This document shows positions 1-64,000 of a stretch of 64,000 bases of DNA, piece by piece (positions within the stretch are counted from its first letter, which is position 1; every line of letters begins with the position of its first letter). The notes under the pieces are model-generated. The model saw only the letters and a list, made by a program, of their open reading frames with translations. It had not been told where the DNA came from and did no database searches. The stretch comes from an uncultured Planctomycetota bacterium (GTDB taxonomy: Bacteria > Planctomycetota > Brocadiia > CAIUPP01), in the NCBI GenBank assembly GCA_903901045.1, contig CAIUPP010000023.1, positions 124,001 to 188,000 of the forward strand. The letters run 5' to 3'. Both the position numbers and the translations under genes were made by a program.

Positions 1-1029
1 GGAATCCAGCATGCCCTTCCCATCATCGCGCATGAGATGGACTTCCTGAGCCGTCCGCTGGTGGAGCAGTTGATCCGCCACGTCCTGCTGCGCATGCACC
101 GCGTGCACCTGGGCGGGTACGACCTTCTGCGCCAGATCGGGCGCGGCGGGATGGGCGTGGTGTTCCTCGCCGAGCAATTGAGCCTCAAGCGCCCGGTGGC
201 GCTCAAGCTGCTCATCCGGCGCGACATGAGCCAGCGCTTCGTGGACCGGTTCAAGCGCGAGGGGCGCGCCTGCGCCCAGATTCGCCACCAGAGCCTCGTC
301 GCCGCGTTCGACGTCGGCTCCGCCGACGGCTGGAACTACTTCTCGATGGAATACGTGGACGGCCCCACCATCAGCCGTCTCGTGCGCGAAGGGGGCGCCC
401 TCTCCGAACTGGAGGCGATCGGCATCGCCCGGCGGATCTCCGAGGCGCTCGCCTGCGCCCACGACGCCGGGATCATCCACCGCGACGTCAAGCCCGGGAA
501 CATCATGATCGGCTCCGCGGGCGTCCCCAAGCTGTGCGACCTGGGGCTGGCGCGCATCCGCAACGTGGATGAATCGGAATTGTACGAGCCGGGAACCACG
601 CTGGGCAGCCGGCGGTACATGTCCCCGGAGCAGGCGCGCGGCCTGGCGGGGGTGGACGCCCGCAGCGACATCTACTCCCTCGGGCTGACGCTCTTCTTCA
701 TGCTCACCGGCGTGCCCCCCTTCTCCGACGTGCCGAAGGACCAGGTGATGCTGGAGCATATCCGCGGGCTGCTGGAGTGGCCCGCCGATATCAACCCCAA
801 CATCAGCGATGAAGTCTCCGCCATCGTCTGGCGGATGGCGGCCAAGGAGCCGGACCGGCGTCCGCAGAGCGCGCACCAGGCGGTGGAGGAATTGCGCAAG
901 CTGGAAGAGAAGCTGAAGAAGGCCGTGGACTTCGGCCCCGCCAACACCGATACCTCCAAGCCCCCCACCGTGCGCGAAATTCAGGACGCGCGCGACCAGT
1001 CCGACGGGCCGAGAGAGAAGCCGCAGTGA
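1..1029 (+). CDS. Ser/Thr protein kinase, 5' end outside window
   Basis: Eukaryotic-type (Hanks) protein kinase that phosphorylates Ser/Thr on protein targets, probably cytoplasmic. The reading frame is open from base 1, with an in-frame ATG at 37 lying before the kinase core, so the true start and an N-terminal region probably lie upstream. Visible motifs in order are the glycine loop GRGGMGVVF, the lysine in VALKLL, HRDVKPGN with the catalytic Asp, DLGLA in place of DFG, and SPEQARG in place of APE. The kinase domain fills about residues 35-305 and the C-terminal 30 residues are charged and probably disordered. No transmembrane helix is visible in the part present. The short N-terminal helical stretch before the kinase resembles planctomycete-type kinases (family recollection). 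Confidence 0.93.
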   Translation, partial: GIQHALPIIAHEMDFLSRPLVEQLIRHVLLRMHRVHLGGYDLLRQIGRGGMGVVFLAEQLSLKRPVALKLLIRRDMSQRFVDRFKREGRACAQIRHQSLVAAFDVGSADGWNYFSMEYVDGPTISRLVREGGALSELEAIGIARRISEALACAHDAGIIHRDVKPGNIMIGSAGVPKLCDLGLARIRNVDESELYEPGTTLGSRRYMSPEQARGLAGVDARSDIYSLGLTLFFMLTGVPPFSDVPKDQVMLEHIRGLLEWPADINPNISDEVSAIVWRMAAKEPDRRPQSAHQAVEELRKLEEKLKKAVDFGPANTDTSKPPTVREIQDARDQSDGPREKPQ

Positions 1030-1040
1030 ACCGCCCTCTG

Positions 1041-1071
1041 TGATCGGTCGGATCCGACGAATCCGACTGGT
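1041..1071. repeat. GATCCGAC-type dispersed repeat
   Basis: Intergenic copy of a repeat built from GGTCGGATCCGAC and related words, just after the kinase stop codon. Related copies lie in the next gene at 1203-1230 and 1445-1483, and near 5393-5416 and 30545-30580. Confidence 0.6.
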
Positions 1072-1074
1072 CAC

Positions 1075-1824
1075 TTAAATGCCCACAATGCCCTTGCATT
1101 CCGGGTAGCCGGAGCAGCCCCAGAACTGCTTTCCAGCGTTCTTGCCTTTTTGGGCGGTGCGCAGGGACATGGGTTTGCCGCATTGGGGGCATGGGGGGAT
1201 GGTATCCGACCGTTCCGACGGACCGGACGGATGGTCGCTCTTTTGGCGGTTGCGCTCGGCCAGACGGGCGGTGGCCAGTTGTTCGCTGTACCCGCCCTCT
1301 TTGATAAATTGCGCTTCCAACGCCGCTATCTGCTTGTCGAGCAAGTAGTTGGCCTGGTTGATGAGACACAGCAGGGCATTCGCGCGAATGGCTGGATCAT
1401 CGTGGTCGAGCCATTGCGCGTAGAGCGCGTGGCGCTGTTCATCGGAAACATCCGTCGGATCCGACTGATCCGACGGATGTTTCTGGCCAACTTGCCGGAC
1501 CGCCAGCGCTTCGGGCGCGCCCGGCGCCCATCTTTGCAGACGACGGTGCCGCAGAAAGTCTTCGTAGTCAAGCAGCAGTTCCTCCAGGCTGGCGCGCGCG
1601 ACGTTGATCAACCGAAGTTCAGTCTGGGAGGAGGTGGCGGATGCGCGGCTGCCCTCGGCGATATTCTGCCGGCCACTGCGCGCGGCCTGCACCATTTGGT
1701 CGCTCATTCGCGAACGCGGTTCCAGGAAGCGCTCGCAGAACCAGTAGGTGGCATCGTAAATGAGGGTCGCAATCTGGAAACTGCGCAGATCGCGGTAGCC
1801 TCCGCTGGGCCTGATTTTCGCCAT
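1075..1824 (-). CDS. Four-helix-bundle suffix protein with C-terminal topoisomerase-type zinc finger
   Basis: 249 residues. Residues about 1-95 match the four-helix-bundle family related to the 23S rRNA intervening-sequence protein (motif NIAEGSRA followed by helices with LxxARASLEEL). Residues about 210-249 carry a four-cysteine zinc finger of the topoisomerase I C-terminal type (CPQCGKPM ... CSGYPEC). This combination matches a 'four helix bundle suffix domain' family; its function is unknown and nucleic-acid binding is an inference from the finger. Two low-complexity Ser/Asp/Pro linkers (around SDQSDPTD and SGPSERSD) are encoded by GATCCGAC-type repeats inserted in frame. The start is ATG with GAGGGG 7 bases upstream, 9 bases after the preceding gene's stop. 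It is last in a three-gene minus-strand operon. Confidence 0.8.
   Translation of the reverse strand: MAKIRPSGGYRDLRSFQIATLIYDATYWFCERFLEPRSRMSDQMVQAARSGRQNIAEGSRASATSSQTELRLINVARASLEELLLDYEDFLRHRRLQRWAPGAPEALAVRQVGQKHPSDQSDPTDVSDEQRHALYAQWLDHDDPAIRANALLCLINQANYLLDKQIAALEAQFIKEGGYSEQLATARLAERNRQKSDHPSGPSERSDTIPPCPQCGKPMSLRTAQKGKNAGKQFWGCSGYPECKGIVGI
1203..1230. repeat. GATCCGAC-type repeat inside a coding region
   Basis: CCGACCGTTCCGACGG-type sequence read in frame as a Ser/Pro/Arg/Asp linker just before the zinc finger of the four-helix-bundle protein. Confidence 0.6.
1445..1483. repeat. Perfect 17-bp inverted repeat of the GATCCGAC family inside a coding region
   Basis: Arms at 1445-1461 and 1467-1483 are perfectly complementary (GAAACATCCGTCGGATC and its reverse complement) around a 5-base loop. 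The sequence is translated in frame as part of the SDQSDPTD linker. Confidence 0.85.
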
Positions 1825-1833
1825 ATTGTCCCC

Positions 1834-2508
1834 TCACATCTGCGGCGCGGTTTCCAGATAGAACTGCCCGTTGTTCCCGATCCGGAAGAGATAGATCAGC
1901 CCCGGCTTGAGTTGCTGATAGACATCGTTGCCATACACAGCGCTGATCCCGGCGTCGTGAAGCCGCAGCGGGTCGTTCGACAATTTCCATATCTCCGTCC
2001 AGAACAACGCGCGGTCCCGCGTGGAGAGCGCGCTGGAGATCGCGGAGTAGCGGCGCAACTCGCTGCCGGGCGTCTCGATCAGGAACCCATCCTCCGGCTT
2101 CATCTTCTCCCCGTAGACGCGCCGCCACAGGTACAGCGCGCGGCTGCGCCCGTCGGAGACGTATTGCGGCGCAAATTTGACGATCAGCGCATCGAAATGC
2201 ACGACGTCCCCCTCAATGTCGTACTCCTTCTCCAGCACGATGCGGCGCGGCTCGTCGCGCTGAGTCTCCACGAAACGCACGCGCGTGACGAGCCGCCCGT
2301 CACGCATTTCCTGCGTGAGCACTTTGGCGTAGCCGATCTGGCTTTCCGCCGTGAGGTTGGCAACCGCCTGCCGCAGTTTGCGGTTCTCATTGAGCAGGTC
2401 GAAGAGCGTGCGCCCCGCGCTCCAAAACAGCTTGAAGCAAACCGCCGCGGTGATGGCCACCACAATGACGAGGACAATCAGCAGCACTTTTCCGGCAGTG
2501 ATTTTCAT
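1834..2508 (-). CDS. Membrane-anchored protein of unknown function
   Basis: 224 residues. One clear N-terminal transmembrane helix (about residues 8-30, VLLIVLVIVV) with a short positive N-terminus, then about 190 residues expected outside the cytoplasm. A heptad-like stretch follows the helix (LFDLLNENRKLRQAVANL), suggesting a short coiled coil. I do not recognise the domain. It lies between a lipoprotein gene (12 bases upstream) and the four-helix-bundle gene in the same operon, which suggests a cell-envelope role, but no specific function can be assigned. Confidence 0.75.
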   Translation of the reverse strand: MKITAGKVLLIVLVIVVAITAAVCFKLFWSAGRTLFDLLNENRKLRQAVANLTAESQIGYAKVLTQEMRDGRLVTRVRFVETQRDEPRRIVLEKEYDIEGDVVHFDALIVKFAPQYVSDGRSRALYLWRRVYGEKMKPEDGFLIETPGSELRRYSAISSALSTRDRALFWTEIWKLSNDPLRLHDAGISAVYGNDVYQQLKPGLIYLFRIGNNGQFYLETAPQM

Positions 2509-2520
2509 TCCTATTCGCCT

Positions 2521-3459
2521 CTAATCGCCGTTCTTCGCGGGAGCCGCCATCTGCGCCAGATACAGCCGCCAGGCCGGCTCCAGTTCGGAGGGGGGGACGC
2601 CGAACGCGTGCGCAAACTGCGCGACCGGCGGCTCGCCCACGTGCACCTGGTCCAGGTATTTCTTCATCGCCGCGGGGCCGTCCTCCGTCTGGGTCATCAG
2701 GAACTGCGTCAGCGCCCAGGCGCGCGCCACTCCCTTGGCATCGAGCGTTCCCTGCGGCGGCACGTTCACCAGCGCCGCAAGTGCCCCTTCCATCCGCTCC
2801 TCCGCCTCGCCGCGAAGCTGGTCGAGCGCGGCATCATTCGGCAGGCCATACGGAGGCCCCGACTCAAAGTAAAAGGCCAGTCCTTCCCGAATCCATGGGG
2901 GGGCTTCCAGAAAACGGTCGGTGACCGCAAAGCCGGCGACCTGGTGGCGCAGCAGGCGGAGCGTTTCCTGCGGGTTGCTCTGGCGCGCGAGGGCGATGAC
3001 GCCCCCCTGCGGCGTATAGAAGCAGACCGCGTCCGAATCGACCGGCCCGGGGGAAGCCACCGCCATGTACGCGAGCAGGATGGGGCGCGTGTCGAAAAGA
3101 TGGATGGTCAACAGGGTGTCGGAGGGTGTGAGTTTCAGGAGCTTCTTCAAATCCGAGAGCGTCCCGACGGCCTCCTTCAGCAGCGACTGCGCTTCCGCCT
3201 CGTCACCGTGGGTCAGAATGACGACATGTCCCTGCGCGTATCGCGTCTCCGGGGGCAGCGGCGTTTCAGGGGGCTTGGCGGCTTCGGGGGCCGCCGGCGC
3301 GGGGTAGGGTTCGGGCGCCATGGGATATACGCGCACCGGAGGGATATGCCCGGTTCCCTCGCTCCTGGCAGCGTTCCTGGAGGCGCACCCTCCCATCCAC
3401 AGCAGCGCGGCGCAACAAAGCGCCGACCATGCGGCCCGGCGGCTCAGGTTTGTTTTCAT
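2521..3459 (-). CDS. Lipoprotein with a degenerate MA-type peptidase fold
   Basis: 312 residues, first gene of the operon. A signal peptide with lipobox (LLWMGGC, Cys at about residue 25) predicts lipidation after export. A Pro/Glu-rich segment follows (about 45-75). The region at about 165-205 reads LRHQVAGF followed by PPWIREGLAFYFE, which lines up with the HExxH-(about 20)-PxWxxEGLAxYxE layout of DUF1570/peptidase-MA-like gluzincins. The zinc-site Glu and second His are missing, so peptidase activity is unlikely; a binding or structural role is my inference. The start ATG has GAGG 3 bases upstream. Confidence 0.75.
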   Translation of the reverse strand: MKTNLSRRAAWSALCCAALLWMGGCASRNAARSEGTGHIPPVRVYPMAPEPYPAPAAPEAAKPPETPLPPETRYAQGHVVILTHGDEAEAQSLLKEAVGTLSDLKKLLKLTPSDTLLTIHLFDTRPILLAYMAVASPGPVDSDAVCFYTPQGGVIALARQSNPQETLRLLRHQVAGFAVTDRFLEAPPWIREGLAFYFESGPPYGLPNDAALDQLRGEAEERMEGALAALVNVPPQGTLDAKGVARAWALTQFLMTQTEDGPAAMKKYLDQVHVGEPPVAQFAHAFGVPPSELEPAWRLYLAQMAAPAKNGD

Positions 3460-3590
3460 ATCCTCGTTCCCATGCCATATTGATCAAGGCGAAACCAGAG
3501 CTATTCTAGCTAACCGCCGGGCGGTTGGCTACAGGGCGGACCTTGCGACGGTTCGTCCAGTCCCTCGCATGGTTACTGCACGCGCTCCCT

Positions 3591-3619
3591 TTGACGAAGC
3601 GCGCACCACTTGTTATCTT
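3591..3619 (+). promoter_or_regulatory. Sigma70-type promoter for the amidohydrolase gene, nearly leaderless
   Basis: TTGACG (3591-3596), 17 bp, TATCTT (3614-3619). Transcription should begin near 3626, only about 3 bases before the ATG at 3629, and no ribosome binding site is visible. Confidence 0.6.
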
Positions 3620-3628
3620 GCCTGCATT

Positions 3629-4426
3629 ATGAGAATTATCGATTTTCACACCCATGCCTTTCCGGACCGTCTCGCCAAGCGCGCGATGCCCGCGCTGGAG
3701 CGGGAGGGGAAGATCAAGAGCTTTCACGACGGGAAGGTCGCTTCCCTCCTGCGCTGCCTGGATGCCGCCGGCATCGAGCGCGCGGTCCTCTGCTCCATCG
3801 CCACCAAGCCGGAGCAGTTCCCGGCCATCCTGAAATGGTCAAAAGAGGTCTCCTCGGAGCGACTGGTCCCCTTCCCCTCCATTCACCCCGCCGACCCCGA
3901 AGCGATTGCGCGGATACACGCCATCCGCGATGCGGGGTTCCAGGGAGTGAAAATCCACCCGTTCTACCAGGAGTTCGCGCTGGATGAGCCGCGCATGCTC
4001 CCCCTGTTCGAAGTGATGCAGGAGCTCAACCTGATCGTGGTGTGCCATTGCGGCTTCGACATCGCTTTCCCGCGCGAACGGCGGGGCGACCCGCAGAAGA
4101 TTCTGCGCCTGCATCAGACTTTCCCCAGGCTCAAGTTCATCGCCACGCACATGGGAGCGTGGGAGCAATGGGAGGACGTGGAGCGCCTGCTGATCGGCAA
4201 GCCGGTCTACCTGGAGACTTCCTTCTCCATCGAACTGCTGGGCCGCGACCGCGCGCGCCGGATGGTCCTCGCGCACCCGAAGGAGTACGTGCTTTTCGGC
4301 ACCGATTCCCCATGGACCGGCCAGCGGGAGAGCATCCGCTCCGTTCAGGATCTGGAGCTCGGGCAGGAACGGGAGGAGGCGATGCTCTTCGGCAACGCCG
4401 ACCGCCTCCTGCAGGAGACGCGCTGA
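3629..4426 (+). CDS. Amidohydrolase family protein (metal-dependent hydrolase)
   Basis: 265 residues. TIM-barrel hydrolase of the amidohydrolase-2 type: starts with the metal-binding FHTHAFPD motif, followed by conserved CHCGFD (about residue 140), ATHMGAWEQWEDV (about 170) and a late FGTDSPW (about 230) carrying the catalytic Asp. The substrate is unknown; family members hydrolyse or decarboxylate small organic acids, or act on C-N and C-O bonds. The ATG at 3629 was chosen because FHTHAF is normally within 10 residues of the start, although the frame is open further upstream. The stop overlaps the ATG of the next gene (TGATG), so the two are co-transcribed. Confidence 0.85.
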   Translation: MRIIDFHTHAFPDRLAKRAMPALEREGKIKSFHDGKVASLLRCLDAAGIERAVLCSIATKPEQFPAILKWSKEVSSERLVPFPSIHPADPEAIARIHAIRDAGFQGVKIHPFYQEFALDEPRMLPLFEVMQELNLIVVCHCGFDIAFPRERRGDPQKILRLHQTFPRLKFIATHMGAWEQWEDVERLLIGKPVYLETSFSIELLGRDRARRMVLAHPKEYVLFGTDSPWTGQRESIRSVQDLELGQEREEAMLFGNADRLLQETR

Positions 4427-5385
4427 TGGGGGCCGGCGACCACGCGCAGGAACAGAACGACAAGGGCGCAGCATGCTGCGCCCCTACGGCCCGGAAGGGT
4501 GCGGCGGAGCGGGCCGGAGATTTGACGTTCGAGACGATCGCGGGGCGGCGCGTTTGCCTGCGCAGCGACCATTCGCAGGTGCGGGAATTGGCCGCCATGG
4601 CGGACGCCGCTCTCGCGTCGCTCCCCGGCGCGGCGGTGCTGCGCGACCATTCGCGCAATTTCGTCGTCAAACTCCCGCGCCCCGCCGGAGGACCGACGCT
4701 CTACTGGAAGAGCTTCCGCGCCGAGGGCTGGGTGGAGCGGCTCAAAGACCTCTTCCGCCCCTGCCCCGCCGCGCGGGCATGGCGCGGCAGCCTGCGCCTC
4801 CAGGAAGCCGGAATCGCGACCGCTCCCCTGGTGGCTTGCGGCAAGCCGGGGCCCGGCCGCGCTCCTTCCTTCCTCATTACGGAAGAGTTGCAGGATTGCC
4901 GGTCCGTCAACAAGTGGCTGGCGCATTTCCACGAGGATCCGGCCCGCTTCGCGCGGCAGAAGCACCAGTTGATGCGCCGCGTCGGGAGGATGCTGGCGAC
5001 AATGCATCAGGCGAAGCTGTACCACACCGACATGCGCCCAGGCAATATTCTCGTCCGGCTGAGCGACTCGGGGGAATTCGACCTCTTCCTGATCGACACC
5101 GACCGGGTGATGCGCACGCGGCTGAGGGGATGGAGAGAGTCGCGCCGGAACCTGATGCAGGCGATGTTCAGCCCGTCGCCGGAAATGACGATGACCGACC
5201 GGATGCGAATCGCGGGGGCTTACGCCGAGGCGAGGGGATTGGAGCCGCTGCGGACCGCGCGGCGCGCGCTGTTCCTGAGTTCCTGCCGCTGGCTGCGCCG
5301 CCGGCTCCGCGCATTGGTTCGCGCAAAGCCACAGGTCGGGCCGAAGCCGAGGGGGCTGCTGGCGAGGCTGGAGAAGCTGCCGTAG
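4426..5385 (+). CDS. Lipopolysaccharide kinase family protein (KdkA/WaaP-like)
   Basis: 319 residues. Protein-kinase-like fold of the lipopolysaccharide core kinase family, which phosphorylates Kdo or heptose in the inner core at the cytoplasmic face. Motifs: a lysine in LYWKSFR (about 90), YHTDMRPGNILV (about 200, HxD and Asn of the catalytic loop) and LIDTDRV (about 222, metal-binding Asp). The C-terminal 50 residues are very basic, fitting membrane association. The first 30 residues precede the conserved domain and are partly encoded by a GCATGC palindrome (reads GAACCAPT). It overlaps the amidohydrolase stop by one base. Confidence 0.85.
   Translation: MGAGDHAQEQNDKGAACCAPTARKGAAERAGDLTFETIAGRRVCLRSDHSQVRELAAMADAALASLPGAAVLRDHSRNFVVKLPRPAGGPTLYWKSFRAEGWVERLKDLFRPCPAARAWRGSLRLQEAGIATAPLVACGKPGPGRAPSFLITEELQDCRSVNKWLAHFHEDPARFARQKHQLMRRVGRMLATMHQAKLYHTDMRPGNILVRLSDSGEFDLFLIDTDRVMRTRLRGWRESRRNLMQAMFSPSPEMTMTDRMRIAGAYAEARGLEPLRTARRALFLSSCRWLRRRLRALVRAKPQVGPKPRGLLARLEKLP
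4464..4487. repeat. GCATGC palindrome inside the KdkA-like gene
   Basis: Perfect 20-base palindrome GGGCGCAGCATGCTGCGCCC (4464-4483) followed by CTAC. Read in frame as GAACCAPT near the N-terminus. One of six related palindromes in the window. Confidence 0.9.
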
Positions 5386-5417
5386 GGACTACGGCATCGG
5401 ACGGATCCGGACTGTCA

Positions 5418-6746
5418 TCAGGCTTCCTTCGGCCGCTTGTCGATCACGCGCACCGCTTTCCCCTCCGAGCGCGGCAGCGTGCCCGGCTCCACGAGAGTAA
5501 TCTTCGGCGTGATGCTCAGCGCCTCCGCCAGCCGCTTCTGAACGTCCGACTCCAGCCGATGCAGGTTCTTCATCTCGTCGGAGAGCATCTGCTCGGTGAT
5601 TTCGATCTTCACCTCCAGCGAGTCGATCGACCCCTGGCGATCCACGATGATCTGGTAGTTCGGGCTGGTCCCCTGCATTTCGAGGAAGGCGTGCTCGATC
5701 TGCGTCGGGAAGACGTTGACGCCGCGGATGATGAGCATATCGTCGCTGCGGCCGGTGACGCGCGCCATGCGCGCCATCGTGCGTCCGCAGGCGCAGGTGG
5801 CCAGGTCGAGCCGGGTAATGTCGCGGGTGCGGTAGCGCAGCACCGGCTGCGCCTCGCGAGTGAGGTTGGTCAGCACCAGTTCGCCGGTGGAGCCCGGGGG
5901 CAGCACTTCGCCGCTTTCCGGGTCGATGATCTCGGGGTAGAAATGGTCCTCGAAAATGTGCATCCCCTTGCACTCCGGCCCCTCGCCGCTGACGCCGGGG
6001 CCGATCAGTTCGCTCAGCCCGTAGTTGTCATAGCCGTGGATGCCGTAGAGGCTGAACATCCGCTGGCGCATCTGCTCCGACCAGGGCTCCCCCCCGAGGC
6101 AGGCGGTGCGCAGGCGGGTCTGCTTGATCAGGTCCAGCCCCATCTCCCCGGCGACTTCGCAGATGTGCATGGCGTAGGAAGGGGTGCAAACGACGTGCGT
6201 GGTGCCGAAGTCCTGAATCAATTGGAGGTGGCGGCGCGTGTTGCCGCTGGCCGCCGGGACCACCGTGGCCCCCACCCGCTCCGCTCCGTAGTGCAGGCCA
6301 AAGCCGCCGGTGAACAGGCCGTACCCGAACGCCACCTGAACGACGGAGTCCTGCGTGACCCCCGCCATGACGAGGAAGCGCGCGACCATATCGGACCACA
6401 TTTCAAGGTCTTTGCGGGTGTAGCCGACGACGGTGGACTTGCCGGTGGTGCCGGAGGAGGCGTGCACGCGCACCACCTCGCGCCGGGGGACGGCCAGCAG
6501 GCCAAAGGGGTAGTTGCGGCGGAAGTCCTCCTTGACGGTGAACGGGATGCGGCGGAAATCGCCGAAGCTGTTGATCTGATCCGGCCGGACGCCCGCGGCG
6601 TCGAGCCGTTCCTTGTAGAACGGGACGCGTTCATGCACACGCGCCACGGTCTCGCGGATGCGCTTCAGTTGCAGCGCTTCGATCTGCGGGCGCGGCAGGG
6701 TCTCCAGTTCGGGTTGCCACATCTGCTGCATGGTCGTTAGTCCCAT
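5418..6746 (-). CDS. paaK: Phenylacetate-CoA ligase (first copy)
   Basis: 442 residues, normal for PaaK. AMP-forming acyl-CoA ligase activating phenylacetate or another aryl acid to its CoA thioester in the cytoplasm. Visible: the nucleotide-binding loop SSGTTGKS (about 93), a GYDNYGLSE region (about 238), YRTRDITRLD (about 300), and a typical PaaK C-terminal lid domain ending RVIDKRPKE. A second paaK lies at 8017-9321 and a tandem-ACT protein just upstream, an association I recall from other anaerobes. The ATG at 6746 lacks a strong ribosome binding site; ATG at 6731 is an alternative. Confidence 0.93.
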   Translation of the reverse strand: MGLTTMQQMWQPELETLPRPQIEALQLKRIRETVARVHERVPFYKERLDAAGVRPDQINSFGDFRRIPFTVKEDFRRNYPFGLLAVPRREVVRVHASSGTTGKSTVVGYTRKDLEMWSDMVARFLVMAGVTQDSVVQVAFGYGLFTGGFGLHYGAERVGATVVPAASGNTRRHLQLIQDFGTTHVVCTPSYAMHICEVAGEMGLDLIKQTRLRTACLGGEPWSEQMRQRMFSLYGIHGYDNYGLSELIGPGVSGEGPECKGMHIFEDHFYPEIIDPESGEVLPPGSTGELVLTNLTREAQPVLRYRTRDITRLDLATCACGRTMARMARVTGRSDDMLIIRGVNVFPTQIEHAFLEMQGTSPNYQIIVDRQGSIDSLEVKIEITEQMLSDEMKNLHRLESDVQKRLAEALSITPKITLVEPGTLPRSEGKAVRVIDKRPKEA

Positions 6747-6761
6747 CCATATGAAGTTGTT

Positions 6762-6872
6762 TCACCACGGAGTACACGGAGAGCCACGGAGAACGGAAAG
6801 ACGAGAGAGACCGACCATGCTGTTTCCCTGCCTTGCCGCTCTCCGTGGCCCTCCGTGGCCCTCTGTGGTGAG
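6762..6872. repeat. ACGGAG-type inverted repeat, copy 1
   Basis: Left arm begins TCACCACGGAGTACACGGAG; the right arm ends CTCCGTGG...CTCTGTGGTGA. The arms are imperfect reverse complements separated by about 50 bases. The same design occurs at about 20748-20957 and 26676-26834. Confidence 0.8.
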
Positions 6873-6879
6873 ATATCTG

Positions 6880-7311
6880 TCATTGGCCCAGAACGTCGAT
6901 CCTGTTCATCACGCCGATGCCTGCCGCAGTGAGTTTCTTGATGGCGGTCTGGCTGTCTTCGAAGCGGAAGATGAGGGCGGCGCGCTTGGTGCGGATGGAG
7001 GAGAAGGCGTACATGTACTCGACGTTCACCTTCTCGCGGCTGAGCACGTCCAGAATGTCGGCCAACCCGCCGGGCTTGTCCTCCACTTCGACGGCCAGCA
7101 CGTCGTTGCCCACCACGGTGAAGCCGGCCTTCTTCAGGGTCTCATGGCCGGCGTCCGGGTCGGAGACGATCAGCCGCAGAATGCCGAAATCCGCCGTGTC
7201 GGCGAGGCTGAGCGCGAGGATGTTGATCTTGCGGTCGGCCAGCGCGCGGCACGCGGCCCCCAGACGCCCGGAACGGTTTTCGATGAACAATGAGAGTTGC
7301 TTGACGAACAT
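6880..7311 (-). CDS. Tandem ACT-domain protein
   Basis: 143 residues forming two ACT domains (about 1-70 and 71-143), each with the beta-alpha-beta pattern and the Gly-rich turn (ENRSGRLGA; EDKPGGLADIL). Free-standing ACT pairs bind amino acids or aryl acids and regulate partner enzymes. The position upstream of a paaK on the same strand suggests it senses the ligase substrate or an aromatic amino acid. The ATG has GGAGGG 7 bases upstream. Confidence 0.88.
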   Translation of the reverse strand: MFVKQLSLFIENRSGRLGAACRALADRKINILALSLADTADFGILRLIVSDPDAGHETLKKAGFTVVGNDVLAVEVEDKPGGLADILDVLSREKVNVEYMYAFSSIRTKRAALIFRFEDSQTAIKKLTAAGIGVMNRIDVLGQ

Positions 7312-7340
7312 GGTGCGCCCTCCATAATTCTGTGCCTGGA

Positions 7341-7628
7341 CTATCCAATTTCAACGAGGGACTTGACGCGCGCGTGGATGCGGTGCGTACTCAAATCGTA
7401 GTTCGTCTGCGCGTTCATCCAGAACTCGGCGGACGTGGACAGCGCCGCCGACAGCAGTTGCGCCGTTTCCGGAGTGATACTGCGCTTGCCCCGCACAATT
7501 TCATTGATGCGGCGGACCGTCACGCCGATGTGCTTTGCCAGCGCAGTCTGCGTGATACCAAGCGGGACGAGAAATTCTTCCTGGAGAATCTCGCCAGGAG
7601 ATGTCGCCGTTCGATGCTTGGGAATCAT
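7341..7628 (-). CDS. higA: HigA-family antitoxin (XRE helix-turn-helix)
   Basis: 95 residues. Starts with the HigA signature SPGEILQEEFL (about 10), then a helix-turn-helix (TALAKHIGVTVRRINEIVRGKRSITPETA). It neutralises the adjacent toxin and represses the operon by binding the promoter. The ATG has AGGAGGAGG upstream and lies 12 bases after the toxin stop; toxin-first order is typical of HigBA. Confidence 0.93.
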   Translation of the reverse strand: MIPKHRTATSPGEILQEEFLVPLGITQTALAKHIGVTVRRINEIVRGKRSITPETAQLLSAALSTSAEFWMNAQTNYDLSTHRIHARVKSLVEIG

Positions 7629-7640
7629 TTCGTCCTCCTC

Positions 7641-7937
7641 CTATCCGCCATGGTAGTCCACGATGCGCACATGGTGAGCCGCGCCATCTTTCCACTGGAA
7701 GACAACTCTCCATTGGCTGTTAACTCGAATGCTGTAACAGCCGCGCAGGTCGCCGCGCAACGCTTCGAGCCTGTTCCCGGGGGGCGTCCGCAAGTCCTGA
7801 ACGGCATGCGCGTAATGGATCATATCCAGCTTTCTCCAGGCGGTCCCCCAGATATCTCGCGGGATGCGCAGCGTTTGTTTTGAACGCAGCCCATGATACA
7901 CATCCTCGGTTGCTCTATCGCCAAATGAGGCGATCAT
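7641..7937 (-). CDS. higB: HigB-family toxin (RelE/ParE fold)
   Basis: 98 residues, normal for HigB. Visible family features are the opening MIASFGDRATEDVYHG, an LDMIHYA helix, a GCYSIRVNSQWRVVFQW core and the ending VRIVDYHGG. HigB toxins are ribosome-dependent mRNA endonucleases. The ATG at 7937 was chosen over a longer frame because GGGGAG stands 5 bases before it and the protein then matches family length. The pair sits between two paaK-region genes without obvious transposon ends. Confidence 0.92.
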   Translation of the reverse strand: MIASFGDRATEDVYHGLRSKQTLRIPRDIWGTAWRKLDMIHYAHAVQDLRTPPGNRLEALRGDLRGCYSIRVNSQWRVVFQWKDGAAHHVRIVDYHGG

Positions 7938-7959
7938 GCCGCTCTCCCCAGGCGCCTGA

Positions 7960-7970
7960 AGTATACCACA
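7960..7970 (-). promoter_or_regulatory. Probable extended -10 promoter of higBA
   Basis: On the minus strand TGTGGTATACT contains TG-N-TATACT, about 23 bases upstream of higB. No convincing -35 is visible. Confidence 0.45.
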
Positions 7971-8016
7971 TAACCGCCTAGCGTGCATCCCGCGAACTGC
8001 CGACGACCCGCATGAA

Positions 8017-9321
8017 TTACTGCTTTTCTTTGCGCTGGTCGATGACTCGCTTGGCCTTGCCCATGCTGCGCTCGATGGAGCCCGGCTCCATCAGCTTCAC
8101 ATGCACCCGCAGCCCGAGGACGCTTTCGATCTTGTTCACCACGGTGCGCTCGAACTTCTCCAACTCGCGCACCTTGTCCGAGAAGATGGACTCCGCGACC
8201 TCCACGCGCACCTCCATGTCGTCCATCGCCCCCTGCCGGTCGACCACGATCTGGTAATGCGGTTGGGCCCCTTCGATGCCCAGCAGTATCGACTCGATCT
8301 GCGAGGGGAAGACGTTGATGCCGCGGATGATGAGCATATCGTCGCTGCGCCCGCTCACGCGCTCCATCCGGCAGATCGTCCGCCCGCAGGAGCATTTGTC
8401 GCGATAGAGCCGGCTGATGTCGCGCGTGCGGTAGCGGATCACCGGGGTCCCCTGCTTGGTCAGCGTGGTGATCACCAGTTCCCCCTCGGCCTCGCCGCTC
8501 AGCGGTTCCAGCGTCTTGGGGTCGATGATCTCGGGATAGAAAACGTCCTCGAAGATATGCAGCCCCTTCTGGGCGGAACATTCGCAGGACACGCCCGGCC
8601 CGATCACCTCCGTCAGCCCGTAGATATCGTACGCGGTGATCCCCATGCGCGCCTGAATTTCCTCGCGCATCCCTTCGGTCCACGGCTCCGCGCCGAAAAC
8701 GCCGGCGCGCAGTTTCGTCTTGCGCAAGTCCACGCCCATCTGATGGGCCACCTCGATCAGGTGCAGGCAGTAGCTGGGGGTGCCGCACCAGATGGTGACG
8801 CCCATGTCCTGGATCAGCATCACCTGTTTCTCGGTGTTGCCGCCGGAGATGGGGATGACGGTGGCGCCCAGGCGCTCCAGACCGTAATGCGCCCCCAGAC
8901 CGCCGGTGAAAAGGCCGTAACCCCAAGCGACCTGCACGATGTCGCGCGGCGTGATCCCCACGCCGCTGAAGCTGCGCGCCATCACCTCGCTCCAGAGCTT
9001 GATGTCCGCGGCGGTGTAACCGGCCACGATCGGCTTGCCGGTGGTGCCGCTGGAGCAGTGGATGCGCACGACCTCCTCCATCGGCGCGGCGAACAGGCCG
9101 AACGGATAGTTGTCCCGCAGGTCGGTCTTGACCGTGAACGGCAGCCGCCGCATGTCCTCCAGCGACCGCAGGTCGTTCTCCGTCACCCCTTTCTCGGCGA
9201 ACTTCCGCTGATAGAACGGGATGCGTTCGCGCACGTACACGGCCATCTTGCGCAGCCGCTCCAATTGGAGCCGTTCCAGCTCGCCGCGCGGCGTGAAATC
9301 GCTCTTGCACAACTCATTCAT
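8017..9321 (-). CDS. paaK: Phenylacetate-CoA ligase (second copy)
   Basis: 434 residues from the preferred ATG at 9321, which has AGGAG 9 bases upstream; a GTG at 9348 would give 443. AMP-forming aryl-CoA ligase with SSGTTGKP (nucleotide loop), [19 protein letters not shown], and a C-terminal lid with [19 protein letters not shown]. It is clearly homologous to but well diverged from the first copy, so the two may prefer different aryl acids. It lies immediately downstream of the symporter genes on the same strand, consistent with uptake followed by activation of an aromatic acid. Confidence 0.93.
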
Positions 9322-9381
9322 GGCGTTCATCTCCTGAGCAACGGACACGGACGAACACGGACAAACACGGCCAATGCGCCA

Positions 9382-11277
9382 TTAAGCTTTCGGTTTCGCC
9401 CCGCCGAACACGTGCGCCACGTGCGCGGAGTCCATCGGCCTGGTCGCCAATGCCACGACGACGGCCGTGACCACCGCCAGCGGCAGCGCCACGACCAGGG
9501 GGTCCACCACGTTCCAGGTCACGCTCCAGTTCTGCGGCACCGGCGTCGACCGGCCGGCGAACATCGCCTTGCAGAGCCCGACGCTGTCCGCAACTTTCAG
9601 GTTGACGAAGACATTCCAGAACAGGCTGACCAGGAACCCGACCAGCATGCTCGAAACCGCCGCCTGCTTGTTCATCCGACGCCAGAACAGCCCCAGGACG
9701 AACGCCGGCAGGAAGCTGGCCGCGCACAGGCCGAAGAAGATTGCGGTGGCCAGCGCGATGACGTTGCTGCGTATGAAGTAGCCGGCGACGAGCGCGGCAA
9801 CGATGCCAATGAGGATGCCGATGCGCGTGATGAGAATGGTCTTGCCGGCGTGGTGGTGGGTTACCTGCTCAAACACATCGCGCCCGATTGCGGTGCCCAT
9901 GGTGTGGAACTGGCTGGACATCGTGCTCATCGCGGCCGAAAGCAGCGTCAAGAGGAAGATGACGCTGAACCAGCGCGGCAGCGCGCTTTCCACATAGCGC
10001 GGGATGATGCGGTCCACGTCCCCCTTCATCGTCGTCCCGGGGCCGATGCTGCGCGCGATGCCGATCAGGCCGGGGCGGAGCAGGTCCGGCTCATCCCCCG
10101 CGCCAAGAACGATAGAGGTCTTGGGCGTCCAAAGGACGTAATGCGCCGACTGGTCCTCTCTCTCATGCAGAAGCCTGTAAGCGACGAAGCGCGCCCCCCC
10201 CGGCGTCGTTTTCGGGTCCGCCCCGGCGGGCAATTCCTTCAGAATCCCCTTGTCCTTGGCATCCGCAAAGAACCACGCCTGGTCGGTGATCACCTTGCAC
10301 TTGATCTCTTCCTTCTGCACGAAGTAAGCGTTCGAGAGCGCGCCGGTGACGAAGGCGACGCCGGTCATGAAGAGAATGAAGATGCCCCCCGCCATGGCGG
10401 CGCGGTTGAGCGACTGGCGGGACTTGACCGTCATGAAGCGGACGATCAACTGCGGCTGCGCCAGCACGCCGATCCCGACGCCCATGACGATGGTGGTGAC
10501 CATCGTCCACCACAGGTCATACCTGTGCCCATCCGCGGCGCCGGGCTTCGCCCATCCGAAGGCGGGCATCGAGGTCCATCCCTGGTGCCCCATCGCCTGC
10601 AGCGGTTTGGGCACCTGCCCGCTCATGTCGGTCAGCGCCTGGTGCGCCGCCGTGACGCCCCCCAGCTTGACGTAGGTGACCACCAGCAGCAGGATCATTC
10701 CCGCCAGCATGATCGTCCCCTGGAGCGCGTCGGTGAGCATGACCCCCTTGAGCCCGCCGGCGATGACGTAGAGCGCCACGATGATCGCGCAGATCAGAAG
10801 CGAGACGTTGAGCGAGACGACGAACTGGTTGGAAAGGAATTGAGCCATGCCGAGCATGACCGCCATGGCATACAGCGGCATGAAGAGGAAGATGATCAGG
10901 CCGGTGATGATCTGGAGTGCGCGGCTGTCATACCGCTTCCCCAGCAGTTCCGGGAAGGTGTGCGCGTCGAGGTGGTGCCCCATGCGGCGCGTGGCCCCGC
11001 CCAGAAAGACGAACGCAATGAAGATGCCGACGAAGATGTTCAGCACTGTGAGCCACAGCAACCCCATCCCCAGGTTTGCCGCAACGCCGCCGAACCCCAC
11101 GATGGCCGACGTGCTGATGAAGGTCGCGCCATAGGAGAGCGCCATGACCAGCGGGGAGGCGCTGCGACCGGCGACCAGGTAATCCGCCGCCGTCTTGGTC
11201 TGCCGGTATCCGAGGTAACCCAGGAAGCAGGTGGCAAGCAGGTAAACGATCACCGCCACAATAGTCAACGCATCCAT
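9382..11277 (-). CDS. Sodium:solute symporter family transporter
   Basis: 631 residues with about 13 hydrophobic segments, typical of the SSS family. The N-terminal part has the family pattern (LGYRQTKTAADYLVAGRS, then SYGATFISTSAIVGFGG). A large hydrophilic loop at about 350-420 interrupts the helices and is probably extramembranous. The protein should import a small organic anion with Na+. The small accessory subunit is encoded directly upstream and paaK directly downstream, so an aryl or monocarboxylate substrate is my inference. Confidence 0.88.
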   Translation of the reverse strand: MDALTIVAVIVYLLATCFLGYLGYRQTKTAADYLVAGRSASPLVMALSYGATFISTSAIVGFGGVAANLGMGLLWLTVLNIFVGIFIAFVFLGGATRRMGHHLDAHTFPELLGKRYDSRALQIITGLIIFLFMPLYAMAVMLGMAQFLSNQFVVSLNVSLLICAIIVALYVIAGGLKGVMLTDALQGTIMLAGMILLLVVTYVKLGGVTAAHQALTDMSGQVPKPLQAMGHQGWTSMPAFGWAKPGAADGHRYDLWWTMVTTIVMGVGIGVLAQPQLIVRFMTVKSRQSLNRAAMAGGIFILFMTGVAFVTGALSNAYFVQKEEIKCKVITDQAWFFADAKDKGILKELPAGADPKTTPGGARFVAYRLLHEREDQSAHYVLWTPKTSIVLGAGDEPDLLRPGLIGIARSIGPGTTMKGDVDRIIPRYVESALPRWFSVIFLLTLLSAAMSTMSSQFHTMGTAIGRDVFEQVTHHHAGKTILITRIGILIGIVAALVAGYFIRSNVIALATAIFFGLCAASFLPAFVLGLFWRRMNKQAAVSSMLVGFLVSLFWNVFVNLKVADSVGLCKAMFAGRSTPVPQNWSVTWNVVDPLVVALPLAVVTAVVVALATRPMDSAHVAHVFGGAKPKA

Positions 11278-11341
11278 GAAACGGCTCCTTGTATTTCAGG
11301 AAAACGACCTTGTGGGACGCTTCACTACAGGTGCGCCGGCC

Positions 11342-11515
11342 CTACAGCGTCTCTTCGACCTCTTCCTTCTCCTCCTTGGCCCACTGGACATCTTCCTGCT
11401 TCACCGGCTCATCCCCCTTGTTCCACGTGCGCCAGCCATACACCACGCACAAGATGGCGCTCAGGATGGACAGCACGTAGGCCAGAAGGACCCACTTGTC
11501 CGCGATTCCCAACAT
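11342..11515 (-). CDS. Symporter small accessory protein
   Basis: 57 residues. One transmembrane helix (about residues 9-30, WVLLAYVLSILSAILCVVYGW), then a highly charged Lys/Glu tail. It matches the small partner encoded before SSS transporters in other bacteria. The ATG at 11515 has a near-perfect AGGAGG 5 bases upstream, which decides the start against the longer open frame. The symporter gene starts 64 bases downstream. Confidence 0.82.
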   Translation of the reverse strand: MLGIADKWVLLAYVLSILSAILCVVYGWRTWNKGDEPVKQEDVQWAKEEKEEVEETL

Positions 11516-11604
11516 GTTTACCTCCTGCCATGAGGCCGAGACGGGGTCCGAAACGGCGCGCCCCGCGCTGCGACGTGCAAGCGCCGGAACGCGCACAGGC
11601 AGGT

Positions 11605-11633
11605 ATTCTTTCCTGTTTGCGCCCTGATGTCAA
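11605..11633 (-). promoter_or_regulatory. Sigma70-type promoter for the symporter operon
   Basis: On the minus strand TTGACA (11628-11633), 17 bp, AAGAAT (11605-11610), about 80 bases upstream of the accessory-protein start. Confidence 0.5.
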
Positions 11634-11679
11634 GCCTGTGGACGCCCCCGCGGAGTTCATTATTCACACCGGCGGAAAT

Positions 11680-11731
11680 GATAACGGGACGGGCCGCTCT
11701 TCCATAGGGAGGAGCGGCCCGTCCCGTTATC
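11680..11731. repeat. Perfect 20-bp stem hairpin
   Basis: GATAACGGGACGGGCCGCTC at 11680-11699 is perfectly complementary to 11712-11731, around a 12-base loop. It lies after the stop of the minus-strand TIM-barrel gene, so it may help terminate that transcript, but no T-run follows on either strand. Confidence 0.85.
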
Positions 11732-11769
11732 CTGAACTCCGCGCAGAGCGGAAAGGCCAACCGGCCTTC

Positions 11770-12618
11770 TCAGGCCCTGCTATCGGCGTACGCGGCCACT
11801 TTTCTGTGCGAGGGCCCGCTGGTGCCGAGCAGTCGGCGCGTGGCTCTGTAGGAATCGGCGGCAATGAACGCGCAATTATCCTCCTGCACCGCGCCGCAGA
11901 TCTCCACGCTGAACATGCCGCCGTAGCCGCGGCGACTGAGCGCCGACACGATGTGCGTCAGCGGCATGACCCCCGTGCCCGGCACGGAGCGGTCGGTCTC
12001 CACGGCCTGATAGCGATGGACGGTTTTCACGTCGGTGACATGCACCATGCCGAGCAGGTCGAGCGGCACCATCTCCAGCGAATTGGCCGGGCTGCCGCCG
12101 CGCCAGAAATCGAACATGTCCAGCACGATCCGCCCGTTGGCGGGCCCGTCGCTGGTGATATCCCAGGCGCTGTCCAGGGTGTTGAAGTGGGTGGCGTCCC
12201 CCTTGAAATGCAGGCCGACCTCCAGCCCCTCCATGTCGCTCATCAGGTCGCAGAAGCTCGCCCAGTCGGCGCGCGCTTCATCCAGATCCGTCACCTCCTT
12301 GTTGTAGGCGGCGCTGACCAGCGGGATGTCCAACGCCGCGGCGACCGCGAATTCGCGCGCCCGGTCGGCCAGCCGCCCCCGCTCGTCGCACATGTTCACG
12401 TCGCACAACTCCACGATCTGCATCCCCTGATCGCGGACCGCCTGGCGCAACTGCTCCAGCCGCTTGCCGGACTGGACCCAGGCCGTCACGTCCTCCATGC
12501 AGAGGCTGATGCCGCAGAATCCCGCCTCTGAAGCGGCCTTGATCTTCTGGTTCAGGTGGCGGACATCGTGAGCGCCCGGCAGCGAGTTCAGATTCAGCGC
12601 GAAGCGGTTGTGTGACAT
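11770..12618 (-). CDS. Xylose-isomerase-like TIM-barrel protein
   Basis: 282 residues. Sugar phosphate isomerase/epimerase type (AP endonuclease 2 superfamily), with barrel strands carrying metal-ligand candidates: VELCDVN (about 80), VGLHFKGD (about 155), GRIVLDMFDFWRGG (about 185), MVHVTDVK (about 215) and MFSVEIC (about 255). The substrate is unknown. The ATG at 12618 was chosen over 12648 because AAAGGA lies 7 bases upstream. It is transcribed divergently from obg. Confidence 0.8.
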   Translation of the reverse strand: MSHNRFALNLNSLPGAHDVRHLNQKIKAASEAGFCGISLCMEDVTAWVQSGKRLEQLRQAVRDQGMQIVELCDVNMCDERGRLADRAREFAVAAALDIPLVSAAYNKEVTDLDEARADWASFCDLMSDMEGLEVGLHFKGDATHFNTLDSAWDITSDGPANGRIVLDMFDFWRGGSPANSLEMVPLDLLGMVHVTDVKTVHRYQAVETDRSVPGTGVMPLTHIVSALSRRGYGGMFSVEICGAVQEDNCAFIAADSYRATRRLLGTSGPSHRKVAAYADSRA

Positions 12619-12688
12619 AAACCTGTCCTTTCCAAGATGAGTGACCACGCACCGACCTCTCCAACCTTGCTCTCAATCTCCACTTCGG

Positions 12689-12717
12689 ATGATAGCCACC
12701 CCCCGGCAGACCCACAA
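12689..12717 (-). promoter_or_regulatory. Promoter for the TIM-barrel gene
   Basis: On the minus strand TTGTGG (12712-12717), 17 bp, TATCAT (12689-12694), about 70 bases upstream of the ATG. Confidence 0.5.
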
Positions 12718-12749
12718 GAGATAATCCCCCTAATCCGGGGTAGGGACAT

Positions 12750-12778
12750 TTGCGGTATAAGCCCCCGGGGATTATGAT
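12750..12778 (+). promoter_or_regulatory. Promoter for obg-coaX
   Basis: TTGCGG (12750-12755), 17 bp, TATGAT (12773-12778), about 30 bases upstream of the obg ATG. ATAATCCCC at 12721-12729 and GGGGATTAT at 12767-12775 form a 9-bp inverted repeat flanking the promoter and could be an operator. Confidence 0.5.
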
Positions 12779-12809
12779 GGGAGTACACCCTTTCGGAGAG
12801 CCACCCCAT

Positions 12810-13796
12810 ATGTTCATTGACGAAGCGACACTGCGCGTACGCGGCGGGAAAGGCGGCAACGGTTGCTGCGCCTTCCGCCACGAGAAGTTCGCCCCCCGCG
12901 GCGGCCCCTATGGCGGCGCGGGCGGCCACGGCGGCTCCGTCTACCTGCGGGCCAACCCGAACCTCTTCACCCTGCTGGACATCCCCACCCGCGTGCTCTA
13001 CCACGCCCAGGACGGCGAGGCCGGACGCGGGAAGAAGCAGACCGGCTCCAACGGCGCCGATTGCATCGTGGAGGTGCCGCTCGGGACAATGATTCGCGAC
13101 GCCGCCACCGGCATGCTTCTGCGCGACCTGACCCATCCGGGCGAAATGGTGTGCGTCGCCGCCGGCGGACGCGGCGGCCGCGGGAACGCCTATTTTGCCA
13201 CCGCCACCAACCGCGCCCCGCGCACGTGCGAAAAGGGAGATCCCCCCGAGGAACGGGAGCTTTCGTTGGAACTGAAGCTGATCGCCGACGTCGGGCTGGT
13301 CGGCCTCCCCAACGCGGGCAAGTCCACCCTCCTGAGCCACATCAGCGACGCGCATCCCAAGATCGCCGATTACCCCTTCACCACGCTCGAGCCGCAACTC
13401 GGCATCGCGCAAGTCACCGAGGATCGCCGCATCGTCGTGGCCGACCTGCCGGGGTTGATCGAGGGGGCGCATACCGGCCACGGACTCGGCGACGAGTTCC
13501 TCCGCCACATCGAGCGCACGCGCGTCATCTGCCACGTCGTGGACATGGCCCCCCTCTCCGGCCCCGACCCGGTGACGGCGTATCGCACGATCCGCAAGGA
13601 GTTGAAGCTCTACAGCAAGGAGCTGGCCGCCAAGCGCCAGATCATCGCGGCGAACAAGATGGATGTCACCGAGGCGAAGGAGAACCTGCGTGTGTTCAAG
13701 CGCAAGGTGCGCGTGCCGGTCCACCCCATCAGCGCCGCCACCGGCGCGGGACTGAAGGAACTGCTGCGCGCCCTCGGGGAGGAATTGGGAGCATGA
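12810..13796 (+). CDS. obg: GTPase Obg
   Basis: 328 residues. Essential ribosome-assembly and stress GTPase. The glycine-rich N-terminal Obg fold occupies about 1-158 (RGGKGGNGCCAFRHEKFAPRGG). The G domain has G1 GLPNAGKST (about 167), G3 DLPGLIEGA (about 213), G4 NKMD (about 285) and G5 SAATG (about 310). It lacks the C-terminal extension found in some Obg proteins. The ATG at 12810 gives the canonical MFIDEA start, with GGAG 11 bases upstream. Its stop overlaps the coaX start (ATGA). Confidence 0.97.
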   Translation: MFIDEATLRVRGGKGGNGCCAFRHEKFAPRGGPYGGAGGHGGSVYLRANPNLFTLLDIPTRVLYHAQDGEAGRGKKQTGSNGADCIVEVPLGTMIRDAATGMLLRDLTHPGEMVCVAAGGRGGRGNAYFATATNRAPRTCEKGDPPEERELSLELKLIADVGLVGLPNAGKSTLLSHISDAHPKIADYPFTTLEPQLGIAQVTEDRRIVVADLPGLIEGAHTGHGLGDEFLRHIERTRVICHVVDMAPLSGPDPVTAYRTIRKELKLYSKELAAKRQIIAANKMDVTEAKENLRVFKRKVRVPVHPISAATGAGLKELLRALGEELGA

Positions 13797-14515
13797 TGCT
13801 GGCGATCAACGTCGGGAATACGAACGTCGCTTTCGGCGTCTTCGACGGCCTCACGCTGCGCCGGATGGGCCGCGTGGCCCGCTCCGATTACCATCTCCTG
13901 CCGGAGAAGATCGGGGCTGAACGCTTCACGCGAATTCTCCTCGGCTCCGTCGTGCCGAGCATGAACGACCAGATCGTCTCCTCCCTCGCAATGGCCTACT
14001 CCCTGCCGGTGCAGGTGGCCGGGGTGGACCTGCCCTGGGGCGTGGAAATCCTTTGCGACGAGCCGGCGAAAGTCGGCGCCGACCGCCTTCTGAACACCCT
14101 CGCCGCCTTCGCGCGCGTGAAGGCGTCCTGCATCGTCGTGGACGCGGGAACGGCGGTTACGGTCAATGCGGTTTCGCGCACGGGCTCGCTCATGGGGGGT
14201 GCCATCGCCCCCGGCCCGGCGATCATGGTGCACTCACTGGCCAGCCGCACCGAACTGCTGCCGACTGTCGCGCCTCAGAAGCCCGGCGTGGTCGTCGGCT
14301 GCAACACCGCCGACGCCATCCGCTCCGGGGTGTACTATGGGAGCATCGGCCTCGTGAGCGAGCTTGTCGCGCGCATGCGGGGGGAAATGGGCAAGGCCGT
14401 CCCGCTCCTCATCACCGGCGGCGCCGGGCAGTTCCTCTCCACCGAACTCCCCGAAAAGCCCCCCTACCACCCCGCGCTTACGCTGGAGGGGCTGGCGATC
14501 ATGGCGAGCCGGTAG
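13793..14515 (+). CDS. coaX: Type III pantothenate kinase
   Basis: 240 residues. Phosphorylates pantothenate, the first step of coenzyme A synthesis. Motifs of the CoaX (ASKHA) family: INVGNTNVAFG with the phosphate-binding loop at the start, GADRLLN (about 96), VVDAGTAVTVN (about 114), GGAIAPG (about 134) and ITGGAGQF (about 207). It is translationally coupled to obg by a 4-base overlap. Confidence 0.95.
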   Translation: MMLAINVGNTNVAFGVFDGLTLRRMGRVARSDYHLLPEKIGAERFTRILLGSVVPSMNDQIVSSLAMAYSLPVQVAGVDLPWGVEILCDEPAKVGADRLLNTLAAFARVKASCIVVDAGTAVTVNAVSRTGSLMGGAIAPGPAIMVHSLASRTELLPTVAPQKPGVVVGCNTADAIRSGVYYGSIGLVSELVARMRGEMGKAVPLLITGGAGQFLSTELPEKPPYHPALTLEGLAIMASR

Positions 14516-14526
14516 GCGGAAACGGA

Positions 14527-14660
14527 GATCTTCCTGTTTATCAACCCGTGCGAAGGCCGGGTTGTGCCTGCGCGCCAAGGGTTCGGAAACCGGAAGATTG
14601 CCGCAGTCGGCGCGGTGTTCGGACTGACCGCACAATCCCCTGCCGCGCGCCTCCTTCGCA
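14527..14660. repeat. 134-bp direct repeat, copy 1
   Basis: Begins GATCTTCCTGTTTATCAACC and ends CTCCTTCGCA. It differs by only about 3 bases from 14761-14894, which is 234 bases away. It contains GGAAGATTGCC, a word shared with the element at 25444-25631. Confidence 0.88.
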
Positions 14661-14694
14661 GCCGACACGGCAAATGCGCGGCATCGAGTCAACA

Positions 14695-14899
14695 GTCATC
14701 GCGAGAGAGCGCCGCGAAGGAACGCTTTGGCACGCGGCAGGTCATCGGCGCGAACGCGGCGATCTTCCTGTTTATCAACCCGCGCGAAGGCCGGGTTGTG
14801 CCTGCGCGTCGAGGGTTCGGAAACCGGAAGATTGCCGCAGTCGGCGCGGTGTTCGGACTGACCGCACAATCCCCTGCCGCGCGCCTCCTTCGCAATGAC
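14695..14899. mobile_element. MITE-like element with GTCAT(C/T)GCGAG ends
   Basis: About 205 bp. Starts GTCATCGCGAG and ends CTTCGCAATGAC, i.e. imperfect terminal inverted repeats. It includes the second copy of the 134-bp repeat (14761-14894). No transposase is encoded. It is the same family as 25444-25631. Confidence 0.65.
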
Positions 14900-14999
14900 C
14901 ACTTATTTGTCGCTGCCGCATGGCTCTTTGCCCCTAGCATGATTTCCACAGAGCAAGTCGGCATTCAGCAATCAGTACTCAGTATTCGGTAATCGCCGT

Positions 15000-15029
15000 T
15001 TGACGCTCCCCTCGCCCGCGTTCTATAAT
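15000..15029 (+). promoter_or_regulatory. Strong sigma70-type promoter for guaA
   Basis: TTGACG (15000-15005), 18 bp, consensus TATAAT (15024-15029), about 45 bases upstream of the guaA start. No purine-riboswitch-like structure is obvious in the short leader. Confidence 0.7.
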
Positions 15030-15073
15030 CTGCTCTCGCGCATTTCTCGTAAAACTCATCCGAGGGCACTATC

Positions 15074-16621
15074 GTGAAGCTGGCGCATGAGAGCATCCTG
15101 ATCCTGGACTTCGGCTCGCAGTACGTGCAGCTCATCGCCCGGCGCGTGCGCGAGCAGCGCGTCTATTCCGAAATCGTCCCGCACACGATCAGCGCGGCGG
15201 AGGTCAGGAAGCGCGCGCCGATGGGGCTCATCTTCTCCGGCGGGCCGGCCAGCGTCTACGCCAAGAACGCCCCCACGTGCGACCCGGAACTCCTGAAGCT
15301 CGGCATTCCCGTCCTGGGCATCTGCTACGGCATGCAACTGGCCGCCTCGCTGCTGGGCAGCAAAGTGCAGCCCTCCCCCGCGCGCGAGTACGGCCGCACC
15401 ACGCTGCACGTGCTGAACCACCAGAACCTCTTCAGCGATCTGCCCGAAGACCTCGTCGTCTGGAACAGCCACGGCGACCAGGTGGAGCAACTCAGCGAGG
15501 ACTTCCTCCCGCTCGCGCGCACGGGCACCTGCCCCTTCGCCGCCGTCAAGCACCGCGGCAGCGATTTCTACGGCGTCCAGTTCCATCCCGAAGTCAGCCA
15601 CACCCCGCGCGGCAAGGAGATCCTTGCCAACTTCGTCATCACCATCTGCCGCTGCAAGGGGGACTGGCGCATGGCGACGTTCATCGACGAGAACGTCACC
15701 GAGATCAGGCGCAAGGTGGGGCAATCGCACGTCATCTGCGGGCTCTCAGGCGGGGTGGATTCCTCCGTGGTCGCCATGCTCCTGCACCGCGCCATCGGCA
15801 AGCACCTGCATTGCATTTTCGTCGACAACGGCCTGTTGCGGCTGAACGAGGTGGAGAGCGTCGAGCAGACCTTCGGCGACCACTTCAAGGTGGACCTGAT
15901 CACCGCGCACTCGGCGGACCTTTTCCTGGGCCGCTTGGCGGGGGTGACCGACCCCGAGCAGAAGCGCAAGATCATCGGCCACACCTTCATCGAGGTCTTC
16001 CGCGAGAACGCCAAGTCGATCCCGCAGGCGAAATTCCTCGCGCAAGGGACCCTCTACCCCGACGTGATCGAGAGCAAGTCTCCCACCGGCGCCCCCTCGG
16101 CGACGATCAAGACGCACCACAACGTCGGCGGGCTGCCCGCGGAACTCGGATTCGACTTGGTCGAGCCGCTGCGCGAGTTGTTCAAGGACGAGGTGCGGAA
16201 GATCGGCGAGGAGTTGGGTCTGCCGGAAGAGATGGTCTGGCGTCAGCCCTTCCCCGGCCCGGGGCTGGCGGTGCGCATCGTGGGCGAGATCACGCGGGAA
16301 CGGCTGGAGGTGCTGCGCCAGGCGGACGCGGTCGTCACCGAGGAGATCAAGCGCGCCAACCTCTACCGCACCACGGGGCAGAGCTTCGCCGTGCTGCTGC
16401 CGATAAAGTCGGTGGGCGTGATGGGGGACGAACGCAGCGCGGAGAGCGTCATCGCCGTCCGCTCCGTGGACACGAGCGATTTCATGACCGCCGACTGGTC
16501 CCGCCTCCCCTACGACGTGCTCGCGCGCATCTCCAACCGCATCATCAACGAGGTCAAGGGGGTCAACCGCGTGGTCTACGACATCTCCTCCAAGCCGCCC
16601 AGCACGATTGAGTGGGAGTGA
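15074..16621 (+). CDS. guaA: GMP synthase (glutamine-hydrolysing)
   Basis: 515 residues, full length. Converts XMP to GMP using glutamine and ATP. Class I glutamine amidotransferase at about 1-200 with catalytic Cys in GICYGMQL (about 86) and the His/Glu pair in VQFHPEV (about 174). ATP-pyrophosphatase domain with P-loop GLSGGVDSS (about 223) and the C-terminal dimerisation domain ending [10 protein letters not shown]. The start is GTG with GAGGG 7 bases upstream. Single-gene unit with its own promoter. Confidence 0.97.
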
Positions 16622-16659
16622 CGGGTAACGACGTTTCTCCACAGATGAACGCAGATGGG

Positions 16660-16895
16660 CGGGGCAACGGTTTCAACGTTCAACATTCGACTTTCAACGT
16701 CCAACTTTCAATTGACGGCATCACGACGTGTCCTTAAGCCCGGGCGTTCCGAACAGGGGCCGTATGTGGCGCGGACTATCCAGTCCGCGTCCCGCGACGC
16801 AGGCGCGGGAAAGCTGGCAGCGGAAGAAACGCACAATGATCGCGGGTTGGATAACCCGCGCCACTTCACCGGCCTTCGAGGCGGCCACTTCTCCA
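16660..16895. repeat. Repeat-filled intergenic region after guaA
   Basis: Holds TTCAAC-type tandem words (16670-16712) and two short hairpins: CGCGGACT-ATCC-AGTCCGCG (16770-16789) and CGCGGGTT-GGAT-AACCCGCG (16841-16860). The hairpins belong to the GTCCGCG family that also fills 19290-19560. No gene is visible. Confidence 0.75.
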
Positions 16896-18527
16896 TCATT
16901 TGCCGGGCTGTGATATCTGATACCACGCCTCACAACAATACTCGTCGTACGCCACCAGATACCACACCCCATCCTCGCGCCGGATATCATAGTTGCCGGG
17001 CGAGACCTCCTGACGGGCCTGTTCTCCGAAGAACACGTTGCTCACATCCTTTGCGTCAGATGGTCCAATGGCGCCTTGTATGGCAGTACGAATCTCCTCG
17101 ACTGACGCACCATTCGAAAGCTTGCCGCCGGATTCCAGCGACTCAGCGATGTCTCTCATCACGAAGCGCCCCATCTGATCTTCTAGCCGAACGTCTACTT
17201 TCGGCAGAACCAGATAGAAAATGGCAGAGCCTATTATCACAACGACCACGCCTGCTCCCATAAAGCGAGTGACGAACCATTTCCGGCCACGACTGCGAAC
17301 AACAGGACGCGCGACAAACAAGCAGATGGTGCCGAATGCAGACTCCAAGAGGAACAACCACGCCCCTGCGGTCACGCGCGCGCCATGTCTGCTGTAATAG
17401 TGGTGGCGATAGGGGCGACCGTCCTCCCACGAAAGGCGGAAGTCCTCAACCATTTGTGTTGGCGCAACATGGCAGGACAGTCTGGTTACTACACAGTCAT
17501 CCCACATTACTGCCGTCAAGTCGGGGTGTCCCAGATGTTGTCCAAACGAGCGGCCTACCGCCACCGTTTGTTTGCCGCTCATCACCATTCTGCCGCCAGC
17601 GGGGTACGTCCGGACTCCCTGCGCTTCGACAACATACGTGTCGCAGAACTCGCGCTTCATTGGCCAGCATTCCGCTCCCTTCTCGCCGACCGCATATATC
17701 TCCAAATCCACCGGCGCACCGGCCAAGGCGGTCAGGCGCATCGGGTAGATTGCTTCCTTTGTCGCAAAGTCGAACCGGATTGGGTGTGGTGTACTGACGC
17801 CCCCCTCGGTGCGCGTTAGTTTCGCCGCGGAGAAGCACCACCCCTTGGCGATGTAATCGCTGACAACCGCATCGGCCTTCTCCGGCAATGCCATGAAGCC
17901 GTTTTCGGCTAGCCACTGATTCAGTCCATCGGGATTCTTGGCCTTCAGAATCGCGACTTCGTAGGAACCCACTTGAACCTGTTTCTCGACCGCAACTCCA
18001 AGTGCCGCCGACGAAGCGCTTATGGCGCCTCCCCTTGCGCTACTGAGTGCGGGCAGGAACATACCAGCGAAGATCGCAAACAAGGCAAGGACCGAAAGTG
18101 CTTCGATCAGACTCTGTGGCCGGTTCGCACCTAAAGGCCGTATTATGATGAAGAAGGAAATGTAGAGCACAAGTCCCGCCAGGACGCACGCAGCCTCAAG
18201 CCAGTCCGGCAGTTCGTGCGTAATCTCCGGCTGCAGTCGGAACGCAATCGTCTTCATCGCCCCGGACGAAACGGGGAGAATCTTATCCGGCACGATGGGG
18301 AGCGGGATGATCCAGCCGACCTCTTTGGCCTCGGTCTGGAAGGAGGATTCGATGATGAGCGTCTCGCGCCCGTCGCGGAACGCGATCAGCGCGCGCTGCT
18401 GAGGAATTGTCGCGGGAACCTGATAGACCAGCGGGGGGATATAGCAACCGTCGGCGTGAGCGGAAGAGCCGACAGAGAGAGCAATCACTGCAAGCAGCCA
18501 AAACATTGCGCCCCTGCAATGGATCAT
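16896..18527 (-). CDS. DUF2330-like exported membrane protein with an internal prepilin-like helix
   Basis: 543 residues. A signal peptide (about 1-26, ending SSAHADG) is followed by a domain resembling DUF2330 (CYIPP start, ESSFQTEAKEVGWIIPLP, then VGSYEVAILKAKN ... WLAENGF and KGWCFSAAKL). Transmembrane segments lie at about 110-130, 139-160, 385-405 and 415-440. Residues about 139-167 (SLIEALSVLALFAIFAG) resemble the N-terminal helix of type IV/DUF1559 prepilins although they are internal. Function is unknown. The ATG at 18527 was chosen because AAGGAGGGG lies just before it, giving a clean signal peptide. Confidence 0.72.
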   Translation of the reverse strand: MIHCRGAMFWLLAVIALSVGSSAHADGCYIPPLVYQVPATIPQQRALIAFRDGRETLIIESSFQTEAKEVGWIIPLPIVPDKILPVSSGAMKTIAFRLQPEITHELPDWLEAACVLAGLVLYISFFIIIRPLGANRPQSLIEALSVLALFAIFAGMFLPALSSARGGAISASSAALGVAVEKQVQVGSYEVAILKAKNPDGLNQWLAENGFMALPEKADAVVSDYIAKGWCFSAAKLTRTEGGVSTPHPIRFDFATKEAIYPMRLTALAGAPVDLEIYAVGEKGAECWPMKREFCDTYVVEAQGVRTYPAGGRMVMSGKQTVAVGRSFGQHLGHPDLTAVMWDDCVVTRLSCHVAPTQMVEDFRLSWEDGRPYRHHYYSRHGARVTAGAWLFLLESAFGTICLFVARPVVRSRGRKWFVTRFMGAGVVVVIIGSAIFYLVLPKVDVRLEDQMGRFVMRDIAESLESGGKLSNGASVEEIRTAIQGAIGPSDAKDVSNVFFGEQARQEVSPGNYDIRREDGVWYLVAYDEYCCEAWYQISQPGK

Positions 18528-18572
18528 CCGCCCCTCCTTATCTCGCCTCTGATGCCGCACAATTACTGACAT

Positions 18573-18598
18573 GTAGCGCGGGTTCTCAAATCCGCGAC
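18573..18598. repeat. GTCCGCG-family hairpin
   Basis: GTAGCGCGGGTTCTC followed by AAATCCGCGAC forms a short imperfect hairpin between the membrane-protein start and the nucleotidyltransferase stop. Confidence 0.55.
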
Positions 18599-18617
18599 AT
18601 CCTCCGTTCTTTCCGCC

Positions 18618-19070
18618 TCACGTCTCCCCCAGCGCCTCGATGTCCGCCAAGTCTTTGGGCCGGCCGATGGCGCGCTTGTTGGCAATGTACTGTTCTCGGC
18701 CAAGGAAGGAAGCCGGCGCGCCCCCATAATCACCTGCCACGCGTCCGCCCCATGCTTCCTGCCAGGAGACGCCCGTTATGGAGGTCATCATATCCACTCG
18801 AACCGGTGGCACACCCAGTTGAACCACCTTGTCGGTCGCAGTGAAATCGGCAGGAGTGATGTTCACGCTGGCAAAGCCGAAGTCCGCCAGCGCAAGGCAT
18901 ATGCGCCGCGCGTTCTCCGGATCGGGGCGGACAAGGATGTCCAAGTCACCCGTGAATCGCGGCGCGCCGTGGAACGCCAACGCCTGCGCGCCGACGATCA
19001 GGTATTCAACCTTTCGTCCGTTGAATAACCCGAGCAACTCTCTGAAGTCTTGCTGTGGCTGCATGTCCAT
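18618..19070 (-). CDS. Nucleotidyltransferase-fold protein (DUF6036-like)
   Basis: 150 residues. Minimal nucleotidyltransferase fold: GAQALAFHGAPRFTGDLDILV (about 27-47) gives the Gly-Ala entry and the DxD metal pair, and VRVDMMTS (about 92) supplies a third Asp. The C-terminal RPKDLADIEAL is typical of stand-alone nucleotidyltransferases found in toxin-antitoxin-like pairs. It overlaps the small upstream gene by 65 bases, a tight coupling that supports functional partnership. Confidence 0.8.
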   Translation of the reverse strand: MDMQPQQDFRELLGLFNGRKVEYLIVGAQALAFHGAPRFTGDLDILVRPDPENARRICLALADFGFASVNITPADFTATDKVVQLGVPPVRVDMMTSITGVSWQEAWGGRVAGDYGGAPASFLGREQYIANKRAIGRPKDLADIEALGET

Positions 19071-19197
19071 AGTGTTGCCTTCGCAGGGTCTCGACCGCCG
19101 CCAGCCGCTCCGAGGGCGGGCGACTCAGCCAATAGGCCAGATCGTCCGAAGGAGTGATATCCTGCAACCGTTTCTTGACCACGGTTTTCTTGTCCAT
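19006..19197 (-). CDS. Small partner protein of the nucleotidyltransferase
   Basis: 63 residues. Conserved-looking pattern LSRPPSERLAAVETLRRQ followed by RLQRVARVIQ, which I recall in small proteins encoded directly before nucleotidyltransferase genes. No catalytic motif; helical and basic. It may be the antitoxin or adaptor of a toxin-antitoxin-like pair, which is inference. The start at 19197 is chosen at MDKKT; the upstream frame crosses a repeat. It overlaps the next gene by 65 bases. Confidence 0.68.
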   Translation of the reverse strand: MDKKTVVKKRLQDITPSDDLAYWLSRPPSERLAAVETLRRQHYGHAATARLQRVARVIQRTKG

Positions 19198-19289
19198 GTC
19201 GTTACTATACCACAAGATGCGGGGAGCTTCACTTAAAAAGCAACGGGCGCCGGAGCCTTCCCGCTCCAGCGCCCGTAACTCACTGCTAT

Positions 19290-19354
19290 CGCGGACTTGC
19301 CGTCCAACTTCGCTCACGGCCCCGAGCCTGCCGAGGGGATAGTCCGCGCTACAC
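19290..19354. repeat. 65-bp direct repeat, copy 1 (GTCCGCG family)
   Basis: CGCGGACTTGCC ... GTCCGCGCTACAC, an open-hairpin version of the GTCCGCG family. Nearly identical to 19495-19559, 205 bases away. Shorter hairpins at 19369-19388 (CGCGGACT-TGAT-AGTCCGCG), about 19402-19422 and about 19445-19468 fill the space between. Confidence 0.85.
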
Positions 19355-19494
19355 ACTACACACGGCCTCGCGGACTTGATAGTCCGCGCTACATACGGAT
19401 TCGCGGGCTGAAGCCCGCGCTACACATGGCGAGAAGGACATGTGGCGTGGGTTATCAAACCCGCGACAGCATTCGTCCTTCCGCTTCCCGCAAT

Positions 19495-19559
19495 CGCGGA
19501 CTTGCCGTTCGACTTCGCTCACGGCCCCGAGCCTGCCGAGGGGATAGTCCGCGCTACAC
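19495..19559. repeat. 65-bp direct repeat, copy 2 (GTCCGCG family)
   Basis: Second copy; differs from 19290-19354 by two or three bases. With the intervening hairpins it makes the whole 19198-19581 gap repetitive, with no gene. Confidence 0.85.
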
Positions 19560-19581
19560 TCCCGGAACCTCGCTACACGTC

Positions 19582-20640
19582 TTACTTGAAAAGCCCCGCC
19601 TTGCCGGCGCAACCGAGAACATCCAGCTTGCGCGCGACCATGTCGCGGATCGCTTCGCGGGCCGGCCCGAGGTATTCGCGCGGGTCGAAGCTGAACTTCG
19701 GCCGGCTGCCCTGCTTGCCACCCTCGATCCACTTCAGCAACTCCGCGTTGCACTCCCCCCAGACCTTGAGGATGTTCGCGGTCATGGCGAGGCGCAGGTC
19801 GGTGTCGATGTTCACCTTGCAGACGGCCATCTTGGAGGCTTTGCTGATCGCCTCTTCCGGGACGCCCATGGAGCCGGGCATCTGCTCCCAGCCCTGCTTC
19901 AGCGCCACTTCCAGCATTTTCTTGTTCTTCGATTCGAGGACGGCGTAGCTGTTGACGAAGTCGATGAACTCCTGCGGCACCGAGCTTGAGCCGTGCATCA
20001 CCAGCGGAAAGTTCGGCACGAGCCGGCCGATCTCCTCGATGCGGTCGAACGCCAGCTTCGGGGCTTTCTTGAATTTGTACGCGCCGTGGCTGGTGCCGAT
20101 GGCCACCGCCAGGCTGTCGCAGCCGGAGCGCTTGACGAACTCCTGCACCTGCTTCGGGTCGGTGAGATGCTTCTCCACGTCATCCGCGCCAACGCCCACC
20201 ACGTCCTCTTCGATGCCGCCCAGCTTGCCCAGTTCCGCCTCGACGGTGACGAACGGCTTGTGCGCGTGGGCGCGCTCGACGATTTTCTTGGTGTTCTCGA
20301 TGTTCTTGTCGAATGTCTCCCCCGAGCCGTCGTACATCACCGAGGTGAACCCCTCGTCGATGCATTTCATCGTGGTGTCGAAGTCGCCGTGGTCCAGGTG
20401 GATCGCGACGGGGATTCCCGGCATCTCCTCGCAGGCGGCGTTGATGAGGGCATGCAGGTACCTCATGCTGGCGTACTTGCGCGCGCCTTTGCTGATCTGG
20501 AGGATCACCGGGGCCTGCTTCTCCTTGCACGCCCACATGATCCCCTGAATGATCTCCATGTTGTTCACATTGAAAGCGCCGATGGCGAACTTGCCCTTCA
20601 TCGCCTCGTCGAACATCCGTTTCGTATTGACTAGCGGCAT
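19582..20640 (-). CDS. fba: Class II fructose-1,6-bisphosphate aldolase
   Basis: 352 residues. Zinc-dependent cleavage of fructose-1,6-bisphosphate to dihydroxyacetone phosphate and glyceraldehyde-3-phosphate in glycolysis and gluconeogenesis. Motifs: GAFNVNNME near the start, AIHLDHGDFD (about 80, catalytic Asp and zinc His), VEAELGKLGGIEED (about 133), GTSHGAYKF (about 182, zinc His), VMHGSSSVP (about 217) and KVNIDTDLR (about 280). ATG with AAGGAG 6 bases upstream and its own promoter. Confidence 0.97.
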   Translation of the reverse strand: MPLVNTKRMFDEAMKGKFAIGAFNVNNMEIIQGIMWACKEKQAPVILQISKGARKYASMRYLHALINAACEEMPGIPVAIHLDHGDFDTTMKCIDEGFTSVMYDGSGETFDKNIENTKKIVERAHAHKPFVTVEAELGKLGGIEEDVVGVGADDVEKHLTDPKQVQEFVKRSGCDSLAVAIGTSHGAYKFKKAPKLAFDRIEEIGRLVPNFPLVMHGSSSVPQEFIDFVNSYAVLESKNKKMLEVALKQGWEQMPGSMGVPEEAISKASKMAVCKVNIDTDLRLAMTANILKVWGECNAELLKWIEGGKQGSRPKFSFDPREYLGPAREAIRDMVARKLDVLGCAGKAGLFK

Positions 20641-20692
20641 TGCGTTCTCCTTCCTGCCATGCGGAATGCGTCACAAACCGAACAGTTGCACC

Positions 20693-20721
20693 ATTATTAC
20701 GCCGAGGCGGCGCGAGGTCAA
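20693..20721 (-). promoter_or_regulatory. Promoter for fba
   Basis: On the minus strand TTGACC (20716-20721), 17 bp, AATAAT (20693-20698), about 55 bases upstream of the ATG. Confidence 0.6.
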
Positions 20722-20747
20722 GCGAACAGCAGTGTGGCAGCGTGTTC

Positions 20748-20957
20748 ACCACGGAGAACGGAGAAACGAGAGCAACCGCCGGCGAACGCAGATAAACGCC
20801 GGCACAAGGCACGATACGATTTCTCAGAGCATGATTCCGTTTGCCTCTTCCGTATCCGCTTTCATCTGCCTCCATCGGCGGTTCCCGGCATTTCCGTTCT
20901 GTTGCCGTCCACTTCCCGCGCCGTTCTCCGTGGTTCTCCGTGGCCCTTCGTGGTGAA
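20748..20957. repeat. ACGGAG-type inverted repeat, copy 2
   Basis: TTCACCACGGAGAACGGAG at the left and TTCTCCGTGG ... CTTCGTGGTGAA at the right form long imperfect arms. Between them are CCGCCGGCGAACGCAGAT and its counterpart ATCTGCCTCCATCGGCGG, a second nested inverted pair. No gene. Confidence 0.75.
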
Positions 20958-20974
20958 GCACCGGCGGATCACGC

Positions 20975-21340
20975 CTACCGAATTTGCTCGATCATCTTCT
21001 CCACGTGGGCCCGGACCGCGGAGTCCGGATAGGTCTTGACGACCTGCTGATAGGTGGCGATGGCTTTCTCCTTCTCCCCCATATCGCGATAGCAGTTCCC
21101 GATCCGGGCCAGCGCATCGGGGGCTTGCGGGTTCTTCGGCGCGAGGTCGATGGCCTTCTGGAACTCCGCGATCGCCTCGGGATATTTCATTCCCTGATAC
21201 AGCAACTGCCCCGCTTCGAAGTGCGTGTCGAAACTGCTGACCACATCATGTTTCGCCGCGCCGATGTACCCCTTCTTGTTGGCGTAGTACGCGGCGCCGC
21301 CGATGAGCAGCAGGATGATTACAACGGTCGAAACGCGCAT
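20975..21340 (-). CDS. Membrane-anchored TPR protein
   Basis: 121 residues. N-terminal transmembrane helix (about 4-20, VVIILLLIGGAAYYA), then about two tetratricopeptide repeats (FEAGQLLYQGMKYPEAIAEFQKAIDLAP and ARIGNCYRDMGEKEKAIATYQQVVKTYP). Probably a small periplasm-facing protein-interaction module; partner unknown. The ATG at 21340 has AAGGAGG upstream. Monocistronic with its own promoter. Confidence 0.8.
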   Translation of the reverse strand: MRVSTVVIILLLIGGAAYYANKKGYIGAAKHDVVSSFDTHFEAGQLLYQGMKYPEAIAEFQKAIDLAPKNPQAPDALARIGNCYRDMGEKEKAIATYQQVVKTYPDSAVRAHVEKMIEQIR

Positions 21341-21382
21341 AGCCGCACCTCCTTGAAGTGTCCAACCGATCCCCTCCACAGA

Positions 21383-21411
21383 ATTATCGGCTGCCATTGG
21401 GGGCTTGTCAA
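21383..21411 (-). promoter_or_regulatory. Promoter for the TPR protein gene
   Basis: On the minus strand TTGACA (21406-21411), 17 bp, GATAAT (21383-21388). Confidence 0.6.
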
Positions 21412-21436
21412 CGACTTTTTAGCGGCGGGCGGAGAA

Positions 21437-21590
21437 CGGATCAATGGTCAATGGGGAATTGGCAATGGTCATTTGTCAACGAACGGCCATAAAAACTGCG
21501 GCTATCGTGTTGCGCGAAGCGTTGCCGTATCATTGGTAATTGAGAATTGCCCATTGACCATTGCCCATTGACAGTTCGCCATTCGCAAAT
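21437..21590. repeat. CAATGGTCAATGG-type repeats
   Basis: AATGGTCAATGGGGAATTGG near 21443 and ATTGCCCATTGACCATTGCC near 21545 are facing copies of the same short words, giving an inverted arrangement between the TPR gene and xylB. No gene. Confidence 0.7.
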
Positions 21591-21609
21591 GATCCGTTCC
21601 CCGCCATTC

Positions 21610-21638
21610 TTGACAACCGCCCTCCCCTCGCATATCTT
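21610..21638 (+). promoter_or_regulatory. Promoter for xylB
   Basis: TTGACA (21610-21615), 17 bp, TATCTT (21633-21638), about 40 bases upstream of the ATG at 21681. Confidence 0.65.
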
Positions 21639-21680
21639 CTTGCAAACCGGTTTCGCGATCTCTTCTAGCGTGAGGGTTCA

Positions 21681-23207
21681 ATGGGTTATCTACTCGGCAT
21701 CGACGTCGGCACCTCCGGCACCAAGACGCTCCTCTGCGACGACTCCGGCAAAATCCTGGCCTCCGCCACGGAGGAATACCCCTGCATGCACCCGCGCCCG
21801 CTCTGGTCCGAGCAGCGGCCGGAGGACTGGTGGAAGGCGGCGGCGAAGTCCGTCCGCCGCGTCCTCGCCGCGGCTGAGGTCTCCGGGACGCAGGTGCAGG
21901 GGATCGGGCTGAGCGGCCAGATGCATGGCGCCGTCCTGCTCGACGCCGCCGGCAAAGTGCTGCGCCCGGCCATCCTCTGGAACGACCAGCGCACCGGCGA
22001 GGAATGCGCGGAGATCACCCGCAAGGTCGGCGCGGAGCGGCTCATCCGCCTCGTCAGCAACCCCGCACTCACCGGCTTCACCGCCCCGAAAATCATCTGG
22101 GTCCGCAAGCACGAGCCCCGCGTGTATGAGAAGACGCGGAAGATTCTGCTCCCCAAGGATTACATCCGCTACCGCATGAGCGGCGAGTTCGCGACCGAGG
22201 TTTCCGACGCTTCGGGCACGCTGCTGCTGGACGTGGCGCATCGGCGATGGTCGAAGGAGGTCCTCTCAGCGCTGCAGATCCAGCGCGATCTGCTGCCGGA
22301 GTGCTACGAATCGGAGGAAGTTTCCGCGCGCGTGAGCGCATCGGCCGCAAAAGAATTGGGCGTGCCCGCCGGAACTCCCATCGTCGGAGGGGGCGGCGAC
22401 CAGGCGGCGGGGGCGGTTGGCAACGGCATCGTGCGACCCGGCGTCATCTCCGCCACGCTGGGAACCTCGGGGGTCGTCTTCGCCTACTCCGAGAAGGTGC
22501 AGACCGATCCGAAAGGACGCGTGCATACCTTTTGCCACGCCGTGCGCGGCAAGTGGCACGTCATGGGGGTCATGCTCTCGGCGGGCGGATCGTTCCAGTG
22601 GTACCGCAACGCCCTCGGCCAAATCGAGTGCGCCGAGGCCGAGCGGCGCAAGTGCGACCCCTATGAGCTTCTGACCCAGGAGGCCGCGCTCGCCCCCGCC
22701 GGGTCCGAGGGGCTGTACTTCCTCCCCTACCTCACCGGCGAACGCACCCCCCATGCCGACCCGTACGCCAAGGGGGCGTGGATCGGCCTCACCCCGCGCC
22801 ACCGCAAGGAGCACCTCGTCCGCGCGCTGATGGAGGGGGTCACCTACGGAATGCGCGATTCTCTGGAGATTATCCGCGGGATGAAGATACCCGTGCGGCA
22901 GATACGCATCAGCGGCGGCGGCGCGCGCAGCGCGTTCTGGCGTCAGATGCAGGCGGATGTCTATGGCCAGCCCGTCAGCACCATCAACGCCAGCGAAGGC
23001 CCCGCCTTCGGCGTCGCGCTCCTGGCGGGGGTCGGCACCGGCGCATTCAAGAACGTCGCCCAGGCCTGCGACTCCACCATCCGCCTCACCTCCACCACCC
23101 GCCCCAAGGCAGCGGCAAAGAAACTGTACGACCGGGATTATCCGATGTTCGGGAAACTGTATAGGGCGCTGAAGGAAGATTTCAGGGAGATTTCGGGGCT
23201 GGGGTGA
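21681..23207 (+). CDS. xylB: Xylulokinase (FGGY family)
   Basis: 508 residues, full length. Phosphorylates D-xylulose to xylulose-5-phosphate. Two actin-like domains: N-terminal [14 protein letters not shown] (phosphate loop), [12 protein letters not shown] (about 78) and WNDQRT (about 102) typical of XylB; C-terminal [12 protein letters not shown] (about 235), [16 protein letters not shown] (about 355) and the FGGY signature region [18 protein letters not shown] (about 410). No xylA is in the window, although a TIM-barrel gene lies 9 kb away. Start ATG with a GAGG element. Confidence 0.95.
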
Positions 23208-23820
23208 GGGTGAAGGGACTGTCCACCGCATAGACACGGAGGACGCGGAAGATGGCGGTTGCAGGAGCGAAGATCACGATCGACAAGATCGAGGTACACA
23301 CGACCCAATTCCTTTTTACGTCATTCGTCGTCTTTCTCCTAACCCGTTATCCCTGCCTGCCCTGAGCTTGGTCGCAGGGGAACACAGCCTAAGGGGTTAT
23401 CGCGTCCCAACATCACCGTGCCGTCGTCCTCCTTCGACGATAGGGCGCGGCGGTTTCCTTCACGCGAAAGCCCATGGGCGGCTTGTCCGGCGCGCGTTCA
23501 TCAACCTCATTTGGAGCAGGCAACGGCAGGGCCGCGAGGCGCTTGATTGACTCCACGATCTTCCGGATCGCTACATCATGCGTCGCAAGCTTTCGCTCCA
23601 ATTCCGCCAGCTTCCCCGCAAACTCCTTGTGGGTATTCAGAACTTCCCGCATTCGCACAAAGGCGCGGACGACAAACAACGAGGCTTCAACCGCGCGCGG
23701 GGAGTTGAGGACCGTAGCCGCCATGATGGCGCCATGTTCGGTGAAAACGAATGGTGCATAGCGCCGACCGCCGTGCCTGGCTCTTGAGGTACCAAATTGG
23801 TACCTCAAAGAAAGCGTTTC

Positions 23821-23964
23821 AGCGGCACTAGAGCGTTTTAACGTTCCATGCCTACGTCGCTGTGTAGGGGCGCAGCATGCTGCGCCCATCGGGCGACCGG
23901 CCTGCCGAGGCTAGCGCTCCTCGCCCCTATCACACACCGTAGCCATGAAAGCCTAAAGTGCGCT
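23821..23964. mobile_element. Small MITE-like element inserted in the ORF6N gene
   Basis: 144 bp, starting AGCGGCACTAGAG and ending CTAAAGTGCGCT. The ends are imperfect inverted repeats extending about 50 bases on each side (AGCGGCACT versus AGCGCACT; CATGCCTACG versus CATGGCTACG; TGTGTAGGGGCG versus TGTGATAGGGGCG). Its centre contains the GCATGC palindrome at 23868-23887. No coding capacity. Confidence 0.72.
23868..23887. repeat. GCATGC palindrome inside the inserted element
   Basis: Perfect GGGCGCAGCATGCTGCGCCC preceded by GTAG; identical core to those at 4464 and 54465. Confidence 0.92.
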
Positions 23965-24191
23965 AAGTTGGAAACGGAAATCCTCAGGAAACCGGCCAAG
24001 ATTGCGACTTACGGCGCGGTTCAACGTCTTTGTTGCCACGCCATAGAGGCGTGCTAAGTCGCTGTCCAATATGACCTTCTGTCCACGCACTGTGTGGATG
24101 AAGGTTTCAATTCGTGCAACAGCGACTGGGGCCATGCCTTCAGTCCTTGCTTTCATTCCATTTTACTCCTGACCTTGCGCCAACCGGAATG

Positions 24192-24226
24192 TGCTCTTGA
24201 TATCGCATTTTGCGATATCAAGAGCA
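24192..24226. promoter_or_regulatory. Perfect 16-bp inverted repeat upstream of the ORF6N gene
   Basis: TGCTCTTGATATCGCA (24192-24207) and its exact reverse complement (24211-24226) around TTT, 36 bases upstream of the ORF6N ATG. Position and symmetry suggest an operator; a transcript hairpin is the alternative. Confidence 0.6.
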
Positions 24227-24290
24227 TAACTTCCTGCCGTGTAATGGACAACGCAAAATCAACCGAGAACCTGCCGAAGTTTCTCTGGAT

Positions 24291-24309
24291 CGGTCACAAT
24301 TTGTGACCG
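24291..24309. promoter_or_regulatory. Palindrome CGGTCACAA-T-TTGTGACCG
   Basis: Perfect 9-bp arms around one base, between the GHMP kinase stop and the ORF6N upstream region. It resembles a dimeric regulator site; the regulator is unknown. Confidence 0.5.
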
Positions 24310-24366
24310 GTTGTCCGTCACCGTGCAACTCCGCACTCCCAGGCGCGCCGAGCATTCCCCAAACAC

Positions 24367-25389
24367 TCAGGCTTTCTCCACCCACGTCTGCAATCCCTGG
24401 CAGCGCCCGATATCGATCTTCGCGGGGTACACCGTCATCTCCGGGAACTTCTTCTGGATGGCGGAGTGCACGGCCTTCTGGGTGTTGCGCGCGCAGATGA
24501 GGACGGCGGTGCCGCCCGCCCCTGCGCCGTTGAGTTTGAACCCGATGCAGCCGGCTTTCTCGGCGCGGCGCTGGAGATCGGCGACCAGAGGGGTGGTGAT
24601 GCTCTTGTCCAATTGCTTCTGATAGCCCCAGTTCACGTTCAGCGACTCGGCGTAGGCGCGGACGTCGCCGCGCATGAGCGCCTCCAGTCCCATTTCAGCC
24701 GTCTTGTTCAGCCCCTCGAACGCCCGCAGGACGCGCGGCTGCCCCTTCTCGAAGTTGGCGATGACGCGCTTGTGGGTGCCGCTGGAGAAGTGAGACCGCC
24801 CGGTGTACACCACGAGCATGTTCGTCTCCAGGTCGCACAAGGTGGCATCGGAGACGGGGACGGGGGTGACGCGCGCGCTGGGGTAGGTGACCTCGATGAA
24901 GTTGATCCCGCCGAACGCCGAGGCCAACTGGTCCTGCACGCCGCATTCCAGCTTGAGCAGTTCGGTCTCCAGCCGCTGCGCGTTCATGGCCACCTGGTGC
25001 GGAAGGAGGCTCTTGCCCTGGTAGCGATAGAGCGCGCCGAGCGTCGCCACTCCCAGCGCCGCGGAGGAGCCCAGCCCGGAGGCGGGGGGCGCTTCGGAGC
25101 GCACGATCAGTTTGAACCCGCCCCGCGCGCCGCTGCTGCCGACGGCCGCCTTGAGCAGCCCGAGCGCGCCGGCATATTCGATGTCGCGCAGGTTGCGCAC
25201 GTACTCGGTGCCGCCAATGTCGTGGCTTTCAATGCGAATCCCCTCCTCCTTCATCGGCTGGAGGGAGACGTAGGTGTACAGGCGGATGGCCATGTTGAGG
25301 ACTTTGCCGGAGGAGAAGAGCCGGGTGTCCCGCCAGCCGCCAAGGTCGGCGTTGCGAACAGGGGCGCGCGCCATGATGACGTTGGGCAT
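24367..25389 (-). CDS. GHMP kinase, D-glycero-D-manno-heptose 7-phosphate kinase-like
   Basis: 340 residues. GHMP kinase with the substrate-positioning start APVRNADLGGWRDT, the ATP loop PPASGLGSSAALGVA (about 100-114) and the C-terminal motif KLNGAGAGGTAVLI (about 292). The best match from memory is the HddA/sugar-kinase branch, which makes D-glycero-D-manno-heptose 1,7-bisphosphate for surface glycans; an L-fucose kinase-like role is possible. Monocistronic, with CGGAG upstream of ATG. Confidence 0.83.
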   Translation of the reverse strand: MPNVIMARAPVRNADLGGWRDTRLFSSGKVLNMAIRLYTYVSLQPMKEEGIRIESHDIGGTEYVRNLRDIEYAGALGLLKAAVGSSGARGGFKLIVRSEAPPASGLGSSAALGVATLGALYRYQGKSLLPHQVAMNAQRLETELLKLECGVQDQLASAFGGINFIEVTYPSARVTPVPVSDATLCDLETNMLVVYTGRSHFSSGTHKRVIANFEKGQPRVLRAFEGLNKTAEMGLEALMRGDVRAYAESLNVNWGYQKQLDKSITTPLVADLQRRAEKAGCIGFKLNGAGAGGTAVLICARNTQKAVHSAIQKKFPEMTVYPAKIDIGRCQGLQTWVEKA

Positions 25390-25443
25390 AATGAGACTCC
25401 GTTATGGAATCGCGGACTCACTCCGAACGTGAATCACTAAGCG

Positions 25444-25631
25444 GTCATTGCGAGGCCCGCCCTGAGCGCCGTCTAAGGGCGGGCCGTGGCAATCTTCCGG
25501 TTGTCCGTGGCCGTTATGAACAGCGGGCATCGCTGTGCACCAAACAAACCGCACCCAGAACGGCCCAACTGAGAACTGGAAGATTGCCACGTCGTTCCCT
25601 CGCATCCCGCGAGGGAACTCCTCGCAATGAC
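25444..25631. mobile_element. MITE-like element with GTCATTGCGAG ends
   Basis: 188 bp, begins GTCATTGCGAGGCCCGCC and ends CTCCTCGCAATGAC. Inner inverted words GGCAATCTTCC (about 25490) and GGAAGATTGCC (about 25577) mirror each other. Same family as 14695-14899. No transposase. Confidence 0.75.
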
Positions 25632-25661
25632 GCGATCTATCAAAACCAACAGAACCGAGAC

Positions 25662-26657
25662 TCAGTCCCGCCTGTACTCATCCAGCGCCCAGCGTTCGCC
25701 GGACACCAGCATGTTCCTGACGCCGCGTCCGGCGCAGGAGAAGCCCAGCGACTTGGCGGCGCGCTGCTTCCATTCATCCCGGTCGCAAAGGAAGAGGCAA
25801 GGTCCGCCCCGGCACTGCTTCTCCGCGCGGCGCAGGAAGTCGCGAACAAATTCAAGGCCGATATCAGAATAGTCGGGATGCCAGATAAAGTCCACAGAGA
25901 AATCGGACGCCCCAGCGGACTGACTTTCCTCTTGAGAGGGGAAGGGCCGCGCCAGCGCCGAGGCGACGGCCCACCCGCTCGCGCTCTCCAGAAGTTCCCA
26001 ACTCCCCCCGTTCTCCACGCTCTGCCAGTTCTCCCAGAATATCCTGAAACAGCGCCAGGGGGCGAAGAGCCGCGTGGAGGGCAACTCGGTGACGGAGTCC
26101 ATGACCATGCAGGGGTGCGGAAGGAGATAGAGCGGCAGGACGCTCCCCATGTCGCGCCAGGCGGCGGGATGAGAACGCGCCGTGAGGCCGGTGGCGAAGC
26201 CCCGGGCGGGAGAGAACTGCCCGCGGCAGTAGACGCTGCCGATGAGGTTGCGGAAGCCGAGGCGCTCGTAAATGCGCCGCGCATCCGGGTTGGTGGTGCC
26301 GAGGAAGAGGAGCTTCCCGCCCGCCGCGTCGAAGCGACGGCATATCCCCGCAACCAGCGCCGAGGCGATCCCTTTGCCCCGGTAATGCTCGTCGGTCACG
26401 ACTCCGGCGACCACGCCGATCGGCGCGGCACTTTGCCCCCATCCGCCCCAGCAGTGGCCCGCGACCTTCTCTCCATCCCGCGCGATTCCGGCCACGAACT
26501 GCGCCCCCGGGCCGAACTGCCCCAGCAGCAGACGCTCAAGGAATTCTTCGTGGAGGATGGGAACGACCAACCGCGCCGCACTCGCGGCGAGCTCGGCGGG
26601 GAGCGGCGGCGAGAGGAAATCGAGCTTCACGCCGGTCGTGTCGGCCTGTCTGCCCAT
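25662..26657 (-). CDS. GNAT-family N-acetyltransferase
   Basis: 331 residues. The acetyl-CoA-binding core is at about 80-150: GVVAGVVTDEHYRGKGIASAL (the R/Q-x-x-G-x-G/A loop is YRGKGIA), then FLGTTNPDARRIYERLGF. The C-terminal half has a second, poorly conserved acetyltransferase-like fold ending in ...KSLGFSCAGRGVRNML, so this may be a tandem GNAT with one active site. The acyl acceptor is unknown. The gap to nadB upstream contains an ACGGAG repeat. Confidence 0.8.
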   Translation of the reverse strand: MGRQADTTGVKLDFLSPPLPAELAASAARLVVPILHEEFLERLLLGQFGPGAQFVAGIARDGEKVAGHCWGGWGQSAAPIGVVAGVVTDEHYRGKGIASALVAGICRRFDAAGGKLLFLGTTNPDARRIYERLGFRNLIGSVYCRGQFSPARGFATGLTARSHPAAWRDMGSVLPLYLLPHPCMVMDSVTELPSTRLFAPWRCFRIFWENWQSVENGGSWELLESASGWAVASALARPFPSQEESQSAGASDFSVDFIWHPDYSDIGLEFVRDFLRRAEKQCRGGPCLFLCDRDEWKQRAAKSLGFSCAGRGVRNMLVSGERWALDEYRRD

Positions 26658-26675
26658 CGTTCCCTCTAGCCGTCA

Positions 26676-26834
26676 CCACGGAGACGGAGAACGGCGAGAA
26701 CTGAGAACTGAAAACTGAGAGGTTGTTCCGCCCCTATGTTCCGTATCTGCGTTCATCGGCGTCCATCGACGGTTAATGTCGTTGTTGCCGTTGCCCCGGA
26801 ATGTCGTTCTCCGTGGCTCCGTGGTGAATTCTCC
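26676..26834. repeat. ACGGAG-type inverted repeat, copy 3
   Basis: CACCACGGAGACGGAGAACGG at the left and GTTCTCCGTGGCTCCGTGGTG at the right face each other across about 115 bases that include ACTGAGAACTGAAAACTGAG. No gene. Confidence 0.78.
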
Positions 26835-26839
26835 GCGGC

Positions 26840-28468
26840 TTACCGCACGGGCTCAAGCTCCGCCTGGGCCTGGCGGCGCTGGATGATGTGGACTTTCCAA
26901 TGCGCATCATCCAATTGCGGGAAATCAGTCCGGTAATGCACGCCGCGGCTCTCCGCCCGCAGCGTCGCGCTCTCGGCAATCAGCCGCGCCACGACCAGCA
27001 TGTTCTGCAACTCCCAGCCGGCGCGGTCGTTGAATTCCTTATCCATGATGTACCGTCCCCAGAAATGCAGCATGTGAACGGTCTCCTCCAAGCCGAAGCG
27101 GCTGCGCTCGATGCCGACGTTGCGCCACGCGAGTGCGCGCAGGGCGTTGGTGACGTCCTCCACGTCGATGGCGACGTGCTGCGCCGCCGGGTTGCGCACC
27201 TTGACGCGCGGATGCGGCGGCGGGTTCGAGCCGCCGGCAATCTGCCGCGCCGCCGTCCCGGCATGACGCCCGACCACCAGTCCCTCCAGCAACGAGTTGC
27301 TCCCCAGCCGGTTCGCGCCGTGAAGCCCGGTGCAGGCCACTTCGCCGCAGGCGAAGAGCCGCGGCATGGTGCACACGCCGTTGATGTCCACTTTCACTCC
27401 GCCGATCATGTAATGCGCGGCGGGACGGATCGGCACAAGGTCCTTCGTGATGTCGATGTCGAATTGCTCGCACAACTCCTTGATGCCAGGGAAGCGCTTG
27501 GCCAGTTGCGGGATGTGGCGCATGTCGAGGTAAGCGCAGGTGTGGCCGGTCTCGCGGATTTCAGTGACGATGGCGCGGCTGACCGCGTCGCGCGGGGCCA
27601 GTTCGCCCCGCTCATGGTACTTGGACATGAAGCGCTCATGGCGCATGTTGAGCAGGATGCCCCCCTCGCCGCGCACCGCCTCGCTGATCAGCGCGCGCGA
27701 CGCGCCGGCGACGTACAGCGCCGTCGGATGGAATTGATAGAATTCCAGGTCGGTCAGTTTCACCCCCGCGCGATACGCCATGCCGAGCCCGTCGCCCGTG
27801 GCCAGCACGCTGTTGGTGGTTTCGCGATAGAGGCGTCCCGCGCCGCCGGAGGCGAGGATGGTGGACTTGGCCCAAACGATCATCAGCCCCCAGCGCTGGT
27901 CGAACAGCAGCGCGCCGCAGCAGCCATCTTCCGGCGTGGTGATCAGGTCGACGACGAAGGCGTTCTCCACCACCTGGATACCCGGGGTGCCGCGAACGCG
28001 GCGGATCAACGTGGTGGCCACCTCCTTGCCGGTGGCGTCTCCCATGGCGTGGACGATGCGTGAGGTGGAATGCCCCCCCTCGCGGGTGAGCGCCAGTTCA
28101 TCCCCCTCCTGGTCGAACGACGCGCCCAGCGCGATCAGTTCGCGTATGCGGCCGGGCGCTTCGTCGGTGATGGTCCGCACGATATCCGCGTCGCAAATCC
28201 CCTGGCCCGTCGCGAGGGTGTCCGCCATGTGCGCGGCGGGCGTGTCCTCCGGCGCCAGCGCGCCGGCGATGCCCCCCTGCGCCTTGGCGGTGTTGCTCTC
28301 ATCCACCGGCCCTTTGGCGATCAGCAGCACGTCCGCCCCGTCCACCGCCGAAAGCGCCGCGCTGAGTCCCGCGACGCCGGAGCCGATCACCAGCACGTCG
28401 CAGAAGACCTGCGGCACCTGGGAGGAATCGAAGGAGGTGAGATAGCGCCGGCCTTCAAAATGTTCCAT
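26840..28468 (-). CDS. nadB: L-aspartate oxidase
   Basis: 542 residues. FAD-dependent oxidation of L-aspartate to iminoaspartate, first step of de novo NAD synthesis; anaerobes use fumarate as acceptor. FAD motif VLVIGSGVAGLSAAL (about 25), SNTAKAQGGIAGAL (about 58), the active-site segment HTSR/HSTSRIVHA (about 132), HPTALY (about 245), REEGGILLN-like GEGGILLN (about 268) and GEVACTGLHGANRLGSNSLLE (about 375). nadA and nadC are not in the window. It is last gene of the clpP operon, 8 bases after the radical SAM stop, with AAGGA before ATG. Confidence 0.95.
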   Translation of the reverse strand: MEHFEGRRYLTSFDSSQVPQVFCDVLVIGSGVAGLSAALSAVDGADVLLIAKGPVDESNTAKAQGGIAGALAPEDTPAAHMADTLATGQGICDADIVRTITDEAPGRIRELIALGASFDQEGDELALTREGGHSTSRIVHAMGDATGKEVATTLIRRVRGTPGIQVVENAFVVDLITTPEDGCCGALLFDQRWGLMIVWAKSTILASGGAGRLYRETTNSVLATGDGLGMAYRAGVKLTDLEFYQFHPTALYVAGASRALISEAVRGEGGILLNMRHERFMSKYHERGELAPRDAVSRAIVTEIRETGHTCAYLDMRHIPQLAKRFPGIKELCEQFDIDITKDLVPIRPAAHYMIGGVKVDINGVCTMPRLFACGEVACTGLHGANRLGSNSLLEGLVVGRHAGTAARQIAGGSNPPPHPRVKVRNPAAQHVAIDVEDVTNALRALAWRNVGIERSRFGLEETVHMLHFWGRYIMDKEFNDRAGWELQNMLVVARLIAESATLRAESRGVHYRTDFPQLDDAHWKVHIIQRRQAQAELEPVR

Positions 28469-28476
28469 GGTCGTCC

Positions 28477-29445
28477 TTACTGTCCTTGTTGCCTGACTTG
28501 CGCGCCCACGCGGCTGCCCTGTGAGGCGCCGCGCCGGCGGAACTCCTCACTGATCATCCGAAAGACCTCCGTCTTGGTCTGCGGCCAGGAAGGCGCCAGC
28601 AGAACCCCCGCGCTGGTGGTATCGCCCACCAGCCGCTGGACGGCCACGTCGGCCGGGATTCGCTCCAGGAAATCGCATGCGACCGGGACGTACTCCTCCG
28701 CCGTGAACAACTTGATCTGCCCCGCGAGATAGTCTTTTTCCATTGCGGTGTTCCGGGCGATGTACAGGTGGTGCAGCTTGATGCCATGGATGCCCAGCGG
28801 CTGGATGGCCTCGGCGGTGGCCATGATATCGGCATGGCTCTCCCCCGGGAGGCCGAGAATCACATGCGCGCAGACGCGAATCCCGCGCGGCAGCGTCCGC
28901 GCCACGGCATCCTTGAACGTCGCAAAGTCATGCCCGCGATTGATCAGCCGCAGCGTCTTGTCGTGGGCGGACTGAATCCCATACTCCAGCCAGACCTCCG
29001 CGCGCGCGGTGTATTCCTGGACCAGGTCGAGGACCTCGTCCGGGACGCAGTCGGGCCGGGTGCCGATGGAGATGCCCACCACGTCGGGAAATTCCAGCGC
29101 CTCGTCATAGAGAGCGCGCAACGTCTTCACATCGGCGTAGGTGTTGCTGAACGCCTGGAAGTAGGCGAAGAATTTGCGCGCGTGGTAACGCCGGCGCATG
29201 TAGTCGATGCCGTCCGCCATCTGCTCGCGCACCGAGCGCGGCGGCTTGCCCGCCTGCGGGCTGAAGCTTTCGTTGATGCAGTAGGTGCACCCCCCGACGC
29301 CCACTCGCCCGTCCCGGTTGGGGCAGGTGAAGCCGGCGTGGATGCTGACTTTGTGCACCTTGCAGCCGTACCGCGCGCGCAGGTAGGCGCTGAAGGGGTA
29401 GTACCCGAGTTCACGGATCGGGGAGAGAAGTTCATTCGCGGACAC
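28477..29445 (-). CDS. Radical SAM protein, TIGR01212/YhcC-like
   Basis: 322 residues. The radical SAM cluster is CPNRDGRVGVGGCTYC (three Cys spaced C-x11-C-x2-C, about 38-53), characteristic of the YhcC group, followed by FSPQAGKP. Elp3-like TIM barrel with GTRPDCVPDEVLDLV and VWLEYGIQSAHDKTLRLINRGH. The reaction is unknown. The start is GTG with GGGAGG upstream, and it overlaps the PP-loop gene stop by 14 bases. Confidence 0.9.
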   Translation of the reverse strand: MSANELLSPIRELGYYPFSAYLRARYGCKVHKVSIHAGFTCPNRDGRVGVGGCTYCINESFSPQAGKPPRSVREQMADGIDYMRRRYHARKFFAYFQAFSNTYADVKTLRALYDEALEFPDVVGISIGTRPDCVPDEVLDLVQEYTARAEVWLEYGIQSAHDKTLRLINRGHDFATFKDAVARTLPRGIRVCAHVILGLPGESHADIMATAEAIQPLGIHGIKLHHLYIARNTAMEKDYLAGQIKLFTAEEYVPVACDFLERIPADVAVQRLVGDTTSAGVLLAPSWPQTKTEVFRMISEEFRRRGASQGSRVGAQVRQQGQ

Positions 29446-30538
29446 GGTGGCCTCCCGACTCGGGCGTTGAGGCGCCGATCCTTAACCGCTCCACCAACTC
29501 CTGCGCCGCGGGCGCCACCTCAAGGTACCGCGCTTCCTCCGAACCGGGCGCGCGGATGCGCACCCGCACCGCCGCCTGCGCGCCGCCCTTGCCGTAATGG
29601 GCGGTCAGAGAGGCGGCGAGAGCGATGGCTTCCTCGGTCGGGGGCAAGGCATGCCTTGCCCCTACGACGACGGCTTCCGCATCTTCGGCGACAGCGCCCA
29701 CGGCTCGCCCCCCGCGCAACAGCGCCACCGGACCGGGGACGTCGGCGGCTTCCATGAGCCATTCCCCGGGTCGCGCCAGGCGCTCGATCCAGTCGTTCTC
29801 TTTTTCGTTGCGCCCCATTGCCAGCCGCCCCGCCGCCTCGATGCGGAAGTGCCGCCCCACCTTCAGCAGCCGCACATCCTCGGGCGTGCAATCCGGATTG
29901 ACCTCCAGGAGATACTGCATGCGCAGCGCGAAGCCGGGGTCGGTCAGCAGGCAGCCGCCCGCCGGAGTCGGAAAATTGGTGATGCCGAACTTCTTCGCCA
30001 GTTCCAGTTGCGGCTTTCGGCAGCGCCCGCTGATGCCCAGCAGCCGCTCGCGATCCACCCAGCCTTTCTGCTCAGGCACGGTCGGGTCGAGCAACTTCGC
30101 GCAAAGCGGCCGCAAGAGGAGTCCTTCCACCCCGGCGTCGCGCTCGACGATGCCCAGCGCCTCGCGCCGCTGCGACATGGGCCGTTCGCCCAGCACCTCG
30201 CCGCTGATGAGAAAGGAGGCCCCCACTTCCGGCATCAGCGCCGCCGCGCGCTGCATCATGCGCGCATGGCAGTCGATGCACGGGTTCATATGGCTGCCAT
30301 GTCCGTGCGGAGGGTTCTTGACCAGCCGCAGCAGGTCCTCGGAGAATTTCTCCAGGCGCAGCGGCACGCCCAGTTGCTGCGCCGACAGAACCGCGGCGCG
30401 GCAACTATCCTGTTCTTCCATGCCGCAGTCGAAGACGCTGACGAAGTGCAGCGACTGGACCTCGATCCCCTGATCGAGCACCAGCCGGATTGCCAGGGTG
30501 CTGTCCAAGCCGCCGGAATGTAATGCGAGCGCTTTCAT
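29432..30538 (-). CDS. PP-loop ATPase, tRNA thiolase-like (MnmA/ThiI group)
   Basis: 368 residues. An N-terminal PP-loop LALHSGGLDSTLA activates a target by adenylation. Conserved Cys at CIDCHARMM (about 87-95) and PAGGCLLTD (about 197) fit a sulfur-transfer or iron-sulfur-dependent tRNA thiolase. C-terminal about 210-368 resembles the NFACT-R/DUF814-like appended domain. Proposed role: tRNA uridine thiolation (inference). A GCATGC-family palindrome (29641-29662) is translated in frame as GARHALP in the C-terminal domain. Downstream of a ThiF-like gene that could supply sulfur. Confidence 0.8.
   Translation of the reverse strand: MKALALHSGGLDSTLAIRLVLDQGIEVQSLHFVSVFDCGMEEQDSCRAAVLSAQQLGVPLRLEKFSEDLLRLVKNPPHGHGSHMNPCIDCHARMMQRAAALMPEVGASFLISGEVLGERPMSQRREALGIVERDAGVEGLLLRPLCAKLLDPTVPEQKGWVDRERLLGISGRCRKPQLELAKKFGITNFPTPAGGCLLTDPGFALRMQYLLEVNPDCTPEDVRLLKVGRHFRIEAAGRLAMGRNEKENDWIERLARPGEWLMEAADVPGPVALLRGGRAVGAVAEDAEAVVVGARHALPPTEEAIALAASLTAHYGKGGAQAAVRVRIRAPGSEEARYLEVAPAAQELVERLRIGASTPESGGHRVRE
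29641..29665. repeat. GCATGC palindrome inside the PP-loop gene
   Basis: GGGGCAAGGCATGCCTTGCC plus CCTAC: a perfect 22-base palindrome (29641-29662). A sister type of the GGGCGCAGCATGC... palindromes with AAGG replacing CGCA. Confidence 0.9.
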
Positions 30539-30575
30539 GAGCGTCCTATCGGTCCTGTGGGTCGGAGCGGTCGAA

Positions 30576-31619
30576 TCAGGCGAGCGCCGGAACGCACGTG
30601 CGAACCAGTCGCCGCGCCGACTCCACGTCGGTCAGCCCCTGGATGATGACGCGTCCGTCCTGGAATATGGCGAGTTGCGCCTCAGGCAGGGTCAGGTGGA
30701 TCAGGTAGTCATTGTACTCCACCTTCCCCATCTGCCGCAATGAACAGGCCAGCGCGGCCAGGTCCAGCTTCACCGGGCGCGCGGGGTTCAACTCCAATTG
30801 GCTGCGGCCGCGCACGAAGGCCGCTTCGCGCGGGGGCGCATCGAGGTAATCGAACCGCTTCAGCGCGCAGGCGGGGCAGTCCGCGCGGCGCTTGACGACG
30901 CTCCGGTTGAACTCCAGCGTCCAGACGTCGAGCCGCAGCAGCCCGGGATTCGGCTCGCCGGCGCCGGTCAGCAGCTTGATCACTTCGTTGCTCTGGATGG
31001 CGCTGACGATGCCGGTGAGCGTGTTCAGCACTCCGGCTTCGTTGCAGCTTCTGAGCGCCTGCGGGTCGGGCAGTTCCTCCAGCACGCAGCGCAGGCAGGG
31101 GCTTCGTCCGGGAAGCACCGTCATGGTCATTCCCGACGACGCGAGCGCGCCGCCGTAGACCCAGGGCGCCCCCGCCTTCACGCAGGCGTCGTTGATGAGG
31201 AAACGCGCCTCCATGTTGTCCGTGCCGTCTGCGACGACGTTCGCCCCTTCGATCAATTGGAGAATGTTCCCCGGCGAGATTTCCGTGACGACGCTTTCCA
31301 CCTGGATTTCCGAGTTGATCCGGCGGATGCGCTCGGCGGCGGCGACGGCTTTCGGCAGGCGACGGCGGACGTCCTCCTCCTCGAACAGCACCTGGCGAGC
31401 CAGGTTGCTCATTTCGAGGACGTCGCGGTCGACGATGCGCAGGCGTCCCACGCCCGCGCGCCCCAGGTTCTGGACGATCCCGCTCCCCAGCGCTCCGCAG
31501 CCGAGGATGACTACGAAGCCGTTGCGCAGCCGCTCCTGGCCGGCGGGACCGATCGGCGCAAAACGCATTTGGCGGCTGTATCGCTCATTGTCAGGCACTT
31601 TCTGTCCTTGCCGTCCCAT
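30576..31619 (-). CDS. ThiF/MoeB/HesA-family adenylyltransferase
   Basis: 347 residues. E1-like enzyme that adenylates the C-terminal Gly of a ubiquitin-like sulfur carrier. Motifs: RYSRQM start, nucleotide loop LGCGALGSGI (about 40), NLARQVLF (about 72), ADGTDNMEARF (about 131), and zinc Cys pairs CLRCV (about 175) and CPAC (about 247). About 80 residues beyond the catalytic domain form an unusual C-terminal extension. No sulfur-carrier gene is adjacent. The start directly abuts the isochorismatase stop (TAGATG). Confidence 0.88.
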   Translation of the reverse strand: MGRQGQKVPDNERYSRQMRFAPIGPAGQERLRNGFVVILGCGALGSGIVQNLGRAGVGRLRIVDRDVLEMSNLARQVLFEEEDVRRRLPKAVAAAERIRRINSEIQVESVVTEISPGNILQLIEGANVVADGTDNMEARFLINDACVKAGAPWVYGGALASSGMTMTVLPGRSPCLRCVLEELPDPQALRSCNEAGVLNTLTGIVSAIQSNEVIKLLTGAGEPNPGLLRLDVWTLEFNRSVVKRRADCPACALKRFDYLDAPPREAAFVRGRSQLELNPARPVKLDLAALACSLRQMGKVEYNDYLIHLTLPEAQLAIFQDGRVIIQGLTDVESARRLVRTCVPALA

Positions 31620-32177
31620 CTACTTGAACAGCGGCAGCAAGTCCTTGAACTCCTCGGTGCCCGCTTTTTCCAGCCACTGGAAGACGACCGCCTCGGCCGT
31701 GGTCACAATCGCGCCCATCTGGCGCATCTGGCCCAGGCCGATTTCCTTGTGCGCGATGCGGCGCGAGCAGGTGGCGTCGGCCACCACCTGCACCTTGTAG
31801 CCGCGGTTGAGCAGTTCCAGGCAGGTCTGGAGGATGCAGACGTGCGTTTCCATGCCGCACAAAACCACCTGCTTGCGCTTGCGCGACTTGAGTTGATCCA
31901 GGAACCTCGGCTCTCCGCCGCAGCCGAAGCACATCTTCTCGATCGGCGCGTAGGAATCCTCCATCGCGATGGTCAGTTCCATCACGGTCGGGCCGAGGCC
32001 GCGCGGGTACTGCTCGGTCACGAGGATCGGCACGCCCATCCGCCGCGCCGCCAGCGTCAGCATGCGGGCGCTCTCGACGATGCCCTCCTTCTCCCCCATG
32101 CGGGCGGCCAGTTTTTCCTGGATATCCACCACGCACAGAACTGACTCGTCACGTTCGAGCAGATAAGGGTCCGGCAT
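31620..32177 (-). CDS. Isochorismatase-family cysteine hydrolase
   Basis: 185 residues. Catalytic triad visible: Asp in VVDIQEKLA (about 18), Lys in the RKRKQVVLCG region (about 105) and nucleophile Cys in GMETHVCILQT (about 116). The family includes nicotinamidases and isochorismatases. Its place in an operon with nadB makes an NAD-related amidase role plausible but unproven. ATG with GGAG upstream. Confidence 0.85.
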   Translation of the reverse strand: MPDPYLLERDESVLCVVDIQEKLAARMGEKEGIVESARMLTLAARRMGVPILVTEQYPRGLGPTVMELTIAMEDSYAPIEKMCFGCGGEPRFLDQLKSRKRKQVVLCGMETHVCILQTCLELLNRGYKVQVVADATCSRRIAHKEIGLGQMRQMGAIVTTAEAVVFQWLEKAGTEEFKDLLPLFK

Positions 32178-32210
32178 CAGTCCACTCCGCTTTCAAGTTC
32201 ACGCGCCGCG

Positions 32211-32807
32211 TTACAGCTCTTTCGTGCTGACAATCACGCGCCCGACCAGCCCGTACTCCTGGGCCTCTTTCGCGCTCATCCAGAAATTCCGGTGCATGTC
32301 CTTGGTCACCTTCTCCAGCGTCTGCTCCGTCTCCTCCGCGATGAGCTTGTTGATCTTCTCGCGGATTTTCAGAATTTCGGAGGCTTCGATTTGAATATCC
32401 GAGGCGCTGCCGTGAATTCCGGTGGAGGGCTGATGGATGAGCAGGCGCGCGTTGGGCAGGCTCAGCCGGCGCTCGCGCGGGCTGGCCAGCAGCACGATCA
32501 CCGCCGCGCTCGCGGCCAGGCCGGTGCAGATGGTGTAGACCGGCGTCTCGACGAACCGGATCATGTCGAACATGGCGTAGCCCGCGTCGGCGTCGCCGCC
32601 GGGGGAGTCGATGAACAGCCGGATCGGCTTGGACGGGTCTTCGTGCGACAGGAGGAGCAACTGGCTCATCACACGCTGCGCGGATTCCTTGTCGATCTCG
32701 CCGGCCAGCAGAATGGTGCGCAACTTGAGAAGGCGCGAGGACATGCCTTCCTCCCCCCGCTTTTCCTTCTCTTCGCCTTCCGGGCAACCGAATCGCAGCT
32801 TATCCAT
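32211..32807 (-). CDS. clpP: ClpP-family serine protease with altered catalytic Asp
   Basis: 198 residues from ATG 32807 (GGAAGGG upstream), the first gene of a six-gene operon. ClpP fold with DSPGGDADAG (about 66), nucleophile Ser in GLAASAAVIV (about 95) and His in LLIHQPSTG (about 120). The third triad residue, normally Asp in RDxxMSA, is Asn here (MHRNFWMSA, about 175). The N-terminal 22 residues before the fold are highly charged and atypical. It may be a low-activity subunit that assembles with another ClpP, like ClpR; this is inference. Confidence 0.88.
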   Translation of the reverse strand: MDKLRFGCPEGEEKEKRGEEGMSSRLLKLRTILLAGEIDKESAQRVMSQLLLLSHEDPSKPIRLFIDSPGGDADAGYAMFDMIRFVETPVYTICTGLAASAAVIVLLASPRERRLSLPNARLLIHQPSTGIHGSASDIQIEASEILKIREKINKLIAEETEQTLEKVTKDMHRNFWMSAKEAQEYGLVGRVIVSTKEL

Positions 32808-32857
32808 CTTATATCCCTTCCAAAGAGCGTCCATGAACCGCTGTTCGCAAGTTCTTT

Positions 32858-32886
32858 ATGATAGGGGATTGGGGCTGGGAGTTCAA
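32858..32886 (-). promoter_or_regulatory. Promoter for the clpP-nadB operon
   Basis: On the minus strand TTGAAC (32881-32886), 17 bp, TATCAT (32858-32863), about 50 bases upstream of the clpP ATG. It lies just after the stop of the RCC1 gene. Confidence 0.6.
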
Positions 32887-32905
32887 GGCGAGTGCGCCGT
32901 TGTTC

Positions 32906-35536
32906 TCACCGCACGTTCATGAGGGTGATGTCGTAAGTCCCCGTGAGCGCCGCCGCCCCCTTGCCATAGCTCGCCGTGATGGTGCAGGGCTGGTCGGAGC
33001 GCACGGCCTTGGCGGTCAGTTGCCCGGTCTTGTCGAGCTTGGCATATTGCGAACTCGCCTTCCACGTCACCGACGCCGTCACTTCGGCGGGCGAGCCGAA
33101 ATCGTAGTGCGCAAAGCAACGGTATTGCGCCGAGGCCCCCTCATTTACCTGCCTGGGGCCTGTTATTTCGAGCGAGGTGGGAACTCCGATGGAAAACGAG
33201 TAGTCGCTGTAATCCTCTACGCCATAATATATTGCGTTGATCCGGATGCGGTAGCCATCGCCGGAGGGGTAGGCCGTCTGCGTCTTCGGGTCGAAATCTC
33301 CCACGCGCCACTGCCAGGTGCCCAGGTTCGGGATAGAGGGGGCAAGCACCCAATGCGCCCCCTGCGCGTTCCAGAGTTCGATCTTCATGCGGATTTGGCT
33401 GGACATGCTGCTCTTCCACTGAATCACATAGGTCCGGCCCCACTCCACCCCGATGCCATTCGCGGAAGGATACTGCAGTTGCATGTCGCCATAAACAGCC
33501 GTCAGCGACGTGGAGGCATTGACGGTGAGACTGATTGTCGGCGCCCGGGAGAGCGCCACCCCCGCATCATCCACCCACCGCTGGAAGTAACGACTTCCCG
33601 CCGTCGCCGGCGCCGTCAGCGTGACAACCGCGCCGGCGCCCACGTTCCGTTCATAATTTGTAGTCCCGCCATGGCCGGTCGTGGACGATATCGGGATGCC
33701 GGCGATGGGCTGAGAGTTCACGGCGAGAGTCCACGTTTCAATCGCGTACTCCGCCGTGAGTGCGACGTCGACGTTCATGGAAAACGATACCGTGCGCCCG
33801 CCGTCGGAGACCTCTGCCCCCTCGGGCACGCCTGACCATTGAACGAAGTGATAATCCGTCTCCCCCACGCTCTTGCCCACCGGCGCCGTCAACTCGACTG
33901 TCTCATTGTCATTCAAAGTCTTCTCATAATCCGTAGTGCCGCCATGTCCCGTAGTGGAGGAGATTTCCACCCCGGTGAACGGGGAAGACTTCACGTCGAG
34001 CGTCCATGTGTCAATTGCATATTCCGACGTCACCGTCAGGTTGGACTGAATCGCGAAACTGATCGTGCGGTTGTCATCAGTGAAAACGGTATCGTCCGGA
34101 GTCCCGTTCCACTGCAAAAAGTGGTAATCCGCGCTCCCGTCGCTCGCAGTTGGCAACGCCGTCAAGGTCACCATCGTGTTGCCGGTCGCCGCCTTCCGGT
34201 AGTCGGTTGTCCCGCCGTGCCCGGTTGCCGAAGCGATAGCCACCCCCGTAACCGGCGTTGACTGCACATTGAGCGTCCACGTTCTCGCCACGATGAGGCT
34301 ATGGTCGGAACCGGCAGCAATGTGCACAACCGGAGAGGGCCCGGAGACTTTGGTAAACCTGGCGCTACCTGTGGTATCGCCCATTCCAAGCTGACCATCA
34401 AGGCTGCTCCCCGTCGCCCAGAGCGAACCGTCGCTGGCAAGCGCCAGTGAGTGTCTTTCTCCTGCGGCGATGGCAGTGACTACCTTGCCGGCAAGACCAT
34501 CGCTGACCTGAGTGAAGCTGCTATTCGTGACGCCGCCATCCAGTCCGAGCTGACTGCTGGAGTTGTCCCCCGCCCCCCAGAGGGTGCCGTCGCTGCACAA
34601 CGCAAAAGAGAACCATTTGCCGGTCGTTATGGCAACGACCGTCTTGTCGGCGATATCGCCACCGACCTGGGTAAATCTATGGCGGTCGGCGGTATCACCC
34701 AAACCGAGCTGGCCGCAGGCATTGTACCCCGTTGCCCAGAGAGCGCCGTCGTCGGTCAGCGCCAGAGAGTGCCATTGTCCCGCGGCAATAGCGGTGACAG
34801 TCTTGCCGGTCAGGTATCCATCCACGGGGGTGAAACTATGCCGCTCGGTGGTATCGCCTAGGCCGAGTTCGCCCCACGCATTGTCTCCCGCCGCCCACAG
34901 CGTGCCATCGCTGGCCAAGGCCAGGGAGTGATAGTCCTTCCCCGCAATTGCGACAATCCTCTTGTCGGCAAGATCGCCGCGAACCTGGGTGAACCAACGT
35001 CGCTCGTTCGTGCCGTTGAGGCCGAGTTCGCCGGAGAAGTTATAGCCCGTCGCCCAGAGTCTGCCGTCGCTGGTCAGGGCCAGAGAGTGCCGGTAGCCAC
35101 CCGCGACAGCCGTGACGCTGAGGCCGGCGAGTCCGCCCTCGACTTGGCTGAAGATAGTGCGGTAGCAAGTATCGCCGAAACCGAGTTGGCCATGACTGCT
35201 GGCCCCCGTCGCCCATAGTGTGCCGTCATCGGCAAGGGCCATGGAGCAATTCCGTCCCCCGACGACGGCGGAGATGTTCCTGTCGGCGGGACCGCCGACG
35301 ATTTGGGTAAACGCTCTGCGTTGGGTGGTATCACCCACGCCCAGTTCGCCATTGACGTTCGCCCCCGTCGTCCAGACCGTCATCTCCGCCGAGCCTTGGC
35401 CTTCTGTTGGATCGTTGAACACCTGCGCCGCGCGGAGGTCGCCCGAGAACGGTATTGCCGAAAGGCAGCCGATAAGCGCGAGAAGCCAGGTGTAGTTGGC
35501 AAGGTGACGGAAGTTGATGGTATGCAGGTTAGGCAT
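32906..35536 (-). CDS. Exported RCC1-repeat and InlB-B-like repeat protein
   Basis: 876 residues. N-terminal signal peptide (hydrophobic core WLLALIGCLSAIPF, about 17-30). About seven RCC1 beta-propeller repeats of about 52 residues (HSLALxxDGxLWATGxNxxGQLGLGDT), about 60-410. Then three repeats of about 85 residues starting WTLNVQSTPVTGV with GHGGTTDY, like divergent InlB-B repeats (about 415-665). Next a Kre9/Knh1-like segment (about 670-775) and a C-terminal bacterial Ig-like domain. No sortase or other sorting signal seen. Probably secreted or surface adhesion-type. The ATG at 35536 has GGGGAG 9 bases upstream. Confidence 0.88.
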   Translation of the reverse strand: MPNLHTINFRHLANYTWLLALIGCLSAIPFSGDLRAAQVFNDPTEGQGSAEMTVWTTGANVNGELGVGDTTQRRAFTQIVGGPADRNISAVVGGRNCSMALADDGTLWATGASSHGQLGFGDTCYRTIFSQVEGGLAGLSVTAVAGGYRHSLALTSDGRLWATGYNFSGELGLNGTNERRWFTQVRGDLADKRIVAIAGKDYHSLALASDGTLWAAGDNAWGELGLGDTTERHSFTPVDGYLTGKTVTAIAAGQWHSLALTDDGALWATGYNACGQLGLGDTADRHRFTQVGGDIADKTVVAITTGKWFSFALCSDGTLWGAGDNSSSQLGLDGGVTNSSFTQVSDGLAGKVVTAIAAGERHSLALASDGSLWATGSSLDGQLGMGDTTGSARFTKVSGPSPVVHIAAGSDHSLIVARTWTLNVQSTPVTGVAIASATGHGGTTDYRKAATGNTMVTLTALPTASDGSADYHFLQWNGTPDDTVFTDDNRTISFAIQSNLTVTSEYAIDTWTLDVKSSPFTGVEISSTTGHGGTTDYEKTLNDNETVELTAPVGKSVGETDYHFVQWSGVPEGAEVSDGGRTVSFSMNVDVALTAEYAIETWTLAVNSQPIAGIPISSTTGHGGTTNYERNVGAGAVVTLTAPATAGSRYFQRWVDDAGVALSRAPTISLTVNASTSLTAVYGDMQLQYPSANGIGVEWGRTYVIQWKSSMSSQIRMKIELWNAQGAHWVLAPSIPNLGTWQWRVGDFDPKTQTAYPSGDGYRIRINAIYYGVEDYSDYSFSIGVPTSLEITGPRQVNEGASAQYRCFAHYDFGSPAEVTASVTWKASSQYAKLDKTGQLTAKAVRSDQPCTITASYGKGAAALTGTYDITLMNVR

Positions 35537-35629
35537 AGCAGGTGACTCCCCCATTAGCGCTTGTGTCGCATGTGTACACGGAGCGCGGAATGCGACTGCA
35601 CTGTGCTGTTGCACCATGCAGCAACCTGC

Positions 35630-35658
35630 ATTCTATGCACGCTGGCACGATTCGTCAA
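35630..35658 (-). promoter_or_regulatory. Promoter for the RCC1-repeat gene
   Basis: On the minus strand TTGACG (35653-35658), 17 bp, TAGAAT (35630-35635), about 95 bases upstream of the start. Confidence 0.62.
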
Positions 35659-35732
35659 GCAGAACACAGGAAGCAGAGCGGCCGAATGGCGACTGGGGAG
35701 CCGCAAACGACGACTTGCCAGCGGCAGCGCGC

Positions 35733-37427
35733 CTACTTCGGCGGCGGCGATGAGGGGGCGATCTTGGGGGCGAGGCCGGCGCCGGGCAGAGTCAGTTCGT
35801 TCTCTTTGCCCTTGGGCACGTTCACGATGGCGCGCAGCGTGGGGATCAATTCCGGGGGGAACCCCGTCTCCCCGCGCAGGATCGCCAGCACCACTTCGCG
35901 CTGGATGTACGGGAAGGGGTCCAGCCCGTCATTGCGCGTGCGGCCGGTCGCGTTGGCGATTCCGTACTGGCGGTACGCTTCCCATCCACGCTGCGCCAGG
36001 TCTTCGTAGGTGGCCGCCTCGTCGCGCTTGTTCACGCAGAGGAAGAAGCACTCCTGCGCGATGCAACCGTCCACCCAGGCGCGCACTTTCGCGTGCGTCC
36101 CGTTCTCGTCCACCAGGTTCAGGACGAACCCCAGGACATATTCTTCCAGCGGGACGCGCGGATTGGGCTTGTCGTAGAGCGTGTTGAGTTCCTGGTAGTA
36201 CTTCGCTGATTCGTCGTGATACCCCGCGAAGTACATGTCGAACGTGGCTTCCTGCAGGAAGGTGATGTGCCCATCCTGCACGGAGGATGCGCCGTACGCC
36301 TCCGCCGCGATGGAGTACTTCGTGAGCATCATTTCGTACAGTTTGTTAATGGGGACCACTTTGCTCAGGTCGAACGCGGTGACCATGGCCTTCTGCGGGT
36401 CTCCGCCCATGTAGGCGATGACGCCACGGCGCATGGTCTCCTGGAGGCTGGCCAGAAGAATACGGTCGTAGTCGATCTCTTTGCGCGTCGGATTGGCCAG
36501 CATGTTCTCACGCGCGCGCTCGACCCAGTAGATCGCGTGGGGCTCCGGCAGCCGCCAGTCGAATTTGCCGTAGTCCTGCTCCATCTTGACCATGATGTCG
36601 AAGCGGTCCATCTTGTATCGGTCGCGCAGGACGCGCGCTGCGACGTAGTTGGCGATCTTCCGCAGCGCCTTGGTGCTCTTGGCCTTGATGATGGCGTTGC
36701 CGATCGACTCCGGGATTTCGTGGAGGCCGTTCACCTTGTCGAGCTGCTTGAGGGTCTCGTCGGGCGGCACCAGGGTGAACGCGGGCGACAGGGCGGCTTT
36801 CACGTCCGGGTCGGCCAGCAGTTCCTTCAGCGTCCAGCGCGACGCCTCCTGGATGCCGGGGATGTCCTGCTGCTCGCGGCTGCCGACTATGTCGTGCATG
36901 ATCAGCGCCCAGCGATGCTTGTAGTACGCGTTGTGCAGGTCGAGGTCGCGCCCGATTTTGTGGTAGTAAATCCAAGCGATGCGGTCCATGATGAGGCCGG
37001 ATTTCGGGTTGTAGTAGAGTCCGTCGTTCCGGAGCCAGTCCAGCGCGCGCTGAATCCACTGCCAGCGGGCCTCGCTGTCGGGCAGTTCGGCGACGAGGTT
37101 GTACGCCATGTTCCAGCCGTTGAAGTCCCAGATTTCTTCGATGCTGGGTTCGAGTTTGCCCATCCAGTCGTAGAGCTGGTAGAGCTCCCAGAACTTCTCT
37201 TCCTGCTGCAGGCGGCTGGCGCGCAGCCAGACGGCGTCGATCAGAAGCCCGCGGAAGCCTCCCAGCACGTGGGTGAGCAGGACGATCTCGGGGGGCTGAT
37301 TCCTGGCGCTGACGCTGAACTGCCCCAGGATGGAGCGATACGCGTCCACGAAGGTCAGCGTGGCCGACGCCCCCGCCATCATGGCGACGATCAGCACGAT
37401 CAGGACAATTTTCTTAAAGGTTGCCAT
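35733..37427 (-). CDS. Membrane-anchored conserved protein of the SPFH/ABC locus
   Basis: 564 residues. One N-terminal transmembrane helix (about 7-25), then a large mostly helical extracytoplasmic part. The segment GGFRGLLIDAVWLRASRLQ ... ELYQLYDWMGKLEP ... FNGWNMAYNL ... RWQWIQRALDWLRNDGL ... WIYYHKIGRDL matches a protein type I recall from planctomycetes and relatives, where it accompanies transport genes; tetratricopeptide-like helical pairs are likely. Function unknown. Last gene of the eight-gene block, 9 bases after the permease stop. Confidence 0.75.
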   Translation of the reverse strand: MATFKKIVLIVLIVAMMAGASATLTFVDAYRSILGQFSVSARNQPPEIVLLTHVLGGFRGLLIDAVWLRASRLQQEEKFWELYQLYDWMGKLEPSIEEIWDFNGWNMAYNLVAELPDSEARWQWIQRALDWLRNDGLYYNPKSGLIMDRIAWIYYHKIGRDLDLHNAYYKHRWALIMHDIVGSREQQDIPGIQEASRWTLKELLADPDVKAALSPAFTLVPPDETLKQLDKVNGLHEIPESIGNAIIKAKSTKALRKIANYVAARVLRDRYKMDRFDIMVKMEQDYGKFDWRLPEPHAIYWVERARENMLANPTRKEIDYDRILLASLQETMRRGVIAYMGGDPQKAMVTAFDLSKVVPINKLYEMMLTKYSIAAEAYGASSVQDGHITFLQEATFDMYFAGYHDESAKYYQELNTLYDKPNPRVPLEEYVLGFVLNLVDENGTHAKVRAWVDGCIAQECFFLCVNKRDEAATYEDLAQRGWEAYRQYGIANATGRTRNDGLDPFPYIQREVVLAILRGETGFPPELIPTLRAIVNVPKGKENELTLPGAGLAPKIAPSSPPPK

Positions 37428-37436
37428 CGTCCGCTC

Positions 37437-38999
37437 TCATGTATTGGCCGTCAATGCGGCCAACTCCCTGCGCCGGAAGATCACCCAGCCGGCTACCGCG
37501 GCAATCCCGCCGCGCACGAGGATCACTTCCAGGAACATTCGAAGTATGACGCCGAAGTCGATGATGCGGCCGTCCGTCAGGAACGGCGTGGCATCGTATG
37601 CGCCCAGGTTCGGGAACAGGCTGAAGAAGGACATGAGTATCCAGCGCAGCGCCGTGTCGCCGGGATGCAGCGGCTGCCAGGGCGGCACCATGCTGCTGCC
37701 GAACACGAACAGGTTGGAGATCAGGTCGGTCTGAATGAAGCCGGCCATCTGCGACACCATGAAGACCACGAGGCTGGCGGTGACCGCCACCGGGAAGGAC
37801 AGGAAGGTGGAGAAGGCCAGGCCGATGATGGCGTAGAACGTCAGTTTCATCAGCAACAAGCTGCCGGCGCGCACGAAGTTCCATCCCAGGCTGGTGGCAC
37901 CGTACATGACCGTCACGCCGTCGCCGAACGGGAACATCGCCGAGACATCCGACGTGTCCATGTTCGTATAGGTGATCTTGATCGTGCCATCCGGCCCGGC
38001 GAGGCGCGCGGGAACGGCAAAGGTGTGGGGCCGATTGACCAGGAAGCCTTCCTCGATCCACACGTTTTCCGTTCCGGCCTCATTGACCACGAACCGGCCC
38101 GGAATTTCATGATCGGTCGAGCCGCTGCTACCGAAATGGCGGAAGCGGATCACCAGCCACTCCATGTTGTTCTTCGCGGAGGGGGGCGGCTCCTCTTTCG
38201 CCACCGGCGCGGCGACCCGCCTGGGCGCGGCAGTCGTTTTGGTGGTGATCATCGTCAAGGTGGTGGTGGTCGAGGTGCTGGTCGTCGTGGTGGTGGTTGT
38301 GGTGGTGGTCGCCCCCGCGACGACATTGTACTTGGGGAGGCCTGATACCACCCAAGTCACCTGCGTGTTGGGGGCAACGACCCAAGCCCCCTTCTTCAAC
38401 CGCTCGGCAATCTGCATGCGGTTCCAGGCTTCGCTCTTGCCTTCCGGCAGCAAGTTCTTCTCTTTCAGGTACTTATACTCATCGTCCACTTCTTTGCTCA
38501 GGTCGGGCATCGGCGGTGTGGCATAGCTGCGCGCGTTGAGGACTTCCGCCTTGAAAAGTTCATAAGATTCCGGCGGCTCCCCAGGAAGCCTCTGGCTCAG
38601 ATACCTGACGCAGCCGTAAGTCAGCCCGAGCATGACGGCCAGCAGCAGCACGTTGATCAGCATGACCCCCGCCCACTTGCCCAGCAGGAGGGTGAGGCGG
38701 GCCAGCGGCTTGGTGTCCAGCAGGAAGATCTGCTGCTGCTTGATTTCGGTGTTCAGAGTGATCGCGGAGAGGAAGATGGTGAGCACGCTCAGGAGGAGGA
38801 GGGAGATGGCATAGATGGAGTACGTCATGACCATGCGCACCTGCCCGGCGTGGGTTCTATCGGCCTGAAGCAGGAAGGGCAAGGCGGGAATCAGCACGAG
38901 CAGGAAGGCCAGCAGCACCAGCACCACCTTCATCCGCAACGCCTGAAGAATGGAGTGGCGCGCAATGGTCCAAATCTGCTTGAGCAAGTCGATCATCAC
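37437..38999 (-). CDS. ABC-2-type permease with a threonine-rich extracytoplasmic loop
   Basis: 520 residues. One transmembrane helix near the N-terminus (about 22-42), pairs near 55-80 and 105-125, then a large hydrophilic region about 130-320, and a C-terminal group of about five helices (about 340-510), matching an ABC-2/YhaP-like half transporter. The loop contains a low-complexity Thr tract (about 228-255), encoded at 38239-38310 by near-tandem ACC/ACG codons. It overlaps the ATPase stop by 4 bases (ATGA), so the two are translationally coupled. Confidence 0.82.
   Translation of the reverse strand: MMIDLLKQIWTIARHSILQALRMKVVLVLLAFLLVLIPALPFLLQADRTHAGQVRMVMTYSIYAISLLLLSVLTIFLSAITLNTEIKQQQIFLLDTKPLARLTLLLGKWAGVMLINVLLLAVMLGLTYGCVRYLSQRLPGEPPESYELFKAEVLNARSYATPPMPDLSKEVDDEYKYLKEKNLLPEGKSEAWNRMQIAERLKKGAWVVAPNTQVTWVVSGLPKYNVVAGATTTTTTTTTTSTSTTTTLTMITTKTTAAPRRVAAPVAKEEPPPSAKNNMEWLVIRFRHFGSSGSTDHEIPGRFVVNEAGTENVWIEEGFLVNRPHTFAVPARLAGPDGTIKITYTNMDTSDVSAMFPFGDGVTVMYGATSLGWNFVRAGSLLLMKLTFYAIIGLAFSTFLSFPVAVTASLVVFMVSQMAGFIQTDLISNLFVFGSSMVPPWQPLHPGDTALRWILMSFFSLFPNLGAYDATPFLTDGRIIDFGVILRMFLEVILVRGGIAAVAGWVIFRRRELAALTANT
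38239..38310 (-). repeat. Threonine-codon microsatellite in the permease gene
   Basis: GGT/CGT-type triplets on the plus strand translate to long Thr runs with a few Ser, Leu, Met and Lys. Such tracts can change length by slippage in steps of three bases. Confidence 0.75.
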
Positions 39000-40285
39000 T
39001 TATCGCTCCGGCCGTCCGTCCGCGCATCCTTCCGGTCGGCTTCGCTCTTCGGGGACAGAAGGCCGCGCAGCACTTCGTCGGTGGCCGGCTTGGCCGGCCC
39101 CGCGCCTCCCGCAGGCAGAACCACCGGCTGGTCCTTCTGCGGCTCCTTCTTCGCCTCGGATTCCGGGACAGGCGCGGCGAGTTGAGCGGAGGGGCGCACC
39201 AGGTCGCTCAAGAGCTTCTGGTCCACCGCAGGCTCCGTCGGCTTTCCGGCCGGCAGCACAAACGATTCCTCCGGCCCCTCGGTCTGCTCGACCGGGACGG
39301 TCACGGGAACTGCCTTGAGGAGCGACTGCATCAGGTCGTCGGCCTTGTCTTCGCGCTCGATGCCGCCAAAGAACGCGGCGGCGCCTGTGCCGGCGGTGAC
39401 GCCGGAGGTGGTCAGGTGAGCGGCGCGCGCTTCCTCCACCACTTTCAGGAAGAAGCTCTCGAGCCGTTCGCGCGGGGCCTGAACTTCAACGCCCGCTTCC
39501 GGCCCTTCCATCTCCTGGATCAGGTTCACGACGGCGGAGATCGTCTGCTGCTTGAGGTTGCGCGTCGTAATCTGTGTCTTGGACTGCACTTCCAGCAGCG
39601 TGTTGATGTTCCCGACCCGGCGGACGCGTCCGCCGTAAAGGATCGCCACGCGGTCGCATACGTCCTCGACGTCGGCGAGCAGGTGGCTGCAGAGGAACAC
39701 GGTCTTGCCGCGGCTCTTCAATTCGAGGATGAGGTCCTTGATCTCGCGCGTGCCGGTGGGGTCCAGCCCCGTGGTCGGCTCGTCGAGGAAGAGGAAGTCC
39801 GGGTCGTTGATGAGCGCCTGCGCCAGCCCGATGCGCCGCGCCATGCCCTTGGAGTACTCCACGAGGGGCCGCTTGCGCTGCTGCGCGAGCCCCACCATGT
39901 CCAGGAGCAGGTTGACGCGGTTGCGACGTTCGTGCCGCGGCAGGTTGAAGAGGCGGCCGTAGAACTCCAGGGTCTCCTCGGCATTGAGGTACCGGTAGAG
40001 GTAGGAGTCCTCCGGCATGTAGCCGATGCGGTCCTTGATGGCGATGTTGCGCGGGTCGCGGCCGAACACGGCGGCCCGTCCGCTGGTCGGAAAGAGCAGA
40101 CCCAGCAGAATCTTGATGAGGGTGGATTTGCCGGAGCCGTTCGGTCCGAGCAGGCCGAACACTTCGCCCCGGACGACCTGCAGGTCCACCCGGTCCAGCG
40201 CGCGCACTTTCTGGCGCATCCAGAAGTCGCGGTAAATCTTGGTGAGCTGAACCGTCTCAACAACCACTTGGCGTTCTACTGCCAC
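38996..40285 (-). CDS. ABC transporter ATP-binding protein with C-terminal extension
   Basis: 429 residues. Walker A GPNGSGKST (about 49), signature EYSKGMARR (about 144, a variant of LSGGQ-type), Walker B FLFLDEPTTGLDP (about 165) and the switch His in LCSHLLADVED (about 205). ATP hydrolysis drives the adjacent permeases. The catalytic domain ends near 310; about 120 residues of Pro/Glu/Lys-rich extension follow, unusual for ABC-2 ATPases. GTG start. Confidence 0.93.
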   Translation of the reverse strand: MAVERQVVVETVQLTKIYRDFWMRQKVRALDRVDLQVVRGEVFGLLGPNGSGKSTLIKILLGLLFPTSGRAAVFGRDPRNIAIKDRIGYMPEDSYLYRYLNAEETLEFYGRLFNLPRHERRNRVNLLLDMVGLAQQRKRPLVEYSKGMARRIGLAQALINDPDFLFLDEPTTGLDPTGTREIKDLILELKSRGKTVFLCSHLLADVEDVCDRVAILYGGRVRRVGNINTLLEVQSKTQITTRNLKQQTISAVVNLIQEMEGPEAGVEVQAPRERLESFFLKVVEEARAAHLTTSGVTAGTGAAAFFGGIEREDKADDLMQSLLKAVPVTVPVEQTEGPEESFVLPAGKPTEPAVDQKLLSDLVRPSAQLAAPVPESEAKKEPQKDQPVVLPAGGAGPAKPATDEVLRGLLSPKSEADRKDARTDGRSDK

Positions 40286-40300
40286 GCCTGGATCTCCTCA

Positions 40301-42238
40301 CTACTGTTGCTGGCCGCTGGTATGCGGCGCGATCTCTTCACCGAAACGCACAAGACGGGCGCTGTTGAAAATGACGATGAACGACCCGACGATGTGAAGG
40401 AACGCGGCGGTGATCGGGGTGAGAATCGCCTCGGTGCTCAAGGCAAGGCCGACGATGATGAACACGAGGGCGAACAACAGGTTCTGGTTGACGATGGTGC
40501 GCGTGCGGCGCGACAGACGGATGAGGAAGGGCAAGCGCCCGAGGTCGTTGGACATCAAGGCGATGCTCGCGGAGTGAATGGCGATGTCGCTGCCGGCGGC
40601 GCCCATGGCGATGCCCATGTCGCCCGCGGCGAGGGCCGGGGCGTCGTTGACACCATCCCCCACCACCGCCACGTGCATCCCGGCGTCCTTGAGCTTGTGG
40701 ACCAGTTCCAGCTTGCGGGCCGGCAGGCACTCGGCTTCCACTTCGGTGCAGCCCAGTTCCGCGGCCACGCGGCGCGCGACCGACCAGCGGTCGCCCGTGA
40801 ACATGGTCAGCCGGCGAATGCCCAGTTTGCGCAGTTCGGCAGTGGCTTTCTTGGCTTCGGGACGCGCCTTGTCCTCCAGGCCGATCCAGCCGATGGCCTT
40901 GCCATTCTCGGCGATGTAGAGCACGCTGAAGCCCACCATCTCATCGAGGTCCACTCCCAAACCGGCGAAGTTGACGCCGCATTCCTTGAGCCAGGTTTCG
41001 CGCCCGACCAGTACTTTGGCGCCCCCCACGTTCGAGCGGACTCCCTTGCCCGCCTCTTCGTGGATGTCGGTCGCATCGCCCCAGGCGAGTCCGGCTTCCT
41101 TGGCGACCCGCACGACGGCCTGGGCGACGGGGTGGTTGCTGTGCGCTTCCGTCGCGGCGGCCAACTGGAGCATGTGCGCCGGGTCCACGCCCGTCGCCGG
41201 GGCCAGCCGGGTCACGGCCAACTGCCCGGTGGTCAGCGTGCCGGTCTTGTCGAAAGCGATGGCGTTCAAACGGCCCGCCGCTTCGAGGTCTCCCACATCC
41301 TTGACGAGGATTCCGAGCCGCGCGGCGCTGCTGAGCGCAGCCACCATCGCGGTGGGAGTCGCCAGGACGAAGGCGCACGGGCACGTCACGATCAACGCGG
41401 TGATCGCTCTGCCCATGTCTTTCGTGAAGAACAGGATGAAGAACACGATCATCATGACCACGGGGGTATACCAGAGGATATACCGGTCAATGATGCGCAT
41501 GAGCGGAATCTTGGTCTTTTCGGCGTCCAGAATCAGGTGGCGCACCTGACCCAGCGTGGTATCTTCGCCCACGCGGGTGACGCGCACTTCCAGCGAGCCG
41601 GTGAGGTTCACGGCGCCGGCAAACACCTGGTCGCCCACCCCTTTGTCCACCGGCAGCGATTCGCCGGTGATGCTCGCCTCGTTCATCGTGGAGGCGCCGG
41701 TGACGATGTCGCCGTCCGCCGGAATGGTCTCGCCCGGACGGATGCGGACGCTTTCGCCGGTCTTCAGTTCCGAGGCATCGACGTCCCGCGTGCCGCCACC
41801 GGGCAGAAGCAGGTGCGCGCGCGTGGGGGCCATGCGGATCAGGCTTTCGATCGCCTGCCGCGCGCCCAGCGCCGTGCGGTGCTGGATCAGGTCGGCCAGG
41901 AGCATCAGGAAGCTGACCACGCCGGCTTCCTGGTACTTCCCGATGGCGATGCATCCCATGACCGCGATGGCCACCAGCTCGATCATGTGGCGCTCGCCGA
42001 CGATCAGGTCGGAGATGGCCCGCACGACGATGGGGATGCCCAGCAGCAACGCTCCGACGAGCGCGCAGGCCATTTCGATGCCGCGCGGATCGTCGAACAG
42101 GTACGGGGCGAGGTAGGAGTTGATGACGAGGGCCCCACCCAGGAAGGAACCGATCAAGGAGAGCGCGACGATCTGCTGCTCCCTCTCGGAGGTCAGGTGG
42201 TGTTCCTCAGGCACCATGTGCCCGGTCGGTATGCTCAT
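40301..42238 (-). CDS. Metal-translocating P1B-type ATPase (CPC)
   Basis: 645 residues. Heavy-metal P-type ATPase: TGESLPV-type actuator motif (SITGESLPVDKG, about 190), membrane motif CPCAFVLATPTA (about 290, metal site), phosphorylation site DKTGTLT (about 331), a His-Pro locus NHPVAQAV (about 370), and GDGVNDAPALAAGDMGIAMG (about 550). There is no N-terminal metal-binding HMA domain; the N-terminus is a short His-containing stretch. CPC ATPases export Cu+, Zn2+ or Cd2+; which metal is unclear. ATG at 42238 with AGGAG 9 bases upstream is preferred over TTG at 42244. Confidence 0.93.
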   Translation of the reverse strand: MSIPTGHMVPEEHHLTSEREQQIVALSLIGSFLGGALVINSYLAPYLFDDPRGIEMACALVGALLLGIPIVVRAISDLIVGERHMIELVAIAVMGCIAIGKYQEAGVVSFLMLLADLIQHRTALGARQAIESLIRMAPTRAHLLLPGGGTRDVDASELKTGESVRIRPGETIPADGDIVTGASTMNEASITGESLPVDKGVGDQVFAGAVNLTGSLEVRVTRVGEDTTLGQVRHLILDAEKTKIPLMRIIDRYILWYTPVVMMIVFFILFFTKDMGRAITALIVTCPCAFVLATPTAMVAALSSAARLGILVKDVGDLEAAGRLNAIAFDKTGTLTTGQLAVTRLAPATGVDPAHMLQLAAATEAHSNHPVAQAVVRVAKEAGLAWGDATDIHEEAGKGVRSNVGGAKVLVGRETWLKECGVNFAGLGVDLDEMVGFSVLYIAENGKAIGWIGLEDKARPEAKKATAELRKLGIRRLTMFTGDRWSVARRVAAELGCTEVEAECLPARKLELVHKLKDAGMHVAVVGDGVNDAPALAAGDMGIAMGAAGSDIAIHSASIALMSNDLGRLPFLIRLSRRTRTIVNQNLLFALVFIIVGLALSTEAILTPITAAFLHIVGSFIVIFNSARLVRFGEEIAPHTSGQQQ

Positions 42239-42267
42239 GAACAAAGTCTCCTATGCAAGGCCTTCGC

Positions 42268-43542
42268 TTACCTGGACAGCGGAATTATCGTTTCCTGACG
42301 GCGAATCTCGGTGCGGCGGTTCAGCCAGATTTCCAGTTCCGAATGTTCCTGCTGGTTCGGATTGTAGATGAACTTCTCATAGCAGTTGCTCAACACGTCC
42401 TGGATCGCCTCGATGCGCATTTCCTCCAGGAACACCTTCAGGCTTGCGGCGTCTCCTTCGCCGTTATGGGCGACGAGCTTGGCGATGCTGGCGCTGTCGG
42501 CGCTGGCCTCGCTGACCACCGTGGTGCGGTAGGTTTTGGCTTCGGCGGTGATGCTGGCCACCTCGCCCTTGGCGTCGACCAGCAGCTTGCTGATCTCCGC
42601 TTCGGAGGCGCGAACGCCGGCGGCGTCCGATTTGGCATAAGCCGCCCAGCGCGCTTCGATCTCATGGCCGAGTTTCAGCCCCACTTCGCCGGCCGCGTCA
42701 ATGAGCATCTTGTTTCCGGCGCGTTCCGCTTCCTTCATCCCCGTCTCAGCCGCCTGGTTCGCGCTCAGCACGCTGTCGAACGCCGCCTTCACGTTTTCCG
42801 GCGGGCGGATGGTGATGAAGTTCACGCGCTGCACTTCCAAGCCGAGGTTCAGCGAGCGCACCATATCCTGCACGTAGGACTGGACGCTCTCCCCCAGCGC
42901 GACGGTGCCGTGGGGATAGACGTCGTTGACCGCTTTGTGGCTGAACTTGACGATCACGGCGTTCTGGACCAGGCCGCGGATCAGGCGCTCTTCATTCGCC
43001 TGGTCGCCGACGTTCTGGTAATAGCTGACGATGTCGTCGGGACTGGCATCGGTGCCGCCCCGGATGCTGTAGGTCACCTGCAACCGGCCCTGCATGAGGT
43101 TCATATCGCCGGTGAGCACCACGCCATTATCCGCGCCATCGAAGAATTCCTGCTCGGGCGCGCCCTTCTTGACGGCTTCTTCCTTGGTCTCGGTGGTCAT
43201 CTTGGGCCAGAAGATGTTGACGTCCATCGTCTTGGTCCGCACCCAGACCGGAATGACCTTGTCGATCGGATACGGCAGGGCATAGTGGACGCCCTGGTCC
43301 TTCACCAGCCCCCGGTCGGCGCGGCCGAAGCGCTCGATGATGACCTTCTGGTCGGATTGGACGGTGAAGAAACCCCGGCTGACGAAGAGCACAACCAGCA
43401 CGAGCATGACCAGCGTCAGCACGCGGAAACTCATGTGCAGGGCGTTGGTCAGCGACTGGCTGGCCGCGTCGAAGGCCGGCTCGGCGACCTGCGGCCGTTT
43501 TTCGGCGTCGTTTTCAGGCGGAACTTTTTGTTCTTCAGACAC
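42268..43542 (-). CDS. SPFH/Band-7 protein, HflK-like
   Basis: 424 residues. A charged N-terminus of about 40 residues, one transmembrane helix (about 42-60), an SPFH domain starting FFTVQSDQKVIIERFGRADR and a long coiled-coil helical region (about 255-370) rich in Ala/Glu. Resembles HflK, whose HflKC complex forms a cage around FtsH and organises membrane domains. The order here (P-type ATPase, HflK-like, HflC-like, large HflK-like) differs from the usual hflX-hflK-hflC. GTG start, with GGAGG 9 bases upstream. Confidence 0.88.
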   Translation of the reverse strand: MSEEQKVPPENDAEKRPQVAEPAFDAASQSLTNALHMSFRVLTLVMLVLVVLFVSRGFFTVQSDQKVIIERFGRADRGLVKDQGVHYALPYPIDKVIPVWVRTKTMDVNIFWPKMTTETKEEAVKKGAPEQEFFDGADNGVVLTGDMNLMQGRLQVTYSIRGGTDASPDDIVSYYQNVGDQANEERLIRGLVQNAVIVKFSHKAVNDVYPHGTVALGESVQSYVQDMVRSLNLGLEVQRVNFITIRPPENVKAAFDSVLSANQAAETGMKEAERAGNKMLIDAAGEVGLKLGHEIEARWAAYAKSDAAGVRASEAEISKLLVDAKGEVASITAEAKTYRTTVVSEASADSASIAKLVAHNGEGDAASLKVFLEEMRIEAIQDVLSNCYEKFIYNPNQQEHSELEIWLNRRTEIRRQETIIPLSR

Positions 43543-43588
43543 GAGTTAAATCCTCCGTCTGTTTCTCAAGAGCCTGTCAGGCTCGGAA

Positions 43589-44515
43589 TCAGTTCTTGTT
43601 CCCGGGCGTCGTCGCAGCGGTCGGAATTTCCTGGACAAAGACGTCGACCGGCGGCATGGTGACATCCAGGACGAAGGTGGTCTTTTCCTTGAGCATCGCG
43701 CGCATGGCGCGCAGCTTGCGCAGGTAGACCTCCAGCTCCGGATACTTGGCGAACACCTGGTAGTACTGCTTGGCCTGCGCGTCTCCCTCGCCCTTGATCT
43801 TCTCAGCTTCGCTGCGGGCCAGGGCCAGGATCTGCTTGCTTTCCGACTCCGCGCGGGTGCGGACTTCGCTGGCCTGCGCCTTGCCGGCCGACTCGATGTC
43901 CCCCGCTTCCTTGTTGCGCTCGGCGATCATGCTCTGATAGACCTGGCCGGCCACGCTTTCGGGCAGTTCCAGGCGCTTGATCTTGACCAGCTCGACCTTC
44001 ATTCCGAAGGTCTCCATCGCTTCGGCGCTGGCTTTCGCCGCAATCGCGTTCTCAATCTCGCTGTACTGCGGCTCCTTGGCGATCGACACGAGGTCCTGCA
44101 ACTGGTGCGTGCCCATCACGGCTTCGGCGGAGTGCTGGATGATCGGCTGCAGCGCGCTCCAGGCCGCCTTGGCGCGATCCTCTTCCTTGTCGCGTCCGAA
44201 GTTCTTGTTGAACGTCAGCACGTTGTCAATGCGCCACCCCACCAGCAGCGAGGCGATGACGTTGAAGCCGTCGCCGGTGCGCGTTTCCTTGAACCGGCCA
44301 TCCTCAGCGAACAGGCGATTCTCGAAAATCCGCACTTCCTGGATGGGCCAGGGCGCCTTGAAATGGTACCCGGCCTGGGCCGGCTTGTCGGCCGGATTGC
44401 CGAACGTCAGCACGAGCCCCACCTTGCTGCTGGGGACGGTGAAGGCGAACATGTACATCAGCAGGCTCACTGCGATGATGACCGCCACAACGACCGTAAA
44501 GGCATGCTTGCTCAT
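43589..44515 (-). CDS. SPFH/Band-7 protein, HflC-like
   Basis: 308 residues. N-terminal transmembrane helix (about 6-27), SPFH domain with VPSSKVGLVLTFGNP ... GYHFKAPWPIQEVRIFENRLF, then a coiled coil including ERNKEAGDIESAGKAQASEVR (HflC-like) and a Pro-rich end. Like HflC, it should pair with an HflK-type partner; two candidates flank it. ATG with AAGGAG upstream. Confidence 0.9.
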   Translation of the reverse strand: MSKHAFTVVVAVIIAVSLLMYMFAFTVPSSKVGLVLTFGNPADKPAQAGYHFKAPWPIQEVRIFENRLFAEDGRFKETRTGDGFNVIASLLVGWRIDNVLTFNKNFGRDKEEDRAKAAWSALQPIIQHSAEAVMGTHQLQDLVSIAKEPQYSEIENAIAAKASAEAMETFGMKVELVKIKRLELPESVAGQVYQSMIAERNKEAGDIESAGKAQASEVRTRAESESKQILALARSEAEKIKGEGDAQAKQYYQVFAKYPELEVYLRKLRAMRAMLKEKTTFVLDVTMPPVDVFVQEIPTAATTPGNKN

Positions 44516-44531
44516 TCAGTCACTCTCCTTA

Positions 44532-46436
44532 CTATTTCTTCGGGCTGGATTCGCCGGTTTCAACCTTCTGGAAATCACCGAGGGATTCGATGCTGGTGCG
44601 CAGCGGGTCTTCGAGGTTCAAGCGCAGATGCTCGCGGTCCAACTTGCGGACCGCCAGGACGTACTTGCGCACGTCGGTCAGGCCGTCCTGCAGGGCGCTC
44701 ATGAATTCGCGCATCTTGAAGACGTCGCCGGCCAGGGCATACAACTGAGCCTGGGCCTCGAAACGCTTGGCCGCCCCTTCGATCCCGGCGATCCGGTCGG
44801 TGTAATAGGTCTGGGCTTCATACTTGGCGGCAGCGGCGTCGCCCTGGACGGCATTCATGACCCGCTTGGCTTCCGCCTGGGCATTGAGCATGTCGATCTG
44901 GTTCTGCGTGACGGCGGTGATCAGCCCATGGAACGCCTTGGGCACGCCGCCATCGCCGACCGGGGGATGGACTTCTTCCAGCCCGACGCCCAGCACGACG
45001 GCGCCCAGCGGCTCCAGTTCCTTGTTCATGTTGGCCTTGAGGTCTTCGGCCGCAGCCATGCGCTTGGGACCCATCAACTGGAAGATGTCCCGGTGAGCGA
45101 AGTACATGTTGACTTCGCGGTTCGCGATGGCATCCACCAGCTTGTCCGGATCCACGCTCTCGTAGTACCACTTGTGGACGTCGCTGATCTTGTAGCGGAC
45201 CGTGGCGGAGGCGACCAGCAGGTTCACCACCGGCACGTCCCTCTTGCGCAGCCCGCTCTGGGTCGCGCCGACCATGACGTCGAATTCCTTCTCATAGTGT
45301 TTGAGCGTCCAGACGTCCTTCTCATTCTCTCCCACCGTGCGCGCGCCGGAGTGCCCCAGGGAGATGATCTCCACCTTGTTGGCGGTGAAGCGGTAGACGT
45401 TCTCCACCGGCCAGGGCCACTTCACGCACAGCCCCGGCGGCTCGGTGCTGACATACTTGCCGAAGCGCTCGCGCACGCCCTGCTGCTCCGGCCCGATGAT
45501 CACGAAACAGCTCAGGCCGTACAGGGTGAGCAATTGGAAGAGGAGCAGCGGAGCGATGGCCTGCTCCAGGAAGCGGTAGAACCAAGTCTGCGACACGCGG
45601 AAGCCGAACTGGTAGTCCAGCGTGGCCGCGATGGTTTTGAATACGCCGCCCGGCTGCGACAACAGTCCCAGCAGGCGGCTGTCATAGGCCGGACGGGCTT
45701 CCACGCCGCCGACGCGCGGACGGTAGAAGTCCAGGATGAAGTTCAGCAGGTTTTCCAGCAGGACGATGCTCAGCAGGCCCAGCGAACAGTAGGCCAGGAT
45801 GCGGTCCGGGTTCTCGTACTTGAAGGAGCCGGCGAAGCAGGCGACGACGGTCGCCACGCTCAGCAGGGTACTGAGCATGAGGTAGCTGCCGACGGCGCGC
45901 ATGGGACGCCAGGCTTCCTGGCGCGACATGCCGGCGGCGTACATCGCCATCAGGAAGAGGACGAATCCCATGGCGAAGAAGAACGCGATGCTGATGAACG
46001 CCTTGTCGGCGACGACGGCGGAACTGGCGATCGTATCGAGTTCCACCATTCCCACGACGACACCGGCCAGCGCCAGCACCATGACCAGGCTGAAGATCGG
46101 GCCGATGTATCTTTCCAGGATGCGCAGCCGGTTGCGGGCCGCGAACGCCTGGATCTCATCCTCTTCGAACAACGAGCCGCGCGCACCTCCGGCTTCGCGT
46201 TCGGCCTTCAGGCGATCCCACTCCTCCTGCTCGGCCTCCGCCAGCCGGTTGAGCCGCAGGCTCAGCAGCGCCATCAGCGCCACGGGCGCTCCGATCAACG
46301 CGGCCCACCCCAGCACTTTCGCCGTCGCCGCGCCGGAGTAATACCCGAACCACAGGGCAAGCGCGGCGGCCAGCAATTGCACAATCAGTCCGGCGATGGC
46401 TGCAAGTTCCGCCGGCTTTCGATCAAGCCTTGCCAC
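44532..46436 (-). CDS. Large polytopic SPFH protein, HflK-like
   Basis: 634 residues. Unlike classical HflK, it begins with about 300 residues containing six or seven transmembrane helices (for example near 12-32, 43-60, 113-133, 145-170, 182-205, 213-240), one more helix near 298-318, then an SPFH domain from VIIGPEQQGVRERFGKYVS and a coiled coil (QAEAKRVMNAVQGDAAAAKYEA). The membrane half probably anchors the microdomain. GTG start. It is 16 bases from the HflC-like gene. Confidence 0.85.
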   Translation of the reverse strand: MARLDRKPAELAAIAGLIVQLLAAALALWFGYYSGAATAKVLGWAALIGAPVALMALLSLRLNRLAEAEQEEWDRLKAEREAGGARGSLFEEDEIQAFAARNRLRILERYIGPIFSLVMVLALAGVVVGMVELDTIASSAVVADKAFISIAFFFAMGFVLFLMAMYAAGMSRQEAWRPMRAVGSYLMLSTLLSVATVVACFAGSFKYENPDRILAYCSLGLLSIVLLENLLNFILDFYRPRVGGVEARPAYDSRLLGLLSQPGGVFKTIAATLDYQFGFRVSQTWFYRFLEQAIAPLLLFQLLTLYGLSCFVIIGPEQQGVRERFGKYVSTEPPGLCVKWPWPVENVYRFTANKVEIISLGHSGARTVGENEKDVWTLKHYEKEFDVMVGATQSGLRKRDVPVVNLLVASATVRYKISDVHKWYYESVDPDKLVDAIANREVNMYFAHRDIFQLMGPKRMAAAEDLKANMNKELEPLGAVVLGVGLEEVHPPVGDGGVPKAFHGLITAVTQNQIDMLNAQAEAKRVMNAVQGDAAAAKYEAQTYYTDRIAGIEGAAKRFEAQAQLYALAGDVFKMREFMSALQDGLTDVRKYVLAVRKLDREHLRLNLEDPLRTSIESLGDFQKVETGESSPKK

Positions 46437-46487
46437 TTCACCCTCCTCCTCTTCGTTCAGCCCAGCGTGCTTCAGGACAACTTACAC

Positions 46488-47513
46488 TCAGGCCACTTCC
46501 CGGTCCTGGAACAGGAACATCGCCAGGAACAACAGGCCTGCCAGAATAAAAGCGCAATACAACCCGCTGCTGGCCACCAGGATGGGCGGCACTTTGCGTC
46601 CCTGCGTCAGCGAGTCGCTCACCCAGAACACCTGCAGGTTCGGCACGATCCGGTACATGACCCGCGCCACGAGCATGTCGCGGTCGCGGAACAGGTAGTC
46701 GGACAGCAGCCCGAGCACAAAGACGCCCGAGCAGAGCGTTACGTTCACCACGACCGTCAGGCGCGTGGAGGCGGCGACCGCCACCCCCGCCAGCACCAGA
46801 ATCGCCCAGAGCGTCATCAGGCAACCGCCGATCAACTGAAGGTTGACCCCGGCGCCAAACGGCCCGAACTTGAACTCGCGCGGGTTCACAAAGCAGAAGA
46901 TGATGAACAATAATGTGAACAGCGGGATCAGCATCCCGATCGCGCGGCTGGTGAACTGTTTGTCGTTGAAAAAGTTGCTGTAGATACCGTACGCAACGGA
47001 GACGAACATCGCGCCGAACAGCGCCAGGGCGACCGGCAGGCAGATGTCCTGGCCGTACTCCGCCTCCATCGCGCCGCTGCTGGAAGTCAGCACCAGCGTC
47101 AGAGACATGAGGTAAGTCGCCACCGCCAGCCCCGCGAGGACTCCCAGGAACTTGCCCAGGATGAACTCCCCTCGCCCCACCGGCTTGGCGATGACGGTCA
47201 GCACGGTGCGGTTGTCCAGCTCTTCGGAGATTACGCTGGAAGCCGTGAAGGCCGCCAGAAGCAATCCGGCCAGCATCGTCGTGGCCAATCCCATGTCCAC
47301 AATCAGGCGCGGCGACTGCTGCAGGGCGAACATGGTGATATACGGACTGATGAGGATCAGCACTACTGCCAGGCCGAGAACCACGCCGTAGACCGGCTGG
47401 CGTATGCTTTCCACAAAGGTGTTCGCCGCGACGGCGTAGACCTTGGCGATAAAGTAAAGCAGGGCTGATGGACGCTCAGTTGTCGCACTGACCCTGTATC
47501 GGTTGCCGCTCAT
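46488..47513 (-). CDS. ABC-2-type transport permease
   Basis: 341 residues with about six to seven transmembrane helices (about 45-65, 80-105, 125-150, 170-190, 205-225, 240-265, 315-335). It shows the ABC-2 pattern of a permease that keeps an EELDNRTVLTVIAKPVGRGEFILGK cytoplasmic loop, found in NosY/GldA-type permeases. First gene of the eight-gene block; the promoter lies about 165 bases upstream. Confidence 0.85.
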   Translation of the reverse strand: MSGNRYRVSATTERPSALLYFIAKVYAVAANTFVESIRQPVYGVVLGLAVVLILISPYITMFALQQSPRLIVDMGLATTMLAGLLLAAFTASSVISEELDNRTVLTVIAKPVGRGEFILGKFLGVLAGLAVATYLMSLTLVLTSSSGAMEAEYGQDICLPVALALFGAMFVSVAYGIYSNFFNDKQFTSRAIGMLIPLFTLLFIIFCFVNPREFKFGPFGAGVNLQLIGGCLMTLWAILVLAGVAVAASTRLTVVVNVTLCSGVFVLGLLSDYLFRDRDMLVARVMYRIVPNLQVFWVSDSLTQGRKVPPILVASSGLYCAFILAGLLFLAMFLFQDREVA

Positions 47514-47683
47514 CTAGTCACTTTTCTGCTCGACCAATGAGTAAACGCTGGCGCCACGGCTGCGATAAATAGTCTTCGCGCTGATCGCGCGTTTCTACGC
47601 GGACAACATCGGCAATACGTCAACGTACGCCTCAGGGATTGCGGTCTGCCGCCAGAGAGAGGGGCCGGGTCCGCAAGAGCAAC

Positions 47684-47711
47684 ATACTACCACAACGCCG
47701 GGAAAATGCAA
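47684..47711 (-). promoter_or_regulatory. Probable promoter for the eight-gene SPFH/ABC/ATPase block
   Basis: On the minus strand TTGCAT (47706-47711), 16 bp, TAGTAT (47684-47689). The leader to 47513 is about 165 bases and contains the imperfect self-complementary CGCGCGATCAGCGCG. The rest of 47514-47861 holds no gene that I can see. Confidence 0.5.
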
Positions 47712-47805
47712 GTCTATTTCCCAGGCATCGTTGGAACCTCGCGGCGCAACTTCCTAACCCGCGCCATCATGCGCTCTGACCGCTTCGAAGCGGAGGCGAT
47801 GTCCG

Positions 47806-47831
47806 CAGGGGCAAGGCATGCTTTGCCCCTG
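47806..47831. repeat. GCATGC palindrome, intergenic
   Basis: CAGGGGCAAGGCATGC followed by TTTGCCCCTG: the AAGG-type member with one mismatch (GGC...TTT instead of GGC...CTT). Confidence 0.85.
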
Positions 47832-47861
47832 CGACGCGTCAAGGCAATTGTGCGGCACGCA

Positions 47862-48634
47862 TCAGGCACCTGCCGCCGCACTCAGCCCGAACAACAATTC
47901 CGCGTTGTGCGCGGCCGCCGTTCCCGCCGTCTCCCCCCGCAGTTGCCTCAGCGTGTTCGCCGTGGCGGTCAGTTGCGCGGGCTCGTTTCTCTTCCCGCGC
48001 CAGGGAACGGGGCTCAGGTACGGGCAGTCCGTCTCAATCAGAATGCGCTCCATGGGAACCTGCGCGGCCACTTCGCGCAGCGCGTCCGACTTCGGGAATG
48101 TCAACGGCCCTGCGAATGAAAGTGCAGCCCCAGCCCCAGAAAAGCCCGGGCAACGTCCAGCCCGCCGCTGAAGCAGTGGGCTACGCCGCGAATCCGTCCG
48201 CGGTAAGGTTCCAGTGCGGCCAGCGCATCCTCGTACGCTTCCCGGCAGTGCAGCACCAGCGGCAAGCGGCGTTGCGCCGCCAATTCGATCTGCCAGATGA
48301 ACGCCCGGCGCTGCCCCTCGCGCGAGGAATGATTATAATGGTAGTCCAACCCCGTCTCCCCGATCCCCACCACCCCCGGCGCGGCGGCCAACGCCTCAAT
48401 CGCGGAACGCGCGGCATCGTCCGCCCGGTCCGCCTCATGCGGGTGAATCCCCACGCAGGCGAAGATCACCCCCGGATGCGCCTGCGCCAGGCGCACCGCA
48501 GCGCGCGAGGAGTCCACCCCCGTTCCGATGGTCACGATCCGCCCCACTCCCGCCGCGCCGGCACGCGAAAGCACGGCCCCCAGGTCGTGAGCGAACTGCG
48601 CATCATCCAAATGTGCGTGCGTATCGACCAGCAT
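47862..48634 (-). pseudogene. TatD-family metal-dependent hydrolase, frameshifted
   Basis: Start MLVDTHAHLDD (ATG 48634, AAGGA upstream; GTG 48643 also possible). Family motifs are VDTHAHLDD, GIHPHEA, GIGETGLDYH, VLHCREAYED, HCFSGG and, in the other frame, ILIETDCPYLSPVPWRGKRNEP. The reading frame shifts at 48119-48121, where the minus strand has TTT; adding one T restores the expected HFSFAGPLTFPKSD join. The restored protein would be about 258 residues, normal for TatD nucleases. Either a real inactivating deletion in a T-run or an assembly error. Confidence 0.85.
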
Positions 48635-48643
48635 CAACTTCAC

Positions 48644-49013
48644 ATCCTTCCATCGCAGCGTGGACTCTCTTTCCCGAGCAAGATAGCAGAGGACCGCGGC
48701 CCCCGCAACCGGTCAGGCGCGTGCGAACGTCGCATGACCGCGCGCTTCACCCGGACCTCGCTTCCTTTAACGGGACTCCGGCGCAACCGAGGAGAGCCTT
48801 GACAGAATTGCCGTGGCGGCATAGGATGTCCAAGGCGTTTTGCCACAGCGCAGGCATTGCGTCTTTCGTTTTGCAGCGATTTCGACGTCGCAGGCTTGGG
48901 ATCGTTGGGCGGTCGTTGGGCGGTGGGCGAAATCTCGATGGGCGCAAACGCCGCACCGGCCGCCTGCATTTCCGTAAAGAAATTCAGCCTGAAGGCATTA
49001 AGGAGAAGCAGCG
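48644..49013. other. 370-bp gap with a promoter and no gene
   Basis: Contains the methyltransferase promoter and a short direct repeat of GTTGGGCGGTC words around 48904-48930. No convincing coding frame on either strand. Confidence 0.5.
48799..48827 (+). promoter_or_regulatory. Promoter for the methyltransferase gene
   Basis: TTGACA (48799-48804), 17 bp, TAGGAT (48822-48827), giving a leader of about 180 bases. Confidence 0.5.
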
Positions 49014-49694
49014 ATGGGCACGTCATCCGCGGAAGTTCCAGACGTCAAAGGTCCGCCGCCTTCCACCGTTCCCCCCAGTGAAGTGGGGTGGCGCCGCGTG
49101 AACTCGCATTTCGTCTATGGCACCATTCGCAAGGCGATCAGGGACGGCGGCGTCAAGGGACCTATCCTGATGGCTCCTTGTGGGTACGGCTGGTACTTCC
49201 AACGTTTCCGTCGGGACAACATTGAGGTGGTGGGCATGGACATTGCGCCCAGCAGGATCGAGCGCGCGCGCGCCACCGTCACCCCGCCTATGAAAGTGAT
49301 CGAGGGAAACATCCTGCAAATGGAGTTTGCCGACGGCCAGTTTGAACTCGTATTGACGAACAGATTCCTGATGCACTTTGAAACCGACTTCCGCGCCCGC
49401 GCGATGAAGGAACTGGCGCGTGTGTCTCGGAAATACCTGCTCGTTCACTATGACGTCCCCTCGCAACACACGTTCATGCGGAAGCTCCGCGGCTTCAAGA
49501 AGAAGGACTTCACGCCGGAGGAACTTCAGGGCTGGCGCAGCAACAAACGCCAGAAGCGCCGCCTGATCTATACTCCGGAATTGATGGCGGCCGAAGGCGC
49601 CACCGCGGGCCTTGTCGTCAAGAAGATCTACCACGTCTTCCCGGTACTGGCCAGCCGCGTCTATTGCCTCTACGAGAAGAAGTCCGCCACGTAG
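49014..49694 (+). CDS. SAM-dependent methyltransferase
   Basis: 226 residues. Class I methyltransferase core: motif I ILMAPCGYGWYF (about 50, in place of the usual ExGxGxG), the acidic end of strand 2 VVGMDIAPSRIERA (about 72), a VIEGNILQMEF segment (about 95) and motif IV-like FELVLTNRFLMHF (about 108). The substrate is unknown. The first 20 residues are Pro/Ser-rich. ATG with AAGGAG 9 bases upstream. Confidence 0.82.
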   Translation: MGTSSAEVPDVKGPPPSTVPPSEVGWRRVNSHFVYGTIRKAIRDGGVKGPILMAPCGYGWYFQRFRRDNIEVVGMDIAPSRIERARATVTPPMKVIEGNILQMEFADGQFELVLTNRFLMHFETDFRARAMKELARVSRKYLLVHYDVPSQHTFMRKLRGFKKKDFTPEELQGWRSNKRQKRRLIYTPELMAAEGATAGLVVKKIYHVFPVLASRVYCLYEKKSAT

Positions 49695-49737
49695 AGAGAG
49701 AACTCCCGCCAGGGCGCAGCCGTTCTGCGTCGATACT

Positions 49738-49767
49738 TTGACAGGCACTGCCGCCAACGGGTAGACT
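49738..49767 (+). promoter_or_regulatory. Promoter for the Gfo/Idh gene
   Basis: TTGACA (49738-49743), 18 bp, TAGACT (49762-49767), about 70 bases before the ATG. Confidence 0.55.
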
Positions 49768-49836
49768 CTGGGTTTGGCGGCAAAACATTTATTAATGGTG
49801 CCGAGCGCGCATTTATAAACTACGAAAGGGTGTCCA

Positions 49837-51105
49837 ATGTCGCGAATTCGCGTGGGAATAATCGGAGCCGGCGGCCGGGGGATTATGAGTTTCGGCCAGC
49901 TTATGACGACGGAATTCGCCGACGACGTGGAACTCGTGGCCATGGCGGACACGAATCGGGAACGCGCAAAAGCCGGCCTGAAGTTTCTCGGGGTCTCGGC
50001 GGAGGTCCACGAGGACTATCATGACATGGTCGCCCGCAAGGATGTGGACGCCGTAGTCGTCACGACCCCCGACTACCTGCACGAGGAGCCGTGCGTCGCG
50101 GCGTTCAAGCAAAAGAAGCACGTGCTGGTGGACAAGCCGCTGGCGATCACGGGGAAGGGATGCCTGCGGGTCATCGAGGCGGCCAAGCGCGCCAACGCCC
50201 TGCTGTACATGGGCTTCAACCTGCGCCACGATGCGGTGCTCAAGGAACTGAAGAGCCTGGTGGTCCAGAACACGTTCGGCAAGATTTACTCGATCCAGGC
50301 GATCGAGCACTATGACGGCGGGCGCACGTACATGGCGCGCTGGAACCGGCTGAAGAAGTACAGCGGCGGCCTTTTCATTCACAAGGGTTCGCACGATTTC
50401 GACATCATCAACTGGATGATGGGCGAGGCGCGCCCGGAGCGCGTGAGTTGCTTCGGCAACGTCTTCACCCTCAACCCGAAGGGGCTGCCCTTCAAGCCGC
50501 GCCCGGGCGTCAAGCCGGGCCCGACCTGCACGGCCTGCGCCTACCTCAAGAAGTGCAAGGACGCCCTCCCGGCTATTCCCCAGCGCCGGCCGGCCGGCGC
50601 CGCCGGAGCGGTTTCGATGATGTATGACGAGAAGGCCAGCAACCTGGATGGGTACCATCGCGATCTGTGCATTTACCTTTCCGACAAGGATACGCACGAC
50701 CAGGGGATCGGCATCGTGGAGTACGACAACGGGGCGACGGCCTCCCACTCCGAGTACTTCGTGACGTCGCTCACCAACCGCCGCTACCTGATCGAGGGGA
50801 CGCTGGGCCACGGCGAGGGGGATTTGCACGCCAACCGCGTCGAAGTCCGCCCGCGCTGGTCGCAGGAGATCATCACGCATGACATCAAGCGGCCGGTCGG
50901 CGGCCATGGCGGGGCCGACAATCACATGTGCGCGGAGTTCATCCAGTGTCTCAAGAGGGGATTGCGCCCCAGCGCCAGCGGGATCGACGGCGCCTGGAGC
51001 GTGGCCATCGGACAGGCGTGCGAACTCTCGCGCGCGGAGAAACGCATGGTGCGCATCAATGAGGTGCTTGACGTCAAGAGCTCGCTGTTGAAGTTGAAGC
51101 GCTAA
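49837..51105 (+). CDS. Gfo/Idh/MocA-family oxidoreductase
   Basis: 422 residues. N-terminal Rossmann fold VGIIGAGGRG (about 5-14), VDAVVVTTPDYLH (about 70), then the family EKP-like motif VDKPLAIT (about 97, catalytic Lys) and a C-terminal substrate domain with KGSHDFDIINWMMG (about 188-201). Typical role: NAD(P)-dependent sugar or polyol dehydrogenase. An insert at about 228-240 has CTACAYLKKC (three Cys), probably a metal-binding patch. Single gene. Confidence 0.92.
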   Translation: MSRIRVGIIGAGGRGIMSFGQLMTTEFADDVELVAMADTNRERAKAGLKFLGVSAEVHEDYHDMVARKDVDAVVVTTPDYLHEEPCVAAFKQKKHVLVDKPLAITGKGCLRVIEAAKRANALLYMGFNLRHDAVLKELKSLVVQNTFGKIYSIQAIEHYDGGRTYMARWNRLKKYSGGLFIHKGSHDFDIINWMMGEARPERVSCFGNVFTLNPKGLPFKPRPGVKPGPTCTACAYLKKCKDALPAIPQRRPAGAAGAVSMMYDEKASNLDGYHRDLCIYLSDKDTHDQGIGIVEYDNGATASHSEYFVTSLTNRRYLIEGTLGHGEGDLHANRVEVRPRWSQEIITHDIKRPVGGHGGADNHMCAEFIQCLKRGLRPSASGIDGAWSVAIGQACELSRAEKRMVRINEVLDVKSSLLKLKR

Positions 51106-51156
51106 GGCAGCGGCCCGGGACGTTTTCAACAGCCCCGCGGTCCCTCATTAACCGAC

Positions 51157-51192
51157 AACGATCCCCTGCGGCCCAAGCGGCAGGGGATCGTT
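51157..51192. terminator. Bidirectional hairpin terminator
   Basis: Perfect 13-bp stem (AACGATCCCCTGC, 51157-51169, and its complement at 51180-51192) with a 10-base loop, between the convergent Gfo/Idh and TPM genes. No strong U-run follows, so efficiency is uncertain. Confidence 0.7.
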
Positions 51193-51202
51193 CCGTTTCA
51201 CG

Positions 51203-51673
51203 CTATCGATAGAGGACTCCGTCAGGGAGTTCGTTCCTGTCATTGGGCCTGGCGGGAAAATGTTCTGCCAGAATCTCGCCGGCGTGCTCGATTCCCCTGC
51301 ATATTCCCTCCGCCGCGCGGTTGTCCTTGATGCCGTCGAGAATGACATTGACCGTTGTCTGCCAGGTGTCGGCCTTGACTTTGTCATGGACGTCCTTGTC
51401 CGCCTTGACATTCACCATTCTCTCGTCAAGAGAGATCATGATCAGGACCCCAGTCCGGTCGTGCGTGTTCTGAATTCCGGTGCTTAGAAACGCTTTCCGG
51501 GCTCGCTGCTCCACGGCGGCTTCATCCGTGAGGACGCTCAGGACCTTCCGGCTTTTCTGCACGACCAGAATGACAATCTCGCCGGATGTCTTCTTTTCGG
51601 CGCTCGCCACCGCCGCTTCGATTTCTCTCTTGTCCGCATCGGTAAGAAAGTTCTTCAACAGGATACGGCCCAT
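51203..51673 (-). CDS. TPM-domain protein
   Basis: 156 residues, a single TPM (YgcG/Psb32-like) domain with the pattern SGEIVILVVQKSR, ARKAFLSTGIQNTHDRTGVLIMISLDERMVNVKADKDV and IKDNRAAEGICRGIEHAGEIL. No signal peptide or membrane helix seen. TPM domains act in membrane-protein repair or envelope functions, mechanism unclear. Last gene of the LemA-TPM-TPM operon, 20 bases after the second gene. Confidence 0.87.
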   Translation of the reverse strand: MGRILLKNFLTDADKREIEAAVASAEKKTSGEIVILVVQKSRKVLSVLTDEAAVEQRARKAFLSTGIQNTHDRTGVLIMISLDERMVNVKADKDVHDKVKADTWQTTVNVILDGIKDNRAAEGICRGIEHAGEILAEHFPARPNDRNELPDGVLYR

Positions 51674-51693
51674 ATTTCCTCCTTGGGCAGGGG

Positions 51694-52551
51694 TTACCAG
51701 CGTCCGGAAGCTCCGCCGCCGCCGAATGAGCCTCCGCCTCCGCTAAACGAGCTTCCGCCTCCGCCCCAACCGGAGCCGCCGGATGACGAGCCGCCTCTGC
51801 CGGAGGACCAACTGCCGCTGTTTCCCGAGCCGATCCCGGCGAGCAATTCATTGGAAACCATTCCCACCAGGAAGCCGATGATTCCGGAAAGAATGGCGAT
51901 GGGCAGCGTGTAGATCCAACTGGCCAGGAGGAAGGTTCCCAGGCCGCCGGCAATTCCCCCGAACAGCCGCTTGATTCCGCAAAGCACCACCGAGACGATA
52001 AAGACGAAGAACAACAGGAACAAGCCGATCATCATCTTGCCGGCCGCCGCATCTTCCCCGGCTCCATCGCCCTCATTCCCTTTATACTCTCCCTTGACCG
52101 CCAGGAAGATCTGATCCAGGCCGTTGTCCAGCCCGCGATAGTAATTCCCCTCCTTGAAACTCGGGGTAATGTCCTCGCGGATTATTCTGCCGCACCGCCC
52201 ATCCGGAAGAACTCCTTCGAAGCCATAGCCTGTTTCCAGCCGGATCTGTCGGTCGTTCTTCACGACCAGAATCAGCAGACCGTTGTCTTTGCCTCTTTGT
52301 CCGCCTTTCCACTTCTCGCAAATCTTGAGCGAGAACTGCTCAAGAGCGTTCCCTTCCAGAGAGTTGATCATCACAATCGCAATCTGGTCGGAAGATTCCC
52401 GCTCGTGATTCTGGAGCTTGGCTTCCAGTTGGCTGATTTCCTGGCTTGACAGCGTCTGGGTCAAGTCCGTCACGCGCCTCGTGATGTCGGGAACGTCCAG
52501 CGCATAGGACGAGGCGGCCAGCAGGAGAACCATCAGCAGTGCTTTTCTCAT
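51694..52551 (-). CDS. YgcG-like TPM protein with Gly/Ser-rich tail
   Basis: 285 residues. Signal peptide (about 1-17), TPM domain (about 20-150: QIAIVMINSLEG ... KDNGLLILVVKNDRQIRLETGYGFEGVLPDG), two transmembrane helices (about 177-195 and 207-228) and a Gly/Ser-rich tail (GSWSSGRGGSSSGG ... SGRW). Same architecture as E. coli YgcG-type proteins, which are coupled to LemA. Middle gene of the operon. Confidence 0.9.
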   Translation of the reverse strand: MRKALLMVLLLAASSYALDVPDITRRVTDLTQTLSSQEISQLEAKLQNHERESSDQIAIVMINSLEGNALEQFSLKICEKWKGGQRGKDNGLLILVVKNDRQIRLETGYGFEGVLPDGRCGRIIREDITPSFKEGNYYRGLDNGLDQIFLAVKGEYKGNEGDGAGEDAAAGKMMIGLFLLFFVFIVSVVLCGIKRLFGGIAGGLGTFLLASWIYTLPIAILSGIIGFLVGMVSNELLAGIGSGNSGSWSSGRGGSSSGGSGWGGGGSSFSGGGGSFGGGGASGRW

Positions 52552-52615
52552 TGCGCCTCCCTGGAAAGAGAAGAGGAGACAAGAAGCGACTGGTCTTCTC
52601 TCCCTGATTCCAGCC

Positions 52616-53224
52616 TTAGAGCTCGACTTTCGGAGCCGTCTTTGCCGCCGCGTCCATCTCGAACCGGGCCCTTGTCTTCATGTTCATCCGATTGGCCACG
52701 AAGCTGCCGAAGAAGCTCTGAATCTTGTTGTTGTAATCGGCCACTTTCTCGTTGTAGCGCGTTCTCTCGACGGAGATCCGGTTCTCAGTGCCGGCAAGCT
52801 CGTCCATCAACTGCGCGACTTGCTTGTCAGACTTGATTTCAGGATATTTCTCCATGACCACCAGAAGTCTCGATAGAGCGCTGCCCAGATTGTCCTGCGC
52901 CTGCATGTACTGCTGGGCCTGTTCGGGGGTGACCTTCGCATCCTTCAGGTCAATCCGGACCTGGCCGACTTTGGCGCGAGCTTCCGTCACGCCGATGAGA
53001 ACCGCCTGCTCCTGTTTGAAGATGCCCTTGACGCTGGCGACGAGGTTCGGAATCAGGTCGTAACGTCTCTGCATCACCGCGTCGACGTTGCCCCCCTGCT
53101 GCTCGCACGCGTTGTTCAGCTTAATGATCTGATCGTAGGTGGAGGTGTACCAACCGAAGACCACGAAGCCGACGATAAGCCCGAGAACAACCAACGCACC
53201 GACGATGATCAGCGCCGCTTTCAT
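52616..53224 (-). CDS. LemA family protein
   Basis: 202 residues. N-terminal transmembrane helix (about 5-25, IIVGALVVLGLIVGFVVF) and a long helical domain with the LemA signature NNACEQQGGNVDAVMQRRYDLIPNL and the end VANRMNMKTRARFEMD. Role in envelope stress or membrane organisation is proposed for the family, not established. ATG at 53224 with CAGGAG upstream is preferred over a longer frame lacking a membrane start. Operon with two TPM genes. Confidence 0.93.
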   Translation of the reverse strand: MKAALIIVGALVVLGLIVGFVVFGWYTSTYDQIIKLNNACEQQGGNVDAVMQRRYDLIPNLVASVKGIFKQEQAVLIGVTEARAKVGQVRIDLKDAKVTPEQAQQYMQAQDNLGSALSRLLVVMEKYPEIKSDKQVAQLMDELAGTENRISVERTRYNEKVADYNNKIQSFFGSFVANRMNMKTRARFEMDAAAKTAPKVEL

Positions 53225-53311
53225 GTTTGCCACTCCTGATATTGGGGGACGCGCAACCTGGTTCCATAGCCCGGTCTTGGATGAAGACTCGCGCCCACTC
53301 GCCATGCGATG

Positions 53312-53340
53312 CTTCTACCATCCCCCCGCGCCGCCGTCAA
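53312..53340 (-). promoter_or_regulatory. Promoter for the LemA-TPM operon
   Basis: On the minus strand TTGACG (53335-53340), 17 bp, TAGAAG (53312-53317). Confidence 0.55.
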
Positions 53341-53365
53341 TAACAGTCGCAAGCGGCTCGCGTCT

Positions 53366-53395
53366 TTGACAGATGCGGTCGCCGGCAGGTAAACT
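53366..53395 (+). promoter_or_regulatory. Promoter for the hydrogenase regulatory cluster
   Basis: TTGACA (53366-53371), 18 bp, TAAACT (53390-53395), about 60 bases before the first DRTGG-like gene. Its -35 lies 26 bases from that of the divergent LemA promoter. Confidence 0.5.
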
Positions 53396-53453
53396 CCCGT
53401 CATAGTCATTCGGGCTTCTGGAGTCATCTTTCCAGCCCACGGGAGTCCATCCG

Positions 53454-53804
53454 ATGAGGTTGTCCAAGCTGGCCGCTCTGGCGGGACTGCCCCTCACGGC
53501 GAACGCGCAGAAGGCCGAGACGGCGGAGGTCCGGCGGGTCTGCGCAGCCAACCGCATCAGCGAGCTGCTGAGCGAAGCCGCCCCCACCACCCTGCTGGTC
53601 ACCGCGCTGGCCAATCGCCATCTCGCGCACGTGGCCGAGTTGACGGAATCCCCGGCGATCTGTCTGGCCGGCGGCGTCGCGCCCGACGCGGCGCTTCTGG
53701 AGGCCGCCGGCGCGCGCGGTCTCGTGCTGCTGACCTCGCCGGAAGATCCCGCCCGCACGGCGGACCGGCTTTACCGCGCTCTTCAGTCCGAAGGCGGAAC
53801 TTGA
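53454..53804 (+). CDS. DRTGG-like protein, hydrogenase cluster copy 1
   Basis: 116 residues. An alpha/beta fold like the DRTGG domain found with [FeFe]-hydrogenase genes: ISELLSEAAPTTLLVTALANRHLAHVAELTESPAICLAGG, then ARGLVLLTSPEDPARTADRLYRAL. The DRTGG residues themselves are not strictly present. Role: ligand sensor or adaptor of the hydrogenase regulatory set (inference). The next start (TTG) overlaps its stop. Confidence 0.7.
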   Translation: MRLSKLAALAGLPLTANAQKAETAEVRRVCAANRISELLSEAAPTTLLVTALANRHLAHVAELTESPAICLAGGVAPDAALLEAAGARGLVLLTSPEDPARTADRLYRALQSEGGT

Positions 53805-55399
53805 ACGTGGATACCTGCGCCTGCCATATCACAGGCGGAAACTTCGACAGCGCCGGAGAGGCCTCCAGCCTGCTCAAGGAGGCGCTGAAGCGCATCGGCG
53901 TGGAGCCGGAGTTGATCCGCCGGGCGGTGATCGCCGCCTACGAGGCGGAGATGAACGTGGTGATCCACGCGCGGCGCGGGCGGCTGGAGGCGCGCATCGC
54001 GCCGGACCGCGTCGAGGTGGAGGTGGATGATGAGGGGCCGGGGATTCCCGATATTCCGCGCGCGATGACGGAGGGGTACTCGACCGCGCCGCCGGAGGCG
54101 CGCGCCCTGGGCTTCGGCGCGGGGATGGGGCTTCCCAATATCCGGCGCTGCGCCGATGAGCTCTCCCTGGAATCCAGCGTGGGCAAGGGGACGCGGCTGC
54201 GCTTCACCGTCCTGCTCAGAGGAGGACAGGAGCATGGGGAATCGGCTGTGGGCCTGGAATTTCTGCGGGAACGCTGCACCGATTGCCGCCTCTGCCTGAG
54301 GGCCTGCCCCACCAGCGCGCTGCGGGTGCGCCGCGGATGGCCGCTCGTGCTGGAACACCTGTGTATTAACTGTACGGAGTGCATCCGCGGCTGCCCCGCC
54401 GGAGCCATTTCCCTGCGCCATAGCCCGGGCGCCGCCGCAGGTGCGCAAGCGGGAAGCATTGTAGGGGCGCAGCATGCTGCGCCCTTGCCCGAAACCACAC
54501 TCGTTCTGCCAAAGGCCCTTGCCGCGCGGATCGCGGAAAGCCCGGCCAGGGCAGTCGCGCTCCTTCGCGCGCGCGGCTACCGGCGCGTCCTCTGGCTGGA
54601 TGCCTGGCGTGACGCGGTGCGGCGCGAGGCGCTGCGCTTCTCCCCCACCCGGCCGATGATCCTCCCCACCTGCCCGGCGGTCGTTGCGCTCATCGAGAGC
54701 CGCTACGCCGCGCTCATTCCGCACCTCGCCCCGGTTGCCTCGCCGATCGAGAGCATGGCGGCGCAACTGGCCGGCGAGCCGCTCGAAGTCGTCGTCTCCT
54801 GCCCGGCGGAAGCCGCGGCGTTGGTGGCGCGCGGGGTGTCCGTCATGTCGCCAAAGACGTTCCTTTCACGATTTGGCGAAGGGGCAGGGCATGCCTTGCC
54901 CCCGCAGACGGACAGCGCGCCTGAGTTTCAGATTCCCCGAGTCACCGGCATCGCCGATGTCATCCGAACATTGGAGTCCATCGAAGATGGCCACATGGGA
55001 GATGTCCCGGCGCTGGAACTGTTCGCATGTCCGGGCGGCTGCGCTGCTTCGCCTCTCTTACGTTCAACCGGCGCGGGAGAAGCCGGGACCGCTGGGTCGG
55101 AAATCGCAGATCGCCCGGCTCCCCCTCCTCCCGATGATTCCCCCGGCACGATTGCGGTCGCATCCCCCCTGCGAGCGCCGCGCGCGCCTCGCCCCGGGAT
55201 CCGGCTGGACAAGGAGATGGCCGAAGCGATCCGCAAGCTGGGACGCATCGATGAATTGACGCGCGCGCTGCCCGGGACCGACTGCGGCCTCTGCGGTGCG
55301 CCGACCTGCCGCGCGATGGCGGAGGATGTGGTGCTGGGACGCGCCGTCCGCAGGGATTGCCCATACTTCCACGATGATTCGAAGGAGGAGAGCCGATGA
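53801..55399 (+). CDS. HATPase-ferredoxin-hydrogenase-like fusion protein
   Basis: 532 residues. Residues 1-145 are a HATPase/anti-sigma kinase fold: N-box YEAEMNVVIHA, DEGPGIPD, GAGMGLPNIRR. Residues 156-205 hold two [4Fe-4S] motifs, CTDCRLCLRACP and CINCTECIRGCP. Then a degenerate hydrogenase-like part (ACPGGCAAS) and a C-terminal Fe-S domain CGLCGAPTCRAM (about 490). In most relatives the HATPase and the ferredoxin protein are separate genes; here they share one frame, with a leftover AGGAGG at 54220-54225 in the join. Two GCATGC palindromes lie in the protein (GAQHAAP, GHALP). Start TTG 53801 or GTG 53807 (overlap with previous stop). Confidence 0.78.
   Translation: MNVDTCACHITGGNFDSAGEASSLLKEALKRIGVEPELIRRAVIAAYEAEMNVVIHARRGRLEARIAPDRVEVEVDDEGPGIPDIPRAMTEGYSTAPPEARALGFGAGMGLPNIRRCADELSLESSVGKGTRLRFTVLLRGGQEHGESAVGLEFLRERCTDCRLCLRACPTSALRVRRGWPLVLEHLCINCTECIRGCPAGAISLRHSPGAAAGAQAGSIVGAQHAAPLPETTLVLPKALAARIAESPARAVALLRARGYRRVLWLDAWRDAVRREALRFSPTRPMILPTCPAVVALIESRYAALIPHLAPVASPIESMAAQLAGEPLEVVVSCPAEAAALVARGVSVMSPKTFLSRFGEGAGHALPPQTDSAPEFQIPRVTGIADVIRTLESIEDGHMGDVPALELFACPGGCAASPLLRSTGAGEAGTAGSEIADRPAPPPPDDSPGTIAVASPLRAPRAPRPGIRLDKEMAEAIRKLGRIDELTRALPGTDCGLCGAPTCRAMAEDVVLGRAVRRDCPYFHDDSKEESR
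54461..54484. repeat. GCATGC palindrome inside the HATPase-ferredoxin gene, copy 1
   Basis: GTAG followed by GGGCGCAGCATGCTGCGCCC, identical core to 4464 and 23868; translated in frame as GAQHAAP. Confidence 0.92.
54881..54903. repeat. GCATGC palindrome inside the HATPase-ferredoxin gene, copy 2
   Basis: GGGGCAGGGCATGCCTTGCC plus CCC, AAGG-type variant with one mismatch; translated in frame as GHALPP. Confidence 0.88.
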
Positions 55400-55749
55400 C
55401 GCTCCGCGAGATCGCCGCACAACTGCATTGGACGGAACTGACGCCGGAATTGACGGCACAGAAGGAGGCGCAAGTCCGCAGCGGGCACGCCAGCGATCTG
55501 CTGAGCGACGTGCTGGCGCATGCTCCCGCCGGAGGAGTGCTGGTGACGATCCAACTCCACATGAACGTGATCGCCGTGGCGCTTCACGCCGAGCAGGCGG
55601 CGGTGGTGTTCGCCTCGGGGCTGGCTCCCGAAGAACCGGTGCGGCAGCGCGCATTAAAGGAGGGGCTGCCGCTCTTCACCTGCGCCGAGACCGCCTTCGA
55701 GGCGGCCGGCCGGCTCTACGCCCTCGGGCTGCGAGGGAGAGCGTCGTGA
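55396..55749 (+). CDS. DRTGG-like protein, hydrogenase cluster copy 2
   Basis: 117 residues. The same kind of small alpha/beta domain as the gene at 53454 (AGGVLVTIQLHMNVIAVALHAEQAAVVFASG ... FEAAGRLYALG), with only weak direct similarity. ATG with AAGGAGG 7 bases upstream; its ATGA overlaps the previous stop, and its own stop overlaps the next GTG. Confidence 0.7.
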   Translation: MTLREIAAQLHWTELTPELTAQKEAQVRSGHASDLLSDVLAHAPAGGVLVTIQLHMNVIAVALHAEQAAVVFASGLAPEEPVRQRALKEGLPLFTCAETAFEAAGRLYALGLRGRAS

Positions 55750-56483
55750 CCTGGCGCGCGGCAGACCTGCACATCCATTCCGCGCTCTCTCCCTGCGCGG
55801 CGAAGGAGATGACCCCGCGGCGCATCGTGGCCCAGGCGGCGCGGCGCGGCCTGGGGGTCATCGCCCTCTGCGACCACAACAGCGCGGCAAACGTCCGCGC
55901 GCTGCAGGAGGTGGCGCAGGGCCTCGTTCTGGTGGTGGCCGGGATGGAGATCATGACGCGCGAGGAGGCGCACATCGTGGGGCTCTTCCCCGACGCGGAG
56001 CGGGCCGAGGCGGCCGCGCGGAGCGTGCGCGACACGCTCCCCCTGCTGAAGAAACTACCCTCCGTTTACGAAGAGCAGCAGTTGCTGATGGACGCGCAGG
56101 ACCGCGTCATCGGCCAGGAAGAGCGCATGCTCGGGGCCGCTTCCGCATTGGACCTCGATGAGACCGTGCGGCTGATCCACTCCCACGGCGGGCTGGCCGT
56201 GGCGGCCCACGTGGACCGCCCCTCCTTCAGCGTGGTGAGCCAGCTTGGCTTCTTCCCGGAGCCGAATGACTTTGACGCCATCGAGGTCACGCCGATCGGC
56301 CTGCGCGCGGGACGGGAGCGCAAGTTCAGGGATTCCGGCTTGCCGATCATCGTCTCGTCGGACAGCCATTACCTCGACAACATCGGACAGGGGTTCACCG
56401 AATTGGACATGAACGCGCTGGACTTCGAGTCGTTTGCATTCGCCCAGAAGGGACCGGAGTCCGGGAGGCGTCCCCGTGCGTGA
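55746..56483 (+). CDS. PHP-domain phosphoesterase of the hydrogenase cluster
   Basis: 245 residues. PHP metal-dependent phosphoesterase: ADLHIHSALSPCA (first motif, about 6-18), ALCDHNSAANV (about 40), AHVDRPSF (about 158) and VSSDSHYL (about 203). GTG start overlapping the previous stop. This PHP gene recurs next to DRTGG-like and HATPase genes beside trimeric hydrogenases (known association); its substrate is unknown, possibly a signalling nucleotide. Confidence 0.85.
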   Translation: MTWRAADLHIHSALSPCAAKEMTPRRIVAQAARRGLGVIALCDHNSAANVRALQEVAQGLVLVVAGMEIMTREEAHIVGLFPDAERAEAAARSVRDTLPLLKKLPSVYEEQQLLMDAQDRVIGQEERMLGAASALDLDETVRLIHSHGGLAVAAHVDRPSFSVVSQLGFFPEPNDFDAIEVTPIGLRAGRERKFRDSGLPIIVSSDSHYLDNIGQGFTELDMNALDFESFAFAQKGPESGRRPRA

Positions 56484-57021
56484 CCTGTCGCTGCACCTGC
56501 TGGATCTGATCGAGAACTCCACGCGCGCGGGCGCCTCCGTGGTGGCGATCTCCATCGCGCAGGAGCGCGCGCGCGACCTGATGACGCTCTCCATCGAGGA
56601 TGACGGGCCGGGCCTCTCCGCGCCGCCGGAGAAGGCGACCGACCCGTTCTACACCACGAAGCCGAACAAGCGCGTGGGGCTCGGGCTCAGCCTTTTCGCG
56701 GCCACCGCGGAGCGCGCGGGCGGACGCATGGAGGTCGGCACGTCACCACTCGGAGGATTGGCCGTCCGCGCGACGATGCAGCTCGGGCACATCGACCGCG
56801 CTCCGCTGGGGGACATCGCCTCCACGCTGGCGACCGCCATCTGCTCCAACCCCGGGGTGGACTTTCGAGTCTCCATTTCCGTTGACGGGAAGTCGTTCGA
56901 CGTCAGTTCCGCCGCGACGGCCGCGCGCAGGATTCCTCCGGATGACGCCGCGTTCCTGGTTGCCCGCCAGGTCGCCACGGAAATTCGCAACGCAATGGCC
57001 GCGCTCAAATTGATCGAGTGA
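56476..57021 (+). CDS. HATPase (histidine-kinase-like ATPase) of the hydrogenase cluster
   Basis: 181 residues. N-box LIENSTRAGASVVAISI (about 11), G1 DDGPGL (about 47), and TKPNKRVGLGLSL (about 66) of a GHKL ATPase. No dimerisation or His-phospho-acceptor domain is present, so it is a stand-alone kinase or ATPase, perhaps an anti-sigma-like switch. GTG start, overlapping the PHP stop by 8 bases. Confidence 0.85.
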   Translation: MRDLSLHLLDLIENSTRAGASVVAISIAQERARDLMTLSIEDDGPGLSAPPEKATDPFYTTKPNKRVGLGLSLFAATAERAGGRMEVGTSPLGGLAVRATMQLGHIDRAPLGDIASTLATAICSNPGVDFRVSISVDGKSFDVSSAATAARRIPPDDAAFLVARQVATEIRNAMAALKLIE

Positions 57022-57510
57022 GTCGTTCCAGCCCAACGAAACGCCTTTGGGCGCAACGTCTATCCTGCTGCCACACTGCGTGTTACGACACGCCTGCGCT
57101 GCATCGCCGGTTTATCATGCCAGCTCAACTTGTGAAGTTTTCTCTCATTTATGTTATGCTGAAGTGACTTCGCACCGTCTCATGGATGGCCTGAATGCCG
57201 TCAAAGTTGTAGAGACGACTTTAGAGAAATCCGGAGCTGCGATCATTTTCGCAGGCCGGCGGTTCCGATGGGTGGAACCAAGTCAGGATGTTGACGCAGT
57301 GCTCTACTGATTGGAGAGCGTGCGCCTTCGGGAGCGCGGCCATCGCCGCCCCGAAGACAATCGACCCTCCGCCCACCCACCGCAGAACCACCCTTGCCGC
57401 AACGGCTGTTGGCCCAGCGGTATTCTCAATTGTGCGAACCATGTGCGCGACCGGGAACGGCGCGCGCGTCGCTGTCCTGTCATCCTGATCGTCCGGGGAA
57501 GGAGACCTGA
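57022..57510. other. 489-bp gap before hydC, with possible promoter
   Basis: No credible gene. A candidate extended -10 TGTTATGCT stands at 57152-57160, with a weak TTGTGA upstream at 57130. The plus strand has short frames without family features. Confidence 0.4.
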
Positions 57511-58041
57511 ATGGCCGTCGAGAACGCTTGCGCATGCGGAGAGAAACTGTCGGAGGAGGAGTTGCTCGCGAAGCTGGACGAGGTGCTGCTGGAGTACAAG
57601 GATAAGCCGGGCGCGCTGATCCCCGTGCTGCAGATCGCCCAGGGGATGCTCGGCTACCTGCCGGAGACCGCGCTGAAGCGCATCGCGCTGGGGCTGAACA
57701 AGCCCTACAGCGAGGTGGCCGGCGTGGTGAGTTTCTACGCCTTCTTCTCCACGTCGCCGCGCGGCAAGAACGTCATCCGCGTCTGCCTGGGGACGGCCTG
57801 CTACGTCCGCGGCGGAAAGAACGTCCTGGACGCGCTGAAACACCAGCTCAAGATCGACGTCGGCGAGACCACCAAGGACCATCTGTTCAGCCTGGAAGTG
57901 GCGCGCTGCTTCGGCGCGTGCGGCCTCGCCCCCACGATCGCGATCAACGACAAGGTGTACAAGCGCGTCCGCCCGACGAAGGTGGGCGAGATTCTGGAGC
58001 AATACAAGGAAGCTGCCAAGCAAGGAGAGGCACATGGCTAG
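57511..58041 (+). CDS. hydC: NuoE-like subunit of trimeric hydrogenase (HydC)
   Basis: 176 residues. Thioredoxin-like [2Fe-2S] protein of the NuoE/HydC family. Cys pattern: CLGTACYVRGG (about 96-101) and CFGACGLAP (about 132-136). It passes electrons between the flavin of HydB and the hydrogenase. The ATG has AAGGAGACC before it. It overlaps the next start by 8 bases. Confidence 0.95.
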   Translation: MAVENACACGEKLSEEELLAKLDEVLLEYKDKPGALIPVLQIAQGMLGYLPETALKRIALGLNKPYSEVAGVVSFYAFFSTSPRGKNVIRVCLGTACYVRGGKNVLDALKHQLKIDVGETTKDHLFSLEVARCFGACGLAPTIAINDKVYKRVRPTKVGEILEQYKEAAKQGEAHG

Positions 58042-58438
58042 CAGTGAAACGCCGAAAGCCGGCAAGATCAGCAGCCTCAAGGACTTACAGGCGATCAAGG
58101 AACGCGTGCTGACCGACACGGCGCTGCGCGCAGACGGCTACAAGGTCTGCATCACCGTGCACATGGGCACCTGCGGCATCGCCGCGGGGGCGCGCGAAAT
58201 CATGAACACCCTGATGGACGAACTCGCGGCCAGCGGACGGCGCGACATTCGCATCACCACCTCCGGCTGCATCGGCGTCTGCGTCCACGAGCCGGTGATG
58301 ACGGTGGAGAGGCTCAACAGCGAGCCGGTGATCTACGCGAAGCTGGACGCGAACAAGGCGCGCCTCATTTTCCGCGAGGACGCGCTGGGCGGCAAGACGG
58401 TCTCTCAACTGGCACTGGGCGTCGGCAAAGAATCATAA
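58034..58438 (+). CDS. [2Fe-2S] thioredoxin-like ferredoxin
   Basis: 134 residues. Single thioredoxin-like [2Fe-2S] ferredoxin with HMGTCGIAAGA (about 44) and TSGCIGVCVHEP (about 77). Encoded between HydC and HydB in many hydrogenase operons, where it is thought to serve as an additional electron carrier. It overlaps hydC by 8 bases. Confidence 0.9.
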   Translation: MASSETPKAGKISSLKDLQAIKERVLTDTALRADGYKVCITVHMGTCGIAAGAREIMNTLMDELAASGRRDIRITTSGCIGVCVHEPVMTVERLNSEPVIYAKLDANKARLIFREDALGGKTVSQLALGVGKES

Positions 58439-58457
58439 CGGACGGAGAATAATTTCC

Positions 58458-61400
58458 ATGAAGACCCCTCGGTTGCACATGATGATGTGCTTTGGCACGG
58501 CCTGCGTCGCCTCCGGCGCGCCGAAGGTCAAAGAAGCGTTGGTTCGGGAGTTGCAGAAGCACGGCATGCAGAGCGATGTCGCCCTGGTGGAGACCGGCTG
58601 CAACGGTTTCTGCGCCGGCGGACCGATCATCACCGTTTACCCCGGCGGCACGTTCTATCATGACGTGACGCCGCACGACGTGGCGGAACTGGTCGAGGAG
58701 CACGTCGTCAAAGGCCGCCCGGTGGAACGGCTGATGTTCCGCCATCCGGTCACGCAGAAAGTGATCCCCTGCGTCAAGGACATCCCCTTCTTCGCGCGGC
58801 AGTGCGTGCGCGTGCTGCACAACAAGGGGCGCATCGCGGCGGAGAGCATGGAGGAGTACATCGCGCAGGACGGCTACGCCGCGCTGGAGCATGCGCTGAA
58901 GATGACTCCGGAGCAGATCATCGACGAGGTCAAGAAGTCGGGTCTGCGCGGACGCGGCGGCGCGGGCTTCCCCACCGGCCTGAAGTGGGAGTTCTGCCGC
59001 AAGGCCGCCGGGGACGTGAAGTACATCCTCTGCAACGCCGACGAGGGCGATCCCGGCGCGTTCATGGACCGCAGTTTGCTCGAAGCCGACCCCCACGCCG
59101 TGCTGGAGGGGATGATGATCGGCGCGCGCGCCATCGGCGCCAAGGAAGGGTACATCTACTGCCGCGCCGAGTACCCGCTGGCGCTGGAGCGCCTGGATGC
59201 CGCCATCAAGCAGTGCCGCGAGCGCGGGCTGCTGGGCAAGGGGATCCTCGGTTCGGACTTCGATTTCGACATCTTCGTCTCCCAGGGTTCCGGCGCATTC
59301 GTCTGCGGCGAAGAGACCGCGCTGATGCGCTCGGTCGAAGGGTTCCGCGGCGAGCCGCGCCCGCGTCCCCCCTTCCCGGCGCAGAAGGGACTGTGGGACA
59401 AGCCCTCCGTGCTGAACAACGTGGAGACGTTCGGCAACATTCCGCTGATCATCCGCAACGGGTTCGAGTGGTACCGCTCGGTGGGCACCGCCAAGAGCCC
59501 CGGCACCAAGATTTTCGCCCTGACCGGCAAGGTGGCCAACATCGGCCTCGTGGAGGTGCCGATCGGCATCTCCCTGGGCGAGATCGTCTACGACATCGGC
59601 GGCGGCATTCCGAACGGGAAGAAGTTCAAGGCCGCGCAGATCGGCGGCCCCTCCGGCGGCTGCATTCCGAAGGAACACCTCAACGTCCCGGTGGACTATG
59701 AGACGCTCGTCGAGCTGGGCGCCATCATGGGCTCGGGCGGACTGATCGTGATGGATGAGGATTCCTGCATGGTGGATATGGCGCGCTTCTTCCTGGATTT
59801 CGTTCAGGAGGAGTCCTGCGGAAAGTGCACTCCCTGCCGCGTGGGGACCAAGCGCATGCTGGAAATCCTCGACCGCATTTGCGAGGGCAAGGGAGAGATG
59901 GCGGACATCGACAAGCTCCAGGCGCTCGGGGAGCAGATCAAGGATACGGCTCTGTGCGGGCTGGGGCAGACCGCGCCCAACCCGGTGCTGAGCACGCTGC
60001 GCCATTTCCGCGAGGAGTACGTGGCGCACATCCGCGACAAGAAGTGCCCGGCGGGAATCTGCGCCGCGCTGGTGAAGGCCCCCTGCCAGAACGCCTGCCC
60101 GGCGGGAGTCAACGTCCCCGGCTTCGTCTCGCTCACCGGAGAGAAACGCTACGCCGAGGCGCTCCAACTGCACCGCGAGCGCAACCCGTTCGCCTCCGTC
60201 TGCGCGCGCGTCTGCTTCCACACCTGCGAAGACAAGTGCCGCCGCGACACGGTGGACGATTCACTGGCCATTCGCCAGGTCAAGCGCTTCCTGGTCGAGC
60301 AGGAAGTGACCGTGCAGGTGCCTGAAATCCGCGAGAACGAAGTCAATGCCAAGAAGCACGTGGCGATTGTTGGAGCCGGCCCGGCGGGCCTCTCCTGCGC
60401 TTACTTCCTGGCCCGGCTGGGGTACCGCCCGCGCGTGTTCGAAGCCGAGCCGCGCCCCGGCGGCATGCTGGTTCAGGCCATCCCCGCCTACCGCCTGCCG
60501 CGCGAGGAGCTGGCGCGCGAGGTGCGCATGATCGAGCGCATGGGTGTGGATATCGAAGCGGACTCCCGCCTTGGACGCGACTTCACGCTCAAGGGACTGC
60601 GCGAGGAAGGATACGAGGCGATCTTCCTGGCCGTCGGCGCCCCCACCGGGACGAAGCTTGGGATCCCCGGCGAGGAGTTGCAGGGAGTGACGGACGGCAT
60701 TCGCTTCCTGCGTGAGTACAATCTGCGCGGCTCCGTCCCGGTCGGCAAGAAGGTGGCGGTCATCGGCGGCGGCAACGCGGCCATCGACGCCGCCCGCACG
60801 GCGATCCGGCTCGGCGCCAAATCGGTGACCGTTCTCTACCGCCGCACGCGCGACGAGATGCCGGCGTACGCCGAGGAAATCACCGAGGCCGAGCATGAGG
60901 GAGTGCAGTTGCGCACCCTGATCGCCCCCACCGAACTGATCGGCAAGAATGGCAAGGTGACGGCCGTGAAATGCTCCCCGATGCTCCTGGGCGAGTTCGA
61001 CCGCAGCGGACGCCGCCGTCCGAAGGAGAAGAACGACGCGCCGATCCTGGTGGAAGTCGACCAGGTGATCGCCGCGATCGGGCAGTCCCTCAACGCCTCC
61101 GAGGCGATGGATGGCATTCAGGTGAATCTGAACAAGAACGGATTCTTCGCGGTCAACCCGACGACGGGACAGACCAACGTCGAGTGGCTCTTCGCCGGCG
61201 GCGACGCTGTCCTGGGCCCCTCCTCCGTAGCCGAGGCGGTCGCGGCGGGCGAGAAGGCCGCCGTCGGGATCGACGCCATGCTCAGCGGCGAAGCCCACGC
61301 GTTCTGGCGCGAGGAACGCGCCGTGGACACGAAGTTCGACCCGGAGGCCGAGCCGGTGGAGTACGCGCGCGCGGAGGCTCGGCTCATTCCCGTCTCCAAG

Positions 61401-61502
61401 CGCAAGAACAATTTCGCCGAGGTGGAGCTGCCGCTCACCGAGGGTGCAGCTACGCGGGAGTGCCGCCGCTGCCTGCGTTGCGACTTCCGTGAAGAAACCT
61501 GA
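58458..61502 (+). CDS. hydB: HydB (NuoF-like) fused to GltD/NfnB-type oxidoreductase
   Basis: 1014 residues. About 1-110: thioredoxin-like [2Fe-2S] (CFGTACVASG; CNGFCAGGP). About 150-510: NuoF core with the FMN/NADH site GLRGRGGAGFPTG (about 161) and [4Fe-4S] ESCGKCTPCRVG (about 452). At about 529, where HydB usually has a two-cluster ferredoxin tail, the sequence switches to CPAGICAALVKAPCQNACPAG and a glutamate-synthase small-subunit-like domain: Rossmann loops VAIVGAGPAGLSCAYF (about 635) and VAVIGGGNAAIDAAR (about 766), and the end CRRCLRCD. This suggests a second pyridine-nucleotide site (NADPH). Such a fusion resembles the StnB type of Sporomusa bifurcating transhydrogenase (from memory). 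Confidence 0.93.
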   Translation: MKTPRLHMMMCFGTACVASGAPKVKEALVRELQKHGMQSDVALVETGCNGFCAGGPIITVYPGGTFYHDVTPHDVAELVEEHVVKGRPVERLMFRHPVTQKVIPCVKDIPFFARQCVRVLHNKGRIAAESMEEYIAQDGYAALEHALKMTPEQIIDEVKKSGLRGRGGAGFPTGLKWEFCRKAAGDVKYILCNADEGDPGAFMDRSLLEADPHAVLEGMMIGARAIGAKEGYIYCRAEYPLALERLDAAIKQCRERGLLGKGILGSDFDFDIFVSQGSGAFVCGEETALMRSVEGFRGEPRPRPPFPAQKGLWDKPSVLNNVETFGNIPLIIRNGFEWYRSVGTAKSPGTKIFALTGKVANIGLVEVPIGISLGEIVYDIGGGIPNGKKFKAAQIGGPSGGCIPKEHLNVPVDYETLVELGAIMGSGGLIVMDEDSCMVDMARFFLDFVQEESCGKCTPCRVGTKRMLEILDRICEGKGEMADIDKLQALGEQIKDTALCGLGQTAPNPVLSTLRHFREEYVAHIRDKKCPAGICAALVKAPCQNACPAGVNVPGFVSLTGEKRYAEALQLHRERNPFASVCARVCFHTCEDKCRRDTVDDSLAIRQVKRFLVEQEVTVQVPEIRENEVNAKKHVAIVGAGPAGLSCAYFLARLGYRPRVFEAEPRPGGMLVQAIPAYRLPREELAREVRMIERMGVDIEADSRLGRDFTLKGLREEGYEAIFLAVGAPTGTKLGIPGEELQGVTDGIRFLREYNLRGSVPVGKKVAVIGGGNAAIDAARTAIRLGAKSVTVLYRRTRDEMPAYAEEITEAEHEGVQLRTLIAPTELIGKNGKVTAVKCSPMLLGEFDRSGRRRPKEKNDAPILVEVDQVIAAIGQSLNASEAMDGIQVNLNKNGFFAVNPTTGQTNVEWLFAGGDAVLGPSSVAEAVAAGEKAAVGIDAMLSGEAHAFWREERAVDTKFDPEAEPVEYARAEARLIPVSKRKNNFAEVELPLTEGAATRECRRCLRCDFREET

Positions 61503-61522
61503 GCGCCAGGAAAGGAATATCC

Positions 61523-63296
61523 ATGCCGACTCTGACCATTGACAACGTAAAAGTGGAGGTCGCCGCAGGGGCCACCATTCTCGATGCCTCCCGCAAGGCG
61601 GGCATCCGCATCCCGACGCTTTGCTATATGGAAAAGGTGCAGGCGATCGGCGCCTGCCGCGTCTGCCTCGTGGAGGTGGAGGGGGCCAAGACGCTGGTCG
61701 CCTCCTGCGTCATGCCTGCCGGCGAGGGAATGAAGGTCAAGACCAACACCAAGCGGGTGCGCGAGGCGCGCCGGATGGTGGTGGAGCTGCTCCTGTCCGA
61801 CCACGACGGCGATTGCCAGACCTGCAACCGCAGCGGCGACTGCGAGCTCCAGGCGCTGGCGCGCGAGCTGGGCATCAAGGAAATCACCTACCCCGGCGCG
61901 AAGGGGCGCAAGCTCATTGACGACAGCACCCCCGCGCTGACTCGCGACAGCGCCAAGTGCATCCACTGCCGCCGCTGCGTGGCGGTCTGCTCCCAGATTC
62001 AGGGAGTGGGCGCGCTGTTCCCGCAGAGCCGCGGCTTCAAGTCGGTGATCGGTCCGGCGTTCGCCCAGAACCTCGACACCGTCACCTGCGTGCAGTGCGG
62101 CCAGTGCGCCGCGGTCTGCCCGGTCGGGGCGATCTCCGAGCGCGACCAGATCGACGAGGTGTGGGCCGCGCTGGACAACCCGAAGAAGCACGTCATCGTT
62201 CAGACCGCCCCGGCCATTCGCGCGGCGCTGGGGGAGTGCTTCGGCCTGCCTCCGGGGACGCTGGTGACCGGCAAGATGGTCAGCGCCCTGCGCCGCCTGG
62301 GGTTCCATGCCGTCTTCGACACGAATTTCACCGCCGACCTGACGATCCTCGAAGAGGGGACCGAATTGCTCACCCGCCTGAAGAAGGCGCTGGTGGACAA
62401 GGAGAAGGTCGCCCTGCCGATGTACACGAGCTGTTCGCCGGGTTGGATCAAGTACGTGGAGCATTTCTACCCGGACATCCGGGAGCACATCTCCACCTGC
62501 AAATCGCCGCAGCAGATGTTCGGCGCGGTGGCCAAGACGTACTACGCCGAGAAGATCGGCAAGAAGGCGGAGGACATCTTCGTGGTCTCCGTGATGCCCT
62601 GCACCGCCAAGAAGTATGAGGCGCAGCGCCCGGAGATGAATTCCAGCGGCGTGCGCGACGTGGATGTCGTGCTCACCACCCGCGAACTTGGCCGCATGAT
62701 CCAGCAGGCTGGGATCGACTTCGTGAACCTCCCGGATGACAAGATGGACAGCCCGCTGGGAATTTCCTCCGGCGCGGCGGATATCTTCGCCAACACCGGC
62801 GGCGTGATGGAAGCGGCGCTGCGCACCGCGTACGAGATCGTCACCGGCAAGCAACTTCCGGCCGAGAACCTGCACATCAAGCCGATCGAGGGACTGCAGG
62901 GAGTCAAGGAGGCTTCCCTCAAGATCACTGGCGCCGTCCCGGCCTGGTCCTTCCTGGAAGGGGTCACCGTGAACGTCGCAGTCGCGCACGGGTTGAGCAA
63001 CGCGCGCAAGGTGATCGAGCGCATGAAGTCCGGCGAGGCCAACTACCACTTCGTGGAAGTGATGACCTGCCCCGGCGGGTGCATTAGGCGGCGGCGGCCA
63101 GCCGCGCGTGACCACCGACGAGGTGCGGATGAAGCGCATCGGCGCCATCTACCGCGAGGACGAAGGGAAGAAACTCCGCAAGTCGCACGAGAACCCGGAA
63201 GTCGCCCAGATATACAAGGAGTTCCTCGGCAAGCCGCTCGGCGAGAAATCGCACCACCTGCTGCACACGCACTATAAGTCGCGCGGGCGAGTGTGA
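61523..63296 (+). CDS. hydA: [FeFe]-hydrogenase catalytic subunit HydA, one-base frameshift near the 3' end
   Basis: About 590 residues if corrected. N-terminal [2Fe-2S] (CYMEKVQAIGACRVC), His-type [4Fe-4S] (HDGDCQTC...GDC), two [4Fe-4S] (CIHCRRCVAVC, CVQCGQCAAVCP). H-cluster motifs: L1 TSCSPGW (62426-62446), L2 VMPCTAKKYE and L3 EVMTCPGGCI. The frame then reads RRRRPA to 63277, because of one extra base at 63086 (GCATTAGGCGG); dropping it gives GGGGQPRVTTDEVR and a normal end ...HTHYKSRGRV at 63296. Reversible H2 oxidation coupled to HydB and HydC; electron bifurcation is inferred from the subunit set. Confidence 0.9.
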
Positions 63297-63412
63297 GCCG
63301 ATTGCGGATTGCGGAACGCGGAGTGCGGATCACAGGCCATACATACTGAAAGATACTCCGTCAAAATCGCAAATCGCTAATCAGTAATCGCCAATCTGCA
63401 ATCGGCAGTCCC
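63297..63412. repeat. ATTGCGGATTGCGG-type inverted repeats
   Basis: ATTGCGGATTGCGG at about 63301 faces CAATCTGCAATCGGCA at about 63392. Also a run of AATCGC words. No gene. Confidence 0.65.
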
Positions 63413-64000
63413 ATGGCTATTGTCTCAACCATTCCGGAGAAATGCAGGCGCTGTTACACCTGCGTGCGCGAGTGCCCCGCCAAGGCGATCAAGGTCGAGG
63501 GGGGGCAGGCCACGGTGGTGGAGGAGCGCTGCATCGCCTGCGGCAACTGCGTCAAGGTCTGCGCCCAGCAGGCCAAGCACATCCAGGACGGCATCGCCAC
63601 GGTGCGCGCCATGCTCCGGGGGCCCGTGCCGGTCGTCGCCTGCCTCGGCCCCTCCTTCCCCGCCGCGTTCGACCGGATCACTCCGGGCAGCCTCATCAGC
63701 GCCACGCGCGCGCTGGGGTTCAGCGAAGTGTGGGAGGTGGCCTTCGGCGCGGAGATGGTCAGCCGCGAATATGCGCGGCGCTTCGAGACGGCGCGCCTCC
63801 GGGGGGAGACGATCATCGCCACCCCCTGCCCCGCCATCGTCGCCTACATCGAGAAATACCTCCCGGCGCTCCAGGAAGCGCTCGCGCCCATCGTCTCCCC
63901 GATGATCGCCGTCGGTCGGGCGATCCGCAAGGAAAAGGGAGAGAACGTCCGCGTGGTCTTCATCGGCCCCTGCATCGCCAAGAAGAACGAGCTTCGCGAT
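63413..64000 (+). CDS. Ferredoxin/hydrogenase-like regulatory protein, 3' end outside window
   Basis: The frame is open from ATG 63413 to the right edge (196 codons). N-terminal two [4Fe-4S] sites CRRCYTCVRECP and CIACGNCVKVC, then a hydrogenase-like fold: TPCPAIVAYIEKY in the L1 position (instead of TSCCPxW) and GPCIAKKNE in the L2 position. These fit the HsfB-type hydrogenase-like family that accompanies hydABC, often as a sensor with downstream PAS or phosphatase domains; those parts, if present, lie beyond the window. Confidence 0.85.
   Translation, partial: MAIVSTIPEKCRRCYTCVRECPAKAIKVEGGQATVVEERCIACGNCVKVCAQQAKHIQDGIATVRAMLRGPVPVVACLGPSFPAAFDRITPGSLISATRALGFSEVWEVAFGAEMVSREYARRFETARLRGETIIATPCPAIVAYIEKYLPALQEALAPIVSPMIAVGRAIRKEKGENVRVVFIGPCIAKKNELRD

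Follow-up and report, generated by a model that had tools for sequence, protein, structure and literature searches.

An eight-gene locus of an uncultured bacterium suggests that SPFH cages serve metal transport, beyond their protein-cutting enzyme partner

SPFH domains of the HflK/C type are periplasmic and assemble into domes. In Escherichia coli, where there are two SPFH genes of this kind, HflK/C cages around FtsH are established (PMC12048511). A classification of prokaryotic SPFH proteins from 2009 mentions neither ATPases nor transporters (PMC2636767). Closest in gene order to the locus presented here is the region PA2439-PA2438-PA2437-(PA2436)-PA2435/hmtA-PA2434 of Pseudomonas aeruginosa, in which HflK-, HflC- and HflC-family genes are followed by the gene of a P1B ATPase. 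Zinc depletion raised PA2439-PA2437 9.0-14.4 fold and hmtA 5.6 fold, and a weak Zur site is reported (PMC4542158). Proteomic data from the same species point in the same direction (PMC11761036), and N-acetylcysteine, as zinc chelator, likewise induces the trio PA2439-PA2437 (PMC9431628). A survey from 2026 names the trio PaFlo5-6-7, in a text where the word ATPase appears nowhere, and lists canonical HflK/C of P. aeruginosa separately from this hmtA-linked trio (PMC13086221). Papers that mention SPFH proteins together with cation-diffusion facilitators (CDF) numbered two, and with ArsP one; one of these papers lists the families separately.

The window, i.e., the whole stretch of 64,000 nucleotides that was analysed, contains eight genes designated A to H, which run on the minus strand from 47513 to 35733. 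Domains were called by Pfam and NCBIfam searches against the family cut-offs, and all eight open reading frames were located where the earlier note had placed them. The features are given below.

46488-47513, minus strand: gene A, ABC-2 type permease of 341 aa, first in the conserved order; PF12679 31.8 bits, over the cut-off
44532-46436, minus strand: gene B, CDF-derived six-helix membrane half with an HflK-like SPFH half, 634 aa; Band_7 over the cut-off
45708-46436, minus strand: CDF-like part of B in the membrane, residues 1-243, by structure alignment and hhalign
44958-45500, minus strand: SPFH (Band_7) domain of B, residues 313-493; Pfam PF01145, E 4.6e-13
43589-44515, minus strand: gene C, HflC-like SPFH protein of 308 aa; Band_7 over the cut-off, TIGR01932 129.8 bits vs cut-off 134.4
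42268-43542, minus strand: gene D, second HflK-like SPFH protein, 424 aa; Band_7 over the cut-off, TIGR01933 103.6 bits vs 159.4
40301-42244, minus strand: gene E, P1B-type ATPase of 647 aa without N-terminal metal-binding domain; TIGR01525 534.6 bits, over the cut-off
41375-41383, minus strand: CPC motif of E, residues 288-290, read in the window copy
38996-40285, minus strand: gene F, ABC ATPase with C-terminal tail, 429 aa; ABC_tran E 1.2e-28
38999-39358, minus strand: C-terminal tail of F, residues about 310-429, seen only alongside SPFH genes
37437-38999, minus strand: gene G, ABC-2-like permease of 520 aa, with a large insert in the periplasm; PF12679 22.8 bits, below cut-off 27.2
38232-38309, minus strand: Thr-rich tract of G, residues about 231-256, in the window copy
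35733-37427, minus strand: gene H, N-terminal anchor and helical TPR-like body, 564 aa; no Pfam family

Intergenic gaps within the locus were 9 to 51 bases, and F and G share a 4-base overlap; coordinates and domain searches agreed on the minus-strand block with short gaps and one overlap that had been described before. From the earlier gene list the three SPFH proteins, the ABC ATPase, the P1B ATPase and permease A were retained, permease G stayed below its cut-off, and H as a polytopic membrane protein was ruled out by its single strong N-terminal hydrophobic helix, followed by an all-helical body. A promoter suggested at 47684-47711 had to be given up, as TTGCAT/TAGTAT is a weak 7/12 match by eye and a scan found promoter-like sites no commoner than in shuffled sequence. 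Neither the Rfam search of the window nor the search of viral contigs gave a match. The locus consists of two modules: B-C-D-E, the SPFH trio with the P1B-type ATPase, and A-F-G-H, the ABC-2 exporter with H. The first module has the order HflK-HflC-SPFH-P1B ATPase of the PA2439-PA2435 cassette, and from order and annotation B-C-D-E are probably orthologous to that cassette and E to HmtA; an ABC-2 exporter, H and a CDF-like half are unreported for the Pseudomonas region in the accessible part of the sources. The B-C-D-E order was also found on plasmids of Paraburkholderia sprentiae, Burkholderia ubonensis and Rhizobium tumorigenes and, by annotation, Klebsiella aerogenes. In P. sprentiae the plasmid cassette lies beside a zinc ABC importer, a GTP-binding protein and PCu(A)C.

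The added membrane half on one of the SPFH proteins, previously described as having six to seven helices, is present in B and is now resolved as a six-helix CDF-like fold. The AF2 model of B, built from five sequences, had an overall pLDDT of 44 with the six membrane helices at about 60-79, its alignment being shallow and the model poor outside the membrane half. Foldseek placed CDF zinc transporters on top for this half (probability 1.0, E 0.03), and VIA-align against YiiP 8f6k gave Z 19.2 over 201 residues with rmsd 2.8 A, the best non-CDF row reaching Z 7.5. The similarity was also recovered by Pfam and by profile-profile comparison, both independent of the AF2 model. Cation_efflux (PF01545) gave sub-threshold matches in four B relatives, which in three cases spanned almost the full domain, with 12.8-20.8 bits vs cut-off 26.6 and a best E of 3.7e-4, while the same search of the window B gave no match. 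In hhalign the membrane half aligned with 23 CDF sequences at 94.7% (E 6e-8, 198 columns), and three membrane proteins used as controls stayed at 0.5% or less. Fold and profile similarity to CDF transporters (YiiP/ZnT) thus extends over all six helices. However, both HxxxD zinc motifs of that family are gone in B, TM2 having xxxxG and TM5 mostly Yxxx(N/S/G) instead, and an SPFH domain stands where CDFs have the cytosolic C-terminal domain. B is CDF-derived, yet no CDF transporter by the usual criteria, and its membrane half is newly read as a degenerate CDF fold without zinc site, which explains it as a worn-down zinc-transporter fold.

Transporters of at least three unrelated metal-transporter families are joined to HflK-type proteins in other genomes. 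These cases, which came up as weak matches, make up the strongest evidence obtained. Firstly, L052 encodes a complete P1B ATPase and, after it in the same chain of 1026 residues, an HflK-like SPFH domain. Secondly, an intact CDF with both HxxxD motifs kept is fused to an HflK-type SPFH domain in L053, L178 and L183. Thirdly, a PF03773 permease is fused to such a domain in L179, L180, L181, L184 and L185, and 3/3 of these fusions tested exceeded the NCBIfam cut-off for the SO_0444 Cu/Zn efflux transporter (NF033936). All of these fusions, whether CDF, P1B or PF03773, are adjoined by an HflC-type gene, with a further HflK-type gene beside. A plasmid of Aquibium oceanicum carries, in the same manner, genes for CDF-HflK, HflC, HflK, peptidylprolyl isomerase, a ZntA-like P1B ATPase, PCu(A)C and SCO. 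The SO_0444 fusions next to HflC are parallel to the CDF half of B; SO_0444 is, however, a different transporter family with no member in the window locus. These natural fusions, together with the parallel in the P. aeruginosa literature, give strong backing to a connection of SPFH proteins with metal transport.

All eight genes were found on one contig in 25 sampled genomes, window included, by tblastn and profile HMMs, and genomes with full sets belonged to the window's phylum and to Verrucomicrobia. The locus was colinear from A to H on a single strand in 14/25 (window, L040, L042, L043, L044, L047, L070, L072, L073, L075, L077, L087, L088, L152), A was divergent in 4/25 (L067, L068, L069, L071), and in the remaining 7/25 E was kept but upstream of a divergent A (L076, L080, L083, L090, L093, L094, L095). 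Gene neighbourhoods and co-occurrence counts thus spoke against the possibility that the genes rarely occur together. In the nearest genome of the same class the B relative was 55% identical, most other relatives within the class were 36-44% identical, and five further B relatives lay on genome contigs labelled Verrucomicrobia or 'bacterium'. Since the order survives in many families, even at protein identities as low as about 22%, it is not due to chance, and identities this low mean long conservation rather than recent shared ancestry. The window's class likely belongs to a Planctomycetota-like phylum, judging from 16S sequences of same-class genomes; in the window's own genome no 16S gene was found. 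Same-class genomes were 73-77% identical in 16S among themselves and 66-72% identical to two relatives reached via Verrucomicrobia matches, distances that rule out Verrucomicrobia as the phylum of this class. With the PLA46 probe, 0-1 mismatches were found in two same-class genomes, and the EUB338-III probe matched exactly in the relatives reached via Verrucomicrobia-type contigs. The earlier statement that similar sets occur in planctomycete relatives therefore agrees with 16S of the class but was too narrow, as full sets occur also in Verrucomicrobia and B-C-D-E also in Proteobacteria.

Within the second module, ATPase F and permeases A and G are the counterparts of ABC-2 exporters with DrrA- and GldA-type ATPases, F and A being over their domain cut-offs and G below. 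The locus differs from these exporters in that no equivalog cut-off was exceeded among the matches listed, F is long-tailed and H is of no known family. G has hydrophobic segments at both ends; its Thr tract, pointed out in the earlier note, is a property of the window copy and was missing from 7/7 aligned orthologues. TPR_6 was weakly matched in 4/6 H relatives (best E 0.002), and the model of H, from two sequences, had a mean pLDDT of 42 and is informative only as all-helical. Matches of H to PUF proteins in PDB were weak (E 0.06) and judged to be chance. The long extension of the ABC ATPase proved to be conserved and informative. It was found in 32/33 loci with SPFH genes and in 0/10 without, counts whose Fisher test, as that of B-E co-occurrence, ignores shared descent and is descriptive only. 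F reaches past profile position 340 of 409 in 31/32 mapped loci with B, and stops by position 315 in the 10 loci without B; one more long tail, in L082, belongs to a genome that has B on another contig, which brings the count to 32/33. The tail is retained in L079, L081, L091 and L099, where B-C-D and F-G-H occur with no E nearby, and therefore it follows the SPFH genes. It could also be a lineage trait, the loci being related by descent. Two or three short motifs of DxxLIxxL type are present in the tail of several orthologues, and these may be multivalent docking sites. From its distribution the tail is the best candidate for a coupling element between the exporter and the SPFH proteins.

We consider it somewhat probable that an HflK/C-like periplasmic cage organises a Zn/Cu-type pump and is coupled to an ABC exporter. 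B, C and D would build a hetero-oligomeric dome that sits on the inner membrane from the periplasmic side and holds the P1B-type Zn/Cu-type ATPase E. The CDF-derived six-helix domain, its zinc site gone, would embed B in the membrane and might act as anchor, in dimerisation or in docking. A, F, G and H would make up an ABC-2 exporter of two permeases, an ATPase and a TPR-like protein, and the C-terminal tail of F may link this exporter to the SPFH assembly; both transport units would then share one membrane patch. Physiologically the locus would probably handle metals of the Zn/Cu type in the envelope, most likely when metal is limiting or out of balance. The clues to the direction of transport differ: HmtA reportedly is an importer, but efflux families supply the fusion partners of the CDF and SO_0444 kind. 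The dome may accordingly concentrate metal for uptake or confine exported metal. The zinc-responsive hmtA operon of Pseudomonas can be re-read as a transporter-plus-cage unit. The fusions and the conserved operon repeatedly indicate Zn/Cu-type transporters as a client class of HflK/C-like cages beyond FtsH. More tentatively, and as a possibility that we would sooner doubt than accept, cages of the HflK/C type could be a general periplasmic enclosure for Zn/Cu transporters of the CDF, P1B and SO_0444 families, in this lineage further wired to an ABC exporter by the F tail; metal would then pass through a confined compartment rather than the open periplasm.

The two modules were also found apart. 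A-F-G-H without any SPFH gene was seen in L092, L096, L097 and L100, F-G-H standing alone in L101, L102 and L104-L106, and B-C-D-E lacked ABC genes in L136-L138 and L140-L143. Much more widespread than B are F-G-H alone and A-F-G-H: the H profile matched 208/294 genomes of the phylum and the membrane half of B 65/294, 55 of them strongly. In the window locus two modules that repeatedly come together are thus joined, 'one machine' being a derived state. The earlier idea of a microdomain-organised export or metal-handling machine holds for the SPFH-metal link, through the fusions and the P. aeruginosa parallel, and is not supported as a single machine, the joint physical action of the modules being conjectural. 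The separate occurrence of the modules would be expected if the genes were merely co-regulated neighbours, kept in an operon by a shared envelope or metal stress response and forming no joint complex. The same can be said of E, which was present in 52/55 phylum genomes with B but lay within 20 kb of B at 40/57 B loci, many of the exceptions having B and E on different contigs; in family f11 there was no E near B in any of the six B-bearing genomes. Against mere co-regulation, both the single-chain transporter-SPFH fusions and the F tail that tracks SPFH genes argue for physical links, and we regard this explanation as unlikely, though it deserves to be taken seriously.

B, C and D are the sole HflK/HflC-type proteins found in the genome, the other two Band_7 proteins being of other types, and one FtsH gene is present. 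The trio may then be the cell's own HflK/C modulator of FtsH, with pump and exporter as its protected or supervised clients, in line with the E. coli cages mentioned above. The SPFH domains and C-terminal regions do align with HflK/HflC chains in PDB, the profile of B with E. coli HflK 153-358, and they resemble those of the E. coli HflK/HflC-FtsH system. There are, however, three SPFH genes here instead of two, and all three proteins missed the NCBIfam equivalog cut-offs (B 113.6 and D 103.6 vs 159.4, C 129.8 vs 134.4). FtsH lies outside the locus, as the earlier note had it, in one copy on another contig. Moreover, the partners that recur among the fusions found are metal transporters, and P. 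aeruginosa has canonical HflK/C besides its hmtA-linked trio. A role of the trio as FtsH modulator is for these reasons improbable in our judgement, and a cage around the metal pump is preferred.

The uniting of an exporter and a metal ATPase in one conserved order would also suit a metal-loading chamber, in which a peptide, protein or cofactor on its way out through the ABC module is metallated by E inside the SPFH dome. The F tail, too, speaks for this, as it suggests that the exporter is coupled to the SPFH proteins. No dedicated substrate gene for the exporter was seen in the locus, however, and F-G-H without E is common, so the basic job of the exporter is not metal loading. We hold such a chamber to be less probable still than a modulator of FtsH.

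In E, PF00122, PF00702 and TIGR01525 were all over the cut-off, and the phosphorylation motif DKTGT was invariant in all aligned copies. Its earlier designation as a CPC metal ATPase is right for the window copy, although CPC is not invariant in orthologues, a minority having CPS, CPG, CPT, CPL, CPV or TPC. Constraints on the metal site of E therefore differ between lineages and, with the zinc site of B gone as well, some lineages may have lost metal transport. That E and B once transported metal and now handle another cargo or act as structural parts would fit the loss of both HxxxD motifs in B and a CPC that degenerates in several lineages while DKTGT is kept, but it is very improbable, since most E copies retain CPC with an HN-type or H-type M8 motif and the plasmid carriers sit in Zn/Cu gene neighbourhoods. 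The E copies of SPFH cassettes, 50 sequences that include the ATPases of proteobacterial cassettes, grouped in one clade (support 0.93). Neither the background P1B ATPases nor the fused copy of L052 fell into this clade, and the ATPases next to CDF-HflK fusions in L178 and L188 lay outside it as well. The last helix has D(M/T)GA(S/T) in the L178 and L188 ATPases, and mostly H, often HN, in the cassette copies.

In other genomes, a PF03773 permease and an HflK-type SPFH protein were found fused at five loci in all, and the permease was of the SO_0444 Cu/Zn efflux type in each of the three fusions tested.

L179:1446-3716, fusion adjoining HflC
L180:4096-6312, fusion adjoining HflC
L181:2-1885, fusion adjoining HflC
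L184:4158-6119, fusion adjoining HflC
L185:7575-10163, fusion adjoining HflC

The HflK-type protein of a further locus (L182:7180-9498, 773 aa), whose N-terminal half was assigned to no Pfam family, is possibly one more transporter-SPFH fusion. At L052:10937-14014 (minus strand), a complete P1B ATPase and an HflK-like SPFH domain form one chain, and the fusion gene is followed by HflC- and HflK-type genes.

The Thr-rich tract of permease G (window 38232-38309, minus strand) was absent from all seven aligned orthologues. Downstream of genes A-H, and outside the conserved gene set, lies an RCC1-repeat protein of 903 aa with InlB-type B-repeats (32906-35617, minus strand). Four long minus-strand ORFs at 57304-63148 (271, 618, 345, and 676 aa) gave no Pfam matches at E 0.001. 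In its C-terminal part, the ThiF-family protein at 30576-31619 (minus strand) matches the TBP domain barely above the cut-off (E 7e-5), and at 51694-53305 (minus strand) a LemA gene adjoins a TPM-domain gene.
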